This document shows, piece by piece, positions 1 through 64,000 of a DNA stretch of 64,000 bases. Position numbers and translations under genes: made by a program. The notes under the pieces were generated by a model, which worked only from the letters and a program-made list of their open reading frames with translations, did not search any database and had not been told where the DNA came from. The DNA comes from Megaleporinus macrocephalus (Eukaryota > Chordata > Actinopteri > Characiformes > Anostomidae), in the NCBI GenBank assembly GCA_021613375.1, contig CM038726.1:8023349-8087348 (forward strand), in the 5' to 3' direction. How positions within the stretch are numbered: position 1 is the first letter of the stretch; the number at the start of each line of letters is the position of its first letter.

Positions 1-1992
1 TTAAATGAAGTGGTAATATTAAGTTGTCAGTGTTTTACATTTGTTAACTTTTAATTATTTTAAATATTCCATGAGCTCAACATAGCAACCTGGTAACTTA
101 AAAGCATGTAAGCATATTTTACAGTGTGCTTGAGTGTCATGCTCTAATCTGCTTGTCCCCTCAGTTGGACAATAAGGGACTGTGTTGAATACTGGAATTA
201 ATATACACCCCATGAAACTGAGTGCAGGTTTTTAGTATTGTTGTTGTGCAGCAGGCAATTATGTAATTCCCGTTATACAGACTAATTACTCTGTCATGGT
301 CCTTTAAAACTTTAATTGAAAATCTATATATTAAAATATAGGTGCCATTGTGTGATACCAACACTAGACCTTAGATTCCTATAACTTTTAAAATGTTTAT
401 TTTCGCTTAAAAGGGCAACAAAAAGTGGCTCTTATATGGAGTTGCCTAAAGAACCCTTGGCGTTACCTTAACTTAGATTTTAACATCAACGTGCAACACT
501 TTAATTTGGGCCATATGTATTCTCTACATCTGTTTATTGGTTTTAAGTTTATTGCAACCTGAATGAATGAGTTACCTAGCAGTTCATATCACAAGCTGGA
601 AAGAAACAGCCAACATAGCAATTTTCCAATAACCCCAGTTATGTGACACTGTTAGCTTGTTAGCTTGTGATATGAAATAAGCTGTGTGTCACTTTTTATA
701 TCTGTGTTTTACGGATCTTGGCCTATAAAATATGAATAAAAGTTTGGATGATGTGCTGATTTAATTTGGTCCAACTTTGGCAGTTATGGGCTACTCATGT
801 TTCTGTAGCCACAACAGCAAAAAGAAATTAGTATTACTGTTATTTTTTTCTCCAGAGAGGTAGCTCAGCCAAAGAAGGCAGTCGCTCGGGCATCTTTAGT
901 GCACAACCATAGTTCTTGGTTTGATCTGAAGAACCATTTCTTCAAAACCTATTATTCTCTTGTTTCTATATAGAACCACTGTTTTAATTAAAGAACCCTT
1001 AAAGAACCATCAGAGTGGAACTTCTTATGTCGCTATAAGTTTACAATTGGCATCAGCTATAGCCAGTTGATGAGTAATATAGCTGTTTTTGGAATCTGTT
1101 TAAAGGGGAAAAGGATGCATAGAACTGCTTTCAACATTGTTATTGTACCAGTGTCTATAATGCGAATGGGGCTGTGATGATCATTCAAAAAAGTAACTGC
1201 AGGTTACTTTTGGTTTTCTTTATATAGATATATAGATATATGTATATATAGATATATGACTAAATTAGTCTATATTTAATATGTTCAGTATGTTGGGCTG
1301 AGATCTTGATTCATTTCAATGAAAATACTACTATGAGTCCTACAGCCAACCAGCCTATGTTTAAAATTTGAATGATCAGACAGCAGAACAAAAGACGCTC
1401 AGAAATACACTTATCAATGCAAAGCTGAACAACGGAACGCTCTGTCAGCTGACTGACTCTTTATTTGTCTAATTGAAATACTTTTATCTCGTTACACATT
1501 ATAATACAAATGTAGGGCTGTGAAATGTGAAAACCTTAAGCTGACCATTTAAATCATATTAAAAACTGCTTTTAAGATCAAATGCATGCTTAACCTGAGT
1601 TTTGATAATACGGAATTGTGTCTAATACTGGAAGTGATACATGGGGTGCCATTAAACTGATACTAGATTTTTAGTATTGTGTAAAATTGGAATTAAAACT
1701 GCTCAGATCAAAGAACTGCAATCCATTCCATATTTCAGAGGGTAAGATAGTTCCCTAAATACAGACTAATCAATCTGCCATGTATAACCCTAAATTAATA
1801 AATCATGCAGTCTTAAAAATAAAGGTTTACAATATCAAACCTAGTTTCTTTAAACATTTAAAATGTTCTTTTAACTCACTCAAAAAGATTCTGTAGGGAA
1901 CAACGAGTAGTTCTTCTATGGTGTCATGCAAAAAACTTGTGTTTTATCTTTTCTTAAAAGTGTTTAATTAGTCTATAATCAGTATAATGTTG
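1..1992. other. AT-rich non-coding DNA, no gene seen
   Basis: No coding region is supported on either strand. Positions about 180-430 and 1612-1900 look like diverged copies of each other: both contain a piece like tactggaa, a run ending tttttagtattgt, and an acagactaat...ctg segment in the same order. A short TA/GATA-rich simple repeat lies at 1221-1258. Nothing else is recognisable. Confidence 0.5.
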
Positions 1993-3010
1993 ACAGTGAT
2001 GCTTGAAAGTTTGTGAACCATTTACAATTCTTTCTATTTCCACATACATTTTCATACAAATGAGACAAAAATATTAGACTAGTCAGTTATTTGTTGAGAA
2101 AAATGACCCAATAATACGGATCTGTGAGGGTAAAACTGTAATCAGTATAATATTTACAGTGACTGCTTAAAAGTTTTTAAACCCTTTAGAATTCTCTATA
2201 TTTCTACATAAATTATACCTAAAATTTCATCAGATTTTCACACAAGACCTACATGCAGATAAAGAGAACCAAATAAAACAAATGGGACAAAATATTAGAT
2301 ATATTCATTAACTTATACTTATTTATTGAATAAAATAATCCAATATTACAGATCTGTAAGGATAAATATAGGTCAATCTTTGCTTTCAGTATCTAGTGTG
2401 ACCCACTTGTGCAGCAATAACTGCAACTAAACATTTCTGGTAACTGCTGATTAGTCCTGCAGGTCGGCTTAGAAGAATTTTAGCCTATTTGTCCATAAAA
2501 ACGCACCAACTCATTATGTTGGTGGGTTTCCTCCCATGAACTGCTTCTTTCACAACATTTCTATTGGATTAAGGTCAGGACTTTGACTTGGCCACTTCAA
2601 AACATTAACTTTACTTTAACTGTTCTTTGGCAGTAGAACTTTGTGTGTTTGGGGTCATTGTCTTGCTGCATGACTCACATTCTCTTGAGATTCAACTCAC
2701 AGACATATTTACTGAGATATTTATTTAGAATTTGTTGGTATTATGGTATTATTTAAAATTCATTGTTCCTTCAATGACGTCCAGCCATCCTGGCCTAGCG
2801 GTAGTAAAACAGGCCCAAATCGTCATACTACTACCGCCATGTTTCACAGATGGGATAGGGTTTTTATGTTGGAATGCAGTGTTTTCCTTTTTTCAAACAT
2901 AACGCTTCTCTTTTAACCCAAAAGCATCTATTTTGGTCTCATTTGCCAACAAAACATTATTTAAAAAGTCTTTTGGCTTGTTCACGTGATCCACAATAGC
3001 AGCTCAACAA
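1993..3010 (-). mobile_element. Decayed Tc1/mariner transposon, two nested ends
   Basis: Non-autonomous relic of a fish Tc1-family DNA transposon lying in reverse. Two similar terminal segments (about 1993 and 2153) both read like cagtga-tgcttgaaag followed by the ccattta/ccctttagaattc stretch usual in fish Tc1 ends, suggesting a nested or duplicated terminus. On the minus strand near 2672-2644 a translated piece reads MQQDNDPKHT, the well-known segment around the second catalytic aspartate of Tc1 transposases. The rest of the transposase is broken by stops and indels, so no protein is expected. The distal end near 3010 is not clearly delimited. Confidence 0.75.
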
Positions 3011-3330
3011 CACCACAGTCAACATTCTGCTGTCATAGTGCTGTCAGCCTTCAAGTAACCTGTTGTGACACCATAAAGAGGTTTTACCAGAAAGTTTCAG
3101 GAGGCAGGAGAGAAAGAAGACAGTTTGAAACCTCAATGTTATCCTATGAGTGTTTGGCAAAAGCCCCTTTTCTCTATTCAAATCTTGGAAAATTGAGACC
3201 CTAGCTGATCCTGCTGGATCAAGACAACAGGAAATTTCACCAAAGCTTCTGTTTCCAAAAAGAAGCTCCCACAATCTGGAGAAAGTGTGATCAAGTAAAA
3301 ATAAATAGACAAATGAAGAAAAAAATAACA
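3011..3330. other. Unassigned 320 bp before the duplication cluster
   Basis: Nothing recognisable. It sits between the Tc1 relic and the first unit of the large duplication. The only open frames are short and lack any family signature. Confidence 0.3.
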
Positions 3331-4119
3331 GAAGAGTCAATTATTTAAGTACCATATGAAATTTAGTCTAGGGCTTACATTACACATGTAAATACAATTC
3401 TTCTCTATATGTGTCTAATAGATATGATAAGAAACGGCCGTTAGGTGTCCCTACTGTGGACTTTTAATAATATTAGAATATTTGGTAGATAAGGCTTCTT
3501 ACTGGCTGATTACTGATTAAACCTGTCTGTGTCTTCACTTTCAACGTGTCAGAGAATGGACAGTGAAACTGCTTAATACACATCTACAAGCTCCAGTCTG
3601 AGAGTATAAGGTTCTACACTGTTACACTGTTTCAGAGTAAGAGTGCATTGAATTGACTGAGCTGTGTTCAGAGAGCTCACTCTTATTAGACATTATTAGA
3701 CAAATTTGGCAAGTGCAAAGAATAAAAAGAGATTAAATATCGACTCACACTCTGTGTGTCAGCTCATTAATAACCATTTAGTATAATAACTTTCAATGAG
3801 GGAGCTATTTTCTATGAGGAAAGTTTATCTATAATTAAATATTTCACATCAAAACACTCAGAATGTTTTATTTCTCAATAAAGGTTTGGAAAATTAAATA
3901 TATCTGCATGTTTATCTGGTACAAAATAACATTATTTATATAGTTAATAGCTCAAGTTCATTAACACAATAAGCAGAGCTAATATTATTTATGCATGTAT
4001 TTATGTATTATTATAGAGCATTTGTAATAATATTAATTTCTATTCCCTCACTAGAAATTAATTTTGTCACTTAATTAAAAGATTTGAAAATTATTCACTG
4101 AATAAATGTACACAATTAC

Positions 4120-4345
4120 ACTACCATTCAAAAGTTTGGACACATCTACCCAGGTTTTTCTTATTGTTACTATTTTAATAGTAATAATATTAGTGAATAA
4201 AATAACACTTATGGAATTATTCCTGGAGCAGAACAAACCATCTGGTTGTGGTTTAAAGAATGCTTATAGTGTATTTTAGAAATGAGCCTCATTTGCTCTG
4301 ATGCAGGTTTCAGCTGTAGGGCAGTAAAATGTTTCTTTTAGAAAT
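4120..4345. repeat. Interspersed repeat fragment (also 8720-8960 and, inverted, 33830-34020)
   Basis: Starts with the very common fish repeat terminus actaccattcaaaagtttgg and continues to gcagtaaaatgtttctt. A copy is at 8720-8960 in unit 2, and a diverged inverted piece (gcatcagagcaaatgaggc) lies near 33838. It is probably the end of a DNA transposon, but I cannot assign the family. Confidence 0.5.
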
Positions 4346-4484
4346 ATTTTGGTACATGGGTTCACTGCAAAGATGAATGTGGAGGTCAAATTGCTGTGTA
4401 TGCAAAACACAAGTGGCAAATAATAAACGTCATTGTGTTTAAATACTTATTTTAGTGTTTTATGTTAATAATAGAGGCGGAACT

Positions 4485-4800
4485 GTGGTGTAGTGGTTAG
4501 TATGGTGGTGTAGTGGTTAGTACGGTGGTGTAGTGTTAGTATGGTGGTGTAGTGGTTAGTAAGGTGGTGTAGTGGTTAGTATGGTGGTGTAGTGGTTAGT
4601 ATGGTGGTGTAGTGGTTAGTATGGTGGTGTAGTGGTTAGTATGGTGTTGTAGTGGTTAGTATGGTGGTGTAGTGTTAGTATGGTGGTGTAGTGGTTAGTA
4701 TGGTGGTGTAGTGGTTAGTATGGTGGTGTGGGGGTTATTTTGCTGGGATTGACTCTAGCCCCTAGCGGGATAAAGCAGAAGATAATGGATGGATGGATGG
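4485..4800 (+). repeat. SINE-like repeat with amplified box A minisatellite (13 units)
   Basis: The flanks match a tRNA-headed fish repeat: a ggcgg...gtggtgtagtggttag head and a gggataaagcagaagataatgga-tgga tail. Between them a 20-bp unit (atggtggtgtagtggttagt) is repeated about 13 times (4490-4735) with few changes. The unit contains a tRNA box A-like core (tggtgtagtgg). The homologous site in unit 2 (9490-9640) has only about 4 units. No complete tRNA can be folded from it. Confidence 0.75.
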
Positions 4801-6450
4801 AAATAAGAGAGGGCTTTAAACAAAGCAAAACATCAACAGCTCCATATCCACCATGTCTAAACACATCCATTCACTTTACGTTATGGTAAAAATTGCACAC
4901 TTCTTTTATTTTCAAACTGACACTGTTCTAATAAAATACACCTACAGGAGCTATGGAGATAAAAACCACCCCCATTAAGGCACACTTCAATATCTATGAA
5001 TATCAGTAGCTTTAGGAAGAATTCAGTTGCTTCATTATCACCGCAGTCACAGAGTAAACAAGAATAATTACATGTCTTTGTTATAAATCGTACTTTTTTT
5101 ACTTTACCTGTGTATTTCTGTCTCACTTATGTATGTATGGGTTTAATAGTAACACTTAATAAAATAAAAAAAATAAAAAACAAAACAATATAGACTACAA
5201 ATTACACTGTCCCTCCTGGCCCTTCTGTTTATCTGTGATAGATTATGTTAAAGTATAAGTACAAAGCCTATTCTGCCCTCTAGTGGTGACACTGTGAGAC
5301 TGTCCTAAATCCAGCCTCTATTGCAGGACTGGTGAGCAAAGGCCTAGTTTTAATGTTCACCACTAAACATTTAAGCCATATTATTATCAAATAATTGTTT
5401 GAAACTTTCAAAATGAAACAAAGGAAAATATCTCCTTAAAGGTTTTCTTGCTTTATAACCAGTGGCTACATTGTACTGAACTATGTATCAAGCAAAAATA
5501 TATGGAGATACAAGGTACTGCTATGTAATGTGAATAAACTCTGTAAGAACAGAGAGATGCAAATGATTTACATCAATTAAAGGGGCACCCAGACCTAGAA
5601 CTAGGATCTCATTGTTTATATTATGCAGGATCATGGAGTGGATCTCATTGTTCATTTTATGCAGGATTCAGGAGTTTTGCTCCTCTCAGTCTTATGTAAT
5701 TGTTTATTTGCACCCCTTCATGGTGCTAAAGAAATCCACTAATTTAGAGGCAAATATATATTTAGAGTTTTTTGCTAGCATGAAAAAAACAGTTTACAGG
5801 CACAGAAATAAATAATTACTGATGTCCAGTTTGCCCGCTCTTGCAGGAAAACGCTTGCAACGCTTGCATAAACCAATAAAAAATGTAAGAGGTTGCATTA
5901 GACAGTTTCAAAATAGAAAACATTAACAGCTAGCAAAATAATCCTAACCCCATTTTTTATCTTTCATGGTGAAATTACACCAAATTCCATCCCTTGACAT
6001 TGTTTACAATTGTACAGTTAATAAATATATCTCAAAACACAATTGAATTAAAGAAAAAATCAATAATTCAACACAATGCTATAAAATCACAATATATATT
6101 TAGAAAATACTTGTAGGAGAAAATATCAATATAACAAACAAAAAAACAAACTTTAAATCAAATATCTTGAATTAACTGAAATAAATTGTTTTAGGTTAGT
6201 TCTTTGTGTCTTAAGCCATTTTTGTAATACTAAAACAAAATTTAAACAATAATTATGGCAAATAACAACTCCTCTTTAGCACTATATGGTTTTGCAATAT
6301 TGATTTGTTCTTAATAATATGCTTCCACAGCTTCACACAAAGTTTAGGACCACTTTGTAATTCCAATAATACATTGCAAATGTCATAAAAATCTCATGTT
6401 TTGGATTACTGGTCAGTTATTTGACTGAATACAATTACGAAGATCTCTAT

Positions 6451-6563
6451 TGAAGAAGGCAGCAAAAAGATGCCCGTTATGTGTTTTGCCCTCAAGGGCT
6501 GGTTTACGTTCGCATACAGGACCACAAATAATGGGCATCTCTTTGTTGCCTTCTTCTCTTTTG
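6451..6563. repeat. Short hairpin / MITE-like inverted repeat
   Basis: Two arms of about 28 bases face each other: gaagaaggcagcaaaaagat... and its near-reverse complement ending ctttgttgccttcttct. About 55 bp lie between, including ttttgccctcaagggctggt. The copy in unit 2 is at 11318-11430. In unit 3 the segment containing it is absent (junction at about 24742). Confidence 0.55.
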
Positions 6564-9489
6564 GGTCCGTTAAAGGAAGACTAACTTAAATACATATACA
6601 ATCGTATGTAATAGTCTGATCCTGGTAAAATTCCATGTAGGTGTTATATACAATTACTGTATATACAAATGCATGTAACACAATGTATGTGTCTAATGTA
6701 CCATTGATATTGTGGAGGAAGACTGTTTGAAAAACACATATGTAACAAATGCTTTTAAACAAAGGAAAACAGATATTTCAAGTGATAAACAGAGAATAGC
6801 AGAGACATTAAGTAATAACTATGTTAACAGTTCTATCTTACACTATTCATACATAAAATATGTAAGACTTTTAAACATATGTACTCCTCGCATGCACAGA
6901 GAATGAGCAGAGATCGCAGAGCAGGTGTGCCAAATTTCTAGAGTTAAAAGAATAAAAATAAATTATATGGGTTAAACAACTGCAGAAGAATTACATGTTT
7001 TCATCTAGACATTTAAATAAAATCTGTATTTGGATAATGATAAACATGCCTTAGCCATACAAGCCGCACTGTACAAGTGATCAAGTTTGTATCTTTTGCA
7101 TAATTAATGATGCAAATTAATACTTGTACATATGTTTTCTATAGACTTACCAGAGATTGCACAGGAAAAATGTGCAGAATTGATACAGTTGACAGACTAC
7201 ATATGAATTATATGGAACGAACACTTCTAGAAGAACTTTGCTTTTTACTTACACTTTTGTTTAAGAAAAACAAAGGTCTTACATTTACAAGCTGTATTAT
7301 AGAACGGACCACTGCAGATCAACTCTTTCTTCACTAAATTTGTGTCATTTAAATAACTGACAACACAAAACAGGACTATTATACATTTTCTAAATACTTA
7401 AATTAAAGACTATTATGATTTTTTTCTAAATGCTTAAAATAAATTGCAGAGGAAATGTGCAAAGCTACGATATATATTAAGAAGAATAGACATGACGACT
7501 TCACATAGAGGTCATATGCAATATTACCTTCTTGCTAAGCTGTATCTACATTATATCATAACTGTACTTTTTCATGGGCACTTCCTTTAAAATGTCCAGA
7601 GCTATAATATCCTGCAGCAAATGTACTGTGTACATGTTACAAAGGTTGCTGGCACTTGACACAGTCATTGTAACTCCACTTGCAGGTCATTAGAGAACTA
7701 CGTAATTGTATTCAGTCAAATAACTGACTAGTAATACAAAACATGAGACTTTTATGACATTTGCAATGAAACATTTAACAATGTTGTAAAACAAAAATCA
7801 TATAGTACTAAAGAGGTGTTGTTATTTGCCATAACTATTGTTTAAGTTTAGTTTTAGTATTACAAAAAATGTCTTAAAACACAAAGTAAAAATAAATCGA
7901 AAAATAAAGAAAAAAAAAATGGACAAGGTAAAATAACAGAAGAGTCAATTATTTAAGTACCATATGAAATTTAGTCTAGGGCTTACATTACACATGTAAA
8001 TACAATTCTTCTCTATATGTGTCTAATAGATATGATAAGAAACGGCCGTTAGGTGTCCCTACTGTGGACTTTTAATAATATTAGAATATTTGGTAGATAA
8101 GGCTTCTTACTGGCTGATTACTGATTAAACCTGTCTCTGTCTTCACTTTCAACGTGTCAGAGAACAGAAAGTGAAACTGCTTAATACACATCTACAAGCT
8201 CCAGTCTGAGAGTATAAGGTTCTACACTGTTACACTGTTTCAGAGTAAGAGTGCATTGAATTGACTGAGCTGTGTTCAGAGAGCTCACTCTTATTAGACA
8301 TTATTAGACAAATTTGGCAAGTGCAAAGAATAAAAAGAGATTAAATATCGACTCACACTCTGTGTGTCAGCTCATTAATAACCATTTAGTATAATAACTT
8401 TCAATGAGGGAGCTATTTTCTATGAGGAAAGTTTATCTATAATTAAACATTTCACATCAAAACACTCAGAATGTTTTATTTCTCAATAAAGGTTTGGAAA
8501 ATTAAATATATCTGCATGTTTATCTGGTACAAAATAACATTATTTATATAGTTAATAGCTCAAGTTCATTAACACAATAAGCAGAGCTAATATTATTTAT
8601 GCATGTATTTATTTATTATTATAGAGCATTTGTAATAATATTAATTTCTATTCCCTCACTAGAAATTAATTTTGTCACTTAATTAAAAGATTTGAAAGTT
8701 ATTCACTGAATAAATGTACACAATTACACTACCAATCAAAGGTTTGGACACATCCACCCAGGTTTTTCTTATTGCTACTATTTTAATAGTAATAATATTA
8801 GTGAATAAAATAACACTTATGGAATTATTCCTGGAGCAGAACAAACCATCTGGTTGTGGTTTAAAGAATGCTTATAGTGTATTTTAGAAATGAGCCTCAT
8901 TTGCTCTGATGCAGGTTTCAGCTGTAGGGCAGTAAAATGTTTCTTGTAGAAATATTTTGGTACATGGGCTCCAACTTTAATTTTTAAACTCATCTTTCAA
9001 CACATTCAGATTAAAACGTCTTTATAATTATGAACATATATATTCAGTTGATTAGTACAGTTCATGTTACAGGTTAGCTATAGTATGTGCTTTATTTCTA
9101 TAATGAGGTAATTCTTAATTAATATCCAGGAGATCTATTTCAGGTTTTATTCACTAAATCACATTTTCATTAGGTCAAAAGTTTGGATGTTCTCATTGCC
9201 TTTTAACTGCTGAACTTGAATCAATTGCTTGGAGCAGCTTTTCACAAACTTCTTACAATACTTTGCAGATACAGACCCGAAAGGAAGTGACAGAAGGGAC
9301 CCTAAAGGCACTTAACCCTCAACTGCTGCCCAAATATCTGAGCAAGTGTGCTTACTGCCCCCTACTCTGTGTGTGTGTTCACTGCAAAGATGAATGTGGA
9401 GGTCAAATTGCTGTGTATGCAAAACACAAGTGGCAAATAATAAACGTCATTGTGTTTAAATACTTATTTTAGTGTTTTATGTTAATAAT

Positions 9490-9645
9490 AGAGGCGGAAC
9501 TGTGGTGTAGTGGTTAGTATGGTGGTGTAGTGGTTAGTATGGTGGTGTAGTGGTTAGTATGGTGGTGTGGGGGTTATTTTGCTGGGATTGACTCTAGCCC
9601 CTAACGGGATAAAGCAGAAGATAATGGATGGATGGATGGAAATAA
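9490..9645 (+). repeat. SINE-like repeat, short allele of the box A minisatellite
   Basis: Same head, 20-bp unit and gggataaagcag...tggatgga tail as at 4485-4800, but with only about four repeat units. It supports expansion of the minisatellite in unit 1 or contraction here after duplication. Confidence 0.7.
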
Positions 9646-12584
9646 GAGAGGGCTTTAAACAAAGCAAAACATCAACAGCTCCATATCCACCATGTCTAAA
9701 CACATCCCTTCACTTTACGTTATGGTAAAAATTGCACACTTCTTTTATTTTCAAACTGACACTGTTCTAATAAAATACACCTACAGGAGCTACGGAGATA
9801 AAACCACCCCCATTAAGGCACACTTCAATATCTATTAATATCAGTAGCTTTAGGAAGAATTCAGTTGCTTCATTATCACCGCAGTCACAGGGTAAACAAG
9901 AATAATTACATGTCTTTGTTATAAATCGTACTTTTTTTACTTTACCTGTGTATTTCTGTCTCACTTATGTATGTATGTGTTTAATAATAACACTTAATAA
10001 AATAAAAAAAATAAAAAACCAAACAATATAGACTACAAATTACACTGTCCCTCCTGGCCCATCTGTTTATCTGTGATAGATTATGTTAAAGTATAAGAAA
10101 AAGGCCTATTCTGCCCTCTAGTGGTGAGACTGTGAGACTGTCCTGAATCCAGCCTCTATTGCAGGACTGGTGAGCAAAGGCCTAGTTTTAAGGTTCACCA
10201 CTAAACATTTAACCCATATTATTATCAAATAATTGTTTGAAACTTTCAAAATGAAACAAAGGAAAATATCTCCTTAAAGGTTTTCTTGCTTTATAACCAG
10301 TGGCTACATTGTACTGAACTATGTATCAAGCAAAAATATATGGAGATACAAGGTACTGCTATGTAATGTGAATAAACTCTGTTAGAAAGAGAGATGCAAA
10401 TGATTTACATCAATTAAAGGGGCACCCAGACCTAAAACTAGGATCTCATTGTTCATATTATGCAGGATCATGGAGTGGATCTCATTGTTCATGTTATGCA
10501 GGATTCAGGAGTTTTGATCCTCTCAGTCTTATGTAATTGTTTATTTGCACCCCTTCATGGTGCTAAAGAAATCCAATAATTTAGAGGCAAATATATATTT
10601 AGATTCTTCTGCTAGCATGAAAAAAACAGTTTACAGGCACAGAAATAAATAATTACTGATGTCCAGTTTGCCCGCTCTTGCAGGAAAACGCTTGCAACGC
10701 TTGCATAAACCAATCAAAAATGTAATAGGTTGCATTAGACAGTTTCAAAATAGAAAACATTAACAGCTAGCAAAATAATCCTAACCCCATTTTTTATCTT
10801 TCATGGTGAAATTACACCAAAATCCATCTCTTGACATTGTTTACAATTGTACAGTTAATAAATATATCTCAAAACACAATCGAATTAAAGAAAAAAATAA
10901 ATAATTCAACACAATGCTATAAATTTACAATATATATTTAGAAAATACTTGTAGGATAAAATATTAATATAACAAACAAAAAAACAAACTTTAAATCAAA
11001 TATCTTGAATGAACTGAAATAAATTGTTTTAGGTTAGTTCTTTGTGTCTTAAGACATTTTTGTAATACTAAAACAAAATTTAAACAATTATTACGCCAAA
11101 TAACAACTCCTCTTTAGCACTATATGATTTTTGCAATATTGCAATGATATATGATTTTTGCAATATTGATTTGTTCTTAATAATATGCGTCCACAGCTTC
11201 ACACAAAGTTTAGGACCACTTTGTAATTCCAATAATACATTGCAAATGTCATAAAAATCTCATGTTTTGGATTACTGGTCAGTTATTTGACTGAATAAAA
11301 TTACGAAGATCTCTATTGAAGAAGGTAGCAAAAAGATACCCGTTATGTGTTTTGCCCTCAAGGGCTGGTTTACGTTCTCATACAGGACCACAAATAATGG
11401 GCATCTCTTTGTTGCCTTCTTCTCTTTTGAGTCCGTTAAAGGAAGACTAACTTAAATACATATACAATCGTATGTAATAGTCTGATCCTGGTAAAATTCC
11501 ATGTAGGTGTAATATACAATTACCATTTTAAAAAATTAATTTAAAATACTGAAAAAATGCATGTAACACAATGCATGTGTCTAATTTACCATTGATATTG
11601 TGGAGGAAGATCTTTGTTTGAAAAACACATATGTAACAAATGCTTTTAAACAAAGGAAAACAGATATTTCAAGTGATAAACAGAGAATAACAGAGATATT
11701 AAGTAATAACTATGTTAACAGTTCTATCTTACACTACTCATACATAAAATATGTAAGACTTTTAAACATATGTACTCCTTGCGTGCACAGAGAATGAGCA
11801 GCGATCGCAGAGCAGGTGTGCCAAATTTCTAGAGTTAAAAGAATAAAAATAAATTATATGAGTTAAACAACTGCAGAAGACCTACATGTTTTCATCTAGA
11901 CATTTAAATAAATGTCTCTATTTGGATAATGATAAACGTGCCTTAGCCATACAAGCCGCACTGTACCAGTGATCAAGTTTGTATCTTTTGCATAATTAAT
12001 GATGCAAATTAATACTTGTACATATGTTTTCTATAGACTTACCAGAGATTGCACAGGAAAAATGTGCAAAATTGATACAGTTGACAGACTACATATGAAT
12101 TATATGGAACGAACACTTCTAGAAGAACTTTGCTTTTTACTTACACTTTTGTTTAAGAAAAACAAACGTCTTACATTTACAACTGTATTATAGAACTGAC
12201 CACTGCAGATCAACTCTTTCTTCACTAAATTTGTGTCATTTAAATAACTGACAACACAAAACAGGACTATTATACATTTTCTAAATACTTAAATTAAAGA
12301 CTATTATGATTTTTTTTCTAAATGCTTAAAATAAATCGCAGAGGAAATGTGCAAAGCTACAATATATATTAAGAAGAATAGACATGACGACTTCACATAG
12401 AGGTCATATGCAATATTACCTTCTTGCTAAGCTGATTCTACATTATATCATAACTGTACTTTTCTATGGGCACTTCCTTTAAAATGTCCAGAGCTATAAT
12501 ATCCTGCAGCAAATGTACTGTGTACATGTTACAATGGTTGCTGGCACTTGACACAGTCATTGTAACTCCACTTGCAGGTCATTA

Positions 12585-15500
12585 GAGAACTATGTAATTG
12601 TATTCAGTCAAATAACTGACTAGTAATACAAAACATGAGACTTTTATGACATTTGCAATGAATAATTGGTATTACACCACTGTCCTAAACTTTTATGAAG
12701 CTCTGGACACATACAAACTCATATTGTCTAATTGGATTTCATGATATAAAAAAAATCAACTTTAACAATGTTGTAAAACTAAAATCATATAGTACTAAAG
12801 AGGAGTTGTTATTTGCCATAACTATTGTTTAAGTTTTGTTTTAGTATTACAAAAAAATGTCTTAAAACACAAAGAACTAACTTTAAATAATTTATTCCAG
12901 TTTATTCAAACTATTGATTTCGACAGATATTTTCTCCTGCAAGTATTTTCTAAATATATGTTGTGAATTTATAGTATTGTGTTGAATAATTATAATTTTC
13001 TTATTTATTGCAATTGTGTTCTGAAATATATTTACTAGCTTTGCAATTGTAAAAAACAATGTCAAGATATGGATTTTGGTGTATTTTTACCATTAAAGAT
13101 AAAAAATGGGGTCAGGATTCTTTTGCTAGCTGTTAATATTTTCTCTTTTGAAACTGTGTGATTCAACCTTTTATATTTTTATTGCTTTATGCAAGCATTG
13201 ATTTGGTGTTTTCCTGCAAAAGCGGGCAAACTGGACAAAAGTACTTTTTTATTTCTGTGCCTGTATAATGTTTTTTTTCATGTTAGCACAAAAATCTAAA
13301 TGTATATTTGCCTCTATGTTGGTGGATTTCTTTAGCACCATGAAGGGGTGTAAACAAACAAATACATAAGACTGAGGGGAGCTACACTCCTGAATCCTGC
13401 ATAACATGAACAATGAGATCCACTCCAGGATCCTGCATAATATGAACAGTGAGATCCTTGTTTTAGGCCTGGCATCCTCCTTAAGTGATGTAAATCATTT
13501 GCATATCTCTTTCTAACAGAGCTTGTTCACATTACATAGTAATACTTTGTATCTCATCATATCTTTGCTTCACATGTAGTGCAGTGAAATGTAGCCACTG
13601 GCAATAAAGCAAGAAAACCTTTAAAGAGATGTTTTCCTTTGTTTAATTTGGACCGTTTCAAACTATTCTTTGATAATACCATGAGGGTGAATGGGTAATG
13701 GTAAACCTTCAAACTAGGCCTTTGCGCACCAATCCTGCAATAGAGGCTGGGTTCAGGGCAGTCTCAGTATTGAGTTTAGAATATTTCAGTTAAGGCCTTG
13801 TAAAGCAGCATAGATGAAAGTTTTGAATGTAGATGAGCTTGTGTGTAGCATGGGAACAATAGAAATTGCATTTCAACACATGCTGGCAAACTAGTGTTTT
13901 GACATATTTAGGTTAGATTTAGTGGGTACTGGCATGAGTAAACTTGATTTTCCCGCAGTAGACATGAAAAAATAGTATTAAAGTACATTATATTGACATA
14001 AAAGCTAAACATGTTAATTCTCAGTAAAAACACCTTCACATAGTGTGGTGCTATGAACAGTCAATGGTTCTGCTTTGGGGTCTGTTTTGTTTTGTGTAGT
14101 TTTGTCTAAGGGCATTGCTGATTAACTGGTGGTACCTATATGATTGGTGGTACTAATTAAACAAGCTAGTATAGTCAATAAAAACCTCTGCAAATCAAGT
14201 CCAGTTTAGATTTTCTTTTCTTTCAAAGGGAAATTGGACAGTACTTTTGCAATGACAAAATTAGAACTTGGTATAAATCACAATTCATTCAACAATTAAT
14301 GACAGCATATATTGGACTGTATTAAAATGATGACATTATGTCATTGTGCTAAAATGAGTATAAATATTATTTTATATAGTAAAATATATTTGCTAACCTA
14401 TGGTTGTGGATTTGTTTCTTTTTTACCATCACGGGTGTGGAAAGTCATTTAATGTTCACTAATGTAATTAGAAGTTCCAAGAGCACTAACTGGCAGGAGT
14501 TTCAGTACCAAGAGGTCCAGGTGTGTTGTTATACTAGAACTGACATACAGTGATTACAATAGGTATGTTAAAAGCAGGTGTTTGGACTTCTCTGCTGAGA
14601 GTGAAATACAACTACGGTAACACCTGTATGTATCCCACCTTGATGTGTCCATTTGTGACAGAAAACCAGACCATCATTGAAGATGTAGATGGTGTGAACT
14701 AAGTACTTGAGGTGTGTCTCTCTGAGAAACTGAAATTGAGTCTTTAGAAAAGAATGGAAGTTCAGAAAAGAATGGAATTTATAATAAAAATGATGTTTAA
14801 CTCACAAACATAAATGTTTTTAAATAATTGAATAATAAGTTGTATGATCATTTGTAATAACACCCAGTTTGGCCTCAGCCACCGGAGGGATGCAGAGTGT
14901 TCCACCCTACAAATCAGGGTGACCATTTTGGTACAAAGGAAATTTGTTGAAAAGTCATTTTTTGGCTGAAATGCTATTTTCAATAGGACTTGACGATGTA
15001 ATCCAAAAATGCATAATGTGGAGGCATTTTCCTACTAATTTTAGTGTCTTGGAATGAAAGCACAAAAAATAAAATAATAAAATCTATGAATATACATGAA
15101 CATAAGTGTAGAGCATTATGTATTTTGGCAATGCTGGTGAAGCACTAAAAGTTTTTTCATAAGAAAAGGCATGCTCTAACTAATGTAAATGTCTTGGAAT
15201 GTAAAATGAAGGAATTTAAGAACTTTCCAAATATGGATGTGAAGAAAAGACTAAGGCCAATATTATTTTCACAAATTTGGTGAAGTAACAAAATTTATTT
15301 GAAATAAAAATGTGCAATGTAAATGTATGGAATTTTACAACTGCACCAAACATATGTGAATGTAAGCCTTATGTATTTTGTCAAATTTGATTAAACAATA
15401 AAAGTTCAATTTTACTAGGAATTTATGATATAATCCATAAAATACACCACAAGGAGACATTTTAAATAATTTGTTTTAATAGAAAAATATAAACAAATAA

Positions 15501-16170
15501 AGAATGATCTAAAAATGCTGACTTACATATTTTGATAATTTTCTTACAACAATGAAACTACATATTCCTCAACACATTGGTGATAAAGTACGTATTATAC
15601 ATAAAATAGAGGTATATTTCAGCTAATTTAAGTGTCTTGCAATGAACATTAAAGTTATTTGAGAAACATTCACAAATTCATGCAGAGTAATGACTGTAGC
15701 CTTATATTTTTTTGGAATTTTCTATTTACAGTATAATGCATACATTTATGTGTCTTACATTACTTTCTTAAAGAAATTTTAAAAACTGTACCAAAATGCA
15801 GATGAGGGTAAGACTATAGACTTTGTATTTGGACAATTATAATGAAACAATAAATGTTAATTTTACCAAAGTTTTTTGAGCAACAAGGAAACTGTAGGAA
15901 TACGAAAAGGAATTTGTGACATAATACATAAAACACATCATGTGGAGGCATTTTCCAACTAATTATCATGTCTTGGAATGAAAATAAGGCAACTGAAGAA
16001 CCATCTAACTACATGTGAAGAATTCAGCCTTTCACATTATCAAAGCTAAATTTTGACAATAATCTTGGTGAAACAATAAAATGTGTATAATATAATAAGT
16101 TAACGGGGTGTTTAAGGGGTGTTGTGAGTCAGATAGCTAGCTAACACACACAACACCAATTCTCATCAGT
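12585..16170. repeat. Right arm and right end of the fold-back element, unit 2
   Basis: 12585-13800 is an imperfect reverse complement of 10128-11300 in the same unit, for example the tcagtcaaataactgac stretch at 12605 against gtcagttatttgactga at 11279. 13990-14060 is the reverse complement of 23270-23345. 16101-16170 is the reverse complement of the left terminal repeat at 23163-23235. The insert 14100-16100 has no partner and includes a degenerate tandem repeat. No transposase is found. Confidence 0.65.
14985..16095. repeat. Degenerate tandem repeat inside the right arm
   Basis: Phrases of the type taatccaaaa-tgcat...gtggaggcattttcc...agtgtcttggaatgaa recur near 14991, 15430, 15590 and 15918. 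They are interleaved with gtgaaacaataaaagtt-like phrases near 15130, 15280, 15390, 15840 and 16070. Units are roughly 150-230 bp and badly decayed. The unit 3 counterpart is 27940-29095 and retains a segment near 28274-28330 that is deleted here. Non-coding. Confidence 0.5.
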
Positions 16171-16544
16171 CATTTGTAAGTCGAGGGAATATCCTGGTAC
16201 GCACATAGAGTGATATCATGAGAATATCCTGATACAGATCAGTTAATGCCTAAGTAGTGGTCATTATCTATCCTTTCTTCTTTCGTCTTGAAGATTTGTA
16301 TTGCAATTTGTACTGAAGTAATCATTGTGCTAATACACACAACAACAGGGGTCTTTAGGGGGAGTGATATCATAGTAATATCGGTCATTGTCAGGACTTC
16401 CTGTAAAATACTCAATGCTGATTTGTTGAGGGGAGGGGCTAAGGGGAGGGGTTTTGATTTGACAGCTGTCAATCATAGTTTGATAGTTAGGATATTGGTG
16501 GGGACATGTCACTTCTGTACATGCTAATTCTACACCCTTGTGAT

Positions 16545-16900
16545 AGGCGCCTCCACAGACACACCAGCAACGATTCCTGAGCGCCACCATATCAAGAGAC
16601 CTGAAGTGGGATAAGATAACGGTCTCCGTTGCCAAGGAAAGACAAAGAATGTTCTTCCTGAGGCAGCTGAAAAAATAATGATCTAGTTCTACATAGCAAT
16701 CGTCAAGTCCGTCCTCAAGTCATACATAAACATCTGGTTTGGTTCCTTCATTTCACAAAAACAAGCGAAACTCATTGGACGCAGTCTACCAACATTTCAG
16801 GACATATACAACAGCAGCCCACAGTCAGAACAGCTGACTCTTTCATCCTGGACGTCAGCTCTTCCAGACACTTCCCCTGGTAGGAGACTGAACTTCAACT
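16545..16900 (+). pseudogene. LINE reverse transcriptase C-terminal fragment (relic)
   Basis: Relic of the region just after the reverse-transcriptase core of an L2/CR1-like LINE. The better copy is at 29600-29965. Here the start is shortened, and a deletion near 16670 removes the residues that unit 3 still has. The tail (DIYNSSPQSEQLT) matches the usual LINE C-terminal wording. No function is expected. It differs from the nearly intact LINE at 17265-20776 and is much older. Confidence 0.6.
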
Positions 16901-17273
16901 TAAACAGAACCAACAAACCTACTGTTATGTTAACTGTTATTATACAGTATCAAAACATGTATTTGAGCAAATTTGCAAACATTTATAATTCTGTAATATT
17001 CCGTATATCGTCACTGTCCAAATAATAACGCGTATCTCCATTTAGAATTTTTCTGTATCATTTGAACACCACAGCTGCTCTCTATATCCTGTGATATCCA
17101 GACTCATAGAAATGCTCCAGAATCACTTGGAATAAAACGTCTTTACTTTCACTTACATTGTAAGTTAAGAAATGTTTTTGTCCTGTCCTATAAAGTTACT
17201 ACTTTGGAGATACTTGTTTTTCTTTGGATATAGTTTTAGACACAGTTGTAAGGCATCCAAGTCCTTATTTTAG

Positions 17274-17285
17274 TGCGCATGCGCG
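17274..17285 (+). promoter_or_regulatory. NRF1-like palindrome in the LINE 5' leader
   Basis: The 12-mer tgcgcatgcgcg fits the NRF1 consensus (YGCGCAYGCGCR) and lies 10 bases inside the element's 5' end, where an internal promoter of a LINE would be. Function is inferred from the consensus only. Confidence 0.4.
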
Positions 17286-17433
17286 AAAATGCGTGCAGCC
17301 TTTGCAGTAGCTCCCGTTCGCGTGTTCGTGTTTTTGCTTTTAACTATAGTTTTATCTTAATAATATTATTTATTTTTTATTATTATATATTTATATTTTT
17401 TATTTTTATTTATTAACGTAACTTAGTGAAGCT

Positions 17434-17961
17434 GTGCCCTCTCGAATCATGCTAGTAGAGAGAGTTTTGGTCAGTTTGTTCGCTGTGAAAGTTCTACTTT
17501 CACTCTCCTGGTGCACCGCGGCGCAGCATGGCCCCTTTGTTTACACTCGGGATCAGCTGATCACGCTGAAGCCGGCCGGCATGGAGACCAGGGCCGCTAA
17601 CCTCCCCGAGGAGCTTTGGAGACGGACGCACAGGGGCTGTAGAGGAGGAACTAAACAGCGCACGGCGAAAGCGAGGGCGAAGAGACGGAGGCTTATGGAG
17701 AAAAAGGGGTATAAGCCGCGTCTCCCCACTCTCGTCATGGGCAACGTTAGATCACTGGCTAATAAGATGGACGAGCTAACAGCGTTAGCCACGAGTCAGA
17801 AGGAATACCGGCAGTGTAGTTTAATGTGCTTTTCGGAGACATGGCTACACCAGAACATTCCAGATGAGAACGTTTCAATCGCTGGCTTTCAGACTGTTCG
17901 GGCCGACCGGGACTGCACCGAGAGCGGTAAGCGGAGAGGGGGGGGGGGCTGGCTGTGTTAG
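17434..17961 (+). pseudogene. LINE ORF, 5' part: N-terminus and start of endonuclease
   Basis: Open frame of 175 codons giving a basic N-terminal stretch (residues about 60-95, many K/R). It is followed by the start of an apurinic-type endonuclease: GNVRSLANKMDEL near residue 105 and the catalytic-glutamate wording CFSETWL near 129. The frame ends just after a run of about 11 G at 17939-17949. An extra base there shifts the reading so that a stop follows, whereas the next frame resumes immediately with the expected endonuclease sequence. It was therefore originally one ORF with the following entry. The start codon is the first ATG in the frame and could be further downstream in the active parent. 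Confidence 0.8.
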
Positions 17962-20468
17962 TTAATAACCGCTGGTGCGCCCCTGGTCACATTACCATCA
18001 AGGAGCGTATCTGTTGTCCGGACATTGAGCTGTTGGCTGTTGGACTCAGGCCATATTATTTACCGCGGGAGTTTTCCCATGTTGTTGTCGTGGCTGTTTA
18101 TATCCCCCCCTCTGCAAACCCGACGTCGGCGTGTGACGTCATTCACTCCACCATAGCGCGTCTTCAAACTCAACACCCGACTGCTTTCATTGCCATATCA
18201 GGTGACTTCAACCACGTCACTATGGCCAGGACATTACCAAACTTCACTCAGTATGTGGACTGTCCCACCAGAGAGGAGAGAACACTGGACCTGCTGTATG
18301 CTAATGTTAAGGATGCATACAGTTGCTCCCCCCTCCCCCCTCTGGGTGGATCTGATCATAACTTGGTCAGCCTTAGCTCAAAGTATGTGCCTCAGGTGAA
18401 GAGTCAGCCTGTGACCACGAGGACAGTGAGGAGATGGTCAGAGGAGACTTCTGAAGTGCTGCAGGACTGCTTTGAGACTACAGACTGGACAGCACTCTAT
18501 GAGCCTCATGGAGAGGACATTGACGGGCTCACAGAGTGCATCACAGACTACATCAATTTCTGTGTGGACTCCACTGTCCCAACCAGGACTGTTAAATGTT
18601 ACCCAAACAACAAGCCGTGGGTAACAAAAGACATTAAAGCCCTCCTCAACAAGAAGAAGAGGGCTTTCAGAGCTGGAGACTGGGAGGAGGTGAGAACGAC
18701 TCAGAGAGAGCTGAAGAGAACCATCAGGGAGGCTAAGAACAGATATAGGAGGAAGCTGGAGTGGAAACTCCAGCAGAACAACATGAGGGATGTTTGGAGT
18801 GGTATGAGAACTATCACTGGCTTCAGATCCAGCAACAACAGGGGAGTAGAGGGCAGTGTGGACAGGGCCAACGAGTTAAATTTGTTTTTTAACAGATTTG
18901 ACACTGTAAGCCCTGACCTCCCCCTCCCTGACTCCTCTGCTTCCAGGCCTCAACAGCCCACTCCACTCCCTCCCCCTCCTGTTAGCCTCCCACCCTCCTG
19001 TGATAGACTTCACACCTCCTCTCCTCCCCCACCAGTCACCTCTACAGTGAATCTAACAGCTGACCAGGTGAGAAGACAGCTACAGAGACTCCACACGAAC
19101 AAGGCTGCAGGCCCTGATGGTGTCCCTCCCAGGGTGCTTAAAGCCTGTGCCACCCAACTTTGTGGAGTCCTGCAGTATGTCTTCAACATGAGCCTGAGTC
19201 TCCAGAGGGTCCCTGTGATGTGGAAGACGTCCTGCATTGTTCCTGTGCCAAAGACTCCGCGGCCCAGTGACATCAAGGACTACAGGCCAGTGGCACTGAC
19301 GTCCCACATCATGAAGACCATGGAGAGACTTGTCCTGGATCAGCTCCGGCCCATGGTCCAGCCACTTCTAGACCCCCTCCAGTTCGCCTACCAGCCTCAT
19401 CTGGGAGTTGAGGATGCCATCATCAACCTGCTGAACCGTGTCTACGCTCACCTTGATAAGCCAGGCAGCACTGTGAGGATCATGTTCTTTGACTTCTCCA
19501 GTGCATTTAACACCATTCAGCCTGCTCTTCTGGGTGACAAGCTGAACGTGATGCAGGTAGACGCCCCCCTCGTGTCCTGGATTGTTGACTACCTGACTGG
19601 CAGACCACAGTATGTACGTCTGCAGCACTGTGTGTCAGACAGAGTGGTCAGCAACACTGGAGCCCCGCAGGGAACTGTCCTCTCTCCCTTCCTCTTCACC
19701 CTCTACACCACTGATTTCAACTACTGCTCAGAGACCTGCCACCTTCAGAAGTTCTCTGATGACTCTGCACTAGTTGGATGTATCAGCAGGGGTGATGAGG
19801 ATGAGTACAGGGCGACGGTGAACGACTTTGTTGCGTGGTGTGAGCTGAACCATCTGCAGCTCATCGTGACAAAGACAAAGGAGCTGGTGGTGGACCTGAG
19901 AAGGGACAAAACAAAGGTGACCCCTGTTTCCATCAGGGGGGTCAGTGTGGACACTGTGGAGGACTATAAATATCTGGGCGTGCACATTGACAATAAACTG
20001 GACTGGGCTAAGAACACTGACGCCCTCTACAAGAAGGGCCAAAGTCGTCTCTATTTTCTGAGGCGTCTGAGGTCCTTCAACATCTGCAGGACTATGCTGA
20101 GGATCTTTTATGAGTCTGTAGTTGCCAGTGCTATCCTATACGCTGTTGCATGCTGGGGCAGCAGGCTGAGGGTAGCAGACGCCAACAGACTTGATAAACT
20201 GATCCGCAGAGCCAGTGATGTTGTGGGTGTGGAGCTGGACTTGCTGACGGCAGTGTCTGAGAGGAGGACGCTGTCTAAGCTGCAGGCCATCATGGAGAAT
20301 GGCTCCCACCCTCTTTATCACACAGTGATGAGACGCAGGAGCACATTCAGTGAGAGACTCATTCAGCCAAAATGCACTACAGAACGCCACAGGAGGTCAT
20401 TCCTACCAGTGGCTATCAGACTTTATAACTCCTCCCTGAATGTACGACACCTTTCACATGTACAGTGA
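17955..20468 (+). CDS. LINE ORF, main part: endonuclease, reverse transcriptase
   Basis: Open for 837 codons. The endonuclease part shows SGDFNH near residue 82 and GGSDHN near 131 (catalytic Asp/His). A linker rich in prolines follows (about 325-360). The reverse transcriptase begins near 385 (KAAGPDGVPPRVL), with DYRPVALTS near 441, the first catalytic Asp in FFDFSSAFNTI near 510, TGAPQGTVLSP near 570 and the catalytic pair in FSDDSALVG near 599. The C-terminal part has VEDYKYLGVHID and YKKGQSRLYFLRRL. It would copy the element RNA into DNA at a nicked target in the nucleus. The ORF is intact apart from the frameshift at its start, so the insertion is fairly young. The first ATG is probably not a real start. 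Confidence 0.9.
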   Translation: MLVNNRWCAPGHITIKERICCPDIELLAVGLRPYYLPREFSHVVVVAVYIPPSANPTSACDVIHSTIARLQTQHPTAFIAISGDFNHVTMARTLPNFTQYVDCPTREERTLDLLYANVKDAYSCSPLPPLGGSDHNLVSLSSKYVPQVKSQPVTTRTVRRWSEETSEVLQDCFETTDWTALYEPHGEDIDGLTECITDYINFCVDSTVPTRTVKCYPNNKPWVTKDIKALLNKKKRAFRAGDWEEVRTTQRELKRTIREAKNRYRRKLEWKLQQNNMRDVWSGMRTITGFRSSNNRGVEGSVDRANELNLFFNRFDTVSPDLPLPDSSASRPQQPTPLPPPPVSLPPSCDRLHTSSPPPPVTSTVNLTADQVRRQLQRLHTNKAAGPDGVPPRVLKACATQLCGVLQYVFNMSLSLQRVPVMWKTSCIVPVPKTPRPSDIKDYRPVALTSHIMKTMERLVLDQLRPMVQPLLDPLQFAYQPHLGVEDAIINLLNRVYAHLDKPGSTVRIMFFDFSSAFNTIQPALLGDKLNVMQVDAPLVSWIVDYLTGRPQYVRLQHCVSDRVVSNTGAPQGTVLSPFLFTLYTTDFNYCSETCHLQKFSDDSALVGCISRGDEDEYRATVNDFVAWCELNHLQLIVTKTKELVVDLRRDKTKVTPVSIRGVSVDTVEDYKYLGVHIDNKLDWAKNTDALYKKGQSRLYFLRRLRSFNICRTMLRIFYESVVASAILYAVACWGSRLRVADANRLDKLIRRASDVVGVELDLLTAVSERRTLSKLQAIMENGSHPLYHTVMRRRSTFSERLIQPKCTTERHRRSFLPVAIRLYNSSLNVRHLSHVQ

Positions 20469-20741
20469 TACCAGTAGAACTATAATTTAATTATGTATGT
20501 AAGAATTCAAATGTGCAATAACTTTCTTACTTCTAAAACTCTTACTGCTGTATACGGTATATCTGTACTTAATATTATAGACACAGTCACTTTATATTTT
20601 ATTCTTTACATCTTATTATTCTATTGTAATATAAGACTTATATATGTGTACATACTACAAATTTCTTTTATGTTGTAAATTATTATTAGAGTGTTTATTC
20701 TTCTTCTGCTACTGTAAAAACTGCAATTTCCCCCTGGGATC

Positions 20742-20776
20742 AATAAAGTATTTCTGATTCTGATTCTGATTCTGAT
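20742..20776 (+). repeat. LINE 3' end: aataaag and (TTCTGA)n tail
   Basis: The sequence gggatcaataaagtattt is followed by four copies of a ctgatt hexamer and then the target sequence. Short tandem repeats instead of poly(A) are typical for CR1/L2-group LINEs. Confidence 0.8.
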
Positions 20777-23162
20777 TAACCGTCAGGATTCCCTTTGTTT
20801 CTTTTGCTCCCTGATTGTTTGTAGTGTTTTGACTTCACAATTTAGAGGGTTCTAATGGTTTAGCGGATGATCTGTGATCGATTGAGAAGCATTTCTAACT
20901 CTTTACCATAAAACTAGTTCTCATTAGTAGACAAAAACCTGACATCGATAAGCAAATGTGTGGATGCAGGGAAAACCGTGCAGATGCCTATGATAGATGT
21001 TAAATATAGTGTGTTGTTAATTTGATTGTCTTTGTAGTAGTTAATGAGAAAAAATAGCTGTTCTTGTTTTAGCCAATGAGAAAGAGGAGCTGGTCTAGTT
21101 TTAGCCAATGATGATAATAATTCTTTATTCAGTCAAATAATCATCACATAATACAAAGACAAAGATTATCAGCATGACAAACATTGTCAACAAAATAGTG
21201 ACTGAAAAGGCACAGGCAGAAGCATAATGCTTATTTGTATGCCTGTCCTACATAACAAATTAAGCTACCCATAAAAAAAAATCTTACAGCATAAAAACAA
21301 TAAACACTTGTAACCTTCAAAAATTTCCCTACATACCATTTTTTTGAGGAACAGGGGATTATGAGCGCCAGGAACGCTTTTGGAACACTCAAGCAGCCAG
21401 TAACATTAGGCTAAATTTAGATAACAAGCTTAAAAAAAATTTACATTAAAAAGACATTAAAACATTATAACCAAGAAGGATAAAATGATGTATGTACGCG
21501 CCAACCATTGAAATCTTGACGTAATCGTCATGTGCGCATGCGCAATGCCCCTTGGTCGGACCGAGCGATGGGTAGGATGAAATAATAGAACACCCAGAGG
21601 TGAGTGGGTGATTCAGGTAATATTTCTTAATTCAGTTAAACGTAGTGAAGAGTTTTAAAGAAGAAATCAGCCGTTTCTGTGTTTAATACTGATTAATAGC
21701 AATCAGCACAGCCTGTAGTGCTTTAACATTAAATGGTTGTACTAAAATCTGTGAAAGAGCGTTAAACCACGCGGTCAAACCTTCTGCACTTAGAAACAGC
21801 TCAGTCACACTATCGACACTAAATGTTTATTGAGCGTCTAGACCGCATTTTACGGTAGCAGCTCGCGCTTTCAGTACAGATACTTATAGATAAAACTAGT
21901 CTTACAGCCTAATGAACACAACTAAACCAAGTCTAACACATACACATGCACCAGAAATAAAACATATGTTAAAACCTGTACGTGAAGAAGTCAAACACGA
22001 TTAAAATGAAGTTCGGTAAAGTTAGGTTGATATTGTATTTTCGGCAGATATTTGCGTTTCGCCGTTTCGTACATTTTCTGTCCTGATATTTCCGTTTTCA
22101 TTTCCGAGTAGTTTCTGTCTATAAAGTGCGGTATTGTTCAAAAACGTACAACATCCAGAGAAAGAAGAAGCCTTTGTGTGTTATTTTTAAAGACGTGAAA
22201 AGTTTATCAAAGCTGTGGTAAAAAATGCAGACATACCTCTGAAAGGCTTAACCAAAACCTCCTAAAACTTTACTGAGACAACACATGCAACCTATTGCAA
22301 AATAAAATCACGTGTAGGTTATTAAAACACAATTTTACAAACATACTACAATCTTTACCTTGGTATGATGTTCTTTAATTTTTAGTTATTTATTAAATGT
22401 AATAAATTACTATTGTGAGACATCCACATGATAGACAGACTGCTAATTGCTTGTAACATACAGAGATTAACTTATTACAATGTTTAATTTTGTAAGGTAT
22501 GACTTGGTGGAATTTGAATGATTTTAAAGGTAATCAATTCCTACTGTAAAACACCCAAATAACGTGCAGATCTAAAATCACTTGTAATGTGAGCCATCAG
22601 TCGATCATACTACAACTCTTTGTTTGGTAAGATATGCTTTGGTTGAATTTTAGTTCATTTTTATAATAAAAAAATCACTACTGTGAAACACTCAAATGAC
22701 ATACAGATCTAAAATCACTTGTATTGTACAGAGAACCATCAGTCGAACATACTACAGCTCTTTGTTTGGTAAGATATGCTTTGGTTAAATTTTATTTATA
22801 CTGTCATATCTAGTAGCATGACAGTTCATTTTCATGCATTCAACATTCCTAACCTCCTCTCCCAACTGTGTCTGGCTGCTCTCCCTGACCTCCGAGGTCA
22901 GGCGCAGCTGTATCTCAAACATGGCTAAGGCCCTAATTAGGCTTTATCTGATCTCTAACAGAAACGGAACAAAAACAGAGTTAATGACCCTGACGTTGTT
23001 ATTTCTTGGTGTGTTTAAGGAATTTTAACTTCTTTAATTTTTAACTTTAATTTCTCAGGCTGTTGTTCAAAACGGCAAACAGAGCCAGGGCAGCAGCGGC
23101 TGAAATTGCTCAGTTGGGAGAGCTTTAGCTGGAAGATCTAAAGGTCCCTGGACATGACAAGG
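20777..23162. other. Spacer of duplication unit 2, no gene
   Basis: Homologous to 30334-32440. On the minus strand, 21225-21105 ends in tgactgaataaagaatt followed by an ATT-rich tail, like the 3' end of another retroposon; the same is seen at 30670-30780. No coding region is supported. The 22834 open frame of 64 codons has no family signature. Confidence 0.5.
21533..21544. promoter_or_regulatory. NRF1-like palindrome in spacer
   Basis: tgcgcatgcgca is a perfect 12-base palindrome fitting the NRF1 consensus. It lies in a 240-bp CpG-containing segment (21405-21645) that unit 3 lacks. A possible splice donor (ag-gtgagtg) follows at about 21599, so it could be a promoter plus first exon, but nothing downstream supports a gene. 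Confidence 0.25.
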
Positions 23163-24742
23163 ACTGATGAGAATTGGGATGTGTGTGTTAGCAAGCTATC
23201 TGACACACACAACAACCCTTAAACACCCCCTTAAACTATAGGCATCACCAGTTGCCAAACTACGCAAAACAAAGCAGAACCATGGACTGTTCATAGCACC
23301 ACTCTTCAAAGTAAAGGTGTTTTTATTTACAGTTAACATGCTTAGTTTTTATGTCAATCTAATGTACTTTAATACTCTTTTTTCATCTTTACTGAGACAA
23401 AATCATGTGTACTCATGTCAGTACCCACTAAATCTAACAAATATTTCAAAAAACATTAACTAGTTTGCCTAATTCGCCAGTGCTTCCAGCTTTTTACCTA
23501 TGAACCATTCTACATAAACGCAAAATGTGTTGAAATGTCATTTCTGTTATACCCATCCTACACACAAGCTCATCTACATTCAAAACTTGCATCTATGCTG
23601 CTTTACAAGGCCTTAACTGAAACATTCTAAACTCAATACTGAGACTGCCCTGAATCCAGCCTCTATTGCAGGACTGGTGAGCAAAGGCCTAGTTTGAATG
23701 TTCACCACTAAACATTTAACCCATATTATTATCAAATAATTGTTTGAAACTTTCAAAATGAAACAAAGGAAAATATCTCCTTAAAGGTTTTCTTGCTTTA
23801 TAACCAGTGGCTACATTGTACTGAACTATGTATCAAGCAAAAATGTATGGAGATACAAAGTACTGCTATTTAATGTGAATAAACTCTGTAAGAAAGAGAG
23901 ATGCAAATGATTTACATCAATTAAAGGGCACCCAGACCTAAAACTAGGATCTCATTGTTCATATTATGCAGGATCATGGAGTGGATCTCATTGTTCATGT
24001 TATGCAGGATTCAGGAGTTTTGCTCCTCTCAGTCTTATGTAATTGTTTATTTGCACCCCTTCATGGTGCTAAAAAAATCACTAATTTAGAGGCAAATATA
24101 TATTTAGATTCTTTTGCTAGCATGAAAAAAAACAGTTTACAGGCACAGAAATAAATAAGTACCAATGTCCAGTTTGCCCGCTCTTGCAGGAAAATGCTTG
24201 CAATGCTTGCATAAAGCAATAAAAAATGTAAGAGGTTGCATTAGACAGTTTCAAAAGAGAAAACATTAACAGTTAGCAAAGTAATCCTAACCCCATGTAT
24301 TATCTTTCATGGTAAAATTACACCAAAATCTATCTTTTGACAATGTTTACAATTGTACAGTTAATAAATATATCTCAAAATATGAAAAATGTGAATTAAA
24401 GAAAAAAGTCAAAGTCAGGAAAAAATATCAATATAACAAACAAAAAAAAGAACTTTAAATCAAAGATCTTGAATTAACTGAAATAAATTGTTTTAGGTTA
24501 GTTCTTTGTGTCTTAAGACATTTTTGTAATACTAAAACAAAATTTAAACAATAATTACGCCAAATAACAACTCCTCTTTAGCACTATATGATTTTTGCAA
24601 TATTGATTTGTTCTTAATAATATGTGTCCAAAGCTTTACACAAACTTTAGGACCACTTTGTAATTCCAATTATACATTGCAAATGTCATAAAAATCTCAT
24701 GTTTTGGATTACTGGTCAGTTATTTGACTGAATACAATTACT

Positions 24743-25540
24743 GAACAGAGCAGGTGTGCCAAATTTCTAGAGTTAAAAGAATAAAAATAAATTATATGGG
24801 TTAAACAACTGCAGAAGAACTACATGTTTTCATCCAGACATTTAAATAAAATCTGTATTTGGATAATTATAAATGTGCCTTAGCCATACAAGCTGCACTG
24901 TACAAGTGATCAAGTTTGTATCTTTTGCATAATTAATGATGCAAATTAATACTTGTACATATGTTTTCTATAGACTTACCAGAGATTGCACAGGAAAAAT
25001 GTGCAAAATTGATACAGTTGACAGACTACATATGAATTATATGGAACGAACACTTCTAGAAGAACTTTGCTTTTTACTTACACTTTTGTTTAAGAAAAAC
25101 AAACGTCTTACATTTACAACTGTATTATAGAACTGACCACTGCAGATCAACTCTTTCTTCACTAAATTTGTGTCATTTAAATAACTGACAACACAAAACA
25201 GGACTATTATACATTTTCTAAATACTTAAATTAAAGACTATTATGGTTTTTTTCTAAATGCTTAAAATAAATCGCAGAGGAAATGTGCAAAGCTACGATA
25301 TATATTAAGAAGAATAGACATGACGACTTCACATAGAGGTCATATGCAATATTACCTTCTTGCTAAGCTGATTCCACATTATACAGTACAGTTATATACA
25401 TTATAACTGTACTTTTCTATGGGCACTTCCTTTAAAATGTCCAGAGCTATAATATCCTGCAGCAAATGTACTGTGTACATGTTACAATGGTTGCTGGCAC
25501 TTGACACAGTCATTGTAACTCCACTTGCAGGTCATTAGAG
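24743..25540. other. Centre of the fold-back element, no gene
   Basis: The loop between the arms. A 64-codon open frame at 24936-25130 recurs at 7107 and 11999. All three copies follow the general DNA similarity, with no sign of codon constraint and no homology I can name, so I do not call it a gene. Units 1 and 2 have an extra segment of about 490 bp, including the hairpin at 6451-6563, that is missing here. Confidence 0.5.
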
Positions 25541-27939
25541 AACTATGTAATTGTATTCAGTCAAATAACTGACTAGTAATACAAAACATGAGACTTTTAT
25601 GACATTTGCAATGAATAATTGGTATTACACCACTGTCCTAAACTTTTATGAAGCTCTGGACACATTCAAACTCATATTGTCTAATTGGATTTCATGATAT
25701 AAAAAAAAATCAACTTTAACAATGTTGTAAAACTAAAATCATATAGTACTAAAGAGGAGTTGTTATTTGCCATAACTATTGTTTAAGTTTTGTTTTAGTA
25801 TTACAAAAAAATGTCTTAAAACACAAAGAACTAACTTTAAATAATTTATTCCAGTTTATTCAAACTATTGATTTCGACAGATATTTTCTCCTGCAAGTAT
25901 TTTCTAAATATATGTTGTGAATTTATAGTGTTGTGTTGAATAATTATAATTTTCTTATTTATTGCAATTGTGTTCTGAAATATATTTACTAGCTTTGCAA
26001 TTGTAAAAAACAATGTCAAGATATGGATTTTGGTGTATTTTTACCATTAAAGATAAAAAATGGGGTCAGGATTCTTTTGCTAGCTGTTAATATTTTCTCT
26101 TTTGAAACTGTGTGATTCAACCTTTTATATTTTTATTGCTTTATGCAAGCATTGATTTGGTGTTTTCCTGCAAAAGCGGGCAAACTGGACAAAAGTACTT
26201 TTTTATTTCTGTGCCTGTATAATGTTTTTTTTCATGCTAGCACAAAAATCTAAATGTATATTTGCCTCTATGTTGGTGGATTTCTTTAGCACCATGAAGG
26301 GGTGTAAACAAACAAATACATAAGACTGAGGGGAGCTACACTCCTGAATCCTGCATAACATGAACAATGAGATCCACTCCAGGATCCTGCATAATATGAA
26401 CAGTGAGATCCTTGTTTTAGGCCTGGCATCCTCCTTAAGTGATGTAAATCATTTGCATATCTCTTTCTAACAGAGCTTGTTCACATTACATAGTAATACT
26501 TTGTATCTCATCATATCTTTGCTTCACATGTAGTGCAGTGAAATGTAGCCACTGGCAATAAAGCAAGAAAACCTTTAAAGAGATGTTTTCCTTTGTTTAA
26601 TTTGGACCGTTTCAAACTATTCTTTGATAATACCATGAGGGTGAATGGGTAATGGTAAACCTTCAAACTAGGCCTTTGCGCACCAATCCTGCAATAGAGG
26701 CTGGGTTCAGGGCAGTCTCAGTATTGAGTTTAGAATATTTCAGTTAAGGCCTTGTAAAGCAGCATAGATGAAAGTTTTGAATGTAGATGAGCTTGTGTGT
26801 AGCATGGGAACAATAGAAATTGCATTTCAACACATGCTGGCAAACTAGTGTTTTGACATATTTAGGTTAGATTTAGTGGGTACTGGCATGAGTAAACTTG
26901 ATTTTCCCGCAGTAGACATGAAAAAATAGTATTAAAGTACATTATATTGACATAAAAGCTAAACATGTTAATTCTCAGTAAAAACACCTTCACATAGTGT
27001 GGTGCTATGAACAGTCAATGGTTCTGCTTTGGGGTCTGTTTTGTTTTGTGTAGTTTTGTCTAAGGGCATTGCTGATTAACTGGTGGTACCTATATGATTG
27101 GTGGTACTAATTAAACAAGCTAGTATAGTCAATAAAAACCTCTGCAAATCAAGTCCAGTTTAGATTTTCTTTTCTTTCAAAGGGAAATTGGACAGTACTT
27201 TTGCAATGACAAAATTAGAACTTGGTATAAATCACAATTCATTCAACAATTAATGACAGCATATATTGGACTGTATTAAAATGATGACATTATGTCATTG
27301 TGCTAAAATGAGTATAAATATTATTTTATATAGTAAAATATATTTGCTAACCTATGGTTGTGGATTTGTTTCTTTTTTACCATCACGGGTGTGGAAAGTC
27401 ATTTAATGTTCACTAATGTAATTAGAAGTTCCAAGAGCACTAACTGGCAGGAGTTTCAGTACCAAGAGGTCCAGGTGTGTTGTTATACTAGAACTGACAT
27501 ACAGTGATTACAATAGGTATGTTAAAAGCAGGTGTTTGGACTTCTCTGCTGAGAGTGAAATACAACTACGGTAACACCTGTATGTATCCCACCTTGATGT
27601 GTCCATTTGTGACAGAAAACCAGACCATCATTGAAGATGTAGATGGTGTGAACTAAGTACTTGAGGTGTGTCTCTCTGAGAAACTGAAATTGAGTCTTTA
27701 GAAAAGAATGGAAGTTCAGAAAAGAATGGAATTTATAATAAAAATGATGTTTAACTCACAAACATAAATGTTTTTAAATAATTGAATAATAAGTTGTATG
27801 ATCATTTGTAATAACACCCAGTTTGGCCTCAGCCACCGGAGGGATGCAGAGTGTTCCACCCTACAAATCAGGGTGACCATTTTGGTACAAAGGAAATTTG
27901 TTGAAAAGTCATTTTTTGGCTGAAATGCTATTTTCAATA

Positions 27940-29095
27940 GGACTTGACGATGTAATCCAAAAATGCATAATGTGGAGGCATTTTCCTACTAATTTTAGTG
28001 TCTTGGAATGAAAGCACAAAAAATAAAATAATAAAATCTATGAATATACATGAACATAAGTGTAGAGCATTATGTATTTTGGCAATGCTGGTGAAGCACT
28101 AAAAGTTTTTTCATAAGAAAAGGCATGCTCTAACTAATGTAAATGTCTTGGAATGTAAAATGAAGGAATTTAAGAACTTTCCAAATATGGATGTGAAGAA
28201 AAGACTAAGGCCTATATTATTTTCACAAATTTGGTGAAGTAACAAAATTTATTTGAAATAAAAATGTGCAATGTAATTCAGAAAATATATCATGTGGAGA
28301 AATTTTCCAAGTAATTTGAGTGTATTAGAACTTTTTTACAACTGCACCAAACATATGTGAATGTAAGCCTTATGTATTTTGTCAAATTTGATTAAACAAT
28401 AAAAGTTCAATTTCACTAGGAATTTATGATATAATCCATAAAATACACCACAAGGAGGCATTTTAAATAATTTGTTTTAATAGAAAAATATAAACAAATA
28501 AAGAATGATCTAAAAATGCTGACTTACATATTTTGATAATTTTCTTACAACAATGAAACTACATATTCCTCAACACATTGGTGATAAAGTACGTATTATA
28601 CATAAAATAGAGGTATATTTCAGCTAATTTAAGTGTCTTGCAATGAACATTAAAGTTATTTGAGAAACATTCACAAATTCATGCAGAGCAATGACTGTAG
28701 CCTTATATTTTTTTGCAATTTTCTATTTACCGTATAATGCATACATTTATGTGTCTTACATTTCTTTCTTAAAGAAATTTTAAAAACTGTACCAAAATGC
28801 AGATGAGGGTAAGACTATAGACTTTGTATTTGGACAATTATAATGAAACAATAAATGTTAATTTTACCAAAGTTTTTTGAGCAACAAGGAAACTGTAGGA
28901 ATAAGAAGAGGAATTTGTGACATAATACATAAAACACATCATGTGGAGGCATTTTCCAACTAATTATCATGTCTTGGAATGAAAATAAGGCAACTGAAGA
29001 ACCATCTAACCACATGTGAAGAATTCAGCCTTTCACATTATCAAAGCTAAATTTTGACAATACATATTGGTGAAACAATAAAACGTGTATACTAT
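27940..29095. repeat. Degenerate tandem repeat, unit 3 copy
   Basis: Counterpart of 14985-16095. It retains a segment at 28274-28330 (atatatcatgtggagaaatt...) that completes one more repeat period. Confidence 0.5.
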
Positions 29096-29599
29096 AATAA
29101 GTTAATGGGGTGTTTAAGGGGTGTTGTGAGTCAGATAGCTAGCTAACACACACAACACCAATTCTCATCAGTCATTTGTAAGTCGAGGGAATATCCTGGT
29201 ATGCACATAGAGTGATATCATGAGAATATCCTGATACAAATCATTTAATGCCTAAGTAGTGGTCATTATCTATTATTTCTTCTTTCGTCTTGAAGATTTG
29301 TATTGCAATTTGTATTGAAGTAATCATTGTGCTGATACCCAACAACAGGGGTCTTTAGCGGGAGTGATATCATGGTAATATCCTGGTACAGATCGGCCAT
29401 TGTCAGGACTTCCTGTAAAATACTCAATGCTGATTTGTTGAGGGGAGGGGCTAAGGGGAGGGGTTTTGATTTGACAGCTGTCAATCATAGTTTGATAGTT
29501 AGCGCCTCAAATCTTCTATCTCTGCTGGATATTGGTGGGGACATGTCACTTCCGTACATGCTAATTCTACACCCTTGTGACACGCCCCCTCCGCAGACG

Positions 29600-29965
29600 C
29601 ACCATCAACGACTCTGTGGAGTCACTCCGATTCCTGAGCGCCACCATATCAAGAGACCTGAAGTGGGATAAGATAACGGTCTCCGTTGCCAAGGAAAGAC
29701 CAAGAGTGTTCTTCCTGAGGCAGCTGAAAAAATTAAACCTGCCGCTAATGATCTAGTTCTACATAGCAATCGTCAAGTCCGTCCTCAAGTCATACATAAA
29801 CATCTGGTTTGGTTCCTTCATTTCACAAAAACAAGCGAAACTCATTGGACGCAGTCTACCAACATTTCAGGACATATACAAAAGCAGCCCACAGTCAAAA
29901 CAGCTGACTCTTTCATCCTGGACGTCAGCTCTTCCAGACACTTCCCCTGGTAGGAGACTGAACTT
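29600..29965 (+). pseudogene. LINE reverse transcriptase C-terminal fragment (relic)
   Basis: Read in one frame it gives NDSVESLRFLSATISRDLKW, then VFFLRQLKKLNLPLMI, a stop, then KSVLKSYINIWFGS and GRSLPTFQDIYKSS. This is the wording of the region behind the reverse-transcriptase core in L2/CR1-type LINEs. One in-frame stop and a lost 5' part mark it as dead. The sister copy at 16545-16900 is more damaged. Confidence 0.65.
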
Positions 29966-30332
29966 CAACTTAAACAGAACCAACAAACCTACTGTTATGT
30001 TAACTGTTATTATACAGTATCAAAACATGTATTTGAGCAAATTTGCAAACATTTATCATTCTGTAATATTCCGTATATCGTCACTGTCCAAATAATAACG
30101 CGTATCTTCATTTAGAATTTTTCTGTATCATTTGAACACCACAGCTGCTCTCTATATCCTGTGATATCCAGACTCATAGAAATGCTCCAGAATCACTTGG
30201 AATAAAACTTCTTTACTTTCACTTACATTGTAAGTTAAGAATGTTTTTGTCCTGTCCTATAAAGTTACTACTTTGGATATACTTGGTTTTCTTTGGATAT
30301 AGTTTTAGACACAGTTGTAAGGCATCCAAGTC

Positions 30333-30334
30333 CT
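30333..30334. other. Empty LINE target site
   Basis: Here ...ggcatccaagtcc joins taaccgtcagg directly. In unit 2 the LINE 17265-20776 lies exactly between the same two sequences. Confidence 0.9.
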
Positions 30335-32446
30335 AACCGTCAGGATTCCATTTGTTTCTTTTGGTCCCTTATTGTTTGTAAAGTGTTTTGACTTCACAAT
30401 GTAGAGGGTTCTAATGGTTTAGCGGATGATCTGTGATCGATTGAGAAGCATTTCTAACTCTTTACCATAAAACTAGTTCTCATTAGGAGACAAAAACCTG
30501 ACATCGATGAGCAAATGTGTGGATGCAGGGAAAACCGTGCAGGTGCCTATGATAGATGTTAAATATAGTGTGTTGTTAATTCGATTGTCTTTGTAGTAGT
30601 TAATGAGAAAAAATAGCTGTTCTTGTTTTAGCCAATGAAAAAGAGGAGCTGGTCTAGTTTTAGCCAATGATGATAATAATTCTTTATTCAGTCAAATAAT
30701 CATCACATAATACAAAGACAAAGATTATCAGCATGACAAACATTGTCAACAAAATAGTGACTGAAAAGGCACAGGCAGAATACAATTTTTTTGTGGAACA
30801 GGGGCTGTTCTAGATTTAGCCATGGAGAAAAGTGGGGGGGTGTCCTGTTTTGGCTGTAGTCTGACCAAAAAGGAAGGCTTCACGCGGTCACAGTAAGCCT
30901 ACAGAGAGTTGGTGTTCTGTCGATTTGTCCTACCTTGTCGAAACGTCCTTCCGTGGCGCAGATCTGTCGATCTGTGCTACTTTGCTGGAAAATAATACTG
31001 CTAGTGCATTAAAACTACAGGTAGGATTATTTGATAGTGTAAATATGGTCATAAAAGAGTACCCCCTGCTATTTTCCAACGATTATGAGCTGCCATGAAC
31101 ACTTTTGGAACACTCACGCAGACAGTTTTAAAGAAGAAATCAGCCGTTTCTGTGTTTAATACTGATTAATAGCAATCAGCACAGCCTGTAGTGCTTTAAC
31201 ATTAAATGTTTGTACTAAAAACTGTGAAAGAGCGTTAAACCACGGGGTCAAACCTTCTGCACTTAGAAACAGCTCAGTCACGATATCTACACTAAATGTT
31301 TATTGAGCGTCTAGACCGTGCTTTGCGGTAGCAGCTCGCGCTTTCAGTACAGATACTTATAGATAAAACTAGTCTTACAGCCTAATGAACACAACTAAAC
31401 CAAGTCTAACACATACACATGCACCAGAAATAAAACATATGTTAAAACCTGTACGTGAAGAAGTCAAACACGATTAAAATGAAGTTCGGTAAAGTTAGGT
31501 TGATATTGGATTTTCGGCGGATATTCGCGTTTCGCCGTTTCGTACATTTTCTAAGTCGTGGTAAACAAGGGAACAAACTACAATCATTACATTTCGTCAA
31601 AGTTCCCGATATTTCCGTTTCTCCGAATAGTTTCTGTCTATAAAGTGCGGTATTGTTCAAAAACGTACAACATCCAGAGAATGAAGGAGCCTTTATGTGT
31701 TATTTTTAAAGACTTGAAAAGTACTGAAATACACAGATTATGTCACTCTCTGCCACTTTATCAAAGCTGTGGTAAACAATGCAGACATACCTCTGAAAAT
31801 CACATGTAGGTTATTAAAACACAATTTTACAAACATACGACAATCTTTACATTGGTATGATGTTCTTTAATTTTTAGTTATTTATTAAATGTAATAAATT
31901 ACTATTGTGAGACATCCACATGATAGACAGACTGCAAATTGCTTGTAGCATACAGAGATGAACTTATTACAATGTTTAATTTCGTAAGGTATGACTTGGT
32001 GGAATTTGAATGATTTTAAAGGTAATCAATTCCTACTGTAAAACACCCAAATAACGTGCAGATCTAAAATCACTTGTAATGTGAGCCATCAGTCGATCAT
32101 ACTACAACTCTTTGTTTGGTAAGATATGGTTTGGTTGAATTTTAGTTCATTTTTATAATTAAAAAAATCACTACTGTGAAACACTCAAATGACATACAGA
32201 TCTAAAATCACTTGTATTGTACAGAGAACCATCAGACGAACATACTACAACTCTTTGTTTGGTAAGATATACTGCAGTTCACTTGAACATGGCTAAGGCC
32301 CTAATTAGGCTTTATCTGATCTCTAACAGAAACGGAACAAAAACAGAGTTAATGATCCCGCCATTGTTATTTGTTGGTGTGTTTAAGGAATTTTAACTTT
32401 CATTTTTAACTTTAATTTCTCTATATTTAAAGAACCACTGACTGTT

Positions 32447-33020
32447 CATAGCACCATTCTTCAAATTAAAGGTGTTTTTATTTAGAGTTGACATGTTTAG
32501 CTTTCATGTCAATCTAATGTACTTTAATACTATTTTTTCATCTATGCTAAGACAAAATCATTTGTACTCATGCCACTCACTAAATCGAACAATTATTTCG
32601 AAAGGCATTAACTAGTTTGCCTAATTCGCCAGTGCTTCCAGCGTTTTACCTATGAACCATTCTACATAAACACAAAATGTGTTGAAATGTCATTTCTATT
32701 GTACCCATCCTACACACAAGCTCATCTACATTCAAAACTTGCATCTATGCTGCTTTACAAGGCACATTGTAAACATTCTAAACTGAATACTGAGACTGCC
32801 CTGAATCCAGCCTCTATTGCAGGATTGGTGCGCAAAGGCCTAATTTAAATGTTTACCATTTGTCCCACATTATCAAAGAATTGATTAAAACGTTTTCCTG
32901 CTTTATAACCAGAGGCTACATTGTACTGAACTATGTATCAAGCAAAAACATATGGAGATACAAAGTAGAGATGCAAATGATTTACCCATACAAATATACT
33001 GGAATCAAACCTACAAACAT
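32447..33020. repeat. Duplication unit 4, truncated
   Basis: Matches the left arm start of unit 3 (23280-24000): catagcaccattcttcaaa at 32447 and cctgaatccagcctctattgc near 32801. It is more diverged than the others and ends at the hAT remnant. Confidence 0.7.
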
Positions 33021-33029
33021 ATCAGGTAA

Positions 33030-33806
33030 GTACAAATCAACTAATCTTACAGTCTGTTCCTAAATAAACCATTGAATCAGTCGTAGCAACACTTGATGTG
33101 TATAAAATGGATTTCACTTTACTTGATGTTACTTGTTTACTCTGAACAAGTCCATGTATTTTAGCAATAGAAGGATAAAGTCTATTAAAACTTTCTTTAG
33201 TAGTACAACAAAACAAAACCAACATGTCAGCATTCCACGACAAGCAAGTATAAGAACTATCTTGTTTAGCATGTGTCTAGAAGATGGAGACTCGACAGTA
33301 GATAGTGGTAGCATTTCCACGACTATATATCTTATAGCAACAAGTCTTTTCTTTTCTCTATTTGCTACTTTCCTTCCCGGCGCTGGATGAAAATCCAGTC
33401 TATATGGTTTGGGTGCTAGTGGGTCACTCTCTTCTTCAATACAGGCGTCTTTAGAGACGAGTGTTGTTTTACTGTGCATCCTGATTTAAGTGCTTTCGGC
33501 TTGGACGTAACTCACACGTCACTGTAATTTTTTTATCTTTGTGTAAAACAAATTCATAATAATGATTTTTTCCATTTGTGAAAACATCCACTCTCCTCCT
33601 CTGTGCTCATCAGCTGCGGCAAGGCGTCAGTGCTCAAGTTACACAGGAAATGGTTTTAGGAATTCTCTTACATTTTGGACATTAAGTAAGATAGTAACGG
33701 TCATGTGATTCCCAAATATTTCACTGTAATGTGTTACATTACTTTGTTACAGAAAAAGTAATCATATTACTGTAATGTTACTTTGTACCATGTTCCCCCA
33801 ACACTG
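33030..33806 (-). mobile_element. hAT transposon remnant
   Basis: On the minus strand the element starts at about 33806 with cagtgttgggggaac, typical of hAT termini, followed by the GTAACA-rich subterminal sequence (33690-33790). Inside, 33479-33129 is an open frame of 116 codons. Its middle part, RYIVVEMLPLSTVESPSSRH, resembles the conserved segment of hAT/ZBED-type transposases. Most of the transposase, including its catalytic and dimerisation region, is absent. The other end is not defined. Confidence 0.5.
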
Positions 33807-34149
33807 TTGGCCAGAAAGTTAAAAGTATGTGAAACTGCATCAGAGCAAATGAGGCTCATTTCTAAAAGACACTATTATGTTTTATACATAATATGTATTT
33901 AAATAATTAAATACATATTATTTTATAGTTTGGATCTCTTCACAATTATTCCTTAGTATTATTACTGCTAAAATAAAACATTAGAAATAAATGTTAATTT
34001 TGAATGCACTTATTTAGTTTCTATTTATTTTAATGATGTACTTATAAAACACAGCCGTGTTCTAGCCAGATGGTTATACAGTTTACTGTACTGTACATTG
34101 CATGCTTTCTTGCCCATTGACTAATGCTTGCTTTTGTATTTTGTCACAG
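33807..34149. other. Non-coding, inverted repeat fragment
   Basis: 33830-34020 is a diverged inverted copy of the interspersed repeat at 4120-4345. Nothing else is seen. Confidence 0.4.
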
Positions 34150-34574
34150 TATGAAGCTGCTTGGTGCTTCACTAGACTTGGAGTTGCTCAGAAACTCTGG
34201 AAGAGTTCAACACATCTTGGAGGTGATGCTTTTTCACTGTTCCACACCACAATGGATGCTGGATGTAGACGTAGAGAAAGCAGCCATGGTATCCCCCTTC
34301 GGTGGTGAGGACTTAGAACAGTTCGACAAAGGACTTCAAGATCAAACTCTCAGAGGAGTGCAGTCAAAACCAGGACTACAAAATTTCTAGTAGCATGGAG
34401 CAGGTTAATGGACCAGTATTGGGACCAGTCAAAGCTGAAAGTGACGAGGATCCAATTTGGGCGTGTTATGCCTCTTTAGGAATGAAGACGTGGACGTTTC
34501 TGGAATGAAAACAGAAGATCCCTGGATAAAATCAGAACCCACAGAATTAAACAAGGAAGAAAATACCCAGATGG
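34150..34574 (+). pseudogene. Exon relic resembling the N-terminal exon of a fish zinc-finger gene
   Basis: Bounded by a good acceptor (ttttgtcacag) and a good donor (atgg-gtaagt). From the ATG at 34395 it reads MEQVNGPVLGPVKAESDEDP; after a one-base shift near 34477 it reads NEDVDVSGMKTEDPWIKSEP. This alternation of VKAESDEDP and IKSEP-type acidic, SUMO-motif-like pieces is common in the linker before C2H2 fingers of fish zinc-finger genes. No zinc finger follows in the window. The frameshift suggests a dead or isolated exon. The family assignment is by general wording only. Confidence 0.4.
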
Positions 34575-35814
34575 GTAAGTTTATGCTAAACCAGCGGGAT
34601 GGGTAAGTTTATGCTAAGTTTATGCTGGGTCCTGGGATGAAAAGCGGTATGAGGTCCCAACAGAGACCGTAGCATGGGAAGCAGGCAGGTGCCCCAGCAC
34701 TTAAAACCTGAATCTGCGTAGCTTCGTCTTCGGTGGGCAGGACTTCTCACTGGACCACAGACGCAGTTCTTCGGTCAGCAGTTCTGGTCTGGTGAACTGC
34801 TGGTGGTTCCTGGAGCTTCTCCTTAACCATGGCTTTGTGGCTCTAACCCTTGTGGTGGATGGGGTTCTCAGTTGCAGTTTGCTTAACAGGCAGCAGGGCA
34901 CACGAGTCAACGATACTAGGCCATGCTGTCACTTGATTTTTCAGATTTGGAGTGTCGATGCTGGAGACCAGAAACCAGCTGTGCCAAGATGAACTCTGGA
35001 AGCCCAGGATTTGAGTCCAGTTCTCTCTAAACTACTCCTGCTAACTGAGTTATAAATCTAAAATAATCCATTGCTGGCCAAGAGATCGTTTAATCTTGAC
35101 TAAACTCAGATAATAAAAAAAACTGTGGGAAAAGAATAAACAAAATAAACAAAAACTGTAACAGATCTGATCTTTCTAGGTCTACCTTAAGGCTTGAATC
35201 ACGGTAAGAAGTGACTCATCAAATGTTTCTTCTCCTTTCGGTTGCCGAAACTTATTTTCCTTCCTTCTACTACCTACTTTGGTTATGCACCGTCATTTAT
35301 CTGGGTATAGGCTCATTCCTTAAGGGCGGGGTCCAGGTGTGTATAGGTTGTTCCTATTCTGGGTGGTTTGAGCATTACTCACTCTGATTAGTAGAAAGTA
35401 CTCTAGGACTTTCCCCAAAAACTGGATACTATCTTACCCTTTTATGGCTAACACACGAAAGAAATGAAGACCATATTAAATGAAATTAATGAAAGAAACT
35501 TTGTAGGTTTTAACACAAAATAATGATTATAACTCATAAAATAAGCAAAAAATAATAGATCCACAACTTGTAGAAAAAGGAAAAAGGTTTCCGTATTCCA
35601 GGGAGGCTTAAGTATGCTCTCTAAAATCTACTAACTTCAGATACACAATGAAAAGGAAAACAGAGGACCACATTAATCATCAGATAAAGGAAAGAAAGCT
35701 AACTACGCATTTAATAGGCTAGTTTACCTAAACAGATAATAGTAAAGTATATAGTAAAACAACATGCTCGAGAGGAGACCCAAGAATTACTGTACTGTAC
35801 TGGATTTGTCTTGA
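34575..35814. other. No gene seen
   Basis: Intergenic. Short open frames at 34701-34992 overlap on both strands and show no family signature. Confidence 0.35.
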
Positions 35815-36725
35815 GACACGTGCACGTGGCAACATAGACTCAAGACTGAGTAAGGAAGTGGCCAGCTCACGACAAGCAAGCCTCATCAGCCGATCGCCTT
35901 CCTTGGACCCCCTCTAGCGGCCGGCAGTGGTCTAGCCGGAGCTCCAGGCATTACACAATTATTAAATCATTAAAAACTTGATAGCAGTAAGAAGCAGGTA
36001 TATCATCAATAAAAGGCTTTAAAAGTAAATGGTACTAATGGTACTAATAAGAGGTTCACTAGACTGAGAAAAACTTAATCTAAAAATGCTCCGAATTTTT
36101 TTTTGTTCCTCAATGTAAAGTAGATATAATATCATCAAAAGATTCAGAGATTCTGGAGAAATCCCGGCCAATTTTGGATGCCTGTGATCTTTTGGCCCCT
36201 CAGACGGCACTGCATTAGAAACAGGCCTGATTCTGTTCTGGGAATCACTGCATGGGCTCAGAAACACTTATGGAAATCACTGTCTACGAACACATCTGCA
36301 AATGCAAGTTAAAGCAGTAGCATGTAAAGAAGAAGCCATATGTCAACACAACCCATAAACGCCGTCAACATCTCTCTCCAAAAAGTGGAGGATGGGGGAC
36401 AAAAACCAAACTTAGTGCACTGAGCTTTCAGTGGGGGGAAACTGAACCACCATCTCCAACCTGGAGAATTACCATACTGGCTTTGCCTCAGGACACGTGC
36501 GCGTGGAAACAGATTCAAAACTGAGCACCGAGTGTTTTGAACGCTCTCCTTAAGGCATCGGCCAGCTGACGAGAATCAAGCCTCATCAGCCAGCCACCTT
36601 CCTTGGTCTCCCTCCAGCAGCCGAAAGTGGCCAACCAGGAGCTCCAGGCATTACATAATTATTAAATCATTAAAAACTTGATGCCAGTAAGAAGCGGGAT
36701 ATGAGCAATAAAAGAATTATAGAGG
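35815..36725. repeat. Local direct duplication, two ~230 bp copies
   Basis: 35815-36030 and 36490-36720 share gagctccaggcattaca-aattattaaatcattaaaaac, preceded by gcctcatcagcc and a ccttccttgg-ccctc stretch. A second pair, 36325-36400 and 37096-37165, shares gtaaagaagaag-catatgtcaacac and ccaacatctctctcca at an offset of 771. The two offsets (about 680 and 771) suggest one duplication of about 0.7 kb, later changed by indels and the MITE. Confidence 0.6.
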
Positions 36726-36729
36726 CAGA

Positions 36730-37076
36730 AGGTGCATCCGAAATCGCCTACTAAGTTAGTAGGTACTGGACTGGACCCAGTATGTACTGATTAAGTGGTA
36801 AAGCAGTCAAGGTATTTTTGGAGACACTGGCATGAGTTTTTGTCTGAATTCGTAGTTCCTCAGCTTTGAATTTATCTGTGGCTCAAGTTGAATTATGGGA
36901 CAGACAGCACAGTGTGCTGCGGTTGCATACTTAAAAATGGCTTCCAATTCAGTAGGTTGCCTGGTTAACATTCGCATACCGCTTAATGGCTACTGAGTAT
37001 TTGGACCTACTAGCTGTGCTCCCCTACTGATTTCACCTACTGAGTAGTAGGCAAGTAGGCGATTTTGGACACACTG
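36730..37076. mobile_element. MITE with ~22 bp terminal inverted repeats
   Basis: The left end ggtgcatccgaaatcgcctac pairs with the right end (complement agtgtgtccaaaatcgcctac), about 18 of 22 positions. Inner pieces rich in ctactgagtagtagg also pair. 347 bp, non-coding, family not determined. Confidence 0.6.
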
Positions 37077-37215
37077 TAAAAGTTAAATTTGTATAATGTA
37101 AAGAAGAAGTCATATGTCAACACGATCCAGAAACACCGCCAACATCTCTCTCCATAAATCTCCATTTTCACCAGCATCCCTCTCTCCTCTCCTGTAGACT
37201 GCTTCACTGGTATGA

Positions 37216-37271
37216 CTAGAAGGAATTACTTCTCCTGAGCGGTGCTGCAGGTTCTGGAGTATCTCCACTGA
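37216..37271 (-). CDS. Terminal exon of the split gene
   Basis: Acceptor ttttatag before 37271. Entered in phase 1 it reads (F)SGDTPEPAAPLRRSNSF and then TAG at 37218-37216. An alternative frame runs about 110 nt longer to a TGA (SVEILQNLQHRSGEV...), but it does not fit the phase of the preceding exon. Confidence 0.55.
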
Positions 37272-37457
37272 CTATAAAACAGAAGAACCACATATAATGA
37301 AGATTGTTATTGAATAGTTTGTAGATGGTATATTGTATAAAATCTCTGAGTTTAATGATCTTTTGTGTAATGTGTTGATGTTCTAAGAAAATTTTGAATT
37401 ATTATAAAGACTACATTATGATTTAGTACATTTTCTTAAACAAGTAAAGTTACTTAC

Positions 37458-37526
37458 AATTTAGAGGTTCGAGATTCTTACTGTTTCTTCTTTTGGCTGA
37501 GTCTGGAGCTTTTCTTTTTTTCAAAT
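37458..37526 (-). CDS. Basic exon (69 nt) of the split gene
   Basis: Acceptor (gtttcag-equivalent at 37528-37527) and a strong donor gtaagt at 37457-37452. In phase 1 it reads (D)LKKRKAPDSAKRRNSKNLEP and ends in phase 1. The KKRK...KRR clusters could be a bipartite nuclear localisation signal (inference). Confidence 0.6.
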
Positions 37527-37529
37527 CTG

Positions 37530-39519
37530 AAACAACTCCACAAAAACTAGAACATCATTAGGCTACTTTACAGATTTACCTTCTTGTGTTTTATAAGTGA
37601 GTGCAGCTTTACAGTCACAGTAGTAATTAACTACCCCGACACGAGGGGGCAGTGTTGTTTAGGGTGAGTGTATTTATCTACAGGAGATGAACATGGAGGG
37701 AGAAGAAAAGTGTTGAAAAAACTGAGTAGACTGTGTGTTGGACTCTTGTCCTTCTTCTTCAGACCTTTGAGGAACTGTGTAGTTCTGTTCTCTACAAGGG
37801 TCAGTTTGGTAGCAGAGCAGCTTTTCTGGGAATTCAAAGTGAGCGTGTCCTTCATTGTTGGTGGACTAATGAATAATGGAATACTCCAGATGAACATTGA
37901 TGAACTGTAGACTGAATGTGTAAAGACTGAATTTTGAGTGCAGGCTCTTTAACGTAAACATGGTGTAAAAGGGTAACTGGAGTAATGCAGGGTTAAAAAA
38001 AACTATTTGACAATAACATCTAATTGCTTTTCTTGTTTTATTGGATAGTAACACACCCTGTAAACAGTTTGTTATATTTTATTTAAACACTATTTTTATT
38101 TCTGTTCATTCAGTACTTTATACTCTATTTATTGTCTGTATCTTTAACACTAAGTTTCTTTTTTAGAGCCCAAGTACATATTGTAATTGTCTAGTTTTTT
38201 TTTTCTTCTTTTTCTTGACTGAAACGCAATGTGGAGCAAAAACCATAAGGCCCAGCAACCAAAACTTGGCCAGAATGTACAGCAGGTGTGAAATGACTCA
38301 TCCAAGACAAATAACACTCATGGTGGTCCTATGGCCCAACAAAACATGTTTTGTCTTATAACTCCTGAAGATTTTCTGATTTGTTGGCTCGAGACAAATC
38401 ACTATTGTAATTTGGAACTTTTAGCTCCGCCTACTTAGATTTTTTGCTCATTTGCAATATGCAAAACCTACTTTTGAGAACTAGTCTGAGGGTTTATGCG
38501 CACAAATTCTGAAAAAATATACAAAACGTTCACAAAACGCAGAATATAGAATTCAATAATTATCAAAGTTTGACTTTTGTAAACAATATGGCCGCCATAT
38601 GCTAATTAACCCTTCTGAAAAAAACAAAAATATTAAACTTGAAACACTTATTCAAGACTAGATTCTTACATGACCTGTAAATGTTGGTGCAAATATATCG
38701 GTAGGTGGCACTGTAAATGCCAAATAACTCTCTGCATTTCTACATGCCATCGAGCTGAAACTTTGCAGGCGTCGTCTCATAGACAGACTATAAGTGAATC
38801 TCTGAGGATCAATCATCATTGACCAATCATCATGTAACTTGAATGGTATGTCTATCTAGGCACTTTCTAACAACTAGTCAAGTTTGAAGAAGTTTGGCCA
38901 CTGGGGGGCACTATTCACTAAATATTGTTTATTACACGTACGTATTTTATTCATAGTCACAAAATTGGTTTGGTTTAATGTATTGCAGTGGTCAAAACAA
39001 AGCTGCCATTACAAGTTTATTTAAAAAATGTATATTTTTTTGCAATCATTATCTGTTTGAGAATGCCTCTTTTCAAACTGGTCTCTAATCATTCGAAACT
39101 GGTCCTGAAATATTTTTTGGACAGTCTAGACAAATATTCATCAAAAAACCTAGACCTTTAAACTCAACATGGTCTCGCTCTGTCAATTAATCATGGTAAA
39201 CTTAGCACTTCAAACGATAACTTCCAGAACTCAACAGAAGTAGGTCTGATCATCTCCAAGTTTTAACCACATGTATATAATGACACTCTAATGATGTGTA
39301 AATTTTGTGGTGCAGATTGTCCTTAAGGGGGTGCTTTAACACTCAGAAACACTTAAAATAAATGAAAATGCTATTACAATATTGTTATTAGGTCTACAGA
39401 TAAAAAAGACCTGAAAGACTTTGTAAATACATGTTATGTCAGAAATGGGATCTTTGTCTGGTAATTTGACCAATTTGCTCAGAGACCTTAGCTTATTATA
39501 CAAAGGTATACTGGTTGAA
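37530..39519. other. Intron with interspersed repeats, no other gene
   Basis: No further exon is recognised. 38200-39300 holds phrases common in fish dispersed repeats (gtttggccactggggggcac, tttctacatgccatcgagctgaaac). The 80-codon open frame at 37668 lacks any signature. Confidence 0.4.
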
Positions 39520-40800
39520 CATTGTGATAAGGTAGGTCACCCTAACCTATCACCAGCCTTCTAAATACACATGTCCAAAGACACTTTCTCTAAAAAGTAT
39601 TAAAGCATCAATCATGGATTTGAAACTGGTACTCACCTGCATTCTTGGTCAGTGGTAGTGCACGGGCCAACCAGCCTTTATAGTCTTCAGTGGACAGGGG
39701 CAAATCACTGGAGCAGTGGGGATCCAGTATTTCTGTGGAAAGAAAACAACATTTATTATTGCATCTCATTATGTAATTAAAAGATGGTACTTACCGGTAA
39801 CATTGGAGGAAGATAGCATACTGTGAAATCACTGGTTTTGCATACATGTGACTGTGTTTATATTTTTGTATTAGATTTACCCGGGACTGTTTACAGATCC
39901 CTTTTGGTTCAGTTCGGACAGGCTAAGAGGGTATGTAAAGGGAGTAGGCAGGAATAATGGGGGAAGGCTTGGAGACGAGAGGCTGAATGGGTTCGGGAAT
40001 GTTGTGTTTGCCGAGTGAATGGAACTCGTGGGACTACGTAATTGATGGGGTTTGGTAAACCTTACAATCTATTTTGTGGTAGCTAAAATTCCACATAATT
40101 CAGCCTACTCTGAGCCAAAGTGTGTATTGGTTATTTGTTGTCTAAATGGTGTTTGTTTGTTTGTTTGCTTGTCATTGACCGCTGCATATAATAAAGTTGC
40201 ACGAACCGAGAAATCCCCTAGCGGACGAGGATGTGCGTCCTCCTGCTTTTCTGCTATTTAAACAAGGAACCTCTTGACCACCCGACCTGCATTACCACAA
40301 ACATCTTTCTTGAAGGCCCCTGGTCAGTTATTCATAACATTTTCAGACCCACTTTCACTTAACTGTTTATGCCAATAAGCCCTTTACGGGAGCGTTGACC
40401 TGCACATCAAAAGATTACACTCTGAGAACCAAACCACTTTACAAACACGTCAGAAGTTTTACCATCAGTCATGCACTTTTAACATCTGTGTTCACAAAAT
40501 TCATAATGTTCCAGAAACTTCAGTAGATCAGTACACATAAAATTAAGTATGTATCATGTTTAAAGACTACTGCTGAACAATATTACCACATAAAGGCATT
40601 TTGATGAATATTGCCTTACTTACATTTTTTATGTTCTGTATGTAAATAAGGCCCAAACTGCAATAGGCCTTGTTATGCCTAATTGGCCCAAACTGCTGAA
40701 GGCCTGATTGGATGTGCTCATTGCCGCCTGAAGCTCTATTTTTGTGTAATTGTTTTTGAAACTGTATTTCTGAGGTGTTTGATCTCTGCATTGCATTTCT
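39520..40800. repeat. Intragenic duplication, copy b (contains a 96-nt exon)
   Basis: Homologous to 44840-45860 over about 1 kb with indels: attgtgataaggtagg-c at 39520 against gtatgataaggtagaccag at 44833; ttcataacattttcagac at 40329 and 45410; aggcccaaactgc near 40648 and 45650. The homology includes the exon and both neighbouring intron parts, so it is a genomic exon duplication. Confidence 0.8.
39637..39732 (-). CDS. 96-nt exon (ILDPH type, copy b)
   Basis: Acceptor tttccacag and donor gtgagt, phase 1-1. Reads ILDPHCSSDLPLSTEDYKGW followed by LARALPLTKNA. The paralogous exon at 44946-45041 is the same length and in the same phase, and most differences keep similar residues. I do not recognise the fold or family. 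Confidence 0.7.
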
Positions 40801-40959
40801 ATATTATATAACATTTAATATTATGTAATGTTTTTATTTCATTTTTTATTTTATTACTTTCAGCTTTAATTTATTTCAAGAACACTAAACTGTCTTTGTG
40901 TATAAAATGTGCTATAAAAATAACTTTAAAAAACTTTAAAAATAATATGAAGTTGCATG

Positions 40960-41422
40960 TGTCACACCTCCCTCCGATCAGCTCAATACTCTTGAACAGG
41001 ACTACGAACCTGTCACGCCACCTCGTATAACCCAATCACATGTGCTCTGGATCTCCGGAGTATTAACTACCGTTAGCTGTCACCTATCATGTCACCCCAT
41101 CATAAACCCTCCAGTGCGAAGTTTTGTCATTGTGTTTACACGTGCTAACTGCACGATCATCTGATTGTTTGCCTTTCCGTGTTTGACTCCTTTTGATTTC
41201 TCGTTTTTTGCTATTTGGATCTGCTTTTGATATATCTGTTTATTTGGTATTTGACCCTGCTCTGTTTTCCGACCTTTCCGCTTGCCTAGCCCTCGTGTTT
41301 TGTATATCTATCTCTGGTTTTGACTCCCACCTGTACGACTACCGATTAAGCCAATCCCGTGTTTATTAAAGAACCTTTGACTTTTAACCTGCATCTACCT
41401 GCTTCTGTTTGAGAGCCTGACA
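40960..41422 (+). mobile_element. Solo LTR of a Ty3/gypsy element
   Basis: Runs from tgtcac to tgaca and resembles the 5' LTR at 50885-51386. Shared parts are the tgtcac..ccctccgat start, the ctc-ggagt-ttaact/ctgat...agctgtcac middle, cagtgcgaagt-ttgtcattgtgt, and tttattaaagaacct near the end. catg stands on both sides (40956-40959 and about 41424-41427), a possible target-site duplication. No internal region. Confidence 0.7.
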
Positions 41423-42072
41423 TCATGAAACAGTTGAGCACTCCTGGTGAAAATAAGTAAAAAAAATAGAGTAATTAATTATTGTAATTTCTATTTTTAA
41501 AATAAAATACAACGAAATTTAATAAAGAATGACTTTGCATTAAAATGTAAAGGAGTGTTTCCTCTGTAGATGATGTGTTAACAATCAGACCAGGAGGCCA
41601 AACTTTGACTCACTACTAAAAATGTAGATTGAAATAGAAAAAGCAGTTAAAATCAATCTCTCAGTAACCCCCCTAAATTTAACTGTACCCTAAGGGGTTA
41701 AATTCAGTGCTAGCAGAACCTATTGAGTTGAGAAGGCATTGTGAAGCTAGTTAATTTTATAAAGACATGGCGTTTCTAATCACATTAACATGAGCCTTTG
41801 TGCTGTATTTGTTATAGTAAAGAGTGTTGAACAGTATTTCTTGTTATCCTGTTTCAGTACGGAATTGAATTATGCAGAGTGTTTTTTTATGGCCAATTTT
41901 AGTAAAGGTTGAAGGAGAGATGGCAAAACAAGCGACCCACGTGAACCTGATCTCCCGCGCAGCAGCTCTACAGGCAGCAGCCGGAATACGCAGACAGGGA
42001 GAGAGTGAGAGAGAGAGAGAGACTGAGATTTCCAAGGACGCTCAAGTTTTTTTTAGCTGGACATTCACACAC

Positions 42073-42111
<39 letters not shown>

Positions 42112-42587
42112 GATAATTTATACGGACAGTTTTTTATAAACAGAACGTAACGTGCACGAAAAAAAAGACTACCCGGATAGCAATTTTTTTCAGGGGGTTA
42201 TTTGTTTTTTTTTCTGTTACACTTGTGGACTATAGTGCAATGTTTTGTTTTGTTTTTTTAAATGTGTACTATAGTTGCTGATTGTTAACTCTTGAATACA
42301 CCAGTATAAATTTCACCCTTTGTGCGGCTGCTCAAAGAAAACCCTCCTTCCCTGAGCCTAGTTAGAAGCTTGGTGTGATTTACTTGTTGGATAGCACCTT
42401 GCTACATCTCCTCAAAATGAATCACAGACTGTTAAACATATTTTTTCTATAATATAAATACATCACGTTGATAATATTTTAATATTAAACCTCAAACCAC
42501 TAAACTCACAACCAATCTAAACAATACACCATACCATCATCACCTTAAAACACACACTCTTACCAAAGTAAACATGTTCATTCTCAC
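41423..42587. other. Intron, CA microsatellite
   Basis: Contains a GA-rich stretch (42000-42025), a (CA)n run at about 42075-42108 and poly-T runs. No gene. The 92-codon frame at 41872 reads into the microsatellite and is not credible. Confidence 0.4.
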
Positions 42588-42648
42588 CGTTCACCAGAGC
42601 AGATTCCTTCATTTTCATTTTCTTCTCTTCTGTCCATTTTCTGTCTCT
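42588..42648 (-). CDS. 61-nt exon of the split gene
   Basis: Acceptor ttttattcag and donor gtgaga. Entered in phase 0 it reads RDRKWTEEKKMKMKESALVN plus one base, leaving in phase 1. Highly charged, probably helical. It only fits the chain together with the 17-nt exon upstream, which converts phase 1 to 0. Confidence 0.55.
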
Positions 42649-42826
42649 CTGAATAAAACAGAGTGAAGATTTCATGTATGACGTCATTCTGTATTTATGA
42701 ATGAACTTAAAAGAATAAACTCTGCACACATTTTACACACAATAATGTTTATATTCATAGATTTATTAAAATCATATTAAAGCAGATTATTAAGGAAATG
42801 TGGTCTATTTAGAATAATGTGCTCAC

Positions 42827-42843
42827 CTGAGAAACGTAGACAC
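42827..42843 (-). CDS. 17-nt microexon
   Basis: gtgtctacgtttctcag lies between acceptor ctgttatag and donor gtgagc. Entered in phase 1 it gives (G)VYVSQ and leaves in phase 0. Together with the 61-nt exon it makes 78 nt (26 codons). Confidence 0.5.
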
Positions 42844-42849
42844 CTATAA

Positions 42850-43489
42850 CAGATTAGAGAGAAAACAAAACTTTTACAATATTGAAAATATATACTAAAC
42901 CATTATATCACTGTTTTCTACAGTAATGCAGAAAGAAGTTGTGTAGATGATTTAAAGGGACTTTTTAAATAAAAGAGTTTGACGTAGTTTTAAAACACTG
43001 TTTGAGTTAAAAAATGTACTGTTCACTCTCCAATTCATACATTCCACTTATGGAAACTAAGCTGCACGAAAGCCGTTTTGAGTCGAATGTGTTTATGATG
43101 TCACAAAAAATACCACATTTAAACACATCTGTCTATTCAGCCTACAGCAGTTTAGCTCCACCCACTTACACTGAAGTTATAAGGAGTGTTTCAGCCCAGA
43201 CTGCGTTTTTAATGAGACACAATACAGACCAATCAGTCATTTACATATATCAGTCTTAAAGAGGCAGTAACTGTAAGTGTAAGTGATGAAGAGAGGCTGG
43301 AAAAGTAAACATTAATTCTGACTGTTTTTGTACATAAAAGCACTAAAATCTTATAAGTGAAGCTCAGGAGGAAAATAAACACTAGAACATGTAGAATATG
43401 GATCTTTAAAGAACTCTAGCTGCTACTGTATTAACAGTTAGACTTTTAAACTCTTTATAATAATCATTTGTTCCTCTTTCAGATCATGT
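42850..43489. other. Intron, no gene
   Basis: The open frame at 43014-43259 lies in what looks like a dispersed fish repeat (ctccacccacttacactgaag) and has no family signature. Confidence 0.35.
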
Positions 43490-44818
43490 TTATATATTTG
43501 ATATTGTTGAAAGTCCCTACGGGGTAAAGAAACGCCTGGGACAGATGACCTACGTACTTTACATGCCAGATTGCACAGAAACCATCCAGACCCTCCACAT
43601 CAACATGTTGAGGCGCTGGCAGGATGAAGGTGCAACGGTCACCGAGTGTGAGTGTGAAGAACAATACTTCCCAGTGGCTCAAGAGTGCTGTGCAGCAGTG
43701 TCACTCTCCCACTTTTCCCAGTAGCAGCAGAAGAGATTACAGCAAATCAGTCTAGAGGGACTGTTCAGAGAAGAGCCAGGACACACAGACCTGATACAGC
43801 TCTCCATCAGGCTGAGCAGCACAGAACCAACTCAAAAACACGTGCTGCAGAGTTCTTGCAAGGCTCGTCCCTAACCTTAAAAAGGAAGTTGAGGACATGC
43901 TGGACATGAAAGTGATCAAGCCGTCGATCAGCTAGCTGTGCAGGCCTGTGGTTCTATTGCTGGAGAAGAACGGAGGGCTAAGGTTCTGCATGGACTTTTC
44001 TAAACTGAACAGTGTATCTACATTTGATCCATATCCCGTGCCTAGAGCTGACGAGTTTGTGGAGCGGCTAGGAAGAGCCAAGCATCTCACAACACTTGAT
44101 ATGTGTAAGGCATATTGGCAAGTACCACTGGACCAGCAGGCCAGAGAGCTGACGCCTTTTAGAACACCCAGTGGACTATACTATTTTAATGTTATGCCGT
44201 CTGCGACCTTCCATAGGCTCATGGACAGAGTGCTGAGAGGTATGGAGGACTTTACAGCTACCTATATTGATGATGTGGTCATTTTTAGTGAGTCTTGGTC
44301 TACACACGTTGATCATGTGAAACAGGCATTATGGAAGGTAAAAGAAGCAGGGCTGACCATAAACCCAGAAAAGTGTAGCATGGCTCAACCCAAACTTTCC
44401 TAATTGGGGTATGTCTTGGGGAACAATTTGCTATGCCTACTAATGCCCAAGGTGGAAGCGGTCATGAAAGCCCCTATTCCATCTAAGAAGAGGCTAGTGA
44501 GATCCTTGATCTCACTGGTGAAGAGCAACAAGCAATCCTATACATCAGCAGGAAGCTGTTTCTCAGGGAAAAGAGCTACTCCACAGCTTTGGCAATTAAG
44601 TGGGCTTTGGATTGTCTGAATACTACTTTGTAGGGACTGAGTTCACTTTGGAGACTGACCCTCGTGCTTTGCAGTGGATGCAGCACACGAAGGACAGCAA
44701 CGCGAGAATCATGAGGTGGTATTTGTCACTGCCGCTATTCAGGTGCGTGGTCAAGTATCGCAAGGTAACTCAAAATGTTACAGCTGACTTCCTATCTAGA
44801 GAGTCAGAGGAGCTCTGA
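43490..44818 (+). pseudogene. Gmr1-like Ty3/gypsy pol relic (integrase end, RT, RNase H)
   Basis: In order: an integrase C-terminal GPY/F-like piece at 43510-43620 (SPYGVKKRLGQMTYVL, then LHINMLRRWQDE); a linker with LFREEPGHTDLIQ (about 43765); reverse transcriptase at 43880-44460 (GGLRFCMDFSKLNS, LTTLDMCKAYWQVPL, and catalytic YIDD at about 44267); and an RNase H end (EFTLETDPRALQWMQ, ADFLSRE at about 44640-44815). The PFGL-type loop before ATFHRLMD is deleted in frame, several frameshifts and stops are present, and about 350 codons between reverse transcriptase and RNase H are lost. Integrase before reverse transcriptase is the order of Gmr1-type elements. No LTRs found. Dead. Confidence 0.8.
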
Positions 44819-44839
44819 GCATAAGAAGGGGTGTATGAT

Positions 44840-45860
44840 AAGGTAGACCAGCCTAACCTCAACAGCCTTCTAAAGACACCTGTCCAAAGACAAATTCTTT
44901 AAAAAGTATTAAAGGACCAATTATACACTTGAAACTCATACTGACCTGTATCCTTGGTGAGTGACAGCATGCAGGCAAGCCAGGTTTTGTAGCCTTTGGT
45001 GGACTGGGGGAAATCGCTGGACCAGTGGGGATCCAGTATGTCTGTGGAAAGAAAACAACATTTATTGTTACATCTTTTCATATTATGTAATTCAAAGACT
45101 GAGCGTGCCGGTAACATCAGAGAAAGATAGCATGCTGTGAAATAACAGGTTAGGTATACATGTAACTGTGTTTCTATTTTAGTATTTGTTCAGATCTATC
45201 TGGGGCTGTGCATATATTGTTTTTGGTTTAGTTCGGACAGGCTAAGAGGCTATGTAAAGGGGTAGACGGGAGTAATTGGGGAGGTCTTGGATATGAGAGG
45301 CTGAATGGGTTGGAGAAGAACAGTGTTGTGTTTGCCGAGTGAATGGAACTCGAGGGACTGTGTTATTAGTGACCGCAAAAATCTTTTCTTAAAGGCCCCT
45401 GATCAGTGTTCATAACATTTTCAGACGCACTTTCACTTAGCTGTTTATGCCAAAAAGGCCCCTTATGGGAGCGCTGACCTGCACGTCAAAAGGTTAAACT
45501 CTGAGAACCAAACCACTTTACAAACACGTCATGTACTTTTAACATCTATGTTCACAAAATTCACAATGTTCAAAAATATTGGCACATGAAGGCATTTTGA
45601 TGAATTTTGACTTACATTTTTCATGTTATGTATGTAAGTCAGGCCCAAACTGCATCAGGCCTTGTTATGCCTAATTGGCCCAAACTGTTGAAGGCCTGAT
45701 TGGGCGTAGTCGTCGCCGCTTGCAGTTCTATTTTTGTGTAATTGTTTGTGCGAATGTCCTTCTGAGGTGTTCTGAGACATACGGCCTTTGAACTGCGCAG
45801 TAAACCCCAAGGTAAGTTCACCAAGGCCCACCAGGCACAGGTTAGCATGACCTGGCATAG
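44840..45860. repeat. Intragenic duplication, copy a (contains a 96-nt exon)
   Basis: Partner of 39520-40800. It starts directly after the Gmr1-like relic. Its last part (45770-45910: acatacggcct-tgaactgcg...cctggcat) is found again at 48340-48480. Confidence 0.75.
44946..45041 (-). CDS. 96-nt exon (ILDPH type, copy a)
   Basis: Acceptor tttccacag and donor gtcagt (weaker than copy b), phase 1-1. Reads (H)ILDPHWSSDFPQSTKGYKTW then LACMLSLTKDT. It follows the microexon pair 47915/46487 in the gene. Confidence 0.65.
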
Positions 45861-46486
45861 TTTAGCACAAGCTGTTTAATGAGATAATCAGTGGGAAAAC
45901 TGTAAACTTCACTTCGTAATCTGTCAGTATTAGTTTGTAGATCAGATATGCGTGTGTGTCTGTGTCTAAGTATTTTTTTATTTGATCTCACGCCTTTTTT
46001 ACCAGGTGTTCGTCACCCCATTAAAATAATTCTGTCTATAAATACTGACCCGGATACTTAGCCTGATAGCTAAAGTGCAAAATTAAACTTTACATACAGA
46101 AGATATCTTAACATATATGTTTGTTCTGTAATTACTTCATATTCCAGCTGATCAGTTACTAATATTTCATTATTAGACACATTATTTCTTCATTAATCAG
46201 TATTAAATATAAATCAGTAAATTTAAATATAAATGCTGATATAACGTGACTCTGCTGTTAAAGTACATGTAAGAAAATAATATTAAAAATAATCAGAGTA
46301 AAAAACAGTGAACTTCACTTTATAACATGTCAGTATCAGTGTGTAGATCAGATATGAGTGTGTGTGTGTTTGTGTGTGGATGTGTGTGTGTGTATGTGTG
46401 TGTGTGTGTGTGTGTGAATGAGGTAACAGTGTTATTAATGGTGTGTATAGGTGTGAAGATCAGATTTGTGACTGATTTATACTCAC

Positions 46487-46502
46487 GTCTCAGTACACGC
46501 GC
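46487..46502 (-). CDS. 16-nt microexon, copy alpha
   Basis: gcgcgtgtactgagac lies between acceptor ctcttcacag and donor gtgagtataa. Phase 0 in, 1 out: ARVLR. Confidence 0.6.
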
Positions 46503-46794
46503 CTGTGAAGAGAATAATATGAAGTGAATGTTTCATGTATGGAATCATAAGTGAATTATTAGATGTAAATATCAGTAAAGCTGGAGATTTAACAACACAG
46601 TGAATGTAGAAAACACTGCACTGTTTGTAGAGTTTCTTTTCTTTATGAGGATCTGATACAGACTGATTTCAGATTTTTATTTCAGTAATTTTAATATTAT
46701 TTACTGTAATTTTATCTGTCTCCTCTCTGTCTGTCTCTGTTTGTTTCTGTGTCTGTCTGTCTCTCTGTCTGTCTGTTTGTATAATATACCATAT

Positions 46795-47454
46795 TGTTAC
46801 CCCCTGTCTTGTCCTTCCTGTCTATGTCCTAGTTTACATTCCCGTCATTCACATGTGCTTCTGTTAATGTTTTGTAATGTTCCAGTTCTCCCAGACAGAG
46901 GGGATTGATCCATTCACAGAGTTTTTATTTACACACTATACAACAATGTATCTTTCACACACACTGGAACACTGTTACACCTACAATCACGGAGACAGAG
47001 GGGACAGAGAGGGGACACTTTATACAAACACGAGACTCACTACACAAGGGACATCTGGAGAACATTCCAACATGGCCGAGGTGGAGGACGGAGACACGGA
47101 GCACATGGGGAAACATAAATAAAGACCACGTGGCACAGAGTGAAGGACAGACGAGACACAATCCTTACAGATTAGATGTGCTCCTTGTCTCCGCCCCTCA
47201 CCTGTTCAGTGTTCCCAGGTGTTCCTTGTTTCCTGCGTTATGTATTCCCTCCGTTTGCTCTTTGTGTTTGTGGTTCATTTTGTCTCTGTCCTGTTACCCA
47301 GTTCCCATGTCCTTTCTTCTAGCCTGCGTCCTGATCATCATGCCGGTTTGTCTTTGTTTTCTAGAATTCTTGTTTCTCTTGTTTTACTTTCACATTGAAC
47401 CATAATAAAAAGATTTCTGTATCCGCCTTTCCTGTGTCCTCTGTCACCGTCACA
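46795..47454 (+). mobile_element. Probable solo LTR-like block, copy alpha
   Basis: Starts with tgttac, has a pyrimidine-rich 3' half with cattgaaccataataaaaag (AATAAA) about 50 bp before the end, and ends near caccgtcaca. This is the look of a fish gypsy/ERV LTR. The near-identical copy is 58153-58815. No target-site duplication is seen. The two overlapping open frames (81 and 166 codons) are not credible proteins. Confidence 0.4.
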
Positions 47455-47914
47455 ACTACTGAACAATGTTTTTGTAATTGTGTTTTCTGCTATTAGAGGA
47501 CAATTTAGTTACATTTCTATTTAAACATGAACAAAAATCACATCCAATCAGAAACACTTATTATTAATAATATTTTATTGTTTCTACTTTCGTCATCTGT
47601 CTGTCTGTCTCTGTCTGTCTGTCTATATGTCATTTTGCTTTTCTGTCTCTTTCTCCATGTCTGTCATTTTGTGTGTCTGTCTATTTGTCTGTCTCTCTCT
47701 GTGTCTGTCTCTGTCTGTATTGTCCTGCAGGCCTGTGTTATAATTATTGATAATATGTTTATGAATGTGTTTCTGTTATTTGTTGTGTTATTAAACTTAA
47801 TTCTGTGATCAGAGACTTTGTTCATCACATGATCATTAAATAAAACTGTTATTTTAAAATGTGGTGTATGTGAGTATCAGCTGTCAGTAGGAGGAGGAAA
47901 TATCATTTACTTAC

Positions 47915-47925
47915 CCAGAAATCAT
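47915..47925 (-). CDS. 11-nt microexon, copy alpha
   Basis: atgatttctgg lies between acceptor ttgtttaaacag and donor gtaagtaaat. Phase 1 in, 0 out: (N)DFW. With the 16-nt exon it makes nine codons. Confidence 0.6.
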
Positions 47926-47990
47926 CTGTTTAAACAACAGAAAGAGACAATGTTAGATAAAAACATCCACAACATCATTTACAATTAGAA

Positions 47991-48769
47991 AAGTTCAGAA
48001 TCTCTTTATCTCCTTATCAGAAATCTCTGTCGTTTTTCATCTTTCACTACTTACAGAAATAACTGGCAACAAGTTACATATCAAGTTACTTCATTAGTAA
48101 ACTAGTAATTATGTAGTAACAGCTTGTAAATAAAATATTAAACATCAGTTAGAGAGAAGATCATAAACGAATATGAATGAAACATTAATAAACAATACAT
48201 TTGAGAAGAATAATTTGTGTGGTGATATCTACTGCATGAATAATGAAAATGAGCTGAAGTAAATGATCAAATTAAATATTACAAGATAGATATACACAGT
48301 TCAATAGGTTTTAAAATAAAGCATGCACAGCCTGAAACTCTGAGACATACGGCCTGTGAACTGCGCAGTAAACCCCAAGGTAAGTTGGCCAAGGCCAAAG
48401 GGACCACCAGGCACAGGTCTGCATTGCCTGGCATGGTTTAGCACAAGCTTTTTAATGAGATAATGAGTCTGAAAAACTGTGAACTTCACTTCGTAATCTG
48501 TCAGTATTAGTGTGTGTGTGTTTGATGTTACAAACTTTGTTTTATCTAAGGTGAACGTGTTTCTGCTAATGCCACCTTGGAAAAATACCAGCAAATTTCA
48601 TTATTTTATTAATTTCTCATATTTTCTCTAAAATACTTCTGGCTATAAATACTGACTCTTAGCCTGATCGCTAAAGTGCAAAATTAAATGAGTAAACTTT
48701 ACATACAGACCATATCTTAACTGTATTCAAGGTAAGGGTATCTGGAGTCAGGATAATTTGCAGTCTTAC
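47991..48769. other. Intron with duplicated segment 48340-48480
   Basis: 48340-48480 repeats 45770-45910. No other feature is recognised. Confidence 0.4.
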
Positions 48770-48865
48770 TTGAGTGGACACTGGGAGCCAGTTCCATTTC
48801 ACACACTGCAGCCTTCCAAGATTCATGATCAGGAAAATCTACAGTCATGCTATCACTGCTAATAG
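48770..48865 (-). CDS. SH3_15-like module A, second exon
   Basis: Acceptor ctttgcag and donor gtaaga, phase 1-1. Reads (A)ISSDSMTVDFPDHESWKAAV then CEMELAPSVHS. VTVDFP..SW...E.EL is the C-terminal half of SH3_15 repeats. Confidence 0.75.
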
Positions 48866-49202
48866 CTGCAAAGGGAGAATAAAATACATTATTTACTACA
48901 ATCAATTAGTTTAAACTGTGGTCCCACAGTAAAAAACTGTTTAAAAACCAGAAATCATCTTAGATATTTACAAGGGTTTTGTTATGATGTAATAAGCTAC
49001 ATTTTATAGCATCGGCATGAAGAAGACAACAGGGAAAACAGTGAGCTTTCAATGTTCTTTTTTTCAGTGTGAACAGCTCAGCACAGTTTCACACAAATAA
49101 CATGTACATGCACTAACAGTCTTTTAAAAGTCTTTCTTAATCTGAGTCTGGTGCTATTCTGTCCAGCAACAGTATTGTATCAATGTCTGTAAGTGTTCTT
49201 GC

Positions 49203-49304
49203 CTGTAACCACACCAACGCTGCTGTGAGAGGCATGTCCCCACTTATATTTTGGAGAGCTAATGGAGGCTTTCACTCTGACCCGGTCTCCAATCCTGAAG
49301 TTTC
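49203..49304 (-). CDS. SH3_15-like module A, first exon
   Basis: Acceptor tgttatag; donor is cag-gcaaga, a GC-type donor with otherwise perfect consensus. Phase 1-1. Reads NFRIGDRVRVKASISSPKYK then WGHASHSSVGVVT. The GDRVRVK...KY.WG...SVGVV pattern is the N-terminal half of the Mind bomb-type SH3 repeat. Confidence 0.8.
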
Positions 49305-50130
49305 CTATAACACAGAGAGAAGAAATACAGATTTCATTAAGCAAACGCATATCTCAGTATGTCAAATGTGTTAGATAATCATGATACTTCATTTGTTATT
49401 TTTCACTCACACTCTATTGGTTAAAAAAAGGGACTTAAAGGGTGAACTTTATTTTCTTTTAAAAAAGGAGCTGATTGAAGAGGGTTGAAGAGGGCGCTGA
49501 AGCTAGTAAATAAGAACAAATATGTGAATAGCGACTAAATTGCATTTATTGCTTCTCTTGGTGCCACTTATCTAAACTACACTAAATGATGATCTGAGAA
49601 CAACTTCAGCTTCTGTTTGATACACATCTCCTTGATTTTCCTCGCGTTCTTTACAATTATGTCATAGGTTGTTACATATCATGTTGTATGTAATTTATTC
49701 TTTTTCCTCAGCTGTATGTGAAACATCTCAAATATGTTTTATTTAATTTCAAATTACATGTAAAATCACTGATAAAACATGCACATGATTTCTTTTTATC
49801 CAGTTATCAAAGGATGAGCCACTGGGAGTGGTGACATATCATCTCAAACATCTCCAATTTGGAAGGAGAACTCAGATTACATGTGACAGGTACTTCTCCA
49901 CCAACACCTAAATCCCATAAGTTAGAGAACATCAAGAGTCGGATTTTAAAATAAAACCAATAAGATGTTACCATTGCCCTGTTTGATGTGGTCATAAGGA
50001 AGATAAGCTTTTTGTTGTCATGGCTCGTCTTTCATCATGTGTTAATTAATCTAACTTCCTGAATTTGAGTGATTTAATAAAACCACCTGCTTTGACTTTG
50101 TTTAAGGTTAAGGTTACACACACTCACTGA
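49305..50130. other. Intron, no gene
   Basis: AT-rich, nothing recognised. Confidence 0.4.
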
Positions 50131-50330
50131 ACACTTCATTAGATACACCTCTTTGTTTCTGCACTCATTGTTCATTTAATCAGCTCCACTTATTAAACAG
50201 GAGCACTTCATAGACGGACCGTATAGTGCATATCTACATACTTTGTCAGCTCTCCTTTACCCTCTTCTTCAATGGTCACGACCCTCACAAGACCACCACA
50301 GAGCAGGTATTATTTGGGTGGTGGGTCTAC
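50130..50330 (-). repeat. Fragment of a dispersed fish repeat (inverted)
   Basis: The complement reads gacccaccacccaaataatacc...gacaaagtatgtag...tgttcagtgag, a very common fish dispersed repeat of uncertain class, possibly MITE-like. The overlapping part of the same repeat lies in forward orientation at 54163-54240. Confidence 0.55.
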
Positions 50331-50884
50331 TAGTCCAGAGGCACTAATAGGCAGACTGCGGCCCGGGTCTGGACCCAGACGTTGTCCAATGCAGACCCAA
50401 ACCGAAAAACTACTGAGAACGATTTCCATTAGACAGTGTTTATTTTAAGCAGCGGATCTTTTCTTGTCTTGGCGGTACACATGCTTTACGGCGCAGTAAA
50501 CTCACAGACCAATTGCGTGCATTGTAAGATCACCAAAAGCACTCCTCAGCCAATCAGATATGTACTGATTCAGGAGTGCGGTGTGCACACAGGTGAGGTA
50601 CAAAGCGAGAAGCACCATTCGGAGAATAAATAGAGTTGGAGAAAGAGTAACGTGCTCTAAAAGAAGAAAAACCTACTTTTTAACCAGGAATGGAGCAACA
50701 TATACGTTTATTCTTCCCACAGGCAGCTCCAAACCAACAAGATGTAAAATTTAGTTAACGAGAGGACCCATGCTTTATTGGCTGTTTCTATAAATAAACA
50801 CTTTAAGATACACTTTTTTCAAAAGCATTCTGTTTTTCGTAATGTAGCCCTTGTTTTACATTTATTTGAAGTTTTATAAATACT
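50331..50884. other. Possible non-autonomous hAT piece
   Basis: ggcagactgcggcccgggtc near 50353 looks like the end of a fish hAT element. MEQHIRLFFPQAAPN from 50690 may be the start of its lost transposase. The evidence is thin. Confidence 0.25.
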
Positions 50885-51386
50885 TGTCACGCCACCCTCC
50901 GATTCTCAACACAAACCTGATTTACTCAGTACACAGCATGGACTTCAACTCCCAGAATCCCTCCGGAGATCACGGGACCACCTTACTCCACCAATCATCT
51001 ATGCTCCGGGTCTCTGGAGTTCTGATTTCCCTCAGCTGTCACGCATTAGACAACCCTATTTAACCCTACCTTTCGAACATTTCAGTGCGAAGTATTGTCA
51101 TTGTGTGAGCGTTTTCTGATCTGATTGCCAAATTGTTTTAACCTGTTTTCCTCTAGTGGTTTTGTCTTTTTGGATTGCCCCTGCATCGGACTTTGATTTC
51201 TGGTTTTCTACCTTTTTTTGCTTGTTTTCTGACCACGCTCTCTGCCTAGCCCTTTTTGTCCCTTTTTTGTCTTGTCTGGTTTTGACCCATGCCTGTTTTG
51301 ACTACCATTTTTGCCTGTCTGTTTATTAAAAAACCTCTCGCATTTATCCCTGCATTTACCGGTTTAATTAAGTTGGTATCTTGACA
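50885..51386 (+). mobile_element. 5' LTR of a Ty3/gypsy chromodomain element
   Basis: tgtcacgccacc ... ttgaca, 502 bp, with tttattaaaaaacc near its end. It stands directly before a gag start. A related solo LTR is at 40960-41422. The matching 3' LTR is not found after 53940. Confidence 0.75.
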
Positions 51387-51409
51387 TAATACTTGTGCAG
51401 GCAGTTGGT

Positions 51410-52410
51410 ATGGAAACCTTGCAGAAGGTCATTGTGGATCAAGGTGTTCTGCTAGAACAACATCATCAGCTGCTCACTAGTTTCAACTAAACTGTAAGTT
51501 TACTTGCCCAAAAACACGGGGAACATCAATTGCAATTGAATCTGGTGGCTGATAACCTTAAAAACCTCACCAATCAGTTACAATCTGGAGCTATGGTGGG
51601 GACTCCGGGAAACACATCCGGGTATGACGGTTCCCCAGAATGTCATGGGTTTCTCCTTCAATGTTCCGTATTCTTTGACAATTCCGCCCATACCAGTGTT
51701 CCTCCAAGATTTACTGGTTTACTGGAAGGCTTACTGGTAAGGCTCTCGAATGGGCAACTGCAGTGTGTTCAAACTACCGTACAGCTATGTATAAATCATT
51801 TATATCAGAATTTAAGACTGTTTTTAATCATCCTTTTGCTGGAAGAACATGTGGTGAATTACTGGCATCTCTTAAGCAGGGCAATCGGTCTGTTTCAGAA
51901 TATGCATTAGAACTTTGGATTCTCGCTGCAGGAAGCGCATGGAACGAGCCTGCCCTGTTGGTGACATTTCGGAAAGGACTCAACCAGGATATCCTCACCG
52001 AATTAGCGTGTAGAGATGACAAACTTGAACTTGATAAACTTATTTCCCAAACCATTTGTTTAGATCATCTCCTCCACCATAAAAAACAGATATGTGCCTG
52101 TTTCCAAGAAAGTGTTCTATTTCCCAGAAAGTAAAACCCTACGATGGAACCTATGCAATGTGATTTCACTCGTTTAACTCCAACTGAAAGACAACGCCGG
52201 AGAATTCTCTAATTGTGTATGTACTGTGGGAGTCCAGAGCACCACATACACAACTGCCCTATCAAACCTTCCCTAGGAGGTCCCAGTTCGTCATGCAGTG
52301 GGTTTCCCCACGCGCAGCATGGATACCCTGGCTGTCCAAATGAGCAACCTGCATCAACCCCTGGAAAGCGCGCTGAGATTTCTCCACAAGCTAATGTGGG
52401 GTTGATATGA
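51410..52410 (+). pseudogene. gypsy gag relic with zinc knuckle
   Basis: Begins METLQKVIVDQGVLLEQHHQ at 51410, stops after 27 codons, and continues in other frames. The capsid-like part includes SEFKTVFNHPFAGRTCGELL and FRKGLNQDILTELA (51790-52010). The nucleocapsid knuckle CMYCGSPEHHIHNC (C-x2-C-x4-H-x4-C) is at 52216-52257. Gag would build the particle that packages the element RNA. Several frameshifts and stops make it dead. Confidence 0.75.
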
Positions 52411-52449
52411 AGATCCTTTTTGCTAGCCATAACTGTATATTCCTGTTGT

Positions 52450-53020
52450 TGTTTCAGCATTAATCGACTCAGGTGCAGAGGGGAACTTCATAACAAAGGA
52501 GAAGGCTGACGCACTACGACTCACCCAGGAACCGTTCTCAACCCAACTTCAGGTCACCGCGTTGGATGGAAAGCCTATGAACATCCTGCCTATCTCCCAC
52601 ATCACCAAGGCCGTCAGTGTCGCTACTAGCGCCCTCCACGTAGAGAAACTGTTCTTTTTGTTTTAGAACATTCTAAATGTTCTGTCATCCTAGGCCTTCC
52701 ATGGTCACAAAAACATAACCCCATCATTTCATGGTCTCAACACAAGATAACTGAATGGTCCCCGTTTTGTTTAGACAATTGTCTGAAATATCCCTCTATC
52801 TCTTTATTTGTTCCACATCTATTGAAAGTCCTATATCCGCTACCTTCACTATTCCCTCCAAATATGCAGACCTCAGCAAGGTTTTTAGTAGAACTAATGC
52901 CACTGTTCTGCTCCCTCATTGACCATATGACTGTGCCATCGACCTCATAGAGGGTGCCCCCTTGTCTATCCTTTAACTCGCAAAGAAGAAAAAACCATGG
53001 ATGATAACATTGAAGAAGCA
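52450..53020 (+). pseudogene. gypsy protease relic, RT mostly deleted
   Basis: ALIDSGAEGNFITKEKAD near 52462 holds the aspartic-protease DSGA motif. The following GLPWSQKHNPIISW is the usual link to reverse transcriptase. The pol region then collapses: wording like ARFLVELMPLFCSLIDHMTV stands where reverse transcriptase should start, and the core with YxDD is missing. Confidence 0.65.
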
Positions 53021-53169
53021 CATGTTTAAGGGTTAATCCAATCCTCTAATTCTCCCATTACATCTGGCTTCTTTTCTGATCTATTCCCCTGACTGGCCGG
53101 AGAGTTCTCAAAAGGCTTCTCAAAAAAGCAAATTTCACACATGTCCTTCCTCGGATACATTATAGATTC

Positions 53170-53940
53170 TAATGGGGTTTGGAATTCCTGAGGACATTCT
53201 TTCAGATCGGGGTTCGCAGTTTACTTCACACGTCTGGTCGGCTTTCTTCGAACACATAGGGGTCAATGTAAGCCTCACATCCCGCTATCACCCCCAATCC
53301 AACTGACAATGTGAGCGAGCTAATCAAGAACTCGGCAAATTCCTCAGACTTTACTGTCATGAAAACCCTACTGACTGATCTCAATCGCCCAGAATTTATT
53401 AATGCACTCTTTCACACATTTAACTCCTTTCCAGTGTGTGCTAGGTTGTCAACCCCCGTTGGCGCCATGGACTACCATCGCCTCCGAAGTTCCAGTGGTG
53501 GACGACTGGATGCGCCGGAGTGAGGAGGTTATGGGAGAACACACACCGTCAGATCCAGTCCTTACTCTCCAAATACAAGGAGAATTCTGACCGTAGGAGA
53601 GGTGAAGCTTCCTCCTATCAACGAGGAGATCGAGTCTGGCTTTCCACCAAGGACTTCAGGTTTGATAAGCCGTTCGGCAGTTATTGGACTCTAGGAGGCA
53701 CGGCGGAGTACAACAATACTTAGTGGACTGGGAGGGTTACGGTTCCGAAGAGCATTGCTGGATACAAGCCAAGGAAGTCCTGGATCCTGGTCTGGTGGTA
53801 GACTTTTACAGTCGGCACCTTACTAAACCTGCTCCTCGTCCCTGCGGAAGACCCTGGAAATCTTCAGCATCCCCCAGTTCCACGTCACTACGAAGCCTCG
53901 CAGATCCAGCTCCGCGGCTTCTCCGACCCGACTTCTGACG
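53170..53940 (+). pseudogene. gypsy integrase end and chromodomain relic
   Basis: [16 protein letters not shown] (about 53180) and YHPQSN (about 53285) are integrase core pieces, with the second catalytic Asp in SDRG. GDRVWLSTKDF (about 53630) is the C-terminal part. [16 protein letters not shown] (about 53709) is a chromodomain followed by a proline/arginine tail. Frames change several times. The chromodomain guides insertion in related elements. Confidence 0.75.
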
Positions 53941-54049
53941 TTGCCGGTGGCCGGGTGGCAGATATTCTACTTAAATACCCCTGTATTAGTCCTTCATCAG
54001 TGGTCACAGGGGCTACCCACAGAACGTTGTTGGCTGGATAGTTTTGTCT

Positions 54050-54240
54050 GGTGGACTATTCCCAGTGTTCAAAAACTCCAGCAGCACTGATGTGTCTGAT
54101 CCACTCGTACCAGCACAACACACATTAACACAACACCATGTCAGTGTCACTGCAATGTTAAAGATGACCCACCACCCTAATAGTACCTGCTCTGTGGGGG
54201 TCCTAACCATTGACAAACCGGATGAAAGGGGATTAAAGAG
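54050..54240 (+). repeat. Fragment of a dispersed fish repeat (forward)
   Basis: cccagtgttcaaaaactcc, agcagcactgatgtgtctg and gacccaccaccctaatag are hallmark pieces of a very common dispersed repeat of fish genomes. Its other fragment is inverted at 50130-50330. Confidence 0.6.
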
Positions 54241-54373
54241 GAACACTACATTAACTACAGTCTATAATTGCAATACTACAAAGAGCTCTAGCTGATGAAA
54301 GGGGCAGTGAGTGTAAATACAAGAAAATGTTAACAATAAAGTGCTTTGTGAGTGTGTATGTAACGTTAGTTTT

Positions 54374-54418
54374 AAACAGAAGCTTTCACTTTGACTGGGT
54401 CTCCAACCCTGAAGTTTC
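54374..54418 (-). pseudogene. Broken third SH3_15 first exon
   Basis: After acceptor catattttag it reads NFRVGDPVKVKASV and then a stop, because the exon is cut off at 54373. The rest of this module is missing; repeat and gypsy sequences lie where it should continue. Confidence 0.65.
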
Positions 54419-54419
54419 C

Positions 54420-55131
54420 TAAAATATGTTTGGAAGAAGTACTGATTTTAGTAAATAATCTGAAAGCACAATATTTCAGAAGCATTGGGGATAAACCTTA
54501 ATGACAGATTTCAAATAAAACAAATCACTTTGCATTGTTTTCCATATAGTTGCTGAGGACATTGTGCTTTAGGATGTGGACATTAAACGTTTTTTCACCT
54601 CATTAATTTATAAAATACATTTAAAATAATATATAAAAGCTCTTTAGACAATAGAACAGTCAAATAGCAATGGCAGCAGCAATCAGCAGACAAGTGTTTC
54701 TGTAAAATTCATTTTGGTGAACTACTAATGCTTCAGTTGAAATAAACAATTCCTAAACATCATTTCAGCATTTTCTTCTCTGGTGTTTAAAGTTCTGAAT
54801 AGTTCAGAGATTGAAGAAATACGTTCACAGTACCTGAGGCAGCGTTCATACGGAGTGTGTTTAAAACTGATGCAGGTATTAAGCAATTAATTATAATCTA
54901 ACTTACTTTTCAGCATAAACAGCAAGTTATATGAATGAACAGGAGGGAGACAAATAAACTCAGAACCTTGAGTTACAGCAACATAGACTGAGTAAGCCGA
55001 GTGTAGTACGGTCAGCTGCTGGTCTAATCTCATTTCAGTTTGACCTGAAGTTTCTATATATATATATATATATATTTTACTCAAGCCCAGGTAATTCATT
55101 TACATAGTGTCATAGTAATACTCAGTGTTAC
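54420..55131. other. Intron, TA microsatellite
   Basis: (TA)n at about 55055-55074. No exon recognised. Confidence 0.4.
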
Positions 55132-55227
55132 CTGGGTCAAAACTGGGAGCCAGTTCTATTTCTGAAGCTGCAGCCTTCCAAGATTTACGCTCAGGAAAAT
55201 CGACAGTCACTCTTTCACCATTAACAG
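55132..55227 (-). CDS. SH3_15-like module B, second exon
   Basis: Acceptor tctgcag and donor gtaaca, phase 1-1. Reads (A)VNGERVTVDFPERKSWKAAA then SEIELAPSFDP. Same length and phase as the module A counterpart. Confidence 0.75.
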
Positions 55228-55371
55228 CTGCAGAGGGAACATAGACATTGGTTACTTTACAGTGTGGAGAAATATTTATCATGATTGATATGGCTACTTA
55301 ATGAGGATTTGTGAGTCACAGGGGTAAATGACTGTATAAATAATTATGTAAATGAAAGTAAATGTTCTTGC

Positions 55372-55467
55372 CTGTAACCACGCCAACACTTCTGTAATCT
55401 GCCCAGAGGTATTTAAGAGAAGTAACAGAAGCTTTCACCCTGACCTCGTCTCCAATCCTGAAGCTCC
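55372..55467 (-). CDS. SH3_15-like module B, first exon
   Basis: Acceptor tgttatag; again a GC donor (cag-gcaaga). Phase 1-1. Reads (G)SFRIGDEVRVKASVTSLKYL then WADYRSVGVVT. Two residues shorter than in module A (96 against 102 nt). Confidence 0.8.
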
Positions 55468-57479
55468 CTATAACAAGAAGAGAACAAATACAGATTTTTT
55501 AATCAGTTTGTGAAATTTCTGCCCTGCTAGATCGGCCTGGGTCAGCTGTGAGTGCTATTATTGTGAAATGGAGCAGCAACTGAAAACCTGGCCCACTGAA
55601 CACTTCCAACATCAGTGCCTGACCTCACAAATGCTCTTTTGACTGAATGGACAAATTCAGTTTTATTGTCATGTCACTAAATGTGAGATCAGTGTAGGTT
55701 TGAGCCACAATATGAGCTGCTCTACACTTTCGTAAACAGCTGATTCTTGAATGGACGTACAAAAAGCACGTATAGTGTTTCTCTTGTCAAAAGTCATTTT
55801 TTTGTTTGGTTTAAAACAAGCAATCCAGAAATAACAAAATATGTAATTAAAAATGTAAATTTAAAATGATTTAATTTAATATAGTAATTGGATTAGTAAG
55901 TACTATTTTTCAGGTTTATATTTATTGCTATAGTGAAAATTAAACAGTTGAGGATTTCACTTGGCTTTAACCAATGCTAACGTTACCTTGTGAAAATGTC
56001 TTACCTTATATAAACATATCTTACTGTGCATAATATAAATATAATATTTACAGGTATAGCTCTACATAAAACCACTGGCAGGATATTGACTTCTTACATA
56101 ACCCATTTCACTCGAAAACCTTTAAACCTTCAAAACACAACATATAGTCACTACCTATACCAATGATTGTTCACTTGACCAACATCCTCAGCCTTTTGAA
56201 AACTTTAATTGTACTTTTCAATATAGAACTTTTAATATAAATATAAATTTTAGTTTATGCATCTGTAATTAATTTGTTCATATCCAGTTAATTCACTGGG
56301 TTTGATTTAATCCTATAATAACACATACCGCACCAGAACAAAGTATATTGTAATACAGAATTCCTTCATCTTTATAATTACTCAAATTGCCACTAATCTT
56401 GAATCTCTCCTGACATTTACAATAATTTGAATGTATATAAACCTCAGGATTTCTGTTTTTTTCTGAATTGGAGCAGACCTCTCACAGTACAAACCCCTAA
56501 CACTGCATCAGTTCTGACTCAGTTTGACAGGTTTAGATATATTAAATGAACACTGTTTTGACTTCATAGTGACATAGGCTGGTGGGTTTCAAAGCTTCAT
56601 TTGTAAAGACCCCTGAGCAAACAGAAGGGTAGATACTCGTTTGTCTTACATGAACCCCAGAGACCTCGCCACTGCTTTCAGTTACAATGCAGTTTGACAA
56701 TGATATAATAATAATTATGCTTTGATATTATATGATATTATATTTTATCAAACATAATATATGATATTATATCTCAGAACATATGATGTGAAAATAATGA
56801 TAATTCATGTACATTTACCCACGAACCAATTCTATTATTTAATCTCGTCTTGGTCTCAGATACTCCTAGTCTTGGTCTTGACTTGGACGGTGTGTAACAG
56901 TGTATTAATTTTGTATCAGTATCAGTGTGTAGATGTGTGTTTGTGTGTGTGTAAATGTGGTAAGAGTGTTATTAATTTTGTGGCACTATAAGAGTGTAGA
57001 TCAGATGTGTGTATGTGGGAATATAAAGATTAACAGATTAATCAGTGTAACAGTCAGGAGTCATGACCTTCAGGAGAGAGTCTTAATACTCAAACACAAC
57101 CAACACTTCAACTCGTCATATCTCTCAGAAATAAGAGGATCTCATGAGATTAAAACTACAACTGGATTTAAATAATAAAATCCTAATAATGGAGAGAATA
57201 AGTTAAATATCTTACACAAAAGATAGAAAAGTAAGATTTTAATGAGTTTGTCTGAGTCGAGTCACCTTCCTCTATCATTAACATCCTGCACAGACTGTAC
57301 TGGAGACTCGTTTATACCTCAGTAAGACATTCTGAACATCATAGATCTCCTAGTAGACATACACACTAGATCTGCTCTTCTGTATCTTCTGAGAAGTGAA
57401 CCTGATCATCTCCTCAATAAGTCTGACTTTCTGCTGCACTTCTCTGACTGTCTGTAACCTGTTTGTTCTGTATTTACTT
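55468..57479. other. Intron, no convincing exon
   Basis: AT-rich. 57240-57470 reads on the minus strand as TVREVQQKVRLIEEMIRFTS and so on, which looks protein-like, but it has an in-frame stop and no good splice sites. Not called. Confidence 0.4.
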
Positions 57480-57782
57480 TCCAGCTGAACAATCACTAAT
57501 ATTTTATTATTAGATACATTATTTCTTCATTAATCAGTAAATATAAAATATAAATCAGTAAATTTAAATATAAATGCTGATATAAACGTGACTCTGCTGT
57601 TATACATGTTGTACATGTAAGAAAATAATATTAATAATAATAATCAGAGTAAAAAACTGTGAACTTCACTTTATAATCTATCAGTATCAGTGTGTAGATC
57701 ATATATGAGTGTGTGTGTGCGTGTGTGTGTGAGTGAGTGTGTATAGGTGTGAAGATCAGATTTGTGACTGATTTATACTCAC

Positions 57783-57798
57783 CACTCAGTCGTTGCTC
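57783..57798 (-). CDS. 16-nt microexon, copy beta
   Basis: gagcaacgactgagtg lies between acceptor ctcttcacag and donor gtgagtataa. Phase 0 in, 1 out: EQRLS, joining directly to SH3_15 module B. Confidence 0.65.
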
Positions 57799-58152
57799 CT
57801 GTGAAGAGAATAATATGAAGTGAATGTTTCAAGTATGGAATCATAAGTGAATTATTAGATGTAAATATCAGTAAAGCTGGAGATTTAACAACACAGTGAA
57901 TGTAGAAAACACTGCACTGTTTGTAGAGTTTCTTTTCTTTATGAGGATCTGATACAGACTGAACATCATATTTCAGATTTTTATTTCAGTCATTTTAATA
58001 TTATTCACTGTAACTTTTTTATGTCCTCTCTGTCCGTCTCTGTGTCCTTTGTATGTCTCTCTGTCTGTCTCTGTTTGTCTCTGTTTGTTTCTGTGTCTGT
58101 CTGTCTCTGTGTCTTTCTGTCTGTCTGTCTCTGTTTGTATAATATACCATAT

Positions 58153-58815
58153 TGTTACACTCTGTCTTGTCCTTCCTGTCTATGTTCTTGTTTACATTCC
58201 CGTCATTCACATGTGCTTCTGTTAATGTTTTGTAATGTTCCAGTACTCCCAGACAGAGGGGATTGATCCATTAACAGAGTTTTTATTTACACACTATACA
58301 ACAATGTATCTTTCACACACACTGGAACACTGTTACACCTACAATCACGGAGACAGAGGGGACAGAGAGGGGACACTTTATACAAACACGAGACTCACTA
58401 CACAAGGGACATCTGGAGAACATTCCAACATGGCCGAGGTGGAGGGCGGAGACACTGAGCACATGGGGAAACATAAATTAAGACCACGTGATACAGAGTA
58501 AAGGACAGACGAGACACAATCCCTACAGATTAGATCATGTGCTCCTTGTCTCCGCCCCTCACCTGTTCAGTGTTCCCAGGTGTTCCTTGTTTCCTGCGTT
58601 ATGTATTCCCTCCGTTTGCTCTTTGTGTTTGTGGTTCATTTTGTCTCTGTCCTGTTACCCAGTTCCCATGTCCTTTCTTCTAGCCTGTGTCCTGATCATC
58701 ATGCCGGTTTGTCTTTGTTTTCTAGAATTCTTGTTTCTCTTGTTTTACTTTCACATTGAACCATAATAAAAAGATTTCTGTATCCGCCTTTCCTGTGTCC
58801 TCTGTCACCATCACA
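58153..58815 (+). mobile_element. Probable solo LTR-like block, copy beta
   Basis: Near-identical to 46795-47454 and duplicated with the cassette rather than inserted independently, since the flanks match too. Confidence 0.4.
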
Positions 58816-59294
58816 ACTACTGAACAATGTTTTTGTAATTGTGTTTTGTGCTATTAGAGGACAATTTAGTTACATTTCTATTTAAACATGAACAAAAATC
58901 ACATCCAATCAGAAACACTTATCAATAATATTTTATTGTTTCTACTTTCGTCATCTGTCTGTCTGTCAGTGTCCTCTCTTTCTGTCTGTCTGTCTCTCTC
59001 TCTGTCTGTCTGTCTATATGTCATTTTGCCTTTCTGTCTCTCTTTCTGTCTCTTTCTCTATGTCTGTCATTTTGTGTGTCTGTCTATTTGTCTGTCTCTC
59101 TCTCTGTCTGTCTCTGTCTGTATTGTCCTGCAGGCCTGTGTTATAATTATTGATAATATGTTTATGAATGTGTGTCTTCATTCTGTGATCAGAGACTTTG
59201 TTCATCACATGATCATTAAATAAAACTGTTATTTTAAAATGTGGTGTATGTGAGTATCAGCTGTCAGTAGGAGGAGGAAATATCATTTACTTAC

Positions 59295-59305
59295 CCAGAA
59301 ATCAT
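59295..59305 (-). CDS. 11-nt microexon, copy beta
   Basis: atgatttctgg, identical to copy alpha including both splice sites. Phase 1 in, 0 out: (H)DFW after the 16-nt exon of copy gamma. Confidence 0.65.
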
Positions 59306-59628
59306 CTGTTTAAACAACAGAAAGAGACAATGTTAGATAAAAACATCCACAACATCATTTACAATTAGAAAAGTTCAGAATCTCTTTATCTCCTTATCAG
59401 AAATCTCCTTTTCTCATCTGTACTGTCCTTTTTCATCCTTCACTACTGAACTGTCACTCAATGCTTTCAGTACAGCTTCATGAAGATGTTCAGCTAAACA
59501 GTTAAAGTCTAAACCTACAGCAGAAACTCAACACTTACAGAAATAACTGATAACAATTTACAGTAAAGTTCATTAATAAACTAGTAATTATGCAGAAACA
59601 GTTTATTAATTAATATATTAAACATTAA

Positions 59629-59675
<47 letters not shown>

Positions 59676-59756
59676 GTGTGTGTGTGAATGAGGTAACAGT
59701 GTTATTCATGGTGTGTATAGGTGTGAAGATCAGATTTGTGACTGATTTATACTCAC

Positions 59757-59772
59757 GTCCCAGTAGATGCTC
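59757..59772 (-). CDS. 16-nt microexon, copy gamma
   Basis: gagcatctactgggac lies between acceptor ctctttacag and donor gtgagtataa. Phase 0 in, 1 out: EHLLG. Confidence 0.6.
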
Positions 59773-59999
59773 CTGTAAAGAGAATAATATGAAGTGAATG
59801 TTTCATGTATGGAATCATAAGTGAATTATTAGATGTAAATATCAGTAAAGCTGGAGATTTAACAACACAGTGAATGTAGAAAACACTGCACTGTTTGTAG
59901 AGTTTCTTTTCTTTATGAGGATCTGATACAGACTGAACTTCATATTTCAGATTTTTATTTCAGTAATTTTAATATTTACTGTAATTTTATGTCTCCTCT

Positions 60000-60592
60000 C
60001 TGTCTGTCTCTGTTTGTCTCTGTTTGTTTCTGTGTCTGTCTGTCTGTCTTTCTGTTTGTCTGATTCTCTCTCTGTCTGTCTCTTTCTCTGTCTGTCTGAT
60101 TCTCTCTATCTGTCTCTGTCTGTCTGTCTGATTCTCTCTCTGTCTGTCTGTCTCTGTCTCGCTGTCTGTCTCTCTCTCTGTCTGATTCTCTCCTTGTCTG
60201 TCTGTCTCTCTCTCTGTCTGATTCTCTCCTTGTCTGTCTGTCTTTGTCTTTCTGCCTGTCTCTTTCTCTGTCTGTCTGATTCTCTCTCTGTCTGTCTGAT
60301 TCTCTCTCTGTCTGTCTGTCTGTCTCTGTCTCGCTGTCTGTCTCTCTCTCTGTCTGATTCTCTCCTTGTCTGTCTGTCTCTCTCTCTGTCTGATTCTCTC
60401 CTTGTCTGTCTGTCTTTGTCTTTCTGCCTGTCTCTTTCTCTGTCTGTCTGATTCTCTCTGTCTGTCTGATTCTCTCTCTGTCTGTCTGATTCTCTCTCTG
60501 TCTGTCTGATTCTCTCTCTATCTGTCTCTGTCTGATTCTCTCTCTATCTGTCTCTGTCTGTCTGTCTGATTCTCTGTCTGTCTGTCTCTGTC

Positions 60593-60633
<41 letters not shown>

Positions 60634-61075
60634 GTCTGTCTGTCTGTCTGTCTGTGTCTTTCTGTCTGTCTGATTCTCTCTCTGTCTGTCTCTTGCTCTG
60701 TCTGTCTGATTCTCTCTGTCTGTTTGTCTTTCTGTCTGTCTGATTCTCTCTGTCTGTCTCTTTCTCTGTCTGTCTGATTCTCTCTCTATCTGTCTCTGTC
60801 TGTCTGTCTGATTCTCTCTCTGTCTGTCTGTCTCTGTCTCGCTGTCTGTCTCTCTCTCTGTCTGATTCTCTCCTTGTCTGTCTGTCTCTCTCTCTGTCTG
60901 ATTCTCTCCTTGTCTGTCTGTCTTTGTCTTTCTGCCTGTCTCTGTCTGTCTGATTCTCTCTGTCTGTCTGTCTCTGTTTCTCTGTCTGTCTGTCTGTCTC
61001 TGTCTCGTCGTCTGTCTGTCTCTCTCTGTCTGTCTGATTCTCTCTCTCTCTCTGTCTGGCTATGTCGGTCTGTCT
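60000..61075. repeat. (TCTG)n microsatellite, 1.1 kb
   Basis: Imperfect tctg repeats mixed with tctc and gattctctc, with higher-order units. One is a block of about 180 bp around ctgtctcgctgtctgtc, seen near 60150, 60320 and 60830. It starts from the shorter TCTG run present in the other two cassettes. (GT)n at 59632-59663 is a separate run. Confidence 0.9.
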
Positions 61076-61524
61076 GTCTTTGATGACAGAACAGATTAAA
61101 TGACCTCACATACATCACCAGAGAGACACCATTACATTACCAGTACAAACCACTAGAAGTTCTTCTCTGTGCTGACTGAACTTCACTCTCTCACACAGGA
61201 GACGAGTAACTTAACCATTCAGCCAAACAACCAATCACAAAACACAAACAGCACAACTCACACTCTACTCCATCCACTAATCTACCAGCCTGTTCCTCCA
61301 AGAAACTCAGAGAGAAGATTAAAGTGAGCAGATTTCTGAGTATAAACTGGAGACAGTGTGAGATTTTCACTCACTGCTTTTTAGAGTTACAGTCATTCAG
61401 TAAAAGAGTCTCAGATATAACTGAGTCTATCAGTTTCAGCAGTGATGAGTCAGAAATACATTCACCAGAAACCTTTCAGTGTTTAAATGAACCCATCATT
61501 TAGAATCATATGACATACATTATC
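61076..61524. other. Intronic sequence between two satellites
   Basis: No feature recognised. Confidence 0.4.
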
Positions 61525-62525
61525 TGCTAGAACTCAGCTAGAACTCAGCTAGAACTCATCTAGAACTCATCTAGAACTCTGCTAGAGCCCGGGTAGAACT
61601 CAGGTAAAACACTGCTAGAACGTGACTAGAACTCGGCTAGAACTCAGTGAGAACACGGCCAGAACATTACTAGAACTCGGGTACAACTCTGCTAGAACTG
61701 TGCTAGAACTTATTTGGAACACAGCTCGAACATTGCCAGGACTCGGCTAGGACACTGCTAGAACTTGGGTAGAACTCTGGTAGAACTGTGCTAGAGCTCA
61801 GCTAGAACTCTGCTAAAACTCAGCTAGAAGTCTGTTAAAACTCTGCTAGAACTCGAAGTCAGCTAGAACTTGGCTAGGACTTCTAGAATTCTGCTAGAAC
61901 TCTGCTAGAACTCGGTTAGAACTGTATAAAAAGTCTGCTAGAACTCGGTTAGAACTGTATAAAAAGTCTGCTAGAACTCAGGCAGAACTCTGCCAGGACT
62001 CGGCTAGAACTCGGCTAGAACTCGGCTAGAACTCGGCTAGAACTCGGCTAGAACTTTGTTAAAACTCTGCTAGAACTCTCTTAGAACTCTGCTAGAACTC
62101 TCTTAGAACTCTGCTAGAACTTGGTTAGATCTCGGCTAGGACTTTGTTAAAACTCTGCTAGAACTGATAAACTCAGCTAGAACTCGGCAAAGACTGCTAG
62201 AACTAGGCTAGAATTCGGTTCGAACTCAGCTAGAACACTACTAGAACTCTGCATGTACTCTGCTAGAACACTACTAGAACTCAGTTAGGACACTGCCAGA
62301 ACACTTCTAGAACTCTGCATGTACTCTGCTAGAACACTACTAGAACTCAGTTAGGACTCTGCTAGAACACTTCTAGAACTCGGCTAGAACTCGGCTAGGA
62401 CTGCTAGAAATCTGAACACTGAACAGCTAGAACACTGACAGAACTCTACAAAGATGGCTAAGATTGGGCTAAGTCTCGGCTAGAATGTGTCTAGAACTTA
62501 GCTAGAACTGCTAGAACTCTGCCTA
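61525..62525. repeat. 12-bp minisatellite (ctagaactcgg)n, 1 kb
   Basis: About 80 units of the type gctagaactcgg/tctg with many variants. A few larger blocks are repeated, for example agaactgtataaaaagtctg twice near 61918-61970, and a gcatgtactctgctagaaca block near 62250 and 62312. All frames are open only by chance. Confidence 0.9.
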
Positions 62526-62779
62526 ACAGAGTCCAGACTGCTTGTATGTGTTGTGTGTGTTTCTCATCAGTGAACTTCACTGTCTCTACATTTCTGCAGT
62601 GCAGTGGGATTATGTACAGGTGCATTGTGGGAAGGAAGGAGGGAGATGGAGATCAATAACCTTCATTCTGTGATCAGAGACTTTGTTCATCACATGATCA
62701 TTAAATAAAACTGTTATTTTAAAATGTGGTGTATGTGAGTATCAGCTGTCAGTAGGAGGAGGAAATATTATTTACTTAC

Positions 62780-62790
62780 CGAATAATCAC
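62780..62790 (-). CDS. 11-nt microexon, copy gamma
   Basis: gtgattattcg lies between acceptor ttgtttaaacag and donor gtaagtaaat. Phase 1 in, 0 out: GDYS. It differs from the other two copies, but the length and splice sites are kept. First exon visible in the window. Confidence 0.55.
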
Positions 62791-63023
62791 CTGTTTAAAC
62801 AACAGAAAGAGACAATGTTAGATAAAAACATCCACAACATCATTTACAATTAGAAAAGTTCAGAATCTCTTTATCTCCTTATCAGAAATCTCCTTTTCTC
62901 ATCTGTACTGTCCTTTTTCATCCTTCACTACTGAACTGTCACTCAATGCTTTCAGTACAGCTTCATTAAGTTTAGCTGAACAGTTAAAGTGTAAACCTAC
63001 AGCAGAAACTCAACACTTATAGA

Positions 63024-64000
63024 AATACAGTGGATATGAAAAGTCGACACACCCCCTGTTCAAATGCCAGGTTTTTGTGATGTAAATAAAACGACAGCAA
63101 GACAAATAATATCACAACTTTTTCCACCTTTAATGTGACCTATAACCTGTACAATGGCATTTAAAAAACAAACAGAAATCCTTTAGGGAGTTGACGTAAA
63201 ATAAACAACTGAGACAATGTGGTTGCATAAGTGTGCACACCCTTTTATAACTGGGGGTGTGGCTGTGTTCAGATTTAACCAATTACATTTAAACTTATGT
63301 TAAATTGGAGTCAGCACACACCTGTCATCAATTAAAGTGCCTCTGGTCGACCCCAAATAAAGTTCAGCTGTTCTAGTAGGTTTGTACTGACATTTTTGTA
63401 GCCACATCTTCCAGCACAAGCCATGTTCCACAAAGAGCTGCCAGAGCATCCGAGGGATCTCATTATTCAAAGATATCAGTCAGGTGAAGGCTACAAAAGA
63501 ATTTCCAAGTCATTAAATAAACCATGGAACACAGTGAAGACCGTCATCATCAAGTGGAGAAAACATGGCACAACAGTGACATTACCAAGAACAGAACAGA
63601 CGTCCAAAAACACGAAGAAAACTGGACAGGGAGGCTGCCAAGAGGCCGACAGCAACACTGAAGGAGCTGCAAGAATTTCTGGCAAGTACTGGCTGTGCAG
63701 TACATGTGACAACAATCTCCCGTCTTCTTCATATGTCTGGGCTACGGGGTAGGGTGGCAAGACGGAAGCCTTATCTTTCAAAGAAAAACATCCAAGCCCG
63801 GCTTAATTTTGCAAAAAGACACGTGAAATCTCCCAAACGCATGTGGGAAAATGTGTTATGGTCTGATGAAACCAAGGTTAAACTTTTTGGACATAATTCC
63901 AAAAGGTATATTTGGCACAAAAACAACACAGCTTATCACCAAAAGAACACCATCCCTACAGTAAAGCATGGTGGTGGCAGCATCATGATTTGGGGCTGTT
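63024..64000 (+). mobile_element. Tc1/mariner transposon, 5' part, cut by window end
   Basis: Starts with acagtggatatgaaaagtc, the terminal repeat start of a common fish Tc1 family, followed by its usual 400-bp leader (ccacctttaatgtgacctat). The transposase follows from 63423. Confidence 0.85.
63423..64000 (+). pseudogene. Tc1 transposase, frameshifted, partial
   Basis: The N-terminal paired-like DNA-binding part reads MFHKELPEHPRDLIIQRYQS and continues GEGYKRISKSLNKPWNTVKT. Near 63625-63640 the frame is lost, and the protein resumes in another frame (TATLKELQEFLASTGCAVH, then GRVARRKPYLSKKNIQARLN). The first catalytic Asp lies in WSDETKVKLFG near 63860. The window ends before the other two catalytic residues. 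Cut-and-paste transposase, here inactive. Confidence 0.85.

Follow-up and report, generated by a model that had tools for sequence, protein, structure and literature searches.

Probable coding microexons with variable cores in an IgV-GIMAP gene family of the characin Megaleporinus macrocephalus

Microexons are generally short, conserved, and often neuronal. In schistosome micro-exon genes, many tiny in-frame exons contribute to each protein and give variable products, while Dscam-type arrays hold tandem homologous, diversified alternative exons within one gene. The GIMAP/AIG1 immune GTPases of zebrafish occupy over 100 loci, according to the accessible part of the published account (PMC7053062). 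Neither that part nor the corresponding part of a second account (PMC8201404) mentions an added V-set domain or a microexon linker. A search of the open-licence literature for GIMAP in combination with microexons found no paper, which does not prove absence from print.

The window analysed here is a 64-kb stretch of C25. It contains three pairs of candidate microexons (A and B), and a candidate of a third kind (E):

62780..62790, minus strand: microexon A, copy 1 (11 nt, phase 1 to 0)
59757..59772, minus strand: microexon B, copy 1 (16 nt, phase 0 to 1)
59295..59305, minus strand: microexon A, copy 2 (11 nt)
57783..57798, minus strand: microexon B, copy 2 (16 nt)
47915..47925, minus strand: microexon A, copy 3 (11 nt; same core as copy 2)
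46487..46502, minus strand: microexon B, copy 3 (16 nt)
42827..42843, minus strand: microexon E, third kind (17 nt, phase 1 to 0, joining B to exon W)

Microexon pairs and their copies on C25

The six A and B candidates had been proposed by a sequence-only reading of the window, and all were found on the minus strand. Their acceptors are AG, their donors are GTAAGT or GTGAGT, and each is 11 or 16 nt long. The claim that each pair adds nine codons in phases 1-0-1 was borne out, and the reading stays open when all six are joined. The description of one of the three 11-nt copies as different holds within the window, where no two of the three 16-nt cores are alike. Microexon E, at 42843-42827, had been missed. 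In the aligned blocks, divergence is mostly restricted to the cores. Because the copies are recent duplicates, splice-site conservation alone is weak evidence; what carries information is that the cores between the conserved sites vary.

An exact pattern search of the genome returned 59 copies of microexon A, all on C25 between 7.06 and 9.87 Mb (reversed-pattern control, 0). Core lengths were 11 nt (36 copies), 8 nt (21) and 14 nt (2), and 59/59 correspond to 3n+2. The copies comprise 40 distinct cores, with stop codons in 0/40 in the used frame, and in 18/40 and 0/40 in the other two. All 40 scored A blocks (of 66 candidates) and all 40 scored B blocks (of 74 candidates) are on C25. The B core is 16 nt in 22/24 copies and 28 nt in 2/24, counts that rest on the 40 scored candidates; for E, four copies were seen. 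The A (8/11/14 nt), B (16/28 nt) and E (17 nt) candidates have the structure of microexons, being no longer than about 30 nt, bordered by AG...GT, and keeping the frame. The number of A-B pairs varies among paralogues.

The array units are tandem, and rich in minisatellite and microsatellite DNA. Seven matches to a loose core pattern (four of 5 nt, and one each of 11, 37 and 59 nt) were set aside as chance, the A profile giving them no support, as was one loose-pattern match in a C22 locus.

Variation in cores and flanks

Comparison of 34 copies of A showed 6 mismatches in 3400 flank bases vs 67 in 286 core bases. For B, the values were 21/1900 in flanks and 61/288 in cores, for 19/24 copies, the five with shifted or diverged flanks being left out. 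Divergence is over 100-fold higher in the core than in the flank for A, and about 20-fold for B. The flanks, about 100 bp on each side, are nearly unchanged in 30 loci, and gene conversion may be partly responsible for their identity. Among codon positions in the cores, 6/9 third positions were invariant, compared with 0/18 first and second positions (permutation P 0.003); in the 59-copy A set, the low variability of third positions gave P 0.018 for the 8-nt class and P 0.012 for the 11-nt class. The N-G pN/pS was only 1.08 for A and 1.99 for B, which weighs against the favoured explanation below. Further short variable patches, likewise at particular protein positions, were seen within the V-set exon and where RRRNS-type exons end. 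The low variation at third codon positions fits translated exons under diversifying selection. The idea that the cores are V(D)J D segments was dropped after their borders had been inspected by eye for heptamers of recombination signals.

These observations make it likely that the pairs belong, as genuine coding microexons, to a large IgV-GIMAP family on C25, in which the letters of a linker have been diversified by selection. From the sequence, we infer both the actual splicing of A, B and E, and selection as the cause of the variation. It is unlikely that the exons are real but owe their variable cores to a local mutation or conversion process, through homogenised flanks or core-targeted mutation, with little selection for diversity. 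The pN/pS near 1 for A and the almost unchanged flanks are what such a process could leave, but it should neither spare third codon positions nor respect the frame, and the patches in the V-set and RRRNS-type exons likewise fall at particular protein positions. Very unlikely is an origin of the arrays as non-coding tandem duplicates or satellite-like repeats, with a splice-site look inherited from one dead exon. The repeat-rich tandem units, and the broken GIMAP end of the window copy described below, would suit it, but neutral decay predicts equal divergence of cores and flanks, at odds with the excess found in the cores of both A and B, with the 59 in-frame A lengths, and with third positions being the least variable.

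The probable parent gene and the window copy

The plan of the IgV-GIMAP family is seen in a compact gene at C25:9039677-9062792, which contains an Ig V-set exon, A, B, A, B, E, exon W, a coiled coil, and an AIG1/GIMAP GTPase. Its frame is unbroken through V-A-B-A-B-E-W, and is closed by E. The first exon reads MATASN, with no leader visible, and the model runs to AIG1, not B30.2. The V-set domain in the exon before A scored 53.3 bits (vs a Pfam cut-off of 26), and the P-loop GRTGCGKS is present. With the AIG1 domain model (Pfam cut-off 27), 129 aa from the compact gene scored 120 bits, and L048 gave 141 bits. This model also matched 12/14 control prokaryotes, above cut-off in 7, but the 150 scored matches here have at least 138 bits. 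A low-confidence AlphaFold model of protein P0034 (mean pLDDT 55.8, V-set blocks below 50) was used for strand order only.

Where these exons were visible, the microexons sit after the Ig V-set exon, and before exon W and the GIMAP gene. A V-set exon was present 5' of A in 6/30 loci scanned, and 12/27 strong C25 V-sets are followed on the same strand by an A that starts no more than about 2.3 kb away. Of the 48 A copies at 8.0-9.6 Mb, at least 34 have a same-strand AIG1 within 110 kb downstream among the matches listed (150 of 332 AIG1 candidates); 14 have none within this distance among the same matches, including the 6 of the window array. In the genes followed to W (the compact gene, two places in L046-L049, and the window), the last A is separated from W by a B, and V-A-W and V-E-W are therefore in frame without B, which could be a rarely used exon.

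Proteins of other characins also combine V-set, coil and AIG1. Among 8 linkers from their protein models, 2 look A-like (for example RV-SSW-SNREW), 5 look E-like (for example LVFYVQ-QRDREW), and 0 look B-like. When peptides of the array were searched against proteins, none of the 654 candidates, all of 137-437 aa, reached E <= 0.1; this result and the lack of B-like linkers weigh against the coding reading.

The window holds two further pieces of its own family member:

42588..42648, minus strand: exon W (RDRKWTEEKKMKMKESALVN), where the coiled-coil part of the IgV-GIMAP gene starts; entered in phase 0 and left in phase 1
37115..37269, minus strand: fragment in which the D exon start (SGDTPEPAAPLRRSNS) passes straight into the middle of AIG1, a decayed GIMAP end

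In place of an intact AIG1, this copy has only a 38-residue piece fused to the D exon start. No V-set is listed between the window array and 8.24 Mb, a region with N stretches, and a scan by eye of the 16 kb upstream of the array gave nothing convincing as coding exons. The truncated GIMAP and the lack of a listed V-set suggest that the window copy may be dead; it is probably a decayed family member.

The sequence-only reading had instead fitted the pairs between SH3_15 exons and a 96-nt exon. The pieces concerned are as follows:

55372..55467, minus strand: stray SH3_15 first-half exon, C6-type (96 nt), outside the microexon gene
55132..55227, minus strand: stray SH3_15 second-half exon (96 nt)
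49203..49304, minus strand: stray SH3_15 first-half exon
48770..48865, minus strand: stray SH3_15 second-half exon (96 nt)
45041-44946 and 39732-39637, minus strand: two 96-nt exon-like pieces

These neighbours found no support, the 96-nt exons being either SH3_15 half-domain exons or exon-like pieces. The latter (C1/C2) share D-F-P at the same codons with SH3_15 second halves; Pfam support is absent. An SH3_15 exon query gave 109 matches genome-wide, of which 104 are at C6:36.46-36.63 Mb and 1 is on C3; the 4 on C25 are those of the window, whereas every scored A or B block is on C25. In the parts of C25 inspected for SH3_15 exons next to microexons (the window with a further 40 kb, 8.583-8.623 Mb, 9.244-9.284 Mb, and 30 loci of A), the window's own place was the only one to have them. 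PF18346 matches on C22 and C9 did not match the window's SH3_15 exons. An SH3_15-repeat gene as the home of the pairs, which would lengthen the spacer between its SH3 repeats, is extremely improbable: the four window exons look intact, with phase 1 in and out, and B-to-SH3 or SH3-to-A junctions would be in frame, but to the genomic separation are added a further SH3 first-half copy (54419-54357) broken by stops, and the absence by eye of a nine-residue insert from all 12 SH3_15-query homologues read, of 26 found. What stands of the original proposal is the serial amplification of microexon pairs missed by ordinary gene models; their membership of an SH3_15 gene does not.

Proposed linker and comparison with known systems

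As members of the IgV-GIMAP family, the genes would begin with a short first exon (MATASN) and an Ig V-set exon ending in phase 1. Next would come A, with 8/11/14 nt, taking phase 1 to 0, and B, with 16 or 28 nt, taking it back to 1; some genes would have extra A-B pairs. A 17-nt E, again leading from phase 1 to 0, would precede exon W, the exons of the coiled coil, short exons of Ser/Arg type, and the AIG1 GTPase exon. A, B and E together would encode a linker joining the V domain to the coiled coil. Selection for amino-acid change would diversify this linker while splice sites and flanking introns are held fixed, and the linker may serve as a variable contact surface on a cytosolic immune GTPase.

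Because V and B leave phase 1, and A and E leave phase 0, any chain from V to W keeps the frame if A or E alternates with B in order, with an A or E at either end. The computed number of in-frame linkers for a gene with n A-B pairs is 3, 8, 21 ... 2584 for n = 1 to 8, every one of them taken from germline cores that are hypervariable. Combinatorial linker diversity by alternative microexon splicing in a vertebrate cytosolic immune GTPase is nevertheless a distinctly doubtful reading; if true, each fish would have a linker repertoire next to a variable face of the V domain. If expressed, the arrays would be a means of varying an immune protein, one readily missed by gene finders and short-read aligners, and they are possibly a source of protein diversity not recognised before.

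The C25 case inverts the usual picture of microexons, in that the exon letters are variable and the surroundings fixed, in a large fish immune family. Like the fish GIMAP/AIG1 genes, the C25 genes have an AIG1 domain, a P-loop and a coiled coil, and form a large tandem family; unlike them, they add an Ig V-set without a visible leader, and a hypervariable-microexon linker. The V-set is nearest in sequence to the pIgR, BTN and MOG chains, but the C25 genes differ from butyrophilin/BTN3 in lacking a visible leader, and in having AIG1 in place of B30.2; variable cores like those of C25 are not described in the accessible parts of the butyrophilin/BTN3 sources. Schistosome micro-exon genes likewise build proteins from tiny in-frame exons, whereas C25 encodes a vertebrate immune GTPase, with asymmetrical exons in 1-0-1 alternation, and germline cores that are hypervariable within fixed flanks. 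In contrast to the exons of Dscam-type arrays, which are likewise tandem, homologous and diversified, the C25 exons are 8-28 nt long and keep the frame in serial use, and any alternative use of them is putative.

Microexon pairs in the window and on chromosome C25

The sequence-only reading proposed three pairs of 11-nt and 16-nt microexons, here termed A and B. All six candidates are present on the minus strand; their AG acceptors and their donors (GTAAGT/GTGAGT) are strong, and joining them in order with further exons gave one open frame (xDYSEHLLGHDFWEQRLSDDFWARVLRRVYVSQRDRKWTEEKKMKMKESALVN). Alignment of the three window copies of each showed that the A and B blocks, ~200 and 250 bp, are nearly identical, with differences mostly within the 11 or 16 letters of the coding core; the claim that splice sites are kept while the coding part differs was upheld.

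Exon candidates in the window (window positions)
62790-62780, 59305-59295, 47925-47915, minus: microexon A
59772-59757, 57798-57783, 46502-46487, minus: microexon B
45041-44946, minus: 96-nt exon-like piece, good splice sites
42843-42827, minus: microexon E, 17 nt, from alignment of W-upstream regions
42648-42588, minus: exon W, start of the coiled-coil part
39732-39637, minus: 96-nt exon-like piece, good splice sites

Serial amplification of the pair, also proposed, was supported. A genome-wide search with an exact A pattern (free core of 2-32 nt) found A 59 times, always on C25 (7.06-9.87 Mb). The reversed pattern, used as a control on the same genome, gave 0 A matches; A copies with altered splice sites are uncounted, because the pattern requires exact splice-site letters. 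The window corresponds to C25:8023349-8087348. In a DNA search of the 1.28 Gb genome, the scored A and B blocks (40 of 66 and 40 of 74 candidates) all lay on C25, at 8.07-9.46 Mb. The A cores are 11 nt (36), 8 nt (21) or 14 nt (2) long, 3n+2 in 59/59; they comprise 40 different sequences and, with the first residue left out, 30 different peptides. The 24 B cores, 16 nt (22) or 28 nt (2), are all 3n+1. A 40 kb stretch (C25:8583001-8623000) contains 8 A copies in A-B-A-B order ahead of a GIMAP at 8625863, in units of mostly 3-4 kb whose introns carry minisatellite DNA.

Nine A microexons at C25 7.06-7.35 Mb lie within a dense second run of shorter AIG1 genes (C25:6303004-7384438), which adjoins the IgV-GIMAP block. 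By eye, Tc1-like transposase remnants occur between microexon copies (window 63.1-64.0 kb; own-genome stretches L042 and L043), and an 845-aa plus-strand open frame (window 17931-20468) resembles a LINE reverse transcriptase. The window also holds a 3.5 kb segmental duplication, 99% identical (11808-15322 and 24746-28276), and several other duplicate pairs (94-99% identical) in its first 33 kb.

The gene carrying the microexons

Assignment of the pairs to an SH3_15-domain gene was not supported. Of 109 own-genome matches to the window SH3_15 exons, 104 lie on C6 and 1 on C3; the 4 on C25 are all inside the window. This distribution argues against an SH3_15 gene as parent of the microexons. A stray insertion is the most plausible reading of these exons; the window contains another first-half copy, which is broken. 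Half-domain SH3_15 exons packed densely at C6:36466631-36626815 appear to be the source family and to be related to characin 'KEG-like' proteins (hydrophobic stretch, coil, SH3_15 repeats). The two 96-nt window pieces are ~60% identical in protein (ILDPHWSSDFPQSTKGYKTWLACMLSLTKDT) and gave no significant match to Pfam.

An Ig V-set exon lies directly upstream of A in 6/30 A loci (Pfam support 53.3 bits, cut-off 26); in one stretch (L025) it follows a short first exon that reads MATASN. Among solved chains, pIgR, butyrophilins and MOG come closest to this V-set. A genome search with it gave 88 V-set matches among 150 scored of 155 candidates; C25 carries all of the 27 strongest, of which 12 have an A start downstream on the same strand within ~2.3 kb and 16 within 7 kb.

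B exits in phase 1 and exon W (SEREWTEEER...) enters in phase 0. Alignment of three W-upstream regions revealed a third microexon, E, whose 17-nt core is flanked by TCTGTTATAG and by a donor of the form GTAAGC/GTGAGA/GTGAGC; the 3n+2 length of this core closes the frame from B to W. A compact gene (C25:9039677-9062792) has the order V, A, B, A, B, E, W, coil exons, D exon, AIG1, and reads without a stop from first exon to W (MATASN...CSVRVDP-SGW-RRLLE-RRV-ELLLS-HVIISQ-RERKWKEEERMKMEESTLLT). The AIG1 exon of this gene runs for 242 residues before its stop; the other 14 in the same C25 stretch are longer.

The AIG1 model gave at least 150 genome matches (150 scored of 332 candidates); among those listed, 15 are on C25 at 8.18-9.49 Mb. 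It is unspecific at low scores, since it also matches 12/14 prokaryote controls (7 above cut-off); the listed own-genome matches each have 138 bits or more. Among these, a same-strand AIG1 lies within 110 kb downstream of 34/48 A copies at 8.0-9.6 Mb. The remaining 14 comprise 6 in the window, 5 located at 8.86-8.91 Mb and another 3 at 9.248-9.260 Mb; these last 3 have an exon W that adjoins an N stretch. The window GIMAP copy is truncated, the D exon start being joined to mid-AIG1, and the scan of A loci and the V-set genome search list no V-set between the window array and 8.24 Mb; the window copy of the IgV-GIMAP gene has therefore probably decayed, while others look intact. In L048 (C25:9267126-9267770), a GIMAP copy has its P-loop region divided over two frames, which shows that the family includes members that are not intact.

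Of 235 candidates in a protein search, 55 were AIG1 proteins at E <= 1. Most come from characins (Colossoma, Prochilodus, Acnodon, Metynnis, Serrasalmus, Pygocentrus), some from catfish, and several combine V-set, coil and AIG1. A search with the array peptides gave no match at E <= 0.1 among 654 candidates, all proteins of 137-437 aa. The V-to-W linker could be excised from 8/81 homologous protein models and is highly variable: 2/8 have an A-like peptide joined to W (SSW-SNREW, SPW-INREW), 5/8 an E-like terminal piece (e.g. LVFYVQ-QRDREW), none a B-like peptide, and in 1/8 it is nearly missing.

Variation in cores and V domain

Mismatches to the consensus were scored over 60 bases before and 40 after each core. 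The A flanks had 6 mismatches in 3400 bases (34 copies, mostly from similarity search and so biased toward clean flanks; 20/34 within stretches taken whole), and the A cores 67/286 (26 cores of 11 nt). The B flanks had 21/1900 (19/24 copies, leaving out 5 with shifted or diverged flanks), and the B cores 61/288. For A and B jointly in phase 1-0-1, 6/9 third codon positions are invariant versus 0/18 first and second (permutation P 0.003); third positions are also least variable in the 59-copy A set (P 0.018 for 8-nt, 0.012 for 11-nt cores). Stops occur in 0/40 distinct A cores in the used frame, 18/40 in the second and 0/40 in the third, and in 0/14 distinct B cores in the frame continuing A, versus 7 and 1 in the remaining frames. 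Against this stands simple pN/pS (A 1.08, B 1.99), so that the position pattern speaks for selection for change, which the ratio leaves unproven.

Across 6 own-genome V-set exons and 8 homologues, variation, which includes in-frame changes of length, clusters before strand B, around the E-F turn, towards the V-set 3' end and within the linker. A low-confidence structure model of a homologue agrees in strand placement with these regions. From general Ig topology, the patches would form one end of the domain, beside the linker. In exons RRR and D of homologues P0028-P0076 and of L048, the ends of RRRNS-type exons (KEIDPPD, KEELNPA, LQGSPPH ...) are likewise hypervariable at exon borders, as is the V-set 3' end.

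Linker diversity and comparison systems

The arrangement of an IgV and a GIMAP domain linked by microexons is not described in passages on GIMAPs (PMC8201404, PMC7053062) or butyrophilins (PMC6790196, PMC5829056) from one open library.

The cores most likely encode a variable, length-adjustable linker from a V domain with no visible leader peptide to a coiled-coil GTPase, and the fixed flanks would keep the tiny exons spliceable. Linkers differ between paralogues. Diversity inside one gene via alternative splicing is possible, because every alternation of {A,E} and B keeps the frame; the computed in-frame paths number 3 to 2584 for 1 to 8 pairs. For such microexon arrays, schistosome micro-exon genes and Dscam are the comparison systems.
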